DNA from: Schizochytrium sp. TIO01
Taxonomy: Eukaryota; Sar; Bigyra; Thraustochytrida; Thraustochytriidae
DNA length: 64,000 bases
Reading direction: 5' to 3'
Assembly: GCA_004764695.1 (NCBI GenBank)
Contig: SMSO01000033.1
Span: 2,123,001-2,187,000 of the forward strand
This document shows positions 1 to 64,000 of the stretch, one piece after another. The translations under genes and the position numbers were made by a program. The notes beneath the pieces are model-generated. The model saw only the letters and a program-made list of their open reading frames with translations. It was not told where the DNA came from and made no database searches. Positions within the stretch are counted from its first letter, which is position 1. Each line of letters begins with the position of its first letter.

Positions 1-3000
1 ATTGCAAGAAAGTACGGCGATTCACACTGAAACTTTTTGTAGCTCCAAGTGATTTTTGTGAGAATAAATCAATTTCAAAATAGACATACATGTTCATGGC
101 CGAAACAATTAAGTACTAAGTGCAGCTCGATAAAGTAGAGATGCCAAGCATAAAAAATTGTGTTCAAGGATGAGTCGAAGTAAGCTACCCGGCGAATTGG
201 TCCGCTGGCAGCGCGCGCTAGGTTGCTTCCACTATTTACCTGAAGCTTTGCGTATGTGCTGCACTGTTTTGATCATGTTCATACATTATGCAAGAAAGTC
301 AAATACAGCAAGTTCGTTTTGTATTTTACAAAGCAAATAGTCTTTTAAAAGAAGAGGTCCTGAAGGAAGAATGCAATTATCATCTGGAGTCAACATGCAG
401 CAACCTTCGCTCAGAGGACGCGCTGAATATTCCATCGAGCCCTTGCGCTTCGGGGCTGCCCACGGTCCTTCAGAACGAGGGTTCGTGCTTGCGGGAATCT
501 CGTCATACTTTTACTGCAGATGTTAGCCACACGCATGGATCTCTATAGACTGAAGTTATCAAGCGGCAGAGCAGAGTTACTATTTGGTGGTCCTCTTCTA
601 CTTACTGAGATGCTAGGGCTTGCTAAGCCTGGTACACTCCGAAGACCTCAGCTTCAAAGAAGTTCCCGAGGCGCCTGAGGAATCTGCACTTTGGCTTACG
701 CAAATTACCACTGTGTAATGGTCAATAGCTCTAACCTCGATGAGCTGGACCGGTTCCCAAGCGACCCGAAGAACGTGGAGGAAAAGAAACCTGAAGCAAC
801 CAAATGTAGCACGAGAACCACGTGTAAATAATAAGCAAGTGAGCAACTTGGAGAGAGAAAGTAATAAATGCGCGATCGTTGCCGCAGAAGAATTTTGGGT
901 GTTGTGTTCTTCGTCGATTAAAAAAAACAGTCCGTCGTAGTGGCACGTTTCTTCGTTTGTTAGTTAGTACAGGTCACCAATCAGTTGTCCGCATGCAGCC
1001 TTCCGATGGTCTGTGTTGCTCAATCGAAATTGGTTTCCTCTTCAAGTAGGTACGTACGTACGTACCCCTCTACTGCTGACTGCGACGCGACTCGGGTCGA
1101 TCATGGGTTGCGTGCACCAGAGTTCCGTACTCGCTGTGCCTATGCGGGGCATTAAAAATAAAGCTGAGATCGTGCACTCAGGGCACGCGAGAAAGTAAGA
1201 TTATCTTGAACAACCTCAAACTAACACTGACTTGACACTCCGAGGTGCTGGAGTGCGGTACTCCCTTGCTAGAGGTAACCAGTAAGAGTAACAACAGTTT
1301 GCTCGATTTGGGGTAGTTGGTTGCTGCAGCTTTGAAATTTGGTGCCAGTTCTGCTTTTAAAATGGCATCGTCATGAGTAAGGAGCTTGGGCCCAATAGCT
1401 GCCAGATACTCTAAGTTTTATTTTGATGTTTAGCTCAAGATAGCATCATCACCACTTCTCTTCTTCTCTGATGCGATGAGTACTTTAGTTTTTATGTTCT
1501 GTTATGTTGTTTTATAAAATTAATAAATCTTCAATTAATTTAATTAATTGAAAAAAATAAATAAAAAATCTATCCGTGTTGGTGCACTCAAATTTCAGAA
1601 TTAGTAATAAACCACCTACAAACTCCTCCCTCCTTCTCTGTGAAACGTGCAAGATCTCCAGGCACTCCCTCCCCCCTTTTCTTCAGGGGCGGGCGTCTTC
1701 ATCCATCCTCCCACAACTCCAAGACCCGTAATTCAGACAAAGCCTCACGAAGTCATTGGTTAAGATCGCCCAAGGCCATGCAAAAAAACAACCAAAAAAC
1801 AAAAGGCAGCTGCTAGCCCCTCCCTAGCCACTAAGCTAGAAGCCGCCCCCCACAGGCCACCGCTATTCTTTCCAGTAGGCGGCCGCTAGCTGCCCAGGAT
1901 CTTTGGCTGGCAGCGCAAAGTCTACGCGCACGTTCTTCTCGCGCTTCTTCCGCGGAGCTGCTTCCTTTTGCGCACAAGCTATCAGCTCTGCCATCAGCTC
2001 TGGCGTCGAGGAAGTCGGAGAAGCGGCTAGCAACCGGGAAGATCCTGGATACAAAACTCGCACAACAGCAGCATCGCGAGCTAGCTAGCTAGCTCCGTCC
2101 AGGCGCCGCGACTTGGGATGCATTTGCAATGCGTTCGAGTTGGCTTTGTATCAACTGGCATGATCGATAGGTCTGGTGCTTTGCTTGCTTGTTTGCTTGT
2201 TTGTTTGTATGTATGTTTGTTTATTAGTTTGTTTATTCATTGGGAGTAGAGGCAGCCGTGGCTGCTCTATCGTAGAAAGGCGGCTGTTCGCGGCTTTGGG
2301 TGGATCGCAGGAAAGAAGTCCTTCTTGTCTTTAGTGAGGTCAGTTCTTCTTATTATAGCGCTGTGTGCCCCTTATTTTTGCGTTATTTTACGGGAGATAA
2401 TAATTTCAATTCCCTTTTCGAGGGTCGAATAAGAAAGAGAGAAGAAAACCAAAAGAAGAGCAATTGAAAGTTTGTGAAGGTGGGTTGATTGTCACGTGGC
2501 CTTCTGATATTCAACTGATCCTCGTTCCGTGAACCGGCAGACGGGATTGGATCTTCGTGTTGTCTTCAAACCGGGTTTCTGAGCACCGCTGCTGCCGAGG
2601 CTGTCCGGGGACCGTGGCGAACTCCAGCCTCTCGGGGTCGCTGTAATTTCCTTTTGATTATTTTGGTGATTTTACAGCAACCAACAAAAGTAAGAATAAA
2701 GAGAAACAGTCCAAAGTCGGTACTATTGCATAGAGGTGGGTGGCACTAGGCACTACTCGTTCTGTTGGCTAGTCAGCACAATCACTGACACACTCACCTC
2801 AGCTGGTGGAGTTGCGGTTGTGCAGGCGGAGGCAACTTCCCTCAATAGTGGAAATTATAGGCAGTTCTTTGTCGCTTCCGTCGCAAATTCCACTTTAAAA
2901 AATAAATAAAAACATTTTAAAAACATTAACCTATATCGTGACCAAAAAAAAAAAAATGCATATTAAAAAAAAGAAAAGAAAAAAATAGGGAAATATCAGC

Positions 3001-4118
3001 TATCATCAAACTTGAATAACATCGAAAGATCAAATCATAGACTGCTGACTCTTGGCGCTACGGCATGACATACATTCTCATGGCATTCTCGAGCGAGATC
3101 AAGACCTACGTGCGTGGACCAGTGGCAATTAATCGAGTAGGTGGCGATGGCTTTTCCAGTAGAGAACGCTCGCGAAAGCAGTTTTATTATTAGCATTTTT
3201 ATTGTTGTTGTTAATCCAACTACATATATAGAACGAACTGAAAATTATTTATTTTCCAATCATTACAATGTCAATGCCGGATTGTAAATTTCTAGCAGTG
3301 ATGCTTTTTCATGCGAAGGCGAGCGAATCCGTAGGCACAAGTCGGCCAGCGCCCAAGTTCGCGAAGAGTCCTGATACCGGCACACCCCCGTACTGAGCGT
3401 GTTTGATTCCTATTGCCTACGGCTTCTTGCAGAAAGAAGCCAAAGCTTGTAACGCACATTCTACCCAGGTAGTAGAGACCTCTCCCATTCAATTGCGAAT
3501 TTCGCGAGCCTGGACACCTTCAAAGAGTCCGAGAATGCGCCCTCCACAATACGCGCCTCATCATCGAAGGGTCTCTATCGCGGTAGGTGGGTACAACGAC
3601 AGCATTGCTTCTTTCGAAGAGTGCTTCCGCGCGCTTGGAATGCATCGAAGCAGCATGAGCAACGGCAAAGGAAGTGGTAAATGAGTATCTATGCTTTCTC
3701 AGAGAATTGCAGATGACGACCAGAACTTTCGCAAATCTCCAGTACGATCTCAGCTGGTGGACCTGGAATGCAATGCAACCGAGCTGATGCCGCACGTCGA
3801 ATTACGAAATTCCGGGTCATCCTCGATCGAGAGGGAATCCATCGAACACCGGTTTACTGAGCGAGCAACCAGCGCTCGCTCACGCGCAAACTCTGCGAGC
3901 CAAGAGCGGCCCTTAGTAGTGGGCACCTACGTGAATATACAAGGTCGATATAACCGGTGCCGAATCAATTCTATGCCACGAACGCTCCCTTCATTGTTGT
4001 CTCTGCTCTAGGTATACCGTAATTCTCGTCACAAGCAGTTCGCCAATGCGATGACACGAAAATAAAAACCTATTTTTACAGCTTTCAAAACAAAACAAAA
4101 AGGCTTTGAAACATCATT

Positions 4119-4151
<33 letters not shown>

Positions 4152-7100
4152 TATCAAAGCAAAGATGGGTGCAGGCGAGGGAATTCCGAACTCCAGGAAA
4201 GCGTTTGTTCATCAATGGCACTCTGGGTAAACAGGAATAGGAAAGGTCCAAGTGGAGGAGCCTTCAATGCCGTTTCGGGAAGCAGAAAGCGAGCTAGCTA
4301 GTACCTGCTAATGACCATTGGCAGGCGTTCTCAACTCAAGGAAGATTTCTCTCGAATTTTGTAGATGGAATTATAATTCTTCCTGACACAGGCCAAAGCA
4401 AGTACAAACACTAGGCAAAGCTAGGCAAGCTAGCTAGCTTCAGGCTTTGGTAGGCGAGCTGCGATGTGACCGCGGTTTCAGAAGGGCCACGAAGATCGTG
4501 GGAGCATAGGATCGCTTGGTAAAGGACAATGGGAATTACAAATTCCAGCACATCTTTTGCCATGAATGAAATGGTTTTTGTTGCTGTGTAGCCTTTCCCT
4601 TTTTAGATGTTTTAGAGCAAACTAGGTACCTATTAGTACCTATGTATGTATTGAAAAATCACATATTCTTTTACCCAATTCATTTAGCGCATAGCAAAAA
4701 AAAAAAGAAGAAGAAAAGAAGAATACAAAATGATCAAAGTTCTGTAAATCTGGGCCAGCCTAAACAAGCTTCGTGATTCGATTTCGCATATGCCAAATTA
4801 CGTAGACTTCTTTTGACAAAGATGGACTAAGGAAGCTCGGGACAAGACACGACAAAACTTTCCCAGCAACGTCGCCGACATGCCATTTGAATGAATATAG
4901 AAATTTACTGCTATGTCTCAAAGCAAAAACAAAATAAATAAAAATTCCACTACAGTTGTATACACCCAAAAACTGAGTTCTTACTGCTTTTAAAAAAGGG
5001 GAAAGAAGAAAGCTGAGGTTTAAAACATAACCATATTATATGATAGTCTATCGTCGCCCTGCCAGTCTCTATTCGACACGGGACCTGGACTTCTGCCCTT
5101 GTTCTACCCCCTTGACTCGCCTTATCCGACTAGCAATGTTTCCACAATATTCTGGCATTCACGTTTCTCATTCATTTCCTAAAGTCGGGTCAGATGCTCA
5201 GCACACACCCGTCTATGAGTCAAACAACTAAAATCATAAAAAATTGAACAAGAAAAAAATTGAAAGTCTGAAACGTTGAACCAGCACGGTGCTGCGTCTA
5301 GTATATCCCTTGCATCGCTGCTACCCAAGTGCAGCCCATCCCACTGATTTGCCTGCCAGCACGGGCTAATAGACAGGTATCTAATAGAGCAGATTATGCA
5401 GCATGCACTCTGAAGAGAACCCCCTTCGTACGTACCGAGGACCTAGCTAGCTCTAGAGCAATGGGGTAACTAAGCGGGAAGTTTTCCAGAATCAATAGAG
5501 AACAAGAAGAACAGGACGGGAGAAGGAAGTCCCTGGCTTGCTTGCGTAATGCTGGTTCCTCCTTCCTGTGGTTCCTAGGAGGCCTAGGTGGCTCCTACGG
5601 GCGTGAGGACGGATTCTCTGGGATCTCCTGGCTTCGGAATATCGGAGTGCGACTTGAAGCTTCTTCGAGTTCTGATGGAGAGCGACTCGCTGCACAGACG
5701 CTCGCCCGCTCCTCTGAGAGAGCCCGCGCTGAGAACGGGGAGGGAGCAGGATCAAGGTGCCGCTGCAGGTGTCCCTACTCGGACACTTGCCAGGAAGAAC
5801 TCCATCTGCAGGTCACCTGGTGAGTGAGTTCTCCGTCCTCATGCATTTCGTGGATTCGCAGATCATCGATAGAGTGAGTGAGTTGTTTGTTATCTTTTCA
5901 AGCAAGAGCAAATGGCAAGCGAAGGAAGGGCATTTGCGAGTGCCTGTAGCAAGCACATTTGCAGCACCAGGCACGGGTTGGCATTTTATACTCGAGTTGG
6001 CTTACTTGGCCTCTGCCAATAGCTTGCAGCAGACACCCGATGCAGCGAGAAGGCAGTGAGAAAACCGGTGTGGCGCCAGGTCAGGTCTTCAGATTTGCTC
6101 GCTCGCTACAGTTTCCGTTCTAGATACTTGTATCGCCTCCACCGCCCGCCGTCCATCCAGCCACCGTTGTAATGCACACCTACAGAGGCAAGGCAATGGC
6201 TCTTCTGCTTTACTGCATTCGTTTGCAGAAATCTTGCGGGAGGTCGAAACTGAGTGAAAAGCCAGGTAAACCGGCAATATCCGGGAGCGAATGCTGCTTA
6301 ATTGAACTCGCAAATGGAGTTGCTATGTAGGCATCGAAGATTTCTTGAACCTCCTTGGACGGCCGACGTTTCTTGCTCGGCTTGAGAGGAAAAGAACAAT
6401 TTCAATAAAAAAAAAATATTAATAAACAATTTAAAAAAATCGATGTGTCTATCTTGTTCTCGTTCAAGTTTTCTTTTTCTCTTTTTCCATGTTTTCCAAA
6501 AAGTTTTGTTTGTTCTGTCATTTCAGAAATAAAGTAAAATTGAAAAGAGTGCTAGGAATCCTCTTGCCTCGTTTGTTGGCGTCCGCCTCCGTTCGCTTTG
6601 TCTTTCGAGACACTATTCAGGGCACCGGCTCCCTGCAAGAAGGTCCGCAAGGATGTCTGGAGTAATGCTGCTCCAGCACAGTGGTCATCCCAGCAGTTTG
6701 TCTCCATTCGCATTATTCAGGCGGGCTATGATCCAACATGCAAAAGAAAAAAAGCGTCATTCAACTTCTGGAGTGATTCTAATTATTTTATAACTACATA
6801 TACATACATATATTTTAGGCCTACCTAGAGAAAGAACACAGCATTTATTTATTTATTGTTCTGACTTATTTTATTTAACTATTTTAAAGGAAGATAATCA
6901 TGAACAAAACCAGCAAAAGAAAAGGAAAACAGAAGTAGCAGCTGAAGAATAAGAAGAAAGCAGCCGAATGCTTCCGCTACAGACCTCTCCTATTCTATCA
7001 TGTCTTTCGGTCTGCTTCTTCTTCTCTACAACAGACCACCTCCTTCACGCTAAACCAGCAAGCCGCCATCCTTCTACAATGCTAAAAAATAGAGAGCATC

Positions 7101-8563
7101 TGATGAGTGCTGTCTTCGAGTGCGGTGAGGAATCCAACTATTGCAGCAATTCGCATGCATACATATGTATGCATGCACTTAGGCTCCTACTACCAACACA
7201 CACGGGAACACACGAACACACGACATAATGTGCGTTATTTGCAATGGTAGAATCGCCAAAGCATGAGGAGCGAAACCATCGGGAAGCCGTCGAGTGCCGC
7301 TGCCGCTTAAGGTAACTCTTTCGTGCAGGGTTCTTGAGCGGTCATGCCTTTTGCCTCGCGAAGGTCTTTGCTGCGGCTGGGTTCTTGAGCTGTCATGCCT
7401 GGCTGTTCGTTCGTTCGTTTGTTTGTTTGTTCTTTCTTTTGCAATCGCCACGAAAGCCCTATCTCGAGTGTGGCGCAAATCACCTTCTCCTACCAGAGGT
7501 ACGTACAATAGCGATGAAAGCTGCGAGTTCCTGCTCTGCGACTCTTCGAGCTTCCGCAGGTCCACCGTTCTATCCACAGCGCGGACGCTTCGAGCGAGCG
7601 AGTCGCGCTCTCTGACGGTCAGGCAGACGGTCGGTCGGTCGGTCGATCGTTGAGTGAGTGAGTGAGCGAGCGAGCGAGCTAGCTTTGCCTTGCTGGAGTT
7701 AGGGAGAGAGCTGTGATGGAGGGCGTGAGCGAGGGAGGCTCGAGCTTCCTGCGCTGCAGCATCGTAGAGCCCCGCTTCTCGAAACACGGGAATAGAAGAT
7801 GCTGCCAGCACCCGTTTGCTTTCCACTGTGGAAGCGGGAGGACGCCCAATCTTGGGAAACCAAGTGAGCAAGCTAGCTAGCTAGCTCAAGCAAGCAAGCA
7901 AGCAAGCAAGCGGACCGGGTGCCGGTCGGCATCCTCAGCCATTGCCACCACCTTCACCCGCGATCATCCACCACTCCAGCCATGCAGCTTGCAGTCGAGT
8001 TGCGCCGAGAGCTCGGCGCCTTATTTCTTGATCTTGATCTTGATCTTGGTCCATCCATTCATCCATAAAATCGTTCAACCCTTTTCATTACATCAATAAA
8101 TATATGTATGTATAGGTGGATGATATTAATTTATTAATTTGTTAATTTATACATAAAATCAAGAAAAATCATCCAATCATGCATTTATTCACTCTATCAT
8201 TCTATCACTCGCCCCGAACTCAGCGAGTTTTCACGCCGAGGGAGGAAGCCGCGCGACAAACGAACCTACATAGTGTAGCAGCGAAACTGCCTGCCTGCAT
8301 GCCCGTCTGTTTGATCGAACAAGTCGATCGAACGAAGTTGAACTAAGAACGAACAATGCGGTTTCCCGCCAGCAGGAGCCTGCTGCTTACTCGCTTTCTT
8401 ACTGCTGCTACTAACTATTGCTCATTCAGTTGGCCTGAGATCTTCAGATCTTTCTTTGGACGGTTCACACCTGCTGCGGTCTCTTCTTTTCAATCACGCT
8501 CCGACACCATCGTTAATCGTGAAAAGTATGCTTTTGTAAAGAAAAGGAGAGAAGAAATAGATC
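1..8563. other. Gene-poor DNA with short simple repeats; no supported gene
   Basis: I find no ORF here with a recognisable domain. The frames that are open are short, overlap on both strands and are biased in composition. The stretch contains a run of 26 A at 4125-4150, palindromic GCTAGC clusters at 2078-2095 and 7870-7886, a CAAG tract that directly follows the second cluster (to about 7911), and a GTACGTAC run near 1050-1064. The largest open frame, on the minus strand at 7179-7871, is rich in Ser, Arg and Thr and crosses simple repeats. It shows no domain and I do not call it a gene. Confidence 0.6.
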
Positions 8564-8564
8564 T

Positions 8565-8742
8565 TGTTTGTTTGTTTGTTTGTTTGTTTGTTTGTTTGTT
8601 TGTTTGTTTGTTTGTTTGTTTGTTTGTTTGTTTGTTTGTTTGTTTGTTTGTTTGTTTGTTTGTTTGTTTGTTTGTTTGTTTGTTTGTTTGTTTGTTTGTT
8701 TGTTTGTTTGTTTGTTTGTTTGTTTGTTTGTTTGTTTGTTTG
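8565..8742 (+). repeat. (TTTG)n microsatellite, about 44 copies
   Basis: The tract is an essentially pure tandem TTTG array. In three frames it reads as a Val-Cys-Leu-Phe periodic peptide, which is an artefact of the four-base period and not a protein. A near-identical array of the same motif on the same strand lies at 21993-22186. Confidence 0.97.
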
Positions 8743-9443
8743 CTCAGTTAGATAGAAAGAAGAAGATTATCCTGCAGAGAAGAGCGTGGCTCGATTCGAC
8801 TTGTGCCGATTCGACTCTAGATTGAGGCGTCTGTCGCGCGGCACAGCTCGAGATGGTGGCTCTGATTAAGGCGAACCAACCACCTCGTTAACTAACGGCG
8901 ACGTGTCCAGGCTACTTCCCTCGAGAATGGCACCTTCAGTTGTAAGCACGGTGCACTTTCTGCAAGAGAAGGGGCTTCCTTCCTGAATTAAGAGGGCCAA
9001 TGAAGAGAAGAGACTATTTCTGCCTACCAGGTACAATGAATGAAGACTTTAAGAGACTAATTAAATAATTAATTAATCAAATAAATCCTAATAAACTAAG
9101 TGACTGTAAAAATTCAAAGTTCATTTTCCAGGATGATGATCAGATATAAGCATAAAAATATAATCTGTGAGGCAGGTTGGAGTAAGGGGGGGAGGACAGC
9201 CGAGGGCTTGGTAGCAGAGCGAAGAAGAAGAATAGCACACTACCAGGTGCTAGTATCGACCTTACGGCAGCCATGATGTTGCCTTGCCCGAGATTTTGGT
9301 TGGTTGTTCGGTATGCTGCCTGCTTCTTACACTATACATTCCTATTTCCAAGAAGAGCTTTCTTTTAATAGAAGAAGTGATATTTCTTCTTTGAATTTAG
9401 TTTTGAAAAAAGAAGGAAAGAAAAAAAGCACGCGCACCCTTCC

Positions 9444-9490
9444 TTTTTTTTTGGGGGGGGGGGGGGGGGGTCCCATTTATAAAAATAAAA

Positions 9491-9550
<60 letters not shown>
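9444..9550 (+). repeat. Compound simple repeat: T9-G18 block and (AAT)n array
   Basis: Nine T residues are followed directly by 18 G residues (9453-9470). After a short AT-rich spacer comes a trinucleotide AAT array at about 9492-9550. Long G-runs are prone to length error in sequencing, so the G count is uncertain. Confidence 0.9.
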
Positions 9551-12500
9551 GATAATTTGCTTCTCAAATTTAATTAAAACATTATGATGCAAATATGCAA
9601 TTGAGACTAGTTTAAGATAGAGCATTAAAAAAATGTTTTTTAAAATATTTGAAATATTGGAATAGAATAAGGGATGAGGAAAAGGTTAGAAAATCGCTAC
9701 GAGCTTAGTAAACATCTCACCTAATGGCAACAATCTAGCACATGTCAACGAAGGAAGGTTGACAAAGCTGTTTGCCTCATGTCTTTGACACGCAAGTAGT
9801 CAGTATCTAAAAATACTTTTCGTAAACAATAGATTAGAAGTTGTTAGAGTATCATGAAAGGATTAAGATTAGAGACTAAAGGATATTTGCTCTGTCATAT
9901 ACACTGCTATAACCGGCCACCCGTGCGCTCGGAATCTGCTATAAGGTATACGCATCTATGTATCTATCGATCGATGGTCAATCGTTCGAAAATCTGACCG
10001 AGCACCTAATACTGGAGCCTGGACGGTTGGTGAAGGGATAGAGGTGGGTGGGTTCTTACGGAGACAAAACACTTCGTTGGGGAGAATTGTTGGACAAGTC
10101 CTCTCACGAATTTCACTAACATAGATGTCACGTAGGCGCATGTGATGGCCAAGAAATTTAATAATGCTTCTTTAAAATAAAAATATCAAACTCCACGACA
10201 GCACTCCTGGGGCCAAGGTCACAGACTTTAGTGTTGTGGTGAAACTAGTGCTCTAACCAACAAATATCACTTTTACTTGTGAATCTGATCTTCAGGCAAA
10301 GTATTAGTGTGCAAATCGAAGGCTTAGTTTAGATGATGAATAAGATAAATTTATATCATAAAGTCATGAAATCATGGGCGGAATTCAAAAATGACAATGA
10401 ATGCTTTGAACAAGGCAACAACAGCATTACAACTATTATTGTCCAAATAACCACCGTTCAACCCGAGACCCAGGAGACTGTTGAAGCTCTCTGCATCGTT
10501 ACTGATTCGCAGCTTTCATGAGTGTTGCTACTTCCCTTTTAAAGTTAACAAAGATAAATGTTCTATGGTTTGACAAATTTTAACTCTATCTCGTCGCGAA
10601 TTGCCTTACATAAGACGAAAATGTGCATAAATAAGCCGACATCGCACCTTTTTGATGTGAACTAGCTTCTAGTTTCGCACCAGCATGTATGGCTTTCAAG
10701 ACGATCGTGCATGCTTAATGCTGTATTTTTTGGTGAGCAGTGTTGCGACCAGGCTCCGGAGCACCTGGTACTTTCTGCTTCTTTTCCACCTTTTAAAGGA
10801 AAAAATATTAAATAGCAGACGCAGGAAAAGAAACGCATAGGTAGAGATGTCTCTAAGCGTGCCTATCGTGCATTCGGCTCAGAGTAGTTTGCACTGAGAA
10901 ACATAGCTATAGCTTTGGGCAAGGGTGGTACCGTCTTATATGCTATCACTACACACTGATGTCTCTGATCACCATCAATTCTGCCTGTTCAAGCTGTAAA
11001 CGCTGATTGGTTTCGCTCGCGGCATCTCTGGCATGGCGCAGCGTCGTCTGCTCTTAACAAAAATAGTCGCGTCGAGACTGAAATGAACAGGAAATAACGA
11101 GTACATAGGTCATCAGCTCATAGCAATTAAACCTTAGACTCAAATCGCTAGCTTTCAACTGGTAGAGCTAAGATTTTAATTCAGTCCTCGCTCTTGGGTC
11201 AACTGGAAAATCTTCTCAAAGGCGTGCTCCCAAGGCCTAGTGCGCCCTCTGCAGCCTGAACTAATATGCGAAATGTCAAAGAGCGAAGTGAAAATAACCA
11301 GGGCGCTGGTTTGGAACAAGCAGCGATCTCTTCAACTTTTCATTGCTGATTTTAGCCTAGTTCTGTCAAGTCTGCCAGTGAGATGGAAATGAGGAGTCTG
11401 AAATTCTACCAAGACAGAAGAAGCGGCTAGCTTTGAAAAAGTGTTCCTGCACTTGAATACGGCAGATCTTGCTTGTTTAGACGGTTTGTCCGCTCCAGCA
11501 GAAGTGTCGGTGCCCTACTCAATGCTGCCACATTTATGTGCGCCCCTCTTTACTCGAGAGAGAATTGTAGACGAACTCACACACGGCGCGTTTGCGTAGT
11601 GTAAACTAATGCCTTGCGCTCTCGCCTCTGTTTGGAGAGAACACGCGCGTCCGCCCTCCAAGATGGTGACACTTTTTTCATCGCAATTATTGTAGGGAAA
11701 CAATAAGATCGATCAACCATTCAATCAATCCACTTCAAGCCAACTTGAAAGCTTTGTTGGTTTCCGCTCCTTTTGACATGTTGAGGTCGCGGCTTCCTCA
11801 TCGGACTTCAGCACGATTGAGCCTTGCGGGAGCTCAATCTATGGGTGGAAACTTCGTGCAAAGCATCCCTTCGCTGCGCCAGGGAGCGCCAACTCAAAAT
11901 GAGCTTGGGCACCACAAACCTCGTCTCAATTTTTTTTTAAAAAAAGGGGTGAACAAAATACAATGCATTGTACTTTTGAAATGGAGCGACCCCATTCGCT
12001 CTTTCGCTCACTTTAAGGTCTGTAAAGTGCTGTCGTAATCGGATGGTCAGCTCGATCTAAAGCTCGATCTAAATAGAACCAGAAATACAAAGCACTGCAG
12101 TCACAAAAGTATGCCACGGCATGTCCTTTATCATTTAACTTGTTGGTTCTCGGCCTTGGTATATTCAGTTTCTTCAGTTTTATATTTAGCTCAACTGTAT
12201 TTTTATTTTTTATTTTTAAAAAGAAGAAACGATCATCTCATTAAAAAAAAATTAAAATATTATTCTTTAGAATTTCATTTCTTTCATTTCCATTTATTTT
12301 TTTTTCACTCTAGAGGAAAACTTAAAAAAAAAAAAAAAAAAAAACATATAGGGATATAGAGCATTTTATTTATTTATTTAATTAGAAAAATTGCATATTA
12401 TGGTTTAACAGAAAATCTATTAAACTACATAATTAGAAGTAGATAGGAGAAACATGTATTGCTCCGGCGTTCAATGAAGAAGTTCTGGCGAAGCGCTGAG

Positions 12501-13058
12501 GAGGACTCAAAAGAGGAGTCCCCTTCCCGTAGCTGTGTAGTAGCTGTTGGGAGCAGTTGCCACATGATAGATTTCGGAGGGCTACTGTGGTCGGAGGTCA
12601 ATAATTTCCACGGCTCCTCCACTGTGGGTTAACTTCTTCACCGCGCCCACCACGCAGAATAGTCCAAGCCTGACGGAAGTGATTGCGCCGAGGGTGGAGT
12701 AGGACATGTTTCCTAGAAAACCATGGCGCAATTACACTTCTCCTGGCAAGACTGAGCTTGAAGTTCGCCGACTATTTTCGATCGGAAAGTTAGTTAATTG
12801 ACTTTTTTTTTTAACATCTTGCTCCGTCAAACAATTGTTTGGTCCGCGCGAGGCCTAAAACTTTAACTTCAGCACCGCACAAACACAGCTGCCTCTTTCC
12901 TCGGCGACAAGCATGCATCTTCAAGAATTAATGGCGATATGTTCATTAATGTCTGGCGCCAACCAACTGACTTGCTGAGGAGCTAATTAAATAACTTGCT
13001 ATTTATTCACTCTCAGGGCGAAGATTGAACCAATCATAGATGAGCACTAGCAGTTCCT

Positions 13059-13093
<35 letters not shown>
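13059..13093 (+). repeat. (GAT)n trinucleotide microsatellite
   Basis: About eleven tandem copies of GAT are visible in otherwise non-coding sequence. No surrounding frame looks like a protein with an Asp or Met run. Confidence 0.9.
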
Positions 13094-16000
13094 AGCGGTG
13101 CTGGTGGTGAGAAGGACTTCCCTTGAATGCCTCGATCTCGAGAAGAAGTGCTGGACTGGTTCGGGCGCGACTTTATGTGGGCCTAACAAACATTTATGGG
13201 GGGGACTACTTTTTTAAAAAAATAAAAAAAAAATAGAAAGAATAGGAAAAAAAATAGGAATTGAAATGGAGATGTTTTGTAGTAAAGAATCCAACTGCAA
13301 CAAAAGCTGCAGACATCGTGATGTGGACACTGACTTGTTGGCTGCTTGCTGCTTGCTGGATGGCTGACAAATAGAGATGAAAACTTTCGGCGTCCTACGC
13401 GCTCTTTTACTGCCCTCCGATCGTCACTCTCGCGGCTATCACGCGGCCATTCTGTACACATAAGTTGACCTTCAACTAATTAGCTTTGCAAATCTCCTTA
13501 ATTTATTTCTTTTCTAGAGGCTGGCGGGTATATTAATTTTAAATAAAACTAACAGCTCTGACAGCCCGAGTCCACGACGGCAAAGTCACCACTGTGGTTC
13601 TATCAGACACTCATCCAGGGGACCTGGCGAGCGGGCTGCCAATCTTCTGACCTCAAGCTGTTCTCAGTCAAGAACACCCTCGCCGTCCACCTAGTAGCGA
13701 CCAGCTTTGAGCGTACGTCACTTTGCAGCCCCGCCTAACAGAGACAACTGCTGGAGCGAATCATGCTCTCGCTGTCTCATGGCGCTGTCTATTTTTTTTA
13801 GTTCTTTAGTGTATATATATATATTATTCTAATGAAAGTTTTTATTTTCAAGACGCAGCACTAGCTACTACTGCCAAGCAAGTTAACCAGTGGAACACAG
13901 TGGAAAACCAAGAGGAGGACCCAAGGATAAAAGTAGCTAGCCGTATTTTCATAAGATGGTGCTAGGTTAGCAATTGCTAGCAAGGCACCTCGCCACGCCC
14001 TGCCTTTGCGCTTGATTGTCTTTTCCAGTAAAGGCCCAAGAATACAGCACGGTTGGTGGCGCCACTACAGCACGGAAACCGATGAGGACTATCGCTGAGA
14101 CATCAACATAGCATAGCAGGTAACTAACTAGCTAGATAGTCCTAACTGTAGGGGGTCCGTGCGAAGAAGAGATAGAGGAACCTTTTTCATAAATATTTTG
14201 TATAGTAATAAGAACATTTTTCACCTATGACAGTGTATAATACTGTCTAACGTACGAATTGGGAAAGAGGAGAAAATATGAAAAGGTACTTGCTTTTTTG
14301 CATAAATTATTGTACCAATGTGGAGATACTTCGCTTGAAAATGAAATTTTGGTTTTAAATAGAATTTGTGCTATATCGTATGGCCCTGTGTCGAATTCTG
14401 CTTGTGTATTTATAAGCATTAAACATAAGTTCAATTTTGAATACATATATTGTCACAGCTATCATTGACTAATGTATATAGAAAAAAAAAAAAAAAAAAT
14501 TAAAAAAATTAAAGGCAACTTTAAAGATCTGTTCTGTGTACGCTCTCAACCCCCACGCTAGACAATATATGTAGCTTCAAGCAGTTGAGAAGCCAACAAA
14601 GCAGGGCCCGAGTGCAAAATGAACCAAATCAAGAGCCACGAAATGACGGTGCTCTGATGGTAGCTGAGGCGAAAGCGACTAGCAATGTCACCATGGCCTG
14701 GCAGGTGCAAAGCGTTCAAGCTGCTAGCTCGTAGGAAAGGACCGTTTCGAGATTCCAGATATTTCCTACTCAAATTTCACCAAGCTGAGAATTCGGAAAA
14801 GCAGCCCTCTGATAGCGCGCGACAGAAAGAACTTTGGGTTGGAGAAGTTGTCGCCGCGACCACCAAGGGTCTCCAAATCGACGGCGCAGTCTGTCCTGGA
14901 AATGAAATTCAACCGGGTGGCTGGCTGATTGATTCGGCAGCTTGAATTTCCTACCTCCATCCACTCAACCGCTGCCAAGGCTGCCAAGGCTGCCAAGGCT
15001 GCTGCTGCTAGTACGAAAAGCAGGCTTCTGCTGCTCTCATTTGCGCCAGGCCCTGTCTCGAATTCTCGCAATCTTAGATGGACACAGTGCCGGCACTTGA
15101 GGGTCTGCTAGCTTCCACTGTGTAGCTAGGAGGCAGGTGCCACTGATCTCTGCTGAAAGCATCGTCCAACGAATCCGGAGGCGCTCTGCGCTGACCTCCA
15201 CGACCCGCCGTGGCTCGCGTTTTGGCCTCCTGACGGCCTTGGTCGGGGCTCGCCTGCTCGCTTCCAAGCGTCCTGGTCTGCCTGTTACGCAGCGTGGAAA
15301 TTGCCTCTCGAGGGGAAGAGGGCTGTTATCAATCGCAGATGTGAAGCGAGCTATAGCTAAAGCTTTCAGAGCACTCTGGTCCGCTCCTTCGTAAGAGAAG
15401 GAGCGCGGAGCGAGCTCGGAATGCAAATGGGAATGGCGAGCGTTGGAACGAACGGCACACTGCTTTGTTGCAGAGACGAGTAGAGATACGGGAGCGTACG
15501 ATGTGAAAACACCAAGTGTCAGCTGCAGCAGCAAGAGCAGTCGCCGGCCTCTGGGGTTTTACAGAAGCAAGCAGGGCACTTGCAATTCCGAAGGCGCAGG
15601 GATCTTCCCTGAAGATCAGCGCTCTTCGTCATCACTTCCTCTTTCCTATCCATGGTTCTTGCAAAAGCCACAGACGAGGGTGTTAGGCCAACGAAAATCA
15701 CGAGGCGTCGATGTCCTTCGACAAACATCTTTGGCTTGACCAGCTAATAAAAGCATCGTCACTATCATCTGCAGAGGTCTGCGACAATGATTTCCTAAAT
15801 GCAATCCGTTGTCGACACGAATTTAGAAGCCAAGATTCGGGAATCCTCAAGGCCTACCACAACATTCAAGACGCTTCTAAATTCCGTTTGGAGCCCACTC
15901 TAACCCTGCCCCGTGGCATTTCATTGGATTTCGCCGGATTTCATTCGTTCCGCTGCTTTGGATTGCATTGCATTGCATTGCACTTTCTTACATTTCGAGG

Positions 16001-18585
16001 CGACGATTCGTCTCTTCGTCCTACATGCAGTCAGCCAGCATCCTTCCTGGACTACCTGGTAGGCAGGGTGAGTGGTAGGTACCGTCACAGAGAGCGAAAC
16101 GCGCGTTCAAGCGTGCGATTGTGGCTCCTGATCCTCTTCCTGCTTCTCCAGAGGAGCTAACTTCAAGCTGGCTGGATTCCGCAAAGACCCGGCCTGCTTC
16201 CGCGGGGAATCACCACGGCTGGTCCTTCCTGCACTACCTCACGCGGGTCGAGTCGAGTCGAGTCGACGCCCGCCAGGAAGGGCAGGGAAAGGGGAGGGAA
16301 GGGAAGGGGAAACCAAAGCCAAAGCTGACTTGAAGGCCCAGCAGAGAGAGATGCGCCGCCCTTCCTAAGCCTGAAAGCATGGCACTCCCTCGCACAGAAG
16401 CAAGCAGGTCCGCCGCCGCCCCACACCCCAGGTTTCCTGACAAATAGCGCGACATATATGATGTGTCTTAGGAGGAATCCTTGGATACTTTGGGGGTTGT
16501 GGTGCCAGTGGGAAGAGAGGACGCTGCGAGTGTGCTGTGCACCACACTGTGGAACTCAGAGAGAGGCGAGAACGCCAGAGATTGACCGCTGTGCAAGATC
16601 TACGCGCACGCCCCACGCCGAGTATCGAACAAACCGGCTGGGGACCATGCTTTCCTGGATGCGAGGACGCGAACTGGTTGAAACTCGGAGAGAAGATCGC
16701 GCTCAGCAGCAAGATCTGCTGAAGCAGGAATGTTTGGTAGGACGGCGACAGGACGGTTTTAAATGCGTCAACGATTGTGGGCATCCAGCTTTTGCTAGTT
16801 TCGTAACAAATAAGCCTCTGGATAAGAACCAGCACAGTCTTCTTTTTTCTTTTCTTTTCTTTTCTTTTCTCTTCTTTTCAAATTACCTATAAAGGATAGC
16901 AGTTTATAAGGAGGAGCTACAAATTAAAAAAAAAAAAAAAAAAAAAAACACTCTAAAATGTACGTGTAAAGGCAAAGGCTCTACAATGGTAGTTTCTTTT
17001 TCTATCAAAACTAGTACTCCTATAAGCTATCGTCTAAGAATTGGAGCTAAAAAAGCGAAGCAAAACGGCGTGAATATATACCTAGTATCTTGCCCAGTTG
17101 GGTGCCTCCGGATAGATTGGGAGTCCAAGATGCTTACCATGTCTCCCTGCTAACGTGAACCGCGGATAACACAGCACTTATTCAGAAACGAGTAGACATG
17201 ATGAACATCGGTTGAATTTTAAAGGAGAGACGAAGGATTGGCTAACGAAGTGATTAATGAATTTCGATTCATCATTTCAACGCAGATAAAATTTTAAATA
17301 AATATATATACATGTACTGCGTATAGGTCTGGTGAGGAAGACAATTTTCTAAAAGTAAAGAGCAATAACTGTCTCTGGTTACATGTTATATCTACATACG
17401 TAGTTTGAAGGACTTAGTTCAACTGTGGAACAGGTCTCCATTCTACGCTAGCAGGGTACAGTTTTGAAAAAGAAATTAAAATCTTCATTTAAAAATAAAA
17501 ATAAAAAATGAACTGACGCATATAGTATTAGCAGTACCTATCCTAGCTTAGTAACAGAAAGGTGTGAACTGAAAAAGAAGAGGGGTCCAAAGGTTGAAGA
17601 AGAGAAAAAGAAACAGAAAGGAAAGGAAAACAGGAAGGTACATGATGACTTTTTAGGGCACAGCGAGAAGATAGAACGCAGAAGATGGAGGTACCTACCC
17701 ATGTAGTAGGCACTTTCCTAGGTGCGAGGTTAGAGGCAAAGTAAGTCCACATGAGAACTCGCGGCGAAGAAGGCCTACAGAACCAGCAGTTGTCAGAACT
17801 GTCTAAGAGTAGGCGGGATAATTCAATCGAACATCCATTTCGTTCAAGAAAATTGTTCGAGATGGAAACACCCCCTCACCATCATCGTTTCTTGACTCTG
17901 GGGAACGAAAGAACGAAAGAGCGAATGGAAAAACAGAAAAGAAAGGAAGAAAGAAAGGGAAAAGAAAGCAACAGGAAAAGAACTCCAAGGTCGGTCCAGA
18001 AAGGCAAAGAAGCAGGGGATGAATGAAAGCAAAGCAAAGCAAAGCAAAGCACAGGGTTCCGTAAAATTGAACTCCTCGTAGGTTGGTTCCTGGCACTCCT
18101 GGGAACCGAATGAAGAGGAGGACAAGCAGACTCTCCGGTCTGCGCGACGGGACGCAGGCCGCCCTGAGTCCCCGGCGACAAGGGCCCCAAAGAAAAGCGA
18201 GCCTGCCAGAAAGCGAGGCGTCCTCCGTCTAAGGACCCCGCTAGAATGACCTCGAGTTCTTCGTGCATTTGCTGTCTATCATAAGATGACCTTTTATTTT
18301 GGCTGCTTTTATCCACAAACTTAGAGCCTTTAGTCAAACAAACGCAGTTGGGGCCTTTAGCTGATGATAACTACGCTCTAAGCTGTGCTGACTGTGATAC
18401 TTGTGTAGACCAAGCCGCCCAGGATTGCGGAGGTCAATTCCGCGCAGAGCAGAGCGAGCGATTCCCTGATTTGGTGCCGGGCCTCGCCAGCGTTTGAAGC
18501 GCTGCTCGCGACCTGCAAGTAAACGGTTGCGTGGCGGATCGAAGAAGAAGTTGACGGCGCAAGCAGGATTGAAAGATAGATTGAT

Positions 18586-21992
<3,407 letters not shown>

Positions 21993-22186
21993 TGTTTGTT
22001 TGTTTGTTTGTTTGTTTGTTTGTTTGTTTGTTTGTTTGTTTGTTTGTTTGTTTGTTTGTTTGTTTGTTTGTTTGTTTGTTTGTTTGTTTGTTTGTTTGTT
22101 TGTTTGTTTGTTTGTTTGTTTGTTTGTTTGTTTGTTTGTTTGTTTGTTTGTTTGTTTGTTTGTTTGTTTGTTTGTTTGTTTGTTTT
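21993..22186 (+). repeat. (TTTG)n microsatellite, about 48 copies
   Basis: This is a pure tandem TTTG tract, followed by a GGAA/GAAA-rich stretch to about 22240. It has the same motif and orientation as the array at 8565-8742, but I see no shared flanking sequence, so the two probably arose independently. Confidence 0.97.
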
Positions 22187-24180
22187 ACAAGCAAGTAAGA
22201 CAGGAAGGAAGAAAGGAAGAAAGAAAGAAAGAAAGAAAGGAAGCATGAGTCCTGATGAGTTTTTTTTTTAAATTTAATATTAAACTCGAAAGTTGGCTGC
22301 TTGTCTGTCTGTCTGTCTGTCTGTCTGTAAGTCTGTCTGTTTTAACCCTGTCTGTTGTTTTGGCGTGCTTCTTTCGAAAGAATTCTAGAAAAGAAAAGAA
22401 AAAGAATACCGCTTGCATGACAAGCCCAGATAGGCGATACTATAGGTGCGCGCTAGCAAGCCAAAATCTCTCTCTCTCTCTCCCTCTCTCCCTCTCTGGA
22501 TTTTGCTGAGCGAGTTCTTCTTTTCTCTCTTCTGTTGGATTGGCTTGCAAGCTGGGTTGCAAGAGCTTGGTCGGTGGAGAGAGCAAGCAAGCTAGGCGAA
22601 GAAGCAACCGCAGTAAAGGTGGGCCCTGATCTTCTGTGAAAGCTGTGAGTTTGGCCTTCCCCGTGAAGATCAGCCATCTTGCTGAGAGACAGCAGTCCTG
22701 AAGGTTCGCTCCTGAGTCTCGCTCCTCAGAGATGTTTTAATGTTTTATTACTAGTACTTTATATATATTTAAAACATAGATTTTTAGTTCGCTGAGTAGT
22801 GAATCGTTAGGTAAGTCCTACCGCGAATATAGAACGAGACTTGTTCTTTGAGAGAACAATGAGAAACTTTCGAGGAAACTCACGACAAAGAGCTTTTCCT
22901 CTGTAAAAGCTTCCCGATTACAATGTGGAGAAGCAAAAAAGAGAAAAGTAAAAGAAACTGAAATTCTTCCTTCCTCCCTCCCTCTCTCTCTCTCTCTCTC
23001 TCTCTTTTGCTTCGTCTCTCTGTCTCTCAGTTTCACTCTGTCGTTTCCTCTTCCGCTGTAAAGTAAAGTAAAGTCTCCTCTCTCTTTGTTTCGCTCGTTT
23101 AGTCTCTCCGTTTTAACATGTAGACAGCGCTATATTTTCATCTTCCTCCTTCTTCAGCCTTTCCCTTCGCCTTCCTCTCCTCTTCCTCTCCTTCAATCGA
23201 TCAAGGAAGGAACTTTAAAAAAAAAAAATGTTCTCTTCTAATTATAATAACAACAATAAGACGGAAAGACAGGCGAGATCTTTTTTCTTTTATTTAATAA
23301 ATAAAAGAAAAGAAAATGACTAAATAAAAGAAAAGAATACTAATAAAGAGGCAAAGCTGGAGATTAAAAAAGTATTCTGAGTCATGCGCTTTCTTTTTAT
23401 TCATCACTTTCATAGTTTTTATTACTGTCCAGCACACGACCAGGCAGAACAGAAAGCAAACCACAAACATCGAGCGAGCGAGCATTTCAAGCGCACCTAA
23501 AGAACAAAGCAATCAGCCCGTCGCGAAGCATCCCAGCAAACTCGAAACTCGACGCCGCCCGCACAACAGCAAAGTCAACCTAAGGAATCCAACTACAATA
23601 GCACGAAGCCAAACTTCGAAGCTTGTTAACTCTTCCTCTTCGTCTTCGATCCATCAGGCCCGCCCGTCCTCGGCCGAGCCAGCTTTTGCCTGTATACAGC
23701 AAGAGCAACAACAGCAGCAGGAAGACCCTGAGGCGGCCTTGCACCAGCACAGCAGTCGAGACAAACCCGTCGCGCAGGGTGCGTGACGTGCAGCAACGAG
23801 TGACTGACTGACCCGGCACAGCGGACCCGCAAAAGGGAGAATCCGCCTGCGTGACCAGGACAGATCACAAGAGGCCTTCTGGCAGCAAAGAACATCAAGC
23901 AGCAGCCTAGAATCCTAATATCTTGTCTTGCACGAGATTGTCATTAGGTACTAGCAGAAGCCCAAAGCTCTCGTGTGGACTAATTCTTCTCAATCTTCGG
24001 TACATTCGGAAGGAAAGGAAGAGGACGAAGAGTGGTCTTAACTCTCAGTTCTAATACTAGCCTCAAGAATTCCCAGCGAGTCTTGAGCAAAGCAAACCAG
24101 AAACACTCGGCAAGATCGCTCCCTAAGCGATCGAGACGTTGTATATCAGTAGAATACCCTTGCAATACAAATCAGAGACA
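22187..24180. other. Intergenic DNA and probable 5' region of the downstream gene
   Basis: The stretch holds a CTGT repeat at about 22302-22328 and CT/TC-rich tracts near 22468-22497 and 22982-23004. From about 23.6 kb the composition becomes less repetitive as the gene starting at 24181 approaches. I could not place a promoter or a transcription start. Confidence 0.5.
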
Positions 24181-25710
24181 ATGGCACCCACTGACGTCGC
24201 CACCTCAGTGCGCAAAGTCCCCGGACTTACCATTGGATCCACAGTTCTCCAGACAGGCAATGATTGGGACCTTGACGACGACTCAAGCATTGCTCTCGCC
24301 GGCAGCTGCGGCACAGAAGCTCCTGCTATGCACCACTACTCTTCACCCTACATGCATCAGCACCAGCCAATGCACCAACATATGCAATTCCCAACCGGAG
24401 CCCGTACGGTCAAGGAGGCCCAAATGAATAACAACTTTGGTCACAGCGAAGCCAGCATCGGTAGCCACGTCATTTCCGCACTCGGTGCCGTCAAGGCAGC
24501 CGTGGATAAGGCACAGCGCCCTGGCCAAGTTCAGGCTGTTGTGCCGCTCCAGGGCATGGGCAACGGTATGGGCAACCAGATGCTCTTCATTTGGGTTCCT
24601 GAGGCGCTTTTTACCACATCTTCTCTCTCCAAGCAGATGCCTTGCCCTCACTGCTCCTCAGTTCGTGATGTGGACAACGGCGAATGGCCGTCAGATTTTT
24701 GGTTCGCCCGTGACCAGGACACCTTTATCGTAGCTAAACAGTACACCTGCCACTCGTGCGCCATCTCGTTCAGAGGATGGCACCCAAAGACCGTTCAGGC
24801 GCTCCCGCGAAACCTTGCAGAGAAGTTCCCCGTGCCCGTGGACGCCTTCTCCTCAAGCAAGTTCGCCTTTTTGTACAAGACTGTGCCAGCAGAGACATCC
24901 CGCCCGGCGCCCTTCCCTGTGCCGGAGCAGCTTAACAACCTGAACAATGGCAACAGTCTTAACCTCGGCCAGATGGACCCGATCCAGCTGCTGAGATCTA
25001 CAAGCGAGATCTCACTTTCATGTGAGAGTCTCCCAAACATTGATATTGATAGGTTCGTGGGAGCCGAGTGCGAGGACCAGAATGAGCTCAACATGTGGGG
25101 CGCCGACGATGCTATGTTCGATCTGAGCAAGCTTGAACCGCTTCCATTGAACCGAAATGCATCTCTTTTCAGTCTTCGTGGAGGCAACGACCCGCTCGCT
25201 GACCTTTCGACATCAGACTCCGCCGACATGATGTCACAACAGCAGCAACCAATTCTTCCCATGCACAACCATAACCAATTTAACGCAGGACATGCACGCA
25301 TGAACCTTGGTGGACACAGTGATGTAACCTCAATGCTTCCGCACGGTAGCTTTGCCTCAACCCCGAGCATGGCCAGCCACGCATCGTTTGAGTCAGACCG
25401 GACGCCGCCGTTCTCTCCGGATTCGTCTCACATGGGAGATACCATGAAGGAAGATATTTTCAACACATCATCTCCGGATGCTACCATGGCTCATGCAAGC
25501 ATGACCGCCACACGCCGCTCAATTCAGTTTTGCAGTGTTTGTTTTGGTGTCAGGCGCCAGAGTGGACAACTCGTGGCCGGACACCGCCCTGACGGGTTTT
25601 GCCCTGTGAAGAAGCGCAAAGCAACCACTCAAGAGAAGCGCGAACTCCGCCGCCGCCGCCAGAAGATGCGACGTGCGATCAAGAAGCGCAAGCAGCCTAT
25701 CAACGCCTAA
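24181..25710 (+). CDS. Putative nuclear regulator with a zinc ribbon and C-terminal C2HC/basic module
   Basis: This gene encodes 509 residues. The frame is open a further 14 codons upstream but has no ATG there, so I start at the ATG at 24181 (context acaATGGC). Residues 155-193 contain CxxC (155, 158), 31 residues, then CxxC (190, 193). The Trp- and Pro-containing sequence after it recalls zinc ribbons of the DUF6729 type; that resemblance is tentative. The middle (about 205-435) is low-complexity, rich in Ser, Asn, Met and His. The C-terminus has C451, C454, H468 and C474 in the pattern C-x2-C-x13-H-x5-C, followed by a strongly basic segment with an RRRRQK motif that could be a nuclear signal or a DNA-contacting helix. 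The same C-terminal module occurs in the minus-strand gene at 33540-35444, so the two are paralogs in that part. Zinc binding and a regulatory role are inferred. The coding region shows no intron. Confidence 0.85.
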   Translation: MAPTDVATSVRKVPGLTIGSTVLQTGNDWDLDDDSSIALAGSCGTEAPAMHHYSSPYMHQHQPMHQHMQFPTGARTVKEAQMNNNFGHSEASIGSHVISALGAVKAAVDKAQRPGQVQAVVPLQGMGNGMGNQMLFIWVPEALFTTSSLSKQMPCPHCSSVRDVDNGEWPSDFWFARDQDTFIVAKQYTCHSCAISFRGWHPKTVQALPRNLAEKFPVPVDAFSSSKFAFLYKTVPAETSRPAPFPVPEQLNNLNNGNSLNLGQMDPIQLLRSTSEISLSCESLPNIDIDRFVGAECEDQNELNMWGADDAMFDLSKLEPLPLNRNASLFSLRGGNDPLADLSTSDSADMMSQQQQPILPMHNHNQFNAGHARMNLGGHSDVTSMLPHGSFASTPSMASHASFESDRTPPFSPDSSHMGDTMKEDIFNTSSPDATMAHASMTATRRSIQFCSVCFGVRRQSGQLVAGHRPDGFCPVKKRKATTQEKRELRRRRQKMRRAIKKRKQPINA

Positions 25711-27189
25711 ATGATGGGCACATGTCTTGTGTATTTTGTCTGATGATTTCCCTCCTCGCCTCAACCTCTTTTGTTTCTTTACGGCTTACGGATGCAAGAG
25801 GCGCAAACATTCGAAGCATCCGCTCAGCTACATCTCTCTACTTTCCAGTATATCCTAAAATCCTTTTTGACTGCTTTAAATTACAACCATTTGACACTGA
25901 TTCTTTCTTCACCCTCTTCTGTATTTTGCAAAACTTTGTATCACCAAAAACTTCAGAGGCAGATTATTTATTTTCTTCCTTCAGCGTTATCTATCTGTTT
26001 CTTCTTTTTCAAGTGAAGCTGGAAGGATTTTGCGCATCACTTTAAATCTATACCGAGAGCTCCAACAATCTAGAATAAATCTGCATTAAGGCTGCCATCG
26101 AACACATTACAGTATTATATTGTTTAAGGGGTTATAGCTAGCTTCTTTACATCTTTTGAAGACTCTGCATGCGCGAAAACGTTACAAATCTAACCTCCAA
26201 GTGGTAGCAGCTCGAATGGTGTGTTGTTGGGGCCTTTTTAGCCTCCGCCCAGTACTTATTCTCGCAAAGCGGAGCTCTTCCTCTGGTGTAAAAATGACAT
26301 TTGCAAAGAGAATTAAACTTTTAAAGCATGCAATAAATATGGCATCATCCACGACAAGCTCGGAATATCAAAGGTTTTCAAATACACCAAATCCAGCCAC
26401 AAAGCCGATCGTGATATTCACGCCAGCAGAAGCACCCTTTTGCGCTACCTATCCAAGGAATTGATTTGAAAATTGTCTTTGAGTCGCAGGTCAGTTTTTT
26501 ATTCGCGATTGTGCTCTAGCCCTTCGTCACCATAGGTAAAGCAAGTTTTGCATATTCTATATGTTAAACTCTACAGTGTTTCATAATTTAATAAGTTTCT
26601 TGCACAGCCCAAACCTCGTGATGAGATGACATCCATCTTTAACTAACTTAAAACTTGCAAAAGTACATTAAATTAGTGTGTTCTCGTGTCTACTCGCGTA
26701 CAATAGTTCAAAATGAACATATGAATGTAAATTGTACGTCAGGTGAAAATAGCTTGCTTAACTTTATATTGACCTCCTGAGGAGCAACTATCTACAAAAA
26801 TAAATTCAACTACTAGGCTATGATTATATTGGTTACAATTTTGGTCAGACTCCCTGATCAACCATGCTCTTTTCAACCTTCAATGTCTCAGGCTTCCACA
26901 AATGGAATTTCAAGATGAGTTCTTCTAGTAAGAACAATATCATTTATTTTAAAAAAACTAAATAGGGAGTCAAGTACGACCATGGACAAACGGCGCGGAG
27001 ACTACTACTATTATTACTATCATAAAGTGAACGAAGCAGAAAAGGTAATGGTTTCAGGGACTCGTAGCTCCATTGGATTCTTCTGAGCTATAAAAAGACG
27101 CTTCAAACAAGACAGCAAAGCACGCAGATCACGCATAATACGCAAAAAAAAAAATCCCTGCAAGTACCTCTGCAGCTGCTCTTGTGGAC
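25711..27189. other. Intergenic spacer between two plus-strand genes
   Basis: The first few hundred bases are probably the 3' untranslated region of the upstream gene. A minor open frame at 26156-26464 has no recognisable domain. The last 100 bases contain a TATA-like element and a run of A just upstream of the ankyrin gene. Confidence 0.5.
27089..27097 (+). promoter_or_regulatory. TATA-box-like element upstream of the ankyrin gene
   Basis: The sequence TATAAAAAG lies about 93 bases before the ATG at 27190. The position suits a core promoter element with a short 5' leader. AT-rich matches occur by chance in this DNA, so this is only a candidate. Confidence 0.4.
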
Positions 27190-28107
27190 ATGTCAACCAT
27201 TCGGGGAGGAGATTCCCAGGTGATTGCGGCAGGTTTTGACCATGAGATAGTCAAGGTTGCGTCTATTGGAAAGATCAGCGAGCTTGTCAAACTTCTTGAC
27301 GCCAAAGCGAGCACAGGCCAACTTGGTTCTGCCAAGACAAAGATTGGTCGGGCTGCCCTCATCAAAGCAGCCGGAAAGGGGCAGATTCTTGCAATGCAAG
27401 AGCTTATCCGTCGAGGTGCAGAACCAGATTGTTATGCTGCAGACAAGCTTCGAAGACCCCTTCATGAAGCCGTTGGCGTCCAAAAATTACCAGCTGTTCT
27501 CTATCTTTTAGAAGCAGGAGCTAGCACGGAAGTTGAGGATGGGCGTTTTCAGAGAACACCTTTGCTCTGGGCTTGTGACCAGGGTACAGAAGATATTGCT
27601 CGCGCTCTTCTGGAAGCAGGGGCAAATCCTGAAGCTCGAGATCTTAAACGAATGACTGCATTACTATTGGCGAGCGCCTCTGGACACACACCAATCGCAA
27701 AGCTCCTTGTTAGAGATTATAATGCAGATGCTGGAGCAAGAGATGCTCGATTCGGAAGGACGGCTCTAGAGTGGGCAATATCCCACGGTCATGAGGACAC
27801 ATCTGTGTATTTGTTTCTCCATGCTGATGTGCGTGTCCATAACCTCAAGTTCTGCTTGGACCAGGCTTGTGCTTTTCAAAATGTTCGTTTAGTTGCTATT
27901 GTTCTCCTCAGTGCAGCAGAAACAAATGAGTTTGTCATAATTGCAAATGCAGCAAAACATTTGCCAGAAAGTCTCGGATCACATGTGTGCAGAGATGTGC
28001 CTCGGTCCCCGCAAGCAGCACAAGAGTTCTCTCAGAACCTTAACCTACTTTCTAAGAAATGTCACCAGCTTTTGATAGACATTGAATGTACTTATCTGCA
28101 AGAATAA
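27190..28107 (+). CDS. Ankyrin-repeat protein
   Basis: This gene encodes 305 residues in one exon. Two codons upstream the frame reads GTG-GAC, but the first ATG is at 27190 and I use that. From about residue 15 to 215 it has around five to six ankyrin repeats with the usual signatures: TPLLWAC, TALLLASASGH and TALEWAISHGH helices, and G-A-x-P/T turns such as LLEAGANPEARD and LIRRGAEPDCYA. The last 90 residues lose the repeat pattern and are probably a helical cap or a separate short domain. Ankyrin repeats bind partner proteins, but no catalytic or membrane segment shows what this one does. It shares no motif with its neighbours. Confidence 0.9.
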   Translation: MSTIRGGDSQVIAAGFDHEIVKVASIGKISELVKLLDAKASTGQLGSAKTKIGRAALIKAAGKGQILAMQELIRRGAEPDCYAADKLRRPLHEAVGVQKLPAVLYLLEAGASTEVEDGRFQRTPLLWACDQGTEDIARALLEAGANPEARDLKRMTALLLASASGHTPIAKLLVRDYNADAGARDARFGRTALEWAISHGHEDTSVYLFLHADVRVHNLKFCLDQACAFQNVRLVAIVLLSAAETNEFVIIANAAKHLPESLGSHVCRDVPRSPQAAQEFSQNLNLLSKKCHQLLIDIECTYLQE

Positions 28108-29049
28108 AAATTGAAGGAAAGGTTTTTTCATGTAGCAAAGTATTTGCCTTTTCAAATGCTCAACATTCTCCCCTATTACTAAACTATGTTCCTTCATTGA
28201 CGTACACGTTCTAACACATTTCTGGTATTAAAGTCTCTGTGGCTTACAGATATTATACTACGCCATGGCATAAATTTGACGTTGACTTTGTTTCGCAATT
28301 TAGTTAGATCTTCTATCCAAGGCAAGCAGCTGAAGAATTAAGTATGCTACATCTTAAGAATGAAACGTACATAGCTTGACCTCTAACTTGTATTGATATT
28401 CCAAATAAATGAGATCGCCCGCTGAACTATAGGGGGAAATGCAGTATAACTTAGACTTGAACACGAGACTGGGTTGCATGATTTATAAACTCTTGGGAAA
28501 TGTCCGTAATACTAGGTGTTGAAGATTCTGACCAGTTGACCTAAAACAATAACTCTTTCATTATTGTTTAAAGATTTTTTGACCTGATTTGTCTTGTGAG
28601 GTATGTGTATAATTAATTCCATCAAGCCCAAAAATGATCAAGGTGTATTCGTTGGAAAACCTGCCGCGTGTAACACTTATATATGGATTAGTCGGACATG
28701 AGCTATACGTCATATTTTGATATTGTTACTAGTGGTTAAAATTTGTCATTTCAATCGTGTGAATTCGAATCAAATTTTCGAGAAATCAAAAGTGAATCTT
28801 GAATCTGAGACCGCATATTTCTTCTCCAAAATATCAAATTAATCGTTTTCCCAAAAAGCTGAGAGGTCACCGCACTCCAATCAATTGGTATTTCAAATGA
28901 TGTCTTATTTAATTTACTCGCAAGCTTGTTATAAGACCTTGGAAGAGTCATATCTTGCACTTTTTTATCTGAGGGTGTAAAGCCAGACCTCTCGTAACCA
29001 CATATAAAACTTCAGAAATCTACCAGTCATTTCGATTGGCATAAAAATC

Positions 29050-29460
29050 TGAAACCAGATAGGGCTTACAATAGAGCAAGAGTAGGCAGCCAGATTCATG
29101 TGGATGCCAGAGTCAAGAACCAAAAGTGTGACTACTCACATCTAAGTATGGTGTAACTTGAATTGATGGTGTAAGAAGCTAAATTAACCTAACCCCATCG
29201 ATCTTTCATGAATGTCTTAACCTGTTTAATCACTAAATGAATCCATTCTGTCCTGGAATTCATTCTCCAGGACAACAGCTCGCTAACTCTCAAATTAACC
29301 TTCTTGAAGCCTTCATCAAGACCCTTGCCTTCATCTTTACAGTCAATATCAAGCTGACCAGAATCACTCTTCAGCAATGAACTAACAGGACTTCGTATGC
29401 GTAATACAACATACCTTGAACTTGAACTTCCGATTGGCTAGATCAAGACAAAGATACTAA
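29050..29460 (-). repeat. Diverged dispersed repeat, copy A
   Basis: This segment aligns by eye to the reverse complement of 31780-32125 across several blocks in the same order. Exact matches include 12 bases at 29083-29094 (to 32080-32091), 13 at 29190-29202 (to 31966-31978), 18 at 29248-29265 (to 31892-31909) and 19 at 29328-29346 (to 31808-31826). The minus strand is open at 29189-29377 and gives a 62-residue acidic/basic peptide without a known domain. Strand is set so that this open frame is sense. The end near 29445-29455 also matches copy C at about 32662-32672. Confidence 0.8.
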
Positions 29461-31779
29461 TTCGTTTAATATTGCGTGAGAGGTTCGGGGAAAGTTGGTT
29501 AGGCGTATTATATACTCTAATACTTCTTGGAGCTTGCGAGTATCCAGGACAGATATTGACCACGTCTTCGAGTTTTATGTGGAATACCAAAGGTGCTTAA
29601 CTTTTGGCAACTTATCGGATTTGCAGAAGTAATAAAAGTATTCTGTATTTTGTGATTGCAAAATTCTACTTCTCTACAGAGATGTTAGAGCAAATACAGC
29701 CGTCATCAAAGGGAAAATTGGAAAATTCAAATACTCTAGTTGCGTGCATCTTATCTGATGAAGCTTCAGAAGTTTAAGATGACTGTGACAACAAGAGACT
29801 ATATCGTTCCTTAAATATTGCATGAAGAAAACTCGCTAAAGGATATTGAACATGAAGTCGTAACGCAAGGGGATGCAATAATAACGAGAAACATTATAAA
29901 TTGATACAAACCTAGCATATTTAAGGTAGGACTTCCAAACGAACCAAACTTGAGGTTTTAAAAGTTAAGATGTAAGGGATGTATTGAAGAATTATATTTA
30001 CCAGAAAAGAGGGCACTGTTTTTGAACGTGATCAGGGCGCACTTTGCGAGATACCATAAATGAGCTATTTCTAGAGCAATGTATCATGCGAAAAGTTGAT
30101 GTCGTGGCATTTTATTACAGTAAATAGCTTAGGTAGACGAATGTCAAACTAGACTTTAAATTAGATCACATAGTTCGCACATATTCTCAGTAATTAGATT
30201 TATGGAAAGTGCCATTTAGCGTGCGTTGTGACTCTAGCACCAAGTACCCTACCACATGAGTGATTGTTTTGGCTTGATGTTTTGCCTAAGCTAAAAGATG
30301 TTAACTCATTAGCTCTGACAGTGAGAGTGGCCCAACCACGGCTCTGTATATGAAGACTGCTAGGGTCTATGATTTTTTCTGTTCCTGTTCATTTTACTCA
30401 GAAAATAAAAACCGAGATTGATCCAACTATTTTCGGCATAGCTTTGCGACAGTACTGCTCGCTCTTTTAGCAAGCATCCCTGAGTAAGAACTTAATGGTT
30501 CCATCTCAGCAGGGCATGCAATCATAAGCCTGTTTTTGTTAGCTTGCAGAGATACCTTCCCACAATTATCTTCGTGAAAACACTTTGCAATCCTCACTTG
30601 TTCAAGAACCACCCCCCCCCCCCCCCCTCTCTCTCCAAGAAAAGAATAGAAAATAAAAAGTGCAATTCCACTATTGATTGATTAGAAAAAGGCACATCCT
30701 TGACTTTAAACGCCTTCAACTATTTACGTATGGTGTAAAAGCGAGAACATGATTATACTCTTTGCCTTCCTTTCTAGCGAGAACCCTGCGCTTTATCAAA
30801 CAAAGCTATGAAAAAGCAAAAAGGAAATGAAAGAAGCTAGGCCTACGAATTAGTATCTTTTATGAGCCAGTTTCGAAACGACGAAGGCGTTTTTTTATTT
30901 GTATCTATTTCTTTCTACTCATCACGGGGTATATTCGACAAGCCCCGCGAAAACGCGTCCCTTAGTCTACAACAATTGCCGTTAATTAGACAACTTACTT
31001 TGCGGCGTGGTCGATTATTTGTTGTACTCAGGAGCTCTAGAAATCGGACATTTAGAACTAGAGTCACTTGAACTTCATCAGTCTGTATAATAATTCCTTT
31101 CAGCACTGAGCATTTCCAGATAAATACGATAAGTACAACAAGTATTGCGAATTTTTGTTTCAAGTTTTTTTGTTTTTTTCTCCGAAGTTTTCTATTTTAT
31201 TAACAAATCGCCAATTAGCTAAAAGATAGGAAATGCCGCCAGGTTTAACTCTTGATAATATCTATTATTGAAAGCAATCTGTGTTAATAACAATAATAAT
31301 AATGATTCGGCTATCGTTCGACATTCAACTAACAAATTAGAGTGTTCAACACTCAAAAAAAACTTTGAAAAAAGCAACTAAACTATATATTTTGCTTTCT
31401 AAAGCTCTAGGCGAAACTTTGAATGAAGAGTATTATGAGAGTAGACAAAGTAAAACAAACACCAAACCTCTAAATTGGAAAATAAAATCTAAAAACCAGA
31501 AATACGTGTTGATCTTAGGTAAATCATCAAAAACTTGAAGGTAAAAGAAGGTTCAACCAGGGAGACCATGGTGGTCTCATGTTTGAGTCTGAAGATCGAG
31601 AGTGTACAAAAACGATGGTGAGCCTCACTTAGCGGTATGCTTACTCCGAAAACCTTTTGACTATAGTGCATTTCTCTTCACAAAAGCGTGATATGGCACT
31701 TGCAGTACGCGCATGCGCACACACACGAAATCTCTTTTTCTTTTTGCTAGCGATATCTCGAAATGAAGGAACTTGTGTG

Positions 31780-32125
31780 CTGAAAGGTGATACTGATTAG
31801 CGTGAGGTTGACTGTAAAGATGAAGGTAGAAGGCTTGATGAAGGCTATAATAAGAAGGTTGATTTAAGAGTTGGCGAACTGCTGTCCTGAGGAATGAATT
31901 CCAGGACAGATGGATTCATGTAGTAATTAGGGAGATTAAGACATTCTTGCATGTGGTTAGAGATAATCGATGGGGTTAGGATATCCAACCTTCTCCGCCA
32001 TCGATCCAAGCTAAACCAAGCTTGGGTGTCGGTGATGTGTATTCACACTTCTAGTTCTTGACTTCGGCAGCCACCTAAGTCTGGCTGCCTATTCTTGTTC
32101 TAATGTAAACCTTATTTCTGACGGG
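31780..32125 (+). repeat. Diverged dispersed repeat, copy B (inverted relative to A)
   Basis: Copy B lies in the opposite orientation to copy A. Its plus strand gives a peptide similar to the minus strand of A, including a VDCKDEG block and an L(R)V-ELLS block, but it is broken by several stop codons, so it is a degenerate copy. Small insertions and deletions separate the matching blocks. Similarity to A appears to end at about 32125, shortly before the helix-turn-helix-like frame on the other strand. Confidence 0.8.
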
Positions 32126-32130
32126 TTTTA

Positions 32131-32274
32131 CAAAGGGACACCAAGAACTCTAGCAATGTCTTGTCCACTAGTTCCTTCGATTGGAGATCTCAGCATTGTG
32201 GACAAGAGATTACTTGAGTTTTTGACACCACGTTGTAAGTCCTGAAGATTTTAGCCATGAAATGGAATCAGAAC
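32131..32274 (-). pseudogene. Possible transposase-like helix-turn-helix fragment
   Basis: A short minus-strand frame ends at the stop codon at 32128-32130. It contains an RG-V-K-N-S-S stretch and then GTSGQDIARVLGVPL, which reads like the helix-turn-helix of transposases and recombinases, where a G-x-x-x-x-x-IA-x-x-L-G-V pattern is typical. It directly adjoins repeat copy B. It is too short to assign to a family. It could be a relic of the element that spread the repeats, or a chance match. Confidence 0.3.
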
Positions 32275-32479
32275 TAGGCAACCAGGTGTGTCTTTGTGAG
32301 CACTAGATAGCTGAGAACTGAAACTGAAACTGAAACTGAAGATTCACATTCATTAGAATAATTATGGAGTAATCAGAACGACTCAAGAGACAACTTAATC
32401 TGACCTCTTCAATTGTACTCAGTGTAGATCAAGTCTGTCTTAGCCTTGGAGTGGAAATACAATTATGTCTTACCTACAC

Positions 32480-32680
32480 TTCCTTTCTAGGGGCAGTTGA
32501 TCGCTAATCCTCAAAACTAAAGTTTATCAATCTTTTCTAACCTTTCTTCAAGCCTCTTGCCTTTATGCTCATCTTCATAATCAACCTCTAGCTGTCCATA
32601 TTTGTCTTTCGGAACAAGCGCTGCTATGCAACGTTATAGTGGTCACAACTTCGACTAAAAAAAGACAAAGATTATAGTGC
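32480..32680 (-). repeat. Diverged dispersed repeat, copy C (partial)
   Basis: This partial copy has the same orientation as copy A. The minus strand gives a peptide with GQLEVDYEDE and LEERLEKID blocks that parallel GQLDIDCKDEG and LDEGFKKVN in copy A, and then meets stop codons. The segment with AAGACAAAGAT at about 32662-32672 also matches the end of A. It is more diverged than A and B are from each other. Confidence 0.65.
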
Positions 32681-33539
32681 TTGTAAAAAAGTAACAGGTT
32701 TTAGAGTCTAGTTCCTATTGTTACACAAAGGAGGGAAATCTTTAAAAGTGTCGAAATGACTAGCTAGAGACAAGTCAAGCTTTCTGATCTTTTCAGATGT
32801 CATCATTGCAGTAAGTATGAAAGAAAGATATTTTGTGCTGAAAGATCAATTTTATTTCAGATATTATATTTTGAGGGTAAAGAATTGAATTGTCTTTCCT
32901 TGCCAATACTTTGGCCAAGGAAAATAAATTCACAAGCGATGTTGAATCGCCAATGTCAATTTAAAGGGGGATAAAAAACTTTCAAAGAGAAAAAGAGAGG
33001 ATGAAGAACGTGCTCGATTAGTCAAGCAGGCCATTGTGCCAGGCGTATGAACACACCTTTTGCTAAATAGCGATTAAGATAAATCATTGCCACGCAAATG
33101 CAAACTTGCGGGCCAAATTCTTCGCACCACGAAACAAACGAGGTGCCTTATATGGATATGAGGGAGTGTATGTGTGCAAATGCGACCTCTTAGATCTCAT
33201 TAAATTTCTTTGTCCTATGTTCTTCTTCAGCAGCTGCGGCTGCTACTGCTGCTGGAAATGATACATATGTTGAAACACTTCATTCTGTCGTCGTCATTGA
33301 TCTAAAGGTGTATTTCCTCAATTAATGAAAGAAACATACTGGCCGGTAGATCACGCATCTTCGAAAGTGTGCAGCTTCATCTGTGTCTGTGGTTCTGAAT
33401 GTGTCGTGTTGGCTTACTGGGTAGTTGCAATTTGTCCCAATAAACGAGAATCATTGAACTACCTAGCTTTAGCATATATCTCATGGAGACTTACTTGTGT
33501 TGCAGATTTCGTCTTCTAATCAACAAAACTTCTGTTGGC

Positions 33540-33971
33540 TCAAGCAGATTTCTCTTCTTCCGGGCCCTTGCGCCTATGTATGGCCCTTCGCAACTTTTGC
33601 CGCCGTCTCCTTAGTTCTTTCTTCTCCTCTGCAGTAGCTCTGCGTTGAGTGACAGGGCACCAGCCGTCTGGACGATGCCCTCCAAATAGTTCGCCACTCA
33701 CACGACGTATGCCTAGACATGACGAGCAAAACTGCGTTGCACGGTTGCTGCCACGCATGCTACACGCTGCCATAAGAATGACGTCCGGAGACGACCCAGC
33801 CAGAACAGATGCCATGGCAGGATCTGCAGCTTTTGCAGCTTCGGCTTCGCGCTGAATGATAGCATTTTGCGCAGACATAAGCAGAGGACTGCCTTGTTGA
33901 GGTTGTGGGTGTTGTAATTCTGGAGAAGATGCCTGAGATACGATTTGCTGCTGTTGCTGCTGCTGCTGTTG

Positions 33972-34020
<49 letters not shown>

Positions 34021-35299
34021 ATTTGCTGCGCAAGATGCAGCCCAATCTCGTTCTCTTGATCAGTGTGCTGCGAAGTTGCGTACGGCACAGGCACTGGAGG
34101 CGCTGACAATGAAGAAGAAGATGAGGAAGACGCTCCATCGTGAAAGGCTGGTTGGGTGAAACCTGTGCTGACGACGGGGTTGTGCGTATAGATGGCAGTC
34201 TGGTCAGGATAATTCCAGAACGTCTTGTGCGTAGGCGGCTCGTGCTTAGACTGTGCAAGGTTAGTAACGAGTGCCTGAGCAGCGCGGAGAGAGTCGGGTG
34301 TGGATGATTTGGACGGAGGGTGGTCCACATGATCTGAGGGCGGGATATCGGTTTCACTATCTACATCGTACTTGCGGCGCTTGCGAATCCTAGAGCTGGC
34401 ACTGCCACTAGAATCGCTTCCTGCAGGGGCATTTGACATCGGAGACGAAGGGCTCTCCGATGTCTGGATCGTCAGGCTCACAGCCTCCTGCTCTTTGCGT
34501 TGGGTCTCGAGCAGACGTTGTCGCTGAGCTTCCTGAGCCCGACGCAGGTCCGCCTGCTGCCGACCATGTTGCAAAAGCATATGAAGCTGCTCCAATTGCT
34601 GCTTTGCATGCGTATCAGAGTCCTGCGATATATTTGTGGCAGAATTCGAAGATCCTGACGAGCTCGATGTGGACGCGGAGCTGGATTGTTTCGCTACTGA
34701 CGCGTTATCTGACAAAAGTCCAAGACCTTGTGAATCATCTGCAGATGCCAGCTGCGATATTGACGCCAGTGCTTGTGCTCCCCTTGATCTCAGACTCCTT
34801 CCGTTGCTGCTGTTCTTGATTTCCTCGGTTCTGTTGTTACCGCTGCGGCTGTTGACGGTGGTGGCGTTCTTGCCAAAACCGTCCACACCGTTGCGGGCGT
34901 GCTTGAACTGCGTGTTGGTGTTATCCCCAAACACCTCGCACTTTTGCTCTTCGATAGAGTCAGCGTTATGTGCGTTGCTCAAACTGTTCGTGCCACTGCC
35001 GAAGCCGTGACTATTGGCGCTACAGGAGGCGCGCCTCTCCACGGGCAGCATATGCGGCGAGGGCGGGAGCGAAGGTTGTGAAGGCTGCGGTGATTGTGGA
35101 GACTGCAGCGATAGAAACGGAACGTTTTGTGCTGCAGCTGGGCCGCCCTGTGTGGAAATGTAAAAGACCGGAACGCCTGGCGAAAGTAGAGGCTGAGGCA
35201 CTGGTTGCTGATGAGGATGACCACACTGCGCAAAGCTTTGCGTCGCGAAAGCTGGTTGCGGCAAGAACTGTTGCTGCTGTGGCTGTGCCTGGAAACTCA

Positions 35300-35331
<32 letters not shown>

Positions 35332-35444
35332 GTGTGTTGGAGTTGCTGCCCCGCCACGAAGGCGGCGGGGCACACGCCGGCGGTAGGTGTAGATGCGGAG
35401 GTGAAGCGGGCAGGCTGCTGCGTCTTGACAGCGCCCGCCTGCAC
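33540..35444 (-). CDS. Gln-rich putative nuclear regulator with C-terminal C2HC/basic module
   Basis: The open frame gives about 634 residues counted from a GTG at 35444; the frame continues upstream to a stop near 35535 without any ATG. The true N-terminus is therefore unknown: a short upstream exon, a non-ATG start, or a first Met at about residue 131. The protein is low-complexity and rich in Gln, Ser and Pro, with Gln runs near residues 39-48 and a long one at about 475-500 (the CTG/TTG-rich DNA at 33945-34020). The C-terminus holds C573, C576, H590 and C596 in the pattern C-x2-C-x13-H-x5-C, then a basic segment with RRRRQK, closely matching residues 451-500 of the gene at 24181-25710. 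The plus-strand gene's zinc ribbon is absent here. Transcription-factor-like function is inferred from the Gln-rich tracts and basic module. Confidence 0.8.
33945..34020 (-). repeat. CAG/CAA tract encoding polyglutamine
   Basis: The plus strand shows a long CTG/TTG run, which on the coding strand is CAG/CAA and gives about 25 Gln in a row. The part at about 33979-34020 is nearly pure CAG. It is the longest coding simple repeat in the window and could vary in length between strains. Confidence 0.93.
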
Positions 35445-36190
35445 GTGCGGTCCCGGTCGAAAGCCTTGCGCCTCCGCGGCGAAAGGCGACCGGTAGGACA
35501 GACCAGTCGTCGTCGTTGTGTTGGAGTCTGCCTCCTACCGCCTCTCCCTCTTGGCCTCGACCTCCTGCTTCGCTCGGCCGTCAGGATGCTGGGCACGAGC
35601 GATAAATGAGCCACAGCGGGGCTCTCCTCCTTTCTCTCTCCTTTCTTTCTCTCTGCCTAGCCCTACCTACGGGATTCGTATAGGACGGCGGCACGAGAAA
35701 AGAAACACAGCCTATTTTAAGCCCTTTCAAAGACTTTTCAAAGCCGAAGAAAGGCAGCGAAAGAGAGAAAGAACTGGAAAGCGAGCCTCAGCTTCGCCGG
35801 GTCTCACCGTGTCGCTAGGACGGATTTCAACTGTCTTAGTGGGGACGAAGTGGAAGGGGGGCCACTGGAGGCTAACAGCGGCGCGCTTACCTGTAAGCTA
35901 GGAGAGAGGCTACCTAACAAAAGAGGAAAGAAAGCAAGGTGAAGAAGACGGGCAAGAGAAGGCTTGAAGAGAGAAGAAAACCAAGCAAGCAAGCAAGCAG
36001 GCAAGCAAGCAAGTAAGCAAGGATGGAAAGCAGAGCTGATGTGTCTCTCTGTGCTCGTCTTTTCTGGCTGATCTCCTCGCTGTCTCACAACTTGAAGTTA
36101 ATCAATGAGGCAAGATACCGAATCTGAGACAAGATATCAATCAGAACTTCTCTCCTTTTCGCTTTTGTTGTTTGCCTCTCTCTTTTCCTT

Positions 36191-36248
36191 CTCTCTCTCT
36201 CTCTCTCTCTCTCTGTCTGTCTGCCTGTCTGTCTGTCTGTCTGTCTGT
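36191..36248 (+). repeat. (CT)n followed by (CTGT)n microsatellite
   Basis: A CT dinucleotide run passes directly into CTGT tetranucleotide copies with one C substitution. A shorter CTGT tract of the same phase lies at about 22302-22328. Confidence 0.9.
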
Positions 36249-38019
36249 CAATGGAAGGGGCTATTTCTCCCCCAGTCCCTGCAGTTCCTTTTGGTGACTG
36301 TGGAGGGAAAAAAGGGTCTCCGCCTCACTGCCAACACTTGCGAGGAAGCTGACCAGCGTTGGGGCTAGCTTCTCAGTACACTTTTGCAGCGCGAATCAGC
36401 CCCACGCTGTGGAAGAAGACTCCTTCCTTCCTCTTGGCTTAGTTTGCTCTCCCTTTCCTTCTTTTTCTTCTTCTTCTTCTTTTACTTCTCTGGCTTGCCT
36501 TGTCAGCCGTCGAGCTCTTCGTTTTCAACGTAGGCTGCTTACTTCTTCTAATTTGGAGGGAAATACACCTCGCAGGTTGAATTTTCAACTGCCTAGTTGG
36601 TAATATTCACCGCGCTGCGCCGCAGAGAAGCCTTTTTCACTGCTTGTCAATGTTGCGGATGTTCGTCTGAAAGGAATAGCAGAATTTCGTTCTTTTCTGC
36701 ACGCGCGGAGGAGACCAGAGCAGGGAGGTCGAAGTCAACTGCGATGCACTTAAACCTTTCTCTTCGAAGAAGGCCTCTGTCAACGCGGGCGAAAGCGGTC
36801 TGCGCAAGCTTAGAGCGCGTTCCTCCCGGGATCGATAGTATACACTTGTCAATGCGCAAGAAAGACGACGTGGTTTTTCTTTCTTTGAATGTGTGCACCT
36901 GATTCAACAAAATCGAGTTCCACGCTCAAGTTATGGTTTTGCTTCGAGTTTGCTCAGCCAGGTCGCGACTCGAACTGCTGAGTAGCGGCGCAAACAGAGG
37001 GACTCGTCGTGAAGACGATTCGGCACTCACGTGCCAGAAAGTCGCGGGCTGGCTGCCTCGACTGAGTCCTGAGTCCTGAGTCCTGACGTCGCTGCGGTGG
37101 CGGATGGCCAAACGGCGATCCACGAGACCTGCGGACCACGCTGCGTACGAGCTGGTTTGTGACACGAAGGGCAGCGTATGCCCACCTGATCGTCGACGGC
37201 CTAGGCTTAAAGTTGAAGAAGTGACGACAGGTCAAAGGCCTGCCAGGGCGAGCGGATGGATCGATGGACAAACGACGAGATAGGTCGATGTGACTGAGAC
37301 ACGCGTGCTGGCAACTGTCTGAGGAGTGCCTAGTTTCTGCCGCTGCTATGTGAGCTCTCGCAAAGTAAGAGAGTGAGGGTATTCAAGCTGACTGCGTCGA
37401 GCGTATCGCCAAGATGCAATCCAACCTGACTCCGCGTAGCAATGAGATCCCGAGACTGGGCCCACCTTATGAGAAAATATAAAAATAATACAACAAAAAG
37501 TGAAGTGAAGCGAAGTGAAGTGAAGGAAATTGCAATTGTGAATCTGGACTTGCAATCCGAGTTGAAAGGAACCTGTTGACGGCCGCCGGAAGCAGCGGAA
37601 CCCTTCCCTGTCCCGGGTGCCCTCGCTCGCTCGCTCGGTCTGCTCTGATCGACGATGACTCGTTTGTTTGCTTGGCTCGTGTATAGATATATCGCCAGCT
37701 TCTCTCTCCTCCTCCTCCTTCTCCTCCTCCTCCTCAGAACAAGAGATCGGCGAAAAACAGTGAAATCTGTATGGAATTATCAAATCAATCAAATCAATCA
37801 ACCAGGCAAAGCAATCAATCAATCAATCAAATCAAATCAAATCAGATACCCAAACCGATCAGTGAACGAGCGAATCGAACCAGTAGGCAGGGCCGCCTGT
37901 CTACCTGAGGGGGAAGATTACCTTGCCTCGGAGCTCCTTGGGACGGATCGAACGGCGCCAACCACCTCTCCGACAGCCTAGCTCCGTGAGGCCGCCTTCG
38001 AATATCCACGTTCTCCTCC

Positions 38020-38058
38020 ACCACGAAGTCCACGAAGTCCACGAAGTCCACGAAGTAT
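38020..38058 (+). repeat. Nine-base minisatellite, four copies
   Basis: Four tandem copies of CCACGAAGT are present. A nine-base unit keeps the reading frame, but the surrounding frame has no coding support. Confidence 0.85.
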
Positions 38059-38324
38059 TGCTTGCGTGCTCTGACCCAACGCAATTTAGATCCCGATCTC
38101 CAGATGACCCAGCCAAGAACGGATGAAAAGCCACTGTAGCGATGTGACCAGCCAGTCCCAGAGTTCTCAACACGTGTATTTACAGCCAGAAGCTAGCTAG
38201 CACTTTGTACAGATGAAAGAAGATAGAGATATACCGCCTGACTAACTAACTCACTAACCCACCAAGAAGCAACGGGGACTATCTAACTAATTGAATCGAT
38301 TAATTAATCAATAAAAGGAAACTT

Positions 38325-38352
38325 AGCTGGCTGGCTAGCTAGCTAGCTAGCG
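38325..38352. repeat. GCTAGC palindromic tetranucleotide cluster
   Basis: Tandem GCTA copies produce overlapping GCTAGC palindromes after two GGCT units. Similar clusters occur at 2078-2095, 7870-7886 and 41110-41124. Confidence 0.85.
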
Positions 38353-39558
38353 AATAGTCAATTAAAATTAAGTAAGTAATGAACGACTGGTCGATTCGTT
38401 GATTGCGTTGCGCAGAGTCTGCGTGCCGTCTGCTTGGCCTCTTTGGGTGTTTGCTGCGCTCTCTCCGCGGGCTCGGCGAGCGGCCGGAGGCGTGAGTCTC
38501 TGCCCGGCCAGTGGGCCGCGAGAGGGGCTGCGGGGCTCTTGCGGTGCCCTTGTGTGAGGTGCAACACCTTCCGATTCAAATAAAAAAGGTGATTGCCCCC
38601 AGCAGCGTTTTCGAGCAGCGCTTGCTACAGCGAACGCCGACCCCTTTTGGCCTTTTAGAGGGGACGAAATAAAAACAAAATAAAAACACCTACTACCGTA
38701 CTTTGATTTTGTTCGCATTTTTATTTTTCCAACCATCTGCAGCTTGAAACCTGGCCCTGCTTGTTGGCGTTTTCTACGCAAGCAGAAACCTGATAGGACC
38801 GGCCTCCGAGAGGATTCTGCGAGTGTAGCGAGCCCCAAGGTGGCGGCCTTCGTTCTCGGCGTTGCTTTGCTTTGCTTTGCTTTGTTTTGGCTTTTCCTCG
38901 AGGACAGACGAAACCAGCAACTTTCATGGGTCTGATTTTATTCATTATTCGTTTCCTATTCATTCCAAGGTGCTTATTTTTTACCTTTTATTTGTTATAG
39001 TTAAACGCTGTTTCTTTCTCTTTCTTTCTTTTTTTTTCTTCTTTTTTTTTTTCCAACTCAACTAAAAAAACAAAAAACACGGAATAGATAGATACAAACG
39101 AAACGATATCATATAGATGGCATGAACAAGAAATGAGAAAGCAGCGCCGGGAGGAGGAGCTCGCCTGCGCAACAAAGGAGACCGCTGCTCGCGAAGCTCG
39201 ATACCTGAGGCGAGAAAACCGCCCGGTTACCCTCCGCGCCGCTCGAAAAGGGCCTTTTCAATGCCCGAGCGCAAGGCGCAGCAAAGCACTTTTGGGCGAG
39301 GAATCTCGAGGCTTCGCTTCACTTTGGGCTAGCTGCGCCTAGGGCCGTCTAACTTGGAGACCCTCCGAAAGCAACCGCAGTGCGATGGACCCTCCTGCGA
39401 CAGACTCTGCTGTGGCTGTTCCTGCTGTTGCTGCTGTTGCTGCTGTTGTTGCCGCTGCCTCGCTCCCTCCCAGTCTGCCTCGACGCGACAATCCTCAAGA
39501 TGTGCTGCTGCTCATCGGTATCGATATTTGTTTGCTGCTTTCCACCCGTCTGAATGAG

Positions 39559-39608
39559 TGAATGAATGAATGAATGAATGAATGAATGAATGAATGAATG
39601 AATGAATG
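39559..39608 (+). repeat. (GAAT)n microsatellite
   Basis: About twelve tandem copies are followed within 30 bases by a short GTGA tract. The same four-base motif makes up a longer array at 45341-45428. Confidence 0.93.
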
Positions 39609-40705
39609 GAGGGATAGAGTGAGTGAGTGAGTGAGTCGCACCGCAAGCTTCGCCAAACAGCTCCACAGCGCGCAGCGCGCAGTCCGCAGCTGTTCCTCTC
39701 GGAATTGGTGAAGCAGATGAGGTGCAGACGAGGCAATGAGGGCCTCAAGACGAGAGAGGGCGCGTGAGTTTGAAGAGAGGGAATCAAAGATCCGGGTGGT
39801 GATTCTTCTTCTCCCGGTCTGTTTGGAATCACCTTTGGAAATCAATCATTTTTTCACCTGCAGACCTGGGCTATCATTTTTAGTTTTTAGTCTCTTCTAT
39901 TCTATTCTATTCTATTTGCTTTTTCTTTTCTTTTTTAATTGAAAAAACGTTTTCATTGAAACTTAATTAATTTGTTTTTAATTGAAAGTTATTACGAATT
40001 CTGAGGCATGGAACTCTGGCACGCCTGGCCGATGTTCGAGATTGCCAATGGATTATCATTGACAGACCTTCCATTTTGCGAACGACCTCTTCACATGCTT
40101 GACATTACTTCCTCCGAGAGGATTTCTCTTCGCTTTCCTTAGAACATTATCAACTACTCTCCCACGTCTCGGTTATCTAGCATGGGATTGCCTTCAGCCA
40201 TCCATTCGCTGTCTGCAAATGTAGAAACCCACTCGAGAAGTGATGGTAGTCATTATCATCAACAACGATAGCAGTAGAACAGTCCGCTGCGCCTGCCATG
40301 CCATTAAGTTATCGATCGAAAATCTTGAACGTCATGTTTTTCTTCTGTTTTCTTGATTTTGACTTTTGTAAATATCATAGGGATTAGAAAATAACAAATA
40401 AAAATCTAAACGTTCTCCCGCTTCGAAAGCAGGAGAACACCAAATCTACAGACGAGGAATATCCGCGCCAGGCGAGAAACTCGTGTCCTTGTGTCCTCCT
40501 GGATGCCCCTCGCCCTTCCGAGCAGCCGCTATGTACTGAAGGCACTCTCGGCTTTTGCTGCCGTGCTGATGAGGAAACCCGTTGCTTTGCAAGACATGCT
40601 AAATGCGGTTTGTAGCCTTTACTTCACTCCCTACGATATCAAGTAAAAGCGCTGCTTCGGTTTTGTTTCCATTTGGAAAAGTGAAGATTATAATATAAGT
40701 TTGAA

Positions 40706-40736
<31 letters not shown>

Positions 40737-43700
40737 GATTGGACAATTTCAATCAACTTCGATCGACTCCGACCAATTCCAACCACCAAAGCTACCTCGT
40801 GAACGAGGAATCACGAAGACTGGTGAGATGTACTTCTTTATAAATTTAGACTCTGCCGGACACGAACCGCCATCTGACCGTCTCGAGGTCTGATGTTGGG
40901 CTGTTTGTACTGTGCGTGCGTGCTCTCTAAAGACTCGAGTCGGCGGCACCACAAGCCGAATAGGGCGAGCGTCTTCTTGGCCAACAGAGCGAGCGGGTTT
41001 CGTGGAGATGAAAAAGAGCAAAAGGGCAGCAGAGTTGTGGTGGTTACCTTCAAGTGTGGTGGTGTGGTGAGTGGGTACCTAAGCGCTGCTCGCTTCTGGC
41101 TCTGATGATTCTAGCTAGCTAGCTGACAATCAAATTGGCGAAAGCAAGGGGTTTGACGGAAGAACCGGCGAAAGAAATCTTGAAGGCAGGCAACAGGCAG
41201 AACTTGGAATGGATGTAGCAGAGGCGAGTTGGCAAGCGAGCGAACCGAGCTCCGAGATTACACTATGGTAATGGCTGCTGAGGCAAACTGAAGCCTCGTG
41301 CGGTGTGCACCACAGTATCTCCGAATAAGGTAGATCAGAACTCACACAGCGCGACACAACTGCTGTGAGGGGAAGTATGATTTTGCAATATTTGCGGTGA
41401 AGATCTGCCACTACAGCACGCATCAGTTGGTAGTTCTGCCTTTTCTACTTTTCTTTTCAGCGAAAACGCAAAAGAGCTGAGCTCTTCTGAAGTCTGTCAT
41501 AGTAAGCGATTCTGTATTTGCAAATCAGGTAATTCTCTCCCAGACAGGCGCGGTATTGCCTCGCGATCCAACCTAAAGAGGCTTTTCCAGGTCGCGGCAA
41601 GTGTCCTTATGGCACGGTTTTTTCTAAAAGCTACGTTTTGACAGCCGCGCAGATTTTTATTTTTTTAATATTTTAAAATTAGAAATTAAGTACTCAATGA
41701 GCGGAAAATAACAAGAAGCCTTCCCTGTTACCTTCTCTAATTTTTTATTTTTTTTTAAAAGACGATTCTTCAATGAAAGCATGAAAACCATTATTAATGC
41801 TCTGAAGAATGATTGAAGACCCGATAGATACCGGGCGAGCGCGCGGCCAAAGAAGAGTACGCTGCTTCGAGAAGCCAAGGTAGTCGGCTGGATAGTCTAT
41901 CTGCAGCGTGGCTAGTCTGGCAAAACCAGAAATTAGCCTGCCACGAACCGGCCTTATCGTTGTATTCCGAGGTCATGATAAGTCCAGTTATAAATTTAGA
42001 GGCTAATTCTTCCTCGAAACCCTTTTCTTCCTCGTTCACTGACTCCTCATAAGAACAGAGGTAAGAAGAATAAGAACGACTCACTTGGAAAGGAACGAAG
42101 CAAGAAATGCGGCCGACATGAACACATTAAATTGCGCTGCAAACGGACCATAATTGTGCTTCAACGCCGCAGTCAAGAACCCAGCGATTGGACACACAAT
42201 ATAAAAAGTCTGCAAATTGTTTGATTATGAAAAAGCATTATAGCATTGCTTTTTATAAATATCCAAGTTGTTTGCTTTATCTATGAAATCCTACGCAAAT
42301 GGCACCATCGTGCTGAAGATTTGTACCTTCTTCGCTTCCACTGATACCTAAGTAGTACGAGAAATCAGCTTCAAAATCGCACCCTTTGAAGTTCAAAATA
42401 TCTACCTCGAAACTAGCAACCCTGGCGAAGTATGGTGATTTAATTAATGACAAACTTAGCTCTCGCCTCAAAAACTTGTCCTCCACGACGATTGAGATGA
42501 CAAAGACTGATCTGCCGCCGAATCGGTAAGCCGCCACTCGTGTTCACTGACGCTCTCTTGCGAGCTTCGTTCGCGACCCACGGCTTCATCCACGCTCTGT
42601 CTGGAGAAGGAGAACTCCAGAGCTCCGAAGAATTAGCTCTTGGGTTCTGGAGCCCAAGATGCCGGCCAGAGAGATAGAAGATATCTTCTGCGCTAACTAG
42701 CTGGCGTTGAACCTCCTGGAATCAAAACTGAAGTACCTGCGTGGCCATCAGTAACGGCGCAGAACTACCTACCTCAAGCGAGGGGCTGAGACGAAGTCGA
42801 ACGTCTCCAGCGCCGAGACAGGACAGGAACAGCCCTCGCAGCGGTACACCCGCACGCTTCACGGCCAAAGCTCTGACCTGGAGCCGCGTTTGTCGAGGAG
42901 GTCGAAGCCGGCGAGACGCAAACCTGGGCCCTTTGGACGAAGACGAAATGGGCGGCCTGAAGATGTATGTGCCCGGATGACAGATAAGACTGGCGGAGTC
43001 CTGTCGTTCTTCGCGGCTCTTGACATCCGCGGTGCCTACGCAGAAGCATTCGAACCAGCGGTCCCTACTACTTCGCGAGAGGCGGCTGGCGAAGCGAGAG
43101 AATCACAGCTTCACTCGAGCAGGGCGTCAGCAGCCCTCTCGAGCTCATGACAATCAACGGTCGCTCCGTGCGGAGGTGGAGAAAGCAAGCCTGCGCGCCT
43201 TCACGAATGACGCTCCCGGCTTGGGCTCGGGTTCGCGCCGCAGCAGATGGATGGAGGGAGAGATAGAAAGATGCCAAGGGCCCGAGCAAACAGCCTGAGC
43301 CCCGGCTCGAAGAGTCCCAAGCATGCGAAGCTAGCGGCAGAATTTTGGGGATCGAAATCCATGCGACGCAGAGCGCCACCAGCAATCCGTGCCTCGTGGC
43401 TTCCAAAGAAGCAGGCAACCAAACAGACTAGCGCAAGGAACGACGAGAAACTCTGTACCGGAAGGACTACACAGGAGCACGAAGACGGCCATTGCGGCGG
43501 CCTAGGCGCCCGCCTGCCTGCCTGCATGCATGCATGCATGCATGCCTGCGTGCCTGTGCGGAGAGAAGCTCGAAAACGGACAAAGAGAGTCTCAGCACGG
43601 AATGTCGAGACGATCGATGAACTCTCGGGCGTGGGCATTGACCTGGGCGAGACCACCTTTGCGTGCTGTAGCGGTTTGATTCCTGTTGCGGTGACACCTT

Positions 43701-44062
43701 GAAAGCTAGGTGAAGCTCGACCTCCGGCAGGCAGGCTCATAGGCCCAAGACAATCTTGAGAGCACCCGTCATCTCCTCTGCCGGTCTTTGGAGTTGGTTT
43801 GGTTGAGAGGCGAGGACCGAGGCAATGAGTGAGTGGCCTCTACAGAGTCTCGGAAGACGCAAAGAGCCGTGGGTCAGTGGCCAAAGCCCTCCTGCTCTTG
43901 CTCTTGGAGTGAAGATTTCGGTCGCATCGAAGATGCTGTGAAGAGCTCGAAGATGTAAGCCCCACGCGCACCTGCTAGCTTAGCTGGTTAGATGGCTAGA
44001 TGGCATATCGGAAGAACTTGAAGCGAAGAGGCACTGGCAACAAGAGAGGAACGAACTTGTGC

Positions 44063-44093
44063 TCTCACTCACTCACTCACTCACTCACTCACT
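44063..44093 (+). repeat. (CTCA)n microsatellite
   Basis: About seven tandem copies are followed by GCTT and TTAG short tandem repeats up to about 44153, so this is a mosaic of tetranucleotide repeats. Confidence 0.88.
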
Positions 44094-44925
44094 CCCTCGC
44101 TTGCTTCTTTGCTTGCTCGCTTGCTCGCTTGCTTAGTTAGTTAGTTAGTTAGATTGGGCATTTTTGCTGAGACACGACCCTTGATCCCGGTAGCGAGAGA
44201 CTCAGCATCCAGCACGGCTCTCCAGCATGAATGAATCGCAAACCAGGCAGCCAGCTGCCAGAATCCAGAAAACCCGCGAGTCCCTCGAGCAGGCAGGCCC
44301 TTCGCCGGGCCCACGACTAGCGCAGGGCGATTCTCTCACCCAAACATGCATACCTACACGTGTAGTCAATGCAGATGAAAACTTCATCAATGGCTGAGCT
44401 TGTAAATAGGCAGATCAACCAGCTTCTGTGTGCAGCAGTCAGTAGGTACCCAGCTATCTATGTACGCACACATAAACTAACTAAGTACCTGCTCACGTCA
44501 CGCTGCTCAAGAACGCTGGGCTTTTCGCCAAGTTCTGCAACACTCGCTACTCGCCGCCTCGCCTCGATGGGTCGTCTTCTCGCAAACGTAAACATGCCTC
44601 GGAAAGTGGTAAGAGCAGATCTGGCTAACGCCAAGCTCCAGGTCTTAAGCTGCCGCCGCTGCCTCGTAAGCCCAAGGACTCGATTTTTAAGGGTCGCTGG
44701 CGAAGAATTGCGAGTGAAATCGGCTGAGGCCCCTCACGTCGAGCCAGAGCTGCGGAAGACGGGGCCCATGAGCCACCGCAGTGCCTCTCTGTAGAGGTGT
44801 TGCTGGCTCGTAGTGCGGTGCCTGGCATGCACTGCCAGAGCTCTCGAGGTCAGCTGATGGTCTCTCAGCCGGCCAGCTCGCTAGCAGCTGCCTAGAGCCG
44901 CCTAGCAGTTCATCAGTTCATCAGT

Positions 44926-44962
44926 TCATTCATTCATTCATTCATTCATTCATTCATTCATT
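44926..44962 (+). repeat. (ATTC)n microsatellite
   Basis: A tandem ATTC array degrades downstream into ATTT, CTTT and CACT variants to about 45010. It is the reverse complement of the GAAT motif found at 39.56 and 45.34 kb. Confidence 0.9.
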
Positions 44963-45340
44963 TATTCATTCTTTCATTCTTTCACTCTTTCTTTCTTTCG
45001 CTCACTCATTTGACAGAACAGCCAGAAAGAAAAACAGGCAAGGAGGGAGCGCGGGCGACGGAGGTGGAAGCGACCGGAAGAGGAACTTGGAACACGAAGG
45101 CCGTGGCTGAGTGCTGCCAGGGCGAGATTTAAGTTGACTTCAAGTTGGCAAATTCAATTCCGGGGCCCCAGATTTTCCTTTTCTCTCGTGTTCCTTCTCT
45201 TCTTCTGAATTCCCTCGTTCTCTCTGGAAAGGAAGCGGGAACTAACTTGTTTTAATTTCTAAAAATAAAAATAGCCCAGCCTAGTAGTTTTAGTAACAAT
45301 ATGCTAATACTGCGAATTAATTAATAACAAAAGAGAGGAG

Positions 45341-45428
45341 GAATGAATGAATGAATGAATGAATGAATGAATGAATGAATGAATGAATGAATGAATGAAT
45401 GAATGAATGAATGAATGAATGAATGAAT
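45341..45428 (+). repeat. (GAAT)n microsatellite, about 22 copies
   Basis: A pure tandem GAAT array in AT-rich non-coding DNA. Confidence 0.95.
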
Positions 45429-48400
45429 TTTAATCTAATGCCTCATAGGTACTTGATACCTAGAATCGTAAAAAAGATTGAGTGCTCAGGGAGTAATAGT
45501 CTTTGGCATAGCATGTCCTAGCACTCTCAGAAGGGATGAAGGCGAGGAAAAATTGCCTCGAACGGGAGAGCTTCATGCGTGAAGGTCACGAAGACAGCGG
45601 TTGAGGCGGAGGAGAGCGCTCATGGTTGAGATTCGCTCAGGCGCAGCGAAGAAGACAAAGATATGATCGACGCTCTACTCTCCGGGTTTGCCAAGTTTCA
45701 CAGTGCACAAGATGGCGAATCAGAAGTGGCGAATCAGCTAGAGGCAATGAACGGCTGGACCTGATGTGGTTGCATTGCACGAGCACCAAGTCGAATGGGC
45801 AATCAATCGATCAAATAACTGACATGTTTCCCCATTTATTGGGCTTAGTGAGCCATGATATGAGAACGCAAACAGAAACTTGCACGAGTGCAGTCACCAA
45901 GTTGTGAATTAGTGAAAGTTCGCATTGAGGTACTAGAATCTCGTGGAAAAACAATTTCGAAGAACTTAGATGGACCTGAACTTGGAGTGAGCTCAAGCCG
46001 AAGTTGGGATGATGATGCTGGGCGTGCAACCTGCGGAAAGCACTTTCGACATGAGTATCTGTTCCTACGTATAAAAGAAGCTGGTACTTATGGGATATGA
46101 TTTGATCATTAGCATTTTAGAAGGCTAGGTTGGCGCAAGCAAGCAAGCAAACAATAAAGAAAGAAAGCAGCGTTGCGACGACGATGATGACTTGAAGCTG
46201 TAGCTAGTCATTGGGCTTCGGGCCGAAGATTGAAGTTCTCCCTCCTCAACCTAATTCAATCCAATCCAATCCAATCCAATCCAATCCGATTCGTTGTTGT
46301 GACGTCGGGCCAGGGAAAAATCTTCAGGAAAGACCCGGAACATTTTCACGATCACGCAGAGATGTAGGTACCTAGTACCTTGTGCTAGAGCCTGAGTTGC
46401 TGCAAGGCAGTAGTGGTAGTAGTAGTAAGAGCGGCAATCCTAACTAGTGCCTACCTTGGACATAGTAGAGCCGCAGAACACGAGTATGAGGATTTCACGC
46501 ACGCCTTTTGGTTTGCTAGTTGGCCTAGCAGTAGGGAAAAACGACTCCAGTCTCTTGTGAAATAAAGCTTGGTGTCATCAACAGAAAACTAAAAAATAAC
46601 AGGAGAGGAATAGGAAGTGACAAAAGGTTCGCAAATTCAAGGCTCGTCTTTGAAGAAATGTAATGCGAGGTCTCTCCTTTGAATGATTAGAATGCGTGAT
46701 GTGGATCATTCACAGTTGCATCAGCATCATTTCAGGTTGATTTGACCGTTGCGTCACCTGTCGTGGCGAACTAAAAAATCGTAGACTCTGGCTGTGATTC
46801 ACGCTTGCTTGCGCGCTGGAGGAGAAATGCTCTTGCATGAGCGTTCATGCGTCGCATATCACTGGCGAGAAAGTTTTCGCAAAGAGAGAAAAGGATAGCA
46901 AGTACTAAGGGCAACTCTTTTAAAAAAATCGGATGTGTCATCTACGAGTCTCTAAAGTTTCTTTGGTCTTCTTCTTCTTTCAAAGGCTGCCTAAAGAGGC
47001 GCAGCGTCAAAACCTAGAGAAGACACAATACCATTGTAAGTCTATCAATTAGAGTCCAAAATAGTAGGAAACATATGCGCGCAGAAGCTCAAGATTTCAC
47101 AGCGCGACCCAACGGCCTGCGCACTTGTAAAAGCAACATTTTGCAGATGACGATGAATAACAGAAGAGGTGACTGGCTCTAGGTATCTGCTAGTAAGAAG
47201 GGCGAAAATAGGATACTTCATGTGATCTGCAAATGCCAAGTCGATCGACTGTGAAGATAATGATTTCATTCAAAGCCAGCCATGCAACAAGAAAGATTGA
47301 ATCATTGCTTACTGCGAGACCTTCCTTCTTTTGTAAGACAAGGAAGCTTAAGCTAACACCCTTTTAAGTTGGCCTGGACATTTCTTCTTGAACATTCGCA
47401 ACGAGCAGAGCGTCAAAGCCGTTGACCTTGGTCTTCCAACAGCTAATCCTCAAGAGCATAAGCCTCTTCTGAGGATGCCATCTTCGCTTCGAAGGTAATC
47501 CACGCCAAAGTTCGTTCGTTTTATAGTTTCCTGAAGCTGCATCAGTTTCAAGGGAAAACACTTGGTTTTTCATTTTTTTTTTTTAATATGTTCTTTAATG
47601 TGTGAAGCGTGAGTAAATAAGACATAATACTTGTATAACCCTTTGTAGGCCTGGGTAACCTAATTTGCGAAGAGGATGTGTCAAGGCTTACAACGTGGAG
47701 CAGAGCAGCTTCAAAGTATGGTATAAACTCTACCTACTGCATCTTTGAACTCCGTGCCTCTAATCCATTTGCGTGCTAAGTTTAAAATAAACCTGGAGTG
47801 AACTCATAGAGAGTCAAACTACTCGCGCATCTCTTTGTTTACAAAAGAATAGATATGAGACATGCTGCTGGATTTCGCCTGGTGCTTATTACTTCCTCGT
47901 CATGCATTCACGTTAAACGCAACACGCCCTAAAAAGCATGCACTAAATTTAGTACCACCCAGTTCTTTTCTGAAGTATTCTCCAGCAAGACTGTTAAGCT
48001 ATGGCCGCTAGATGGTGGAATTCCGTACTGCCTGTGTTACAGAAAATTAGCGCCAAGCCTGGACTCTTGTAGAGCTTTGGAGTATGCTTGCATAACGTTA
48101 CCTCACGTTTGGGGTTGAAGGAGGGTTTTCTCGTACACTCAACGAGCTCTGCTAATTCAATAGTTTTCTTTCGTTGACTGTTTAATTAGAATTTGAGAAA
48201 TATAAAAAGCTCCCTAGACTCGTGCCTGCCTGGTACCCTGGGTAGGTAGGTACTATGATGGCATGGCCAAAAGTTAGCTGGCTGGACACGGCTAAGGAAA
48301 AATGAACCTATTAACCGTAGCAAAGCACAGGTCAATTATGTTCCTACCCGTTTAACATTGCTGTGTTCAAGATGGTATATACCCAATCATCAGATTTGTA

Positions 48401-50353
48401 CCCCCTTTTGCTCTCTTTCTTTCCTCTATCTCTCCTCTCTCCTAGCTTCTCTTCCTTTTTGTTTTCACGTTTCCAAACTTATTAGGAAAGCCGAGTCTTG
48501 TCCCTGATTAACGGATCTATGGGTACAGCTCTAAGGACTACATATCGGGTAACAGCCTACTCAGAGGGTACTATATGCCTTGGTCAGGTGCTGTCACCTC
48601 AAACTACCAAATACTATTACTTTTGGCTGAATTGGCCTACTCCTGTCAGTGTAGCTGGGGTTACTTTGCTCAAGACTTCTCTATACAAATGGTAGCTTCT
48701 TTTCTTTGTTTTCTAGTTTACTTCGGTGGGCAAGTTTTTTCTTCCGTCATTGCTTCGTAATCTCTGTCATCCTTATCAGCACCTACCTATAGCTGCTCCT
48801 GGATAATGGAAACGGTTCTACAAAGAACCTAGCATTCAACTTTATCAATTTGCTTTCCCACAAACGTACACGATGAATACAATGAACCAATTCAGAATGG
48901 AAAATCACCGTAGCAAAGGCCCCACGTCTGGATGTTTTGCGAAAACAATTGCTGGTGAACTGTGCATCTTTTGCAACCGAAGTTTTGAAAATGAGAATCA
49001 CTACACGTGAAAATGTCTAACTATTAGTTCAACTTTTAACCTAGAAGTTTCTCATTTTTGTGGATTCTTGCTTTTTTACACAGCAGAAAAAGACACAACA
49101 AATAATCTTTTATCCCAAACGACGGAAAATCTTATCTCATTGTTCTTTGCCTATCTTTTGAACTCGTTTTGATTCTGCTACAACGCTTATCTCTTCCCAT
49201 CTCCGCTGAAGGCGAATTTGCATAGCAAGTATTCATTTTTCTTCCAATGCATACTATTTGATATGCATTTCAGGTCTGAACTAAATTCTGATTCTAGGTT
49301 CAATTTTGCATGGTTTACTTTCCGAGCGTCCTCTAAATCAACAAGTGAGCCGCTTCGGTTCTTTCATCTTCTTGCCTGTTCTCCTGGTATATAGTAGTAT
49401 TACACACCGGTATGTGCTTCTAGTTCTACCAAAGCACACGCTTAGCCATACTTCACTGATAATCACATCCTCTTTTTAAGATAAAAAGTTTATTTTAAAA
49501 ATAGATTAACTTTTCTTTCCTTTTTCCCAATTACAGGAAGAGGGTGCACAGTCGAAATGGCACGGCCGTGTACAGCTAGCCTCCATCCAACTCTGCTACG
49601 ACGCGACACCAAGCGCAGAATCCACGACGAATCCAAAACAGTCTAGGAAAAGGATCGACTCGCTGGACTGCCTGTCCTAGAACACCTTTGGACTGCTGAA
49701 AGGTGCCCAAACCTAGGTCGTGGCCTCGTGAAACCTAAGCCAAGAGCAAGCAAGACCTCATTGCATAGTGCACATCGTAACGGGTCTCCTTGAAAGGAGA
49801 AAGGAGAATTTATAGGAAGTGACACGTTTAAAAGGAGCAGACAAGAAACGAAAAGAGAAGCAGAAGAAGACTCACACACTCATACGACGTCAAGGGAAGC
49901 CTTAGTTTTAAATAGATAGTACTACGATTATTCGCCAATCGAAACGTTGACACTGTTATACTCGCCGACATATTCGCTTAGTTTTACAAGGCAACAATAC
50001 TTTAAGACCAACATTTGACGTGGCGTCCTTGCTGAGACGAAGTACATCCTAACCCTACAGCAGCTCGTTGCATTCGGCGCCCAGGGAGAGAGTGAAGCGT
50101 CGGGCGGCTCTGAGTAAGGTCCCTTGGCCAAAGGTCTCTCTCTATCCACTAGACAGTGAACTCGCAGTTCGTGATCGATCGGCTGTATTACTGAGACAAT
50201 ATAGTGCTTTTCTATTCATCAAGCTCAAAATACGAGCCAAGAACTCGTGATCTGAACTACTGAATGTCAAGTTAAATTGAGGAGCGACGAGGATAGACAG
50301 CCCTCTTCACTTGGTCTATCAGAAGTAATCTTGGGCAGCAAGGGCTGCTCAAC

Positions 50354-53300
50354 ATGCCCCTCTATCTCCAAAAGCGACGAACCTCGTCACGCTCGGTAGC
50401 GCCTTCAGATTATGATAAATCGCAAACTATTAGAAGCCTGCTCGAGTCAGGTGGAGCTCCTCTCACAAGCGAGTCTCGAAGAAATCAAGTATTTGGTACT
50501 TTCGGTTTATTCGGCTATGTGCTGGCTAGTTCATTGATCCCAACCTTCATTACTTTCAGAGATTATGATACAGACACAAAACATTTAGCAGGGGCAGTGG
50601 CTACAGCTTGCATCGCCAATATCATTTTCACCATCGAAACGCTAGCAAGCGTACAATTCAGGATATTGTTTTTTCTTCAAAAGATGAAGAACCCCATCAC
50701 CCTTCTGACAACTATACCATGGTCTCTTATTTCGTTGGCAGTTTTTGGAGACTCGATTTATACCCATGTAGCACTTTCTCTTTTCATTCTACGTTTGGGA
50801 AGCGCTACGGTTACGTACTGGCCATCATTTCTTGCCATGATTAAAAGAATATTTCCGAACCCACCTTTACCGATTATTCGCTTAACATGGCTTGCTGTTG
50901 TCATTCTGTGTATACAGGCTTTAACTTCAAGCACATATTACTTCCTCGGTACACACAGTACTGTAGGCTCTTCATGGATTGACGTTGATGATCTTCGTGA
51001 TGATAACTCCACAAGACAATTGGAAGATCCTAGTTCCGCGGGTACGCTTCGGTTTGCGCGGTCTTTTTATTATGTGTGGCAAACTCTTCTTACTTTGGGT
51101 TACGGTGATGTAGCTCCTGTGGCTGCCATTGAGCGCGTCTTTGGACTTATCCTTTGTCTCGCTGGAGTCTTTTTGATGGCTTACATGATTGCAAACTTGA
51201 CATCGTTCCTTGTCAATCTCGATTCCACGCCAGCTGCTCATCGTCACACTGTAGATAGCGTCGATGCTTTTCTCTCTGCTCAAGAAATTCCCTCTGTGAC
51301 ACGAAAGATTGTTCGGCGAGCACTTGATCGGGTTTGGATACGCTCGAAAGGTCTCACACGCAAACGGGTCTTCGATGACTTGCCTCCAGCACTTACGAGA
51401 AAGATCCTGGAATTCAAAGCCCAAGCTATAATTTCCTCTCCACTGTTTTGGGAACCAGAAACTAGGGACCCATGCTTTCGAGTCATTTTGTATCTAGTAG
51501 ATAAAGTTGAGCCTTCGATTTTTGATGTTGGCCGGACCATCCGTGACCCCTGGGATATGATACCATATCGCCCTGGGCTTATGTGGTTCCTTATGAATGG
51601 TACTGCATCGAAAAGACGACCAAAGAATAACCGTGCAGCACTAAGAATGGCTCTAGGGGATCCTGCAACACCAGTGAGAAGATCCTTCCGTGCTCAAGCG
51701 CTCTCTAAATTCACTACCTCAAGTCATGCCGAAGCACCTGGGCAAGATCCGGGAGAGAAATACCAGGTCAATGATCCTCGAGTCCATCCCAACGATATGG
51801 AATATGCAGCTCTAGAGCGTAGTTTTACGAACTCATCAGCTGTATTGTGGGGAGGCACTGCCAAAGGACGCAACCTGTACGAGCCACATGAAGATCTCAT
51901 CTCCGAGATTCACGATAACTACCCTAATATTCTCCTACCTGGAAGGTCCGTTGGCGCCCTTGGCTTCTTCAATGTTTTGCATTGCCCTCCCCCAAGATAC
52001 GTGGCTCTAACACGATGTGAAATTCTGTTTCTGAATTATGTTGATTTTCGTCGCATGGCACTTCTCTTCCCAGAATGGAAAATGGAAGAGACATCCTCAC
52101 ACGTGGTTCGCGCCATGGATGATAGAAGGAGGACAGAAAGTGATGAAGAGCCACAGATCGTGTACACGCCCAAGCTACCTATTGAGCTTGACTCTAGAAT
52201 CATCAATCAACTGGATGCAGAATGTTCTTACTCGTCTCTAGCGGTAGAAAGCGACCCTGAAGACGGTAATTCTACAGATGACAGTACTGGACCGGGTGAT
52301 GAAATGAAGCTAAATCATAGTTCTGATGACACACTGAATCTCTCAAGCTCTTTAAAACGATCAGGAGGAGCGACCAAATCGAAAAGGCGAACATCCTCAA
52401 AAGGTAACCCGCGCCGAGCAAGCACAAAAATTGCTGCGCTCATGCAGCAGCAAATCAATGAGAAGGGTCAACAGAAAAAAGGTTGGGCAAAACTCCTTGC
52501 CAGATTCGAACACAAGCCAGGAAGCCTGATTGATGTGACCTGGGATTGTGTACTGGCGATTGTCTTTACCTCGTATGGAATTTTCATTCCTATTCACATT
52601 GCCATGATTGTTGCAGGCATTCCTCTGCCTGCTGCATCATTGCTCCTAGGCTTTGGGGCGTTCATTGGAGATTCAATTGCCATTGCGAGCTGGAGGCTCC
52701 GACCTATTCTCTGTCCTCGAGACGAATCCGATGCTGAAAAGAAAAAGTCGGCAAATGTAACTGACGCCTTGATCCTGCAAACATCTGGCCATCGACTAAG
52801 TGGTGCATTTATATCTGCTGAGAACCGTCGAGCATCAAGGCAAGGCTCGATGTCACGTCGGAAATCTGTATCGACCCAAGTTGCACTTTCCCAGGGTTTG
52901 TGGTCATCACACCAAGAAAAATTGGCCCGCGTGCGTGCAGAAATGGCTTCTCGCGTGTCGCGAGTGATCAATCAAGCTCTTTCTTTTGCTGAGATTCTCT
53001 TATCGTGTCTCATGTTTATAACCTTGGCCCTTTCCTTTGCAATAGCTCTAGGAAACTACTCGAATGATCGCCAGCAAGAGCTTCGACGAGTCATGCATAT
53101 AATGCGTACGCCCTTCCTTATCCGACTCTTTAGCTCAGGTCGTTTAATTGATCGATTGTGTAATCATGTCCAGATGTGGATTGCACAACGGAAGCTTGCC
53201 GAGGCTGTTCGTCTTGATGACTTAACTCCAAATAACACGCCAGGGGATGAACTCATAGCGAAAAATCGGATGGCAAATAGTGAAATCGAAGAGTTGGCGG

Positions 53301-56300
53301 GAGGGGAGAAAAATAAGGTGTTCATCTCTGCGCGACTCTGTGTGTATTTTGTCTTGTGGGCTCACTTTACCGCATGCTTCGGCCTGGTAATCGCTGAAGA
53401 AAGTAGTATCGGATCAACGCGAACATCAGTGGCTAGTAAGTACATTGTGGGCATTTATTGGTCTCTCACAACAATTACAACCACTGGGTTTGGAGACATA
53501 GTACCTGATTCAACTCGTGATTCTTTGGTTACAACCACCTTTGCGATCATTGGTATTGCAGTGTACTCCTGCTTGGTGTCATTTATCGGGACTCTATTGA
53601 AGGATACGGAATTCTCAGATCACAATATGACACATCAACGAACTTGTGTGATGGCACTTCTTTTTGATAAAGAGATCTCGATGCATATACAAACAAAGGT
53701 GTCTCAATATTTACAATACGTTGAAGCACGGGATATTCTTGCCTTTCGTAGAGTTCTTGGGATCTCAGAAGACTTGCAGGCCCAAAGGTTTCGTCACTAC
53801 TCTCGGGTAAAGCGAGATAACATCCTCTACAACGTCTCCTCAGTGCCAATTAAGGAAGAAAGTGTGTTGTCAAAAACTAGTCCGCCCTCAAGTCATGACT
53901 TCCTGAATTACTCAACCTTCCTAATAAAAAGTTGCGACCGGACAACTTGTCCCGAGTCATTTGATTCAGATTTTCTTTGTGCTCGGGAACGCGATCAACT
54001 ATTGTTTGATCTGACTAGAGACATTTTAAAGAGCTCAACACTTCTTTCAAATGTTTCTGAAATTTTTCTTCATGAGGCTTGTACCCTATTAGACTACCGA
54101 GTCGTAAGTTGTGGAGATATTGTGATTTCAGAGTCTGACCCAGAATGGAGCTTGTTTTTTCTGTTTCATGGTTCCATGGAAGTAAGGGGCGAGAACGACG
54201 TAAAAATAAGAAACATTGTAGAAGGTCAAGTTTTTGGCGAACAATCTTTTGCCCTAATGTCACATACAATCCGAGAAAACTTTGACAATGATGATCATAT
54301 CAAAACAAAAGATTTCGAAACAGACAGAGAAGAAGACTTTGAAAACCAAGCTGACGCTGCACTTGATCTCAGAACCTCTAGAGGCGGCATGAAAGGAAGA
54401 ACTACTTCAACAACTGATCATAGTCGTGTTATTGCTTTAACACCATGTGAGCTATGGGTCTTGCAGGGTCGTTCTCTCCGATATCTCGAGTCAATGTTTC
54501 CGCAAGATAAGGAAAAGATCATCGCAGCTGAAACAGCCTTGAACATTGTTGAGCATCGCGACACTGTATCAAACAACCTTCGAAGAGGTGGCAAACTTGC
54601 GAAGATGGCGGGTGCAGAAGAACTCGTTGTTGCTCAGCGTAAAGGTCATACTGTCTTTGCAATCAATTCCCGGACTCAACAATGGTGGAAACTTTTGATG
54701 TTTTTCGTGCTGATGTGGAATTTATTCATTTTTCCTTTGGACCTTGCCTTTGCCTGGAGTATGAATTCCCCTGGAAGACCACACATTCTCGAGAACATGC
54801 TTGATGTTTTGCTCATCATCGATGTATTTCTGCGATTAGAGTTCTTCGAACTTGAAATCACCGATGGTGAGCGAATTTCAGATCCCAAAGAATTTAGGCC
54901 GCTTTATCTCCGATCATTGTATGGGATCGCTGATATCATTTCCGCTGTGCCAATTGATCTTTTTGTGGTGGCAGCAGGAAAAGGACTTATTCCCGTCTCA
55001 CGCATCAATAAGCTATTTCGAGCTGTGCGTTTGTTTGACCATGTTTCGTCTCTTGGAAGCCATGTTAAGAATCAAGCACACAAAAGCATTATCACAATCT
55101 CTAAGCTGATATTTGTTTTCTTGCTAGTGGCCCATTGGGAAGGATGTCTTTTTTATTCTGTAGGCATGGCTTCAGTGATCAATGGAGAGGCATCATGGGT
55201 TGATGATAATCATACAGGTTTGTTGCAGCTTCCAGGAGATAACAGTCAACAATCGGAACAAAATAAAGGAGTGGCTTTTATTGACGATAGTAGCAAATGG
55301 TACGAACATTATATTAGTGCATTATATTTCGCAGTCGCCGCTAGCACGTCTGTAGGTTATGGCGATGTGGTACCTGTCTCGCATCTCGAAGTTCTCTATA
55401 CCATTGCTGTCTTGCTCTTTGCGGGTTTGCTGTACGCTGTGATTATTGCTTTTTTGGAAGACATTGTGGCACAATCAGACTTGACCTCTACTTTGTACCA
55501 AAAGAAGGCTGATCTTCTTGGAGCATTTACTCAAATGCATCGCTTACCAAATAAGGTAAAAGCTGGTATTCGCAGCTACCTTTTTCGCATTTGGATGCAC
55601 CAGAAAGGTGTCAAAACAGAGAAAATTCTGAACTATCTGGGCAAGTCTCTCAGAGAGCAGATCACAATTGAAATTGTTGGGGAGCAAAACCTTCGAAAAA
55701 CCCCCGTCATTGGACCATCTCGTCTGTGGCGGTTTCTTGTGCATGATTTTAAATTCGATCGCTATCGCAGAAACTCTCTATTATACTACGCTGGTCAAGA
55801 TGCGGAAAATGTTTTCTTTATTCTGAAAGGTACTGTGGAAATTGTTTCTCCTGACCTTGAAAAGGTATTCTACACAGTTGAAGCAGGAGGGATATCTGGC
55901 ATAGATAGCTTTTTCAGACCGCTTCAACCTGGATATATGGCGTCCGCGCGCTGTAAAGGTAGTTGCGAAGTTGCAATATTGAATCGAAGGGTTATAAATG
56001 AAGCTTTAGCCAACAATCCCCACCTAATGAATCTATTCAAAGAAGAACTGCGTGTATTTCTTAGCAAGCCTAGTCAATTAGAACACACAAAGAGGAACCT
56101 GGACAAGCGCAAACTAACCAAGATGTTTCAAGATGGTGAGGAGCGAGAGAACTCGGGCAAGAGAAAATTTGACCTCAACAACTACATTCTTTTACCGTCA
56201 GACCCTGGCTACACGTTGTTTTATATATTCGTGTTTGCTATCACGATTGTCAACGGAATTATTGTTCCTTTGTGGGCTACTGCCGCAGCGTCTGAGGCTT

Positions 56301-58018
56301 CAACAATTTATACTTCCTCCACGTCATTAGTTTTCGTAATTGTCAATATACTCATGGACATGGTTCTTTGGCTTTTTATTGGCTTGCAACTGACCGTTAT
56401 TGCTCAGGTTAAGAATGGCCAAGTTATGAATACAGTTTCGAGTATTCGACATGAATACATGAGATCAGGGAACTTTGCCATGGATTTAATAGCAACTTTT
56501 CCACTAGACTTCATCGCACTCGCAGCAGGGGCAAGCTTAAGAGTCGTCTTTGCTCTCCGTGTTTTGAGATTGCTCTGGCATCATCATTTACCCGTCATTG
56601 TCAATACATTTAATAATTCGATTGATGCTTCATCTAGTGTTACTATATCAAGCGGGTACAGGCATCTTCTGAAAATTGTTGCGACTGTCATCATTGCCAC
56701 ACATTGGTTAGCATGCGGATATGGACGTTTATTATTATATACACGGGAAGACTACCAGATCGTGAGTATAACAGGCTCCTACATCAATCACCTATATTAT
56801 ACGTTCTACTCCGTCACCACAATTGGATATGGTAATGTGGAAGTCATAGGTGTATCTGAGAAGATTTATGCCATCATGGTTATGGTTGTTGGCTCATTTC
56901 TCTGTAATGCTGGCATTGTCTCAACATTGGTCTCAATTGTTGAAATTGAGGATTCAACTGCTGCTGCAGGTAATCGTCGGAAGGATGCCGCATTGCAAAT
57001 GGCCAACTGCTTCCAGTATCCGGACCACATAAAGAATATCATTCGTACATATTATGATAATATCTCTGAAAAGAATGGCGTAAATGATCAAGAGTGCCTG
57101 GATAGTTTACCATTATCTCTGAAGAGCACGGTCATGGACTTCCTTGCATTTAGTGCTGTTCGAGCTAGTCCAGCGCGGTGCAAGTGTATTTGGGATTTCC
57201 GAGACGGCCTTTTAGTGACCTTAGTTCGAAAGATGCGCATTGAGACGACCATTCCAATGGAGTTGCTTTATAAAGCAAACGAGCCTATGTTCCACGTCAC
57301 AATTGTAATGCAAGGATGTGTCCTTGTCTTTGGTGCTCATGATATTCGTCCCGAAGCTTTGAATCAACTTGCATCATCACCGTCTGCTCAAGAGCGCTCA
57401 CGCAATGGCTCTGTAATTGAAGAATATCTGCCTCCAGAGCAGCGTAGCCTTGAACTATGGAACCCAGGACTCCTTCTCCCTAGTCTAGCATGGGGTGAAG
57501 CATCGCCCGTTACCTTGGTATCAGGAAACTTTTGTGAGATGCTACTATGCGACAAGGATACATATGAAGCTATCGCTGCAATGAGACCTTGCATTGGTGG
57601 TCTATATTCTTCAATTTCAGAGCTATGTGACTCAAAGGAGGACCTGAAACACCTGTGCACATTCGCGAAACGTAGAGTTATCTCTGAGAGTATTGATTTT
57701 GTTCAAGCTGTGAAAGATTACCGGAATGCTCCAAACAATACTACAATTCTGGAAAAGCGTGCACGCGTCATCGTTGATCGTTTCATCCAACCCGAGAGTG
57801 AAGAGTCGATCAATATTAATCCTGAACTTGTGAGCTCGATTGTTGATCGTGTAACAAAAGATCCGAGCCACGAAATATTTGATGAAGCTTATAAAATTGC
57901 AGTATCAAGTCTTGAAAAGGACATCCTACCTCAATTTAAGGCCTCGGAAGAATATGAAAAAATGATTGCAAACATTCATCGAAGATCAGTCTTAGATTTT
58001 TTCCCTGAATCCTTGTAA
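50354..58018 (+). CDS. Four-repeat cyclic-nucleotide-gated-like K+ channel (CNGK-like)
   Basis: One uninterrupted frame encodes 2,554 residues with four channel units in tandem. Each has about six membrane segments, a pore, a C-linker and a CNBD-like domain. Selectivity filters are GYGD (249-252), GFGD (1045-1048), GYGD (1668-1671) and GYGN (2158-2161), so K+ selectivity is expected. Approximate membrane/pore regions are 48-289, 725-1082, 1444-1706 and 1953-2197. Repeats II-IV carry the S5 H-[WF]-x-x-C pattern of CNG/EAG channels, and III and IV the S3 motif with Pro-Asp (VPID, FPLD). CNBD-like regions lie at about 370-575, 1235-1385, 1806-1895 and 2291-2480; only the second keeps an FGE phosphate-cassette motif (1294-1296). 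Repeat II has a long cytoplasmic insertion (about 790-868). This is the architecture of animal CNGK channels. Ligand response is uncertain because the cassettes look degenerate. It should sit in a plasma or ciliary membrane. Its stop faces the esterase stop 175 bases away. Confidence 0.92.
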   Translation: MPLYLQKRRTSSRSVAPSDYDKSQTIRSLLESGGAPLTSESRRNQVFGTFGLFGYVLASSLIPTFITFRDYDTDTKHLAGAVATACIANIIFTIETLASVQFRILFFLQKMKNPITLLTTIPWSLISLAVFGDSIYTHVALSLFILRLGSATVTYWPSFLAMIKRIFPNPPLPIIRLTWLAVVILCIQALTSSTYYFLGTHSTVGSSWIDVDDLRDDNSTRQLEDPSSAGTLRFARSFYYVWQTLLTLGYGDVAPVAAIERVFGLILCLAGVFLMAYMIANLTSFLVNLDSTPAAHRHTVDSVDAFLSAQEIPSVTRKIVRRALDRVWIRSKGLTRKRVFDDLPPALTRKILEFKAQAIISSPLFWEPETRDPCFRVILYLVDKVEPSIFDVGRTIRDPWDMIPYRPGLMWFLMNGTASKRRPKNNRAALRMALGDPATPVRRSFRAQALSKFTTSSHAEAPGQDPGEKYQVNDPRVHPNDMEYAALERSFTNSSAVLWGGTAKGRNLYEPHEDLISEIHDNYPNILLPGRSVGALGFFNVLHCPPPRYVALTRCEILFLNYVDFRRMALLFPEWKMEETSSHVVRAMDDRRRTESDEEPQIVYTPKLPIELDSRIINQLDAECSYSSLAVESDPEDGNSTDDSTGPGDEMKLNHSSDDTLNLSSSLKRSGGATKSKRRTSSKGNPRRASTKIAALMQQQINEKGQQKKGWAKLLARFEHKPGSLIDVTWDCVLAIVFTSYGIFIPIHIAMIVAGIPLPAASLLLGFGAFIGDSIAIASWRLRPILCPRDESDAEKKKSANVTDALILQTSGHRLSGAFISAENRRASRQGSMSRRKSVSTQVALSQGLWSSHQEKLARVRAEMASRVSRVINQALSFAEILLSCLMFITLALSFAIALGNYSNDRQQELRRVMHIMRTPFLIRLFSSGRLIDRLCNHVQMWIAQRKLAEAVRLDDLTPNNTPGDELIAKNRMANSEIEELAGGEKNKVFISARLCVYFVLWAHFTACFGLVIAEESSIGSTRTSVASKYIVGIYWSLTTITTTGFGDIVPDSTRDSLVTTTFAIIGIAVYSCLVSFIGTLLKDTEFSDHNMTHQRTCVMALLFDKEISMHIQTKVSQYLQYVEARDILAFRRVLGISEDLQAQRFRHYSRVKRDNILYNVSSVPIKEESVLSKTSPPSSHDFLNYSTFLIKSCDRTTCPESFDSDFLCARERDQLLFDLTRDILKSSTLLSNVSEIFLHEACTLLDYRVVSCGDIVISESDPEWSLFFLFHGSMEVRGENDVKIRNIVEGQVFGEQSFALMSHTIRENFDNDDHIKTKDFETDREEDFENQADAALDLRTSRGGMKGRTTSTTDHSRVIALTPCELWVLQGRSLRYLESMFPQDKEKIIAAETALNIVEHRDTVSNNLRRGGKLAKMAGAEELVVAQRKGHTVFAINSRTQQWWKLLMFFVLMWNLFIFPLDLAFAWSMNSPGRPHILENMLDVLLIIDVFLRLEFFELEITDGERISDPKEFRPLYLRSLYGIADIISAVPIDLFVVAAGKGLIPVSRINKLFRAVRLFDHVSSLGSHVKNQAHKSIITISKLIFVFLLVAHWEGCLFYSVGMASVINGEASWVDDNHTGLLQLPGDNSQQSEQNKGVAFIDDSSKWYEHYISALYFAVAASTSVGYGDVVPVSHLEVLYTIAVLLFAGLLYAVIIAFLEDIVAQSDLTSTLYQKKADLLGAFTQMHRLPNKVKAGIRSYLFRIWMHQKGVKTEKILNYLGKSLREQITIEIVGEQNLRKTPVIGPSRLWRFLVHDFKFDRYRRNSLLYYAGQDAENVFFILKGTVEIVSPDLEKVFYTVEAGGISGIDSFFRPLQPGYMASARCKGSCEVAILNRRVINEALANNPHLMNLFKEELRVFLSKPSQLEHTKRNLDKRKLTKMFQDGEERENSGKRKFDLNNYILLPSDPGYTLFYIFVFAITIVNGIIVPLWATAAASEASTIYTSSTSLVFVIVNILMDMVLWLFIGLQLTVIAQVKNGQVMNTVSSIRHEYMRSGNFAMDLIATFPLDFIALAAGASLRVVFALRVLRLLWHHHLPVIVNTFNNSIDASSSVTISSGYRHLLKIVATVIIATHWLACGYGRLLLYTREDYQIVSITGSYINHLYYTFYSVTTIGYGNVEVIGVSEKIYAIMVMVVGSFLCNAGIVSTLVSIVEIEDSTAAAGNRRKDAALQMANCFQYPDHIKNIIRTYYDNISEKNGVNDQECLDSLPLSLKSTVMDFLAFSAVRASPARCKCIWDFRDGLLVTLVRKMRIETTIPMELLYKANEPMFHVTIVMQGCVLVFGAHDIRPEALNQLASSPSAQERSRNGSVIEEYLPPEQRSLELWNPGLLLPSLAWGEASPVTLVSGNFCEMLLCDKDTYEAIAAMRPCIGGLYSSISELCDSKEDLKHLCTFAKRRVISESIDFVQAVKDYRNAPNNTTILEKRARVIVDRFIQPESEESININPELVSSIVDRVTKDPSHEIFDEAYKIAVSSLEKDILPQFKASEEYEKMIANIHRRSVLDFFPESL

Positions 58019-58193
58019 AATATGAACTACATAGAATATTATTCGCAATTTTAATCGTTGTTCAACAGCCTTCCCATGGACTAACATAAACTAACTTTTG
58101 GCATTTAAGCGCTCCACCATACTAGATGATTAAGCAGACCATAACCTAAATTTCCTAAACATCGCACGGCTATAGGAGGTTAAGCATCATACT
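58019..58193. other. Short spacer between convergent genes
   Basis: The 175 bases between the two stop codons must hold both 3' ends. AT-rich sequence suitable for polyadenylation is present on both strands, but I cannot assign a signal. Overlapping transcripts are possible. Confidence 0.6.
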
Positions 58194-59984
58194 TTAGTTA
58201 ATTTCATATCCTATGGTATCGAAAACATCGCAAAAGGGCTTGCGAAAGTTGTTGATTGTTTCAAAAGGTATTCCCATGGAGAGAATGGATTGGTTCTGCG
58301 TGGGGTTAAAGTGAGGAAATACTGGCATCGAATACATATTCGATCCCCGAAGCCAAGGATGTTGATGTAACGCATTTGGATCGCCATTTGCAGCAAAATT
58401 GGCCCAAAGAGCTTGCATTTTAGCACTCAGGACCTCCTCTTCTGGTGTGAGAATGGGATGATTCCCGTCAGGTGAGAGAAAAAATGTATTAAAGAGGACA
58501 CTGAGGTCCGTGCCGTGGCAAACATATGGGATACATTCTGGATCTGTCTGATTCTGGATATAAACACTGAATGAATCCAAGTGGTTGTATAGATAGACAT
58601 AAACGGGCTGAGTCTTAGCTACATTAAAGGCAAATGAGCGAATTGAGCAAGTGAAGATGTAGTCCGTACCAATCTGTGCTAGAAAGGGCCGTGTATCCTC
58701 TCTATCATGAGTTTCATTCTCCACAGGTGGCCCATAAGCCTTGAACACCTTGAGAGAATTTTTAACACCAAAAATTGCTAGCATGAATAATTCATAGTCT
58801 AGCTTTGACATAGGCTCAGACGAGGCTTTCCAAATAAATTGCACCGCTTCATTTGCTACACTCCCGATAATAACCGGAACTGGAGCAAGCTTACCTCGAA
58901 TTGCTGCTTCAATAGGAGATAGTGGCAGCTCTACACCATCCACTACAGGCGTCCAAGGCATAAACTGATGCAAAATCATTCCTGGGCGCAAAGGAAATTT
59001 GATTCTCTCCTGTGCAGTGAGCACTACTTCCTCTGAAAGATTCCTCAAACAATCTTCCTCCTCTTCTATAGTTTCCCACCAACGATAACATCCAACATAG
59101 CGCACAAATGATTCGCTCAACATCTGAGACTTACTCTCAGTTTCTGTTGGTAGAGCCACTGGATCTGACATCACAATAGCATGCTGGAAAAGAGACCAGC
59201 TTCGTGGACTTGCAAGGTGAGAAGCTACAGCAAACCCTCCTGCACTTTGTCCAGATATTGTCACCTTGTAAGGGTCGCCACCAAAGGTTTGGATATTCTG
59301 TTGCACCCACCTAAGTAGCATTCTTTGATCCTGCAAATGAAAGTTCCCATGAATTGATCCCCTTTTAGTATATAGACCACCCAATACGCCAAGGCGATAG
59401 TTGAAAGTGACAATGAGCACCTCTTGAGCCGAGGCCCACCGAGATCCATGATAAAGTTTAACCCCTCCCGCTCCTGCAATATAGTTTCCTCCATGTATGA
59501 AAACGATCACTGGAAGAGAAGCTAGAGTGTAGCTTTCTTCTTGATTACGAGGAGTGAAGACATTCACGGTTAGGCAGTCTTCGGAAAATGATTTTGGGCA
59601 AGTCATTTCGGGTCTTGGTAGATCACAGGTCTGAATACATCCAGGGCCAAACTTCTTTGCATCGTAGACGCCCTGTGGAAATTTCTTGGGTGGTTGCGGT
59701 GCAGCAAACCGCAGTGAGCCGAGAGGAGGGGTCGCATAAGGGATGCCTTTATATACACAAGTTGGGAAATCAGCAAACCATTCGCCTCTCACCTCGCCTT
59801 GGCCTTCAAGCAATGCTCTACAAGAATTCGCAAATGCCAAACGGCCTCTTTCTACGACAGTCGTCTCAACCGCTTGCCCTGTTGATACCAGCACGTACAA
59901 AATCAGACTTGTCAAGAACTGCACTACTCTCCAAGCGCGAACAACGACTCCAGAACTGACGCAGAAAAGTCTCCAACAACGCAT
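58194..59984 (-). CDS. Type-B carboxylesterase (cholinesterase-like alpha/beta hydrolase)
   Basis: This gene encodes 596 residues from a true ATG at 59984, in one exon. Residues 19-38 are hydrophobic after a short basic start, which suits a secretion signal or a membrane anchor. The fold signatures are clear: GIPYATPPLGSLRF near the start of the domain, an oxyanion-hole HGG (in FIHGGNY), EDCLTVNVFTP matching the family's EDCL signature, and GQSAGG around the nucleophile Ser247. The other triad members are readable as Glu379 (in ANEAV) and His490 (in CHGTDL). All three are present, so the enzyme should be active on carboxylic esters; the substrate cannot be read from the sequence. The length is normal for the family. 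Cysteines near the N-terminal half are consistent with extracellular disulfides. Confidence 0.93.
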   Translation of the reverse strand: MRCWRLFCVSSGVVVRAWRVVQFLTSLILYVLVSTGQAVETTVVERGRLAFANSCRALLEGQGEVRGEWFADFPTCVYKGIPYATPPLGSLRFAAPQPPKKFPQGVYDAKKFGPGCIQTCDLPRPEMTCPKSFSEDCLTVNVFTPRNQEESYTLASLPVIVFIHGGNYIAGAGGVKLYHGSRWASAQEVLIVTFNYRLGVLGGLYTKRGSIHGNFHLQDQRMLLRWVQQNIQTFGGDPYKVTISGQSAGGFAVASHLASPRSWSLFQHAIVMSDPVALPTETESKSQMLSESFVRYVGCYRWWETIEEEEDCLRNLSEEVVLTAQERIKFPLRPGMILHQFMPWTPVVDGVELPLSPIEAAIRGKLAPVPVIIGSVANEAVQFIWKASSEPMSKLDYELFMLAIFGVKNSLKVFKAYGPPVENETHDREDTRPFLAQIGTDYIFTCSIRSFAFNVAKTQPVYVYLYNHLDSFSVYIQNQTDPECIPYVCHGTDLSVLFNTFFLSPDGNHPILTPEEEVLSAKMQALWANFAANGDPNALHQHPWLRGSNMYSMPVFPHFNPTQNQSILSMGIPFETINNFRKPFCDVFDTIGYEIN

Positions 59985-60429
59985 GTTGCGTAGCAGACCT
60001 AAAACAAGATCCTCACGCTCCTCCCCGTGATTGGTGCATCTAGAGTGTTGTTGATCAGATGGAATTGCTCGCTCTCAAATTGCTTTAGCTTTGGCTGCGA
60101 GAGAGAGAGAAGATCTGTCGGACCAAAATACTAGCACCTATTATGTAGACACCTACCTAATAATCCATAACACACACCCAAATAGGATCTAATAGTAAAG
60201 GTAAGTTCCTACTTCTATTGGTTAAGCAATACCGTTCAAGACCAAAAGTGTTGGTCTACATGTGGCGCTCTTCAGTTCCTGCCTTCTCACTAAAAGTTCG
60301 TGGTATAGTGCTACTGAAGAAAGGCAGGTAATCATTAGTAAATGGATAAAAGAAGATAAAGAAATACTGTGCAAATCTGCACATCCCATTTAGGAAAGCA
60401 AATATTCGTAATTATTTCATCATATTTAT
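59985..60429. other. Spacer between two minus-strand genes
   Basis: This stretch should contain the promoter of the esterase and the 3' end of importin-alpha. A GA dinucleotide tract lies near 60099-60112. I see no gene and no clear core promoter element. Confidence 0.5.
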
Positions 60430-62472
60430 TTAATGCATGTCCATAAAAGTTCCGAAGCCACATTCCTGCAGAGTTCGTTGGCTGGTTTCCCTTTGGTTAA
60501 GTGTTCCTGGGGGCGCTTGAGACCCTGCAGCAGCTTCTTGGGCCAAGAGCCAAGCGGGTTTAAGAAGATGTGCTCCCCGCCCACGACCAGCTGTGGCTGG
60601 TGGTGCACTGGGCGCACTTGCCGGTGTCATCGGGGTACTCAGGTCTGTATTAAAGCGAAACATGTTTGTCCCTTCTTCTGGCATGGGAATCCCATCTTGC
60701 GCAGCCTCGGATTCCTCCTCGTCTTCACAATCAACCCCAAAAAATTTATCCACAAGACGGTGGGCGCGATATGACAGCTCGGAGTGAGCAGGTGGGTACT
60801 GTTGCATTTCGATGTATTCAAGCCCATCAATTCCTTCGTAATCTAAAACAAGCTGCTTCCCTGAGCGACCACCAAGCCGGCTCGCTGCAAAGGGATTACT
60901 GAGGCGCACAAGCACCATTTCTACAAAATCAAGTGCACGATAAACGAGCTCTAGATCAGGTGCTTTAAGAAATGAAATTGCATTTTCCAGCACTGCAGGC
61001 TCGGTTTCTGTATTGAGAACACCGATAAGAATGGACTCATCATCACGGTTTACAAGGTTCACCATCGCTGTCGCGGCCGCGTTAATGTGCTCGGCACGAT
61101 AGTGTGTAAAATACATACAAATCGGTTTGGCAAAGCGTGCTACAAGCTCCTTTGCCACAGCAACCTCTTCTGGTGGGGGCGAGTCCATACGAGGCTTGGT
61201 GTTCAAGGTGAGCAAGTTAGCCACAGTCCAAAGAGCTTCGTTGGCTTGGCGCGCTGGAGCACCATCCGCGAGCATTCGTTGAAGGGCGTCGAGGAAGCCA
61301 GGTTGCTGGCAAACTAAAACCACAAGCGAGGTCTGCTGACCAGGGCGATTCATACGCAGTGGAACCAGGTTAGACAGAGCGCGAAGCGCCGGAACGCAAA
61401 TAGACAGCTGGCCTTCGCAGCCTGTGAAAATGCGCACAAGGTAGTTGAGAACTTTCTGGTGCACCATGATAATGCAAAGGTGCGGTTCTTTGGCGCTAAG
61501 GAATGTGATCGTCCACAGAACTTCAACTATCATAAGGCCAGCCTCAGACTGTGGCCCTGATTGGATTGCCACTTCCGTAAAGTTTTCCAGCAATTCCACA
61601 AGAGCCAAGTGCGCTGCGGCGGAGAAAAAGGCCTTTCCAGAGGTGTTGTTCCCGCGCGCGAGGTTACAAAGCGCCCAAGCTGCAGTGCGCTTTATGCGAA
61701 GGTCCGAAACATTCACTGGTTCACGGAGCAGCACAACCAAATGGGGAATGAGACCAAGTTCCTGAAGTTTCTCGCGAATGCCTTGATCGTCGGCCGCCAT
61801 ATTTCCAAGTGCCCATGCAGCTTGCTCCTGAAGTCTCTTCCGACCACGCATCACAAGCGTAGCCAGTGCATTTGCAGCGCAGACTGTAGATGTGGTCTGC
61901 TCCGAGTTTCCAGAGGCCAAGTTCGTGATGCACCAGGTAGCATCAAGGATAGTATCCTCGCTAAAAACATTTTCTGAGTCCTGCAGAATTGGCAAAAGCC
62001 TCCTTGCAAGTTGCTTTTCCGTGCATAATTGCATCACAACGTCGTTCGTAACACAAAAATCCCCATTAGGGCTCAAGTCGACGTCGAAGGTGTCTCCAGG
62101 CGCAAATGAAAGCCATGTGCGTAAATTTGAGATTGCAAGAGCTGCTTTCGTCGGGACCAAGACATCTTCAATGGCCTGTGAAACTTGATCTGCAGTATAT
62201 CCAGGGTGCATCTCGCCGTTAGAGCTTGATTTCTCAAGAGCCTTGCGACGTTTGGCTTGTGCCACAACGCCGCGTTGGCGTTTACGAATTTCGACGGATC
62301 GCCTCACCCGGCCTTCACGAGCTAGAGAAGTATCCAAAGACTTGCGAAACGAGCTCCTGCCAGAACTTCCTGGAGTTCCAAGTTCTGCGTCAAATGTACC
62401 GCTTCCGCGGCTTCGAAAGGAGCCACTCTCGCCGCCTTGGAGGTTATCAAAATGGAGACCTTGAAAGCTCAT
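60430..62472 (-). CDS. Importin subunit alpha (karyopherin alpha)
   Basis: This gene encodes 680 residues. The frame is open eight codons further upstream but the first ATG is at 62472. An Arg/Lys-rich segment at about residues 55-82 fits the importin-beta-binding domain. From about 120 to 560 there are ARM repeats with the Trp/Asn pattern that grips classical nuclear localisation signals: WCITNLASG, WALGNMAAD, WALCNLARG, LWTITFLSA, LRALSNLV and LWTVANLL. Near 560-590 the sequence GIDGLEYIEMQQ followed by a KFFG block matches the last ARM repeat of importin-alpha, then comes an acidic stretch (DCEDEEESE). The protein is longer than the usual 520-550 residues because of a roughly 50-residue Ser/Gly/Arg-rich N-terminus and a low-complexity C-terminal tail of about 80. 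It would carry cargo with importin-beta through nuclear pores. Confidence 0.9.
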   Translation of the reverse strand: MSFQGLHFDNLQGGESGSFRSRGSGTFDAELGTPGSSGRSSFRKSLDTSLAREGRVRRSVEIRKRQRGVVAQAKRRKALEKSSSNGEMHPGYTADQVSQAIEDVLVPTKAALAISNLRTWLSFAPGDTFDVDLSPNGDFCVTNDVVMQLCTEKQLARRLLPILQDSENVFSEDTILDATWCITNLASGNSEQTTSTVCAANALATLVMRGRKRLQEQAAWALGNMAADDQGIREKLQELGLIPHLVVLLREPVNVSDLRIKRTAAWALCNLARGNNTSGKAFFSAAAHLALVELLENFTEVAIQSGPQSEAGLMIVEVLWTITFLSAKEPHLCIIMVHQKVLNYLVRIFTGCEGQLSICVPALRALSNLVPLRMNRPGQQTSLVVLVCQQPGFLDALQRMLADGAPARQANEALWTVANLLTLNTKPRMDSPPPEEVAVAKELVARFAKPICMYFTHYRAEHINAAATAMVNLVNRDDESILIGVLNTETEPAVLENAISFLKAPDLELVYRALDFVEMVLVRLSNPFAASRLGGRSGKQLVLDYEGIDGLEYIEMQQYPPAHSELSYRAHRLVDKFFGVDCEDEEESEAAQDGIPMPEEGTNMFRFNTDLSTPMTPASAPSAPPATAGRGRGAHLLKPAWLLAQEAAAGSQAPPGTLNQRETSQRTLQECGFGTFMDMH

Positions 62473-64000
62473 GTTGCCAAGCCAAGTCAATGTCAACGGC
62501 TACCCACAACTAAGCTTGATCAATATCTTCAATGGAACCCCCCCCGCCCAGTCTTCTCAAGACCTTGCAGTGCCCACGTCAAAGCCTCCAATCAGCTACT
62601 GTCCCCGCCCCCAAAAGCCACCAAGCACCGCTCTCGGGGATTGGATGTCCTCATGTAGCATTCATCATCTATCGCCATGTGACTTGCCAACGGTAGATTC
62701 AAGCTCTTCCTTGGGGGTTAATATAAAATTCTAAGTGCTCTTGTTTCTAACTTTCTAAGATATTCCAATGAAACCATGTGCTATCGGAGATTTTAAAACT
62801 TCCAAAGTACTCATCTCGGATAATCTTGGAGGAGAGTATAATGAGAGTTTGCAAAATAACTACTGCCATTTTAAATATGCTTGATAATGTATATAACCAA
62901 TGAGAACGCGGAGAATACCCCCTCCTGGCGCCGTTCACCGCTGGTGCGGGAGAACACTCGCTTCCTGTTCTTCTTTGCTTCTTGGCGAAGCTGGCCGTGT
63001 GTTTTTTCATTCTCTGCATCAATCGAAACTGCGAACCGTTCGCGGAAACTCATCGCTCATCGCACGCAGACAGACGAGTTTCATTTTTACTCCCACTCAG
63101 CCCAGGGGTCGTGGGAAGCTGAAGAACAGCAGCTTCTTTTGCAAGAACCATTGCACTCGATCGAGTTTAACATTCATTCACAGAGATCTATTGTAATTCT
63201 GATTTTGTACCTAGCGCGATCTCAGATTGATCGCTGTGAGTTACTCTACTGTATATCTTAGCGTTTACTTCACTTTTATGCACTATTCTCTACTGTAGCC
63301 ACAAGTTTCCTCTGCTGTATGGGGCCTCTTACTCTACTTGCGCACCAGCCATAGGACGCAGATTTGTTCTATTGTAGCTTCACGTATAGTCTACTTTATT
63401 CACTGGTAGCTCTATAGTACCCTACAGTGGGAAGGTAAAGACTGAATCAAACGCTGCCCTGGAAGGATCACAATGATCGAGAATGATAGTGATTGCGAAT
63501 AATATGAGGTATCTATTTGTTTTGTATTTCTGTGATTGTCCTTCAAGCAAATCCAGAACGCGACGCCGACTCGACATCTTTCCGAGTCCGCGAGCAAAAC
63601 TGCAACGGTGAGTATGTGCGATAGTGCTGGCGGCTGGGTTTCTACGCCACCGCCAGCTGGCGTTGGGGTGGTCTCTCTATATTGCCGTGTGTCCACGAAA
63701 GGGATCATGACTGAATGAACGGGTGACTGACGATTGAGCTTCTTCATATGCTTTATGTTCTTTTGGATTTGTTCTGTGTTTGTGCGCGGGCCTTGAATGC
63801 TATTGGATTTTGTGTGACGGTCGCACCTGGACCACGTGTCTTGGATGTGAATCCTTGACGATCGCTGCTGATGGATGTTAATCCTTTCGCGACTACTGGT
63901 TTTCGTGGCGTCGACCTAACCCCTGCGTTTTCGTTGCTTTCATTTGGTCTGATTCATGAACGCGATGCGATGGTTGACAACGATGAATTCACCATCGTTT
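62473..64000. other. Upstream region of importin-alpha and window edge; no supported gene
   Basis: Sequence just above 62472 should hold the importin-alpha promoter and leader, but I could not assign a core element. Minor open frames at 62881-63261 and 63412-63747 have no recognisable domain. A gene beginning past the window edge would not be detectable. Confidence 0.5.

Follow-up and report, generated by a model that had tools for sequence, protein, structure and literature searches.

The gene and its domains

The window (the whole 64-kb stretch of DNA analysed here) carries on its forward strand, at 50354-58018, a single open frame that runs from ATG to stop over 2554 codons with no ambiguous residues, and the N-terminal methionine of its product is aligned in all three relatives compared. 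The frame, Pfam and a profile reaching from S5 to the C-linker together describe a protein of four six-transmembrane (6TM) pore repeats with C-linker/CNBD-like regions, followed by a C-terminal RGS domain. Pfam places Ion_trans (1.9e-37) and Ion_trans_2 (3.1e-30) on four stretches each and cNMP_binding (1.7e-20) on two stretches only. The S5-to-C-linker profile, which we built ourselves from a seed that included the protein's own repeats, gives exactly four matches (E 1e-42 to 1e-55). The four-repeat observation is far beyond chance, and it bears out the first-pass annotation, which had described four pore units in one uninterrupted exon-like frame in a protist-like genome, the latter a reading that we accept. 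The RGS domain had been overlooked there, and its presence alters the likely function of the protein.

Repeat I, from S1 to the C-linker, spans residues 50-377 (50501-51484), with the filter GYG at 249-251 and a single positive charge in the S4 region; the CNBD-like region after it (residues about 360-590, 51431-52123) bears a long insert and is weak by sequence, giving a partial match only. Repeat II (residues about 725-1178, 52526-53887) has a long insert between its first helices and the filter GFG at 1045-1047, and its CNBD, also with an insert (residues 1229-1398, 54038-54547), retains the Glu and has Asp in place of the phosphate Arg in the CNBD profile alignment. The best conserved is repeat III (residues 1443-1793, 54680-55732; filter GYG at 1668-1670), followed by a CNBD at residues 1803-1888 (55760-56017) with Tyr1861 at the phosphate-binding Arg site and Ile at the Glu site. 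Repeat IV (residues 1951-2286, 56204-57211) has the filter GYG at 2158-2160 followed by Asn, and a CNBD-like beta-roll at residues 2295-2408 (57236-57577) that is predicted from structure and weak by sequence. The RGS domain, at residues 2421-2536, is encoded at 57614-57961.

Downstream of the channel, on the opposite strand, lie a carboxylesterase frame (58194-59984) and an Arm-repeat protein frame (60430-62496), and the channel and esterase frames end 175 bases apart. Rfam and tRNA scans of the 64-kb window found nothing.

Relatives with the same domain order

A whole-length protein search recovered P0002, a protein of 2554 aa from a separate source that differs from the window protein by 18 substitutions. 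Three further proteins, found by a protein search with repeat III, share the plan of four pore repeats and a C-terminal RGS domain, with a CNBD recognisable in each: P0007 (2736 aa), P0008 (2408 aa) and P0009 (2180 aa). Over the whole alignment their identity to the window protein is 31%, 26% and 30%, respectively. RGS is among the listed domains in four of the ten matches to that search (P0002, P0007, P0008 and P0009); P0010 to P0015 are without RGS in their listed domains, P0010 ending in the fourth pore, with its tail not covered. When the repeat III profile was used to look for homologues, nine matches were obtained, mostly weak. The genome to which the window belongs encodes a paralogue on another contig, L009, of 2863 aa with four repeats and an RGS domain (2.9e-8), and the four filters are intact in all five RGS-family proteins.

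Pore filters and voltage sensors

The filters of repeats I to IV read TLGYGD, TTGFGD, SVGYGD and TIGYGN, all of the K+ type, with the first filter Gly of LGYGD at residue 249, of TGFGD at 1045, of VGYGD at 1668 and of IGYGN at 2158. The motifs GYG, GFG, GYG and GYG that the first-pass annotation had placed at these four residues are exact in position, and its reading of a K+-type filter in every repeat holds. The GYG filter is found also in HCN channels. Ion selectivity is not readable from the filter motif, according to the available text of PMC7576140, and the "K+-selective" of the first-pass annotation is to be taken as putative. We regard the protein as likely to be a potassium-type channel. 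By eye, the S4 of repeat III carries Arg or Lys at every third residue, those of repeats II and IV carry several Arg and that of repeat I carries one. The S4 charge of repeat I is variable among the relatives, P0008 keeping several. The nearest solved relative of repeat III is KCNH1 (E 2.9e-40).

Nucleotide-binding domains

A C-linker/CNBD-like domain had been proposed for each repeat. For repeats II and III this stands by sequence (the two Pfam matches of the four repeats) and for repeat IV it rests on a predicted fold, obtained from an input alignment that included clear CNBDs of other repeats; in repeat I, with its long insert, it remains weak. A structure model made from four sequences had a mean pLDDT of 49.1 and was poor outside the RGS part, and a model from a 21-row alignment reached 78.2. 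The structure matches of the model were only channel chains, over model residues 5-481, and do not bear on the RGS part.

The phosphate-binding Arg column, which we take to correspond to R82 of CAP, could be read in 16 of the 20 CNBDs of the RGS family by CNBD profile alignment, and Arg occupies it in none of the 16, so that it is missing from the alignable domains of each of the five proteins. At this column of repeat III the four orthologues all have Tyr (Y1861 in the window protein, invariant among the four) and L009 has Thr; an alignment of repeat III to CAP puts the same Tyr at the Arg site. In the window protein itself two of the four domains were read, with Asp in II and Tyr in III, those of I and IV not reaching the column. 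The pocket Glu is kept in repeat II of three family proteins, including the window protein, and in repeat III of L009.

As a control we used the genome's own single-repeat channels, and seven of the eight that could be aligned (of nine) keep the Arg; the exceptions are L017, which is without it, and L014, whose frame ends before any CNBD. Three of the seven Arg-keeping controls (L015, L016 and L021) were outside the seed of the CNBD profile. Among other multi-repeat channels Arg is found in three of four domains of L011, two of four in fish CNGK and in P0011, one of three in P0010, one of two in P0003, none of three in L010 and none of two in L012. Loss of the Arg is thus not peculiar to RGS-bearing channels, L010, L012 and L017 likewise being without it. 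Because the phosphate-binding Arg is absent from every alignable CNBD of the family, conventional gating by cyclic nucleotides is improbable for the RGS family, and the description of the channel as "CNG-like" in the first-pass annotation is doubtful.

Channels and G-protein components in the same genome

The genome (64.06 Mb in 37 contigs) yielded at least 22 matches to the window protein, and ATG frames were read by script from 13 fetched stretches. It encodes at least two further four-repeat channels without RGS (L010, 2233 aa, and L011, 2576 aa), at least one two-repeat channel (L012) and at least nine single-repeat channels (L013 to L021, one profile match each); Pfam was run on L012 to L016 and L018 to L020.

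Putative partners of the RGS tail are present, with both G-alpha and RGS genes among the matches listed. The 22 G-alpha matches listed include 13 over the cut-off, 12 of them stop-free and one with in-frame stops; four of the 13 were inspected and the switch motifs DVGGQR and RT[ST]G are present in those four. The RGS matches listed number 46, all over the cut-off, some of them being two pieces of one gene, and the cyclase matches listed number 20, likewise all over the cut-off. Four G-alpha matches lie within about 26 kb at C30:1577709-1603772, and the G-alpha match at C4:1646414, with two in-frame stops, is about 10 kb from RGS matches. RGS domains are joined to BAR/PH/ArfGAP in L049, to EF-hands in L050 and to DENN/PDZ in L053; judging by such combinations, RGS shuffling may be common in this genome.

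Origin of the four-repeat chain

Whether the protein is a CNGK orthologue or an independent fusion had been posed in the first-pass annotation, together with a repeat-by-repeat tree as the way to decide, and this was the correct question to ask. The tree has 56 rows and 203 columns, repeat IV of P0010 filling only 45% of the columns; P0013 and P0016 (both with profile matches), the near-copy P0002 and the remaining profile matches were left out of it. It establishes the family's own repeats as orthologous by position and gives no signal for a pairing with fish CNGK. The five RGS proteins form one group for each repeat class, with support of 97/93 for I, 93/84 for II, 100/98 for III and 99/93 for IV. 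Within each class L009 is the first to branch, the other four standing together (99/94, 99/96, 93/76 and 100/88). We therefore consider the window protein more closely related to P0007 to P0009 than to its own paralogue, and place the four-repeat fusion before the duplication that gave rise to L009.

A second four-repeat family consists of L011, P0010 and P0011, again grouping repeat by repeat (98/92, 96/93, 100/97 and 99/96); L011 has no RGS, and a Pfam scan of P0011 found none. The two-repeat L012 groups with P0003 (99/94 for repeat I, only 81/47 for repeat II), apart from the RGS family, and the four repeats of L010 fall apart in the tree on long branches with no clear place. KCNH groups with the single-repeat L016 of the same genome (97/92). 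The four repeats of fish CNGK (P0012) group together at 98/46, a weak second support that comes with a long-branch warning.

When family and CNGK repeats were constrained to pair one class at a time, I with I to IV with IV, no pairing was rejected (AU p 0.385, 0.105, 0.155 and 0.237). Constraining all four pairs jointly with fish CNGK costs 25.4 log-likelihood units under LG+F+G4, a simpler model than that of the main repeat tree. Tested in a set of three trees, this constraint has p-AU 0.034 and p-SH 0.051; in a larger set of nine trees its p-AU is 0.077. The right pairing scores -23535.9, as compared to -23551.6, -23535.8 and -23534.1 for the wrong ones. In these comparisons, in which a single fish sequence stands for animal CNGK, no signal of repeat-by-repeat orthology with CNGK is seen, the right pairing being no better than two of the three wrong ones. 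One ancestral four-repeat chain for the RGS family, the L011 group and CNGK has p-AU 0.024; a common chain has p-AU 0.050 for the RGS family with the L011 group and 0.097 for the L011 group with CNGK. A tree that keeps the family and CNGK as two separate clades withstands the test (p 0.139 with three trees, 0.215 with nine). Three groupings of the family's own repeats are not rejected either: all four as one clade (AU p 0.216), I with III (0.404) and II with IV (0.548). Because the joint constraint is costly and gains nothing over two wrong pairings, an origin of the four-repeat chain independent of CNGK is favoured, not proven, by these trees.

The RGS tail

The RGS domain scores 63.1 bits in Pfam against a gathering cut-off of 23.9 (E 4.1e-17), and the solved structures nearest to it are RGS5 (3.1e-10), RGS1 and RGS2. 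In the first structure model its pLDDT blocks are about 70 to 87, and the predicted fold resembles RGS16 in the RGS16-G-alpha complex (2ik8_B; TM 0.91 over the target, rmsd 1.6).

The positions that contact G-alpha we take to be, in RGS4 numbering, E87, N88, N128, L159, D163, S164 and R167. Three of the seven are kept in the window protein (E87, N128 and D163) and three in P0009 (E87, N88 and S164), six in both P0007 and P0008 (all but L159) and one in L009 (R167), whose RGS domain is more degenerate than that of the window copy. Where RGS5 and two orthologues carry Asn, Ser and Arg, the window domain has Ser, Ile and Gln. Leu159 is missing in all five channel RGS domains and is present in 15 of the 20 other RGS domains fetched (20 of the 46 matches). 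In a tree of RGS domains, in which no branch was starred, the four orthologues group together (80/84) and L009, whose branch is very long, is the neighbour of RGS5 (88/78). Since the window copy has changes at several positions expected to contact G-alpha, most of which two orthologues retain, it is doubtful that this domain speeds GTP hydrolysis, and on these residues docking of G-alpha appears more likely than efficient GAP action.

Comparison with known systems

KCNH (EAG/ERG) channels include the best solved relative of repeat III, as given above. They are single-repeat proteins with an N-terminal PAS/EAG domain and differ in this from the window protein, in which the Pfam scan found no PAS family up to E 1. 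A further likeness is that KCNH channels have a CNBD without canonical nucleotide gating, as the available text of PMC7576140 has it.

According to the available parts of PMC7576140, PMC4749565 and PMC6259924, animals and choanoflagellates have four-repeat CNGK channels, and two-repeat CNBD channels occur in dinoflagellates and oomycetes. CNGK shares with the window protein the single chain of four 6TM repeats, the GYG/GFG filters, the C-linkers and the CNBD regions. It differs in several respects: an RGS domain is not mentioned for CNGK in the available text of PMC4749565 and PMC7576140 and none was found in fish CNGK P0012, in fish CNGK the Arg is present in the CNBDs of repeats I and III whereas the RGS family has it in none of the 16 alignable domains, and no repeat-wise grouping with the RGS family was recovered for the one fish CNGK compared. 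The two-repeat tandem channels are likewise protist internal fusions of 6TM-CNBD units, some with reduced CNBDs, but they have two repeats as compared to the four of the window protein. With regard to the tail, the 7TM-RGS protein AtRGS1 is similar in being a membrane protein that carries an RGS domain, and different in that its membrane part is a 7TM unit rather than a four-repeat channel; background on RGS domains and G proteins is given in the available parts of PMC3718340, PMC9694693 and PMC11061236.

Discussion

We think it rather probable that the gene encodes a one-chain, four-repeat channel of the CNBD superfamily with an RGS tail, likely of the K+ type, in which G-alpha bound to that tail is predicted to link gating to G proteins. 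The four repeats would close into one pore as a pseudotetramer. Voltage would act mainly through repeats II to IV, since the S4 of repeat I is nearly uncharged, with the most regular S4 in repeat III. Cyclic nucleotides would not gate the channel by the usual contacts, and the CNBDs would then serve, like those of KCNH channels, as a structural gating ring. Active G-alpha would bind the RGS tail and shift channel opening; G-protein coupling appears the most likely use of the tail.

Several other explanations have to be weighed against this one. For instance, the RGS tail might be a membrane-held G-protein brake (a GAP), with the channel part as its voltage-sensing or anchoring carrier and not its target. 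Membrane-bound RGS has a precedent in plant 7TM-RGS proteins (PMC3718340, in its available text), and P0007 and P0008 keep six of the seven contact positions compared. The erosion of these contacts in the window copy (three of seven) and in L009 (one of seven), and the four intact filters in all five proteins, make this somewhat unlikely in our judgement. Alternatively, the channel might still be gated by cAMP or cGMP through non-canonical contacts, the RGS domain being a mere scaffold. The CNBDs retain their fold, the Glu is present in repeat II of the window protein and 20 cyclase matches over the cut-off are listed for the genome; in view of the Arg count of none in 16 for the family and seven in eight for the single-repeat channels of the same genome, we hold this to be decidedly improbable.

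The two remaining alternatives concern the history of the chain. The protein might be a distant CNGK orthologue that inherited its four-repeat chain with animal CNGK and gained the RGS domain later, as the shared layout of four 6TM-CNBD units and the GYG/GFG filters would suggest; the pairings taken one at a time are not rejected, nor is the joint constraint in the set of nine trees. The repeats of fish CNGK nevertheless group with each other, the joint constraint costs 25.4 units, with AU p 0.034 in the set of three (one CNGK only being compared), and two of the wrong pairings do at least as well as the right one; we consider such common descent unlikely. Finally, the first-pass annotation had named a mis-join of neighbouring tandem genes as its refuting case. 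We rejected, and give practically no credence to, the idea that tandem channel genes and an RGS gene were wrongly joined in assembly or annotation, for which we found no support beyond that caveat: P0002, of the same length, comes from a separate source, the same order recurs in P0007, P0008 and P0009 and in the paralogue L009 on another contig, and the repeats are orthologous one by one in the tree.

Returning to the G-protein-coupled channel that we prefer, we speculate, with rather less than even confidence, that one polypeptide unites a K+ pore and a G-alpha receptor, that there is one RGS domain per pseudotetramer and hence one G-alpha per pore to gate it directly, that nucleotide sensing has been lost and that this arrangement evolved apart from both GIRK and CNGK. 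The family is a conserved variant of which we found no description, combining an RGS tail with a four-repeat CNBD channel of the K+ type, probably of protists. A search of literature titles and abstracts, with subscription journals and preprints mostly outside its scope, found neither an RGS-bearing channel nor a stramenopile four-repeat CNBD channel. If the RGS tail binds G-alpha, the protein would provide a direct link of fixed stoichiometry from G proteins to membrane potential, in a eukaryote rich in G-alpha genes. The presence in the same genome of a second four-repeat family (L011, with P0010 and P0011) also allows the idea that single-chain channels arose repeatedly to be tested.

Other features of the window and genome

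Two otherwise low-complexity frames of the window, at 24139-25710 on the forward strand and 33540-35444 on the reverse strand, have in common a C-terminal Cys-rich basic motif, QFCSxCxGxRRxSGxLxxGHRPDGxCPV followed by an Arg-rich stretch, that has no Pfam match and is possibly an undescribed nucleic-acid-binding domain. At 18334-19062 on the reverse strand there is a long (ISLY)n simple-repeat frame that is unlikely to be a gene. Elsewhere in the genome, C4:608161-617209 matches a PfaA-type PUFA synthase with repeated middle segments, a thraustochytrid hallmark that makes the organism a likely labyrinthulomycete, and further, weaker matches lie about 14 kb from it on the other strand.
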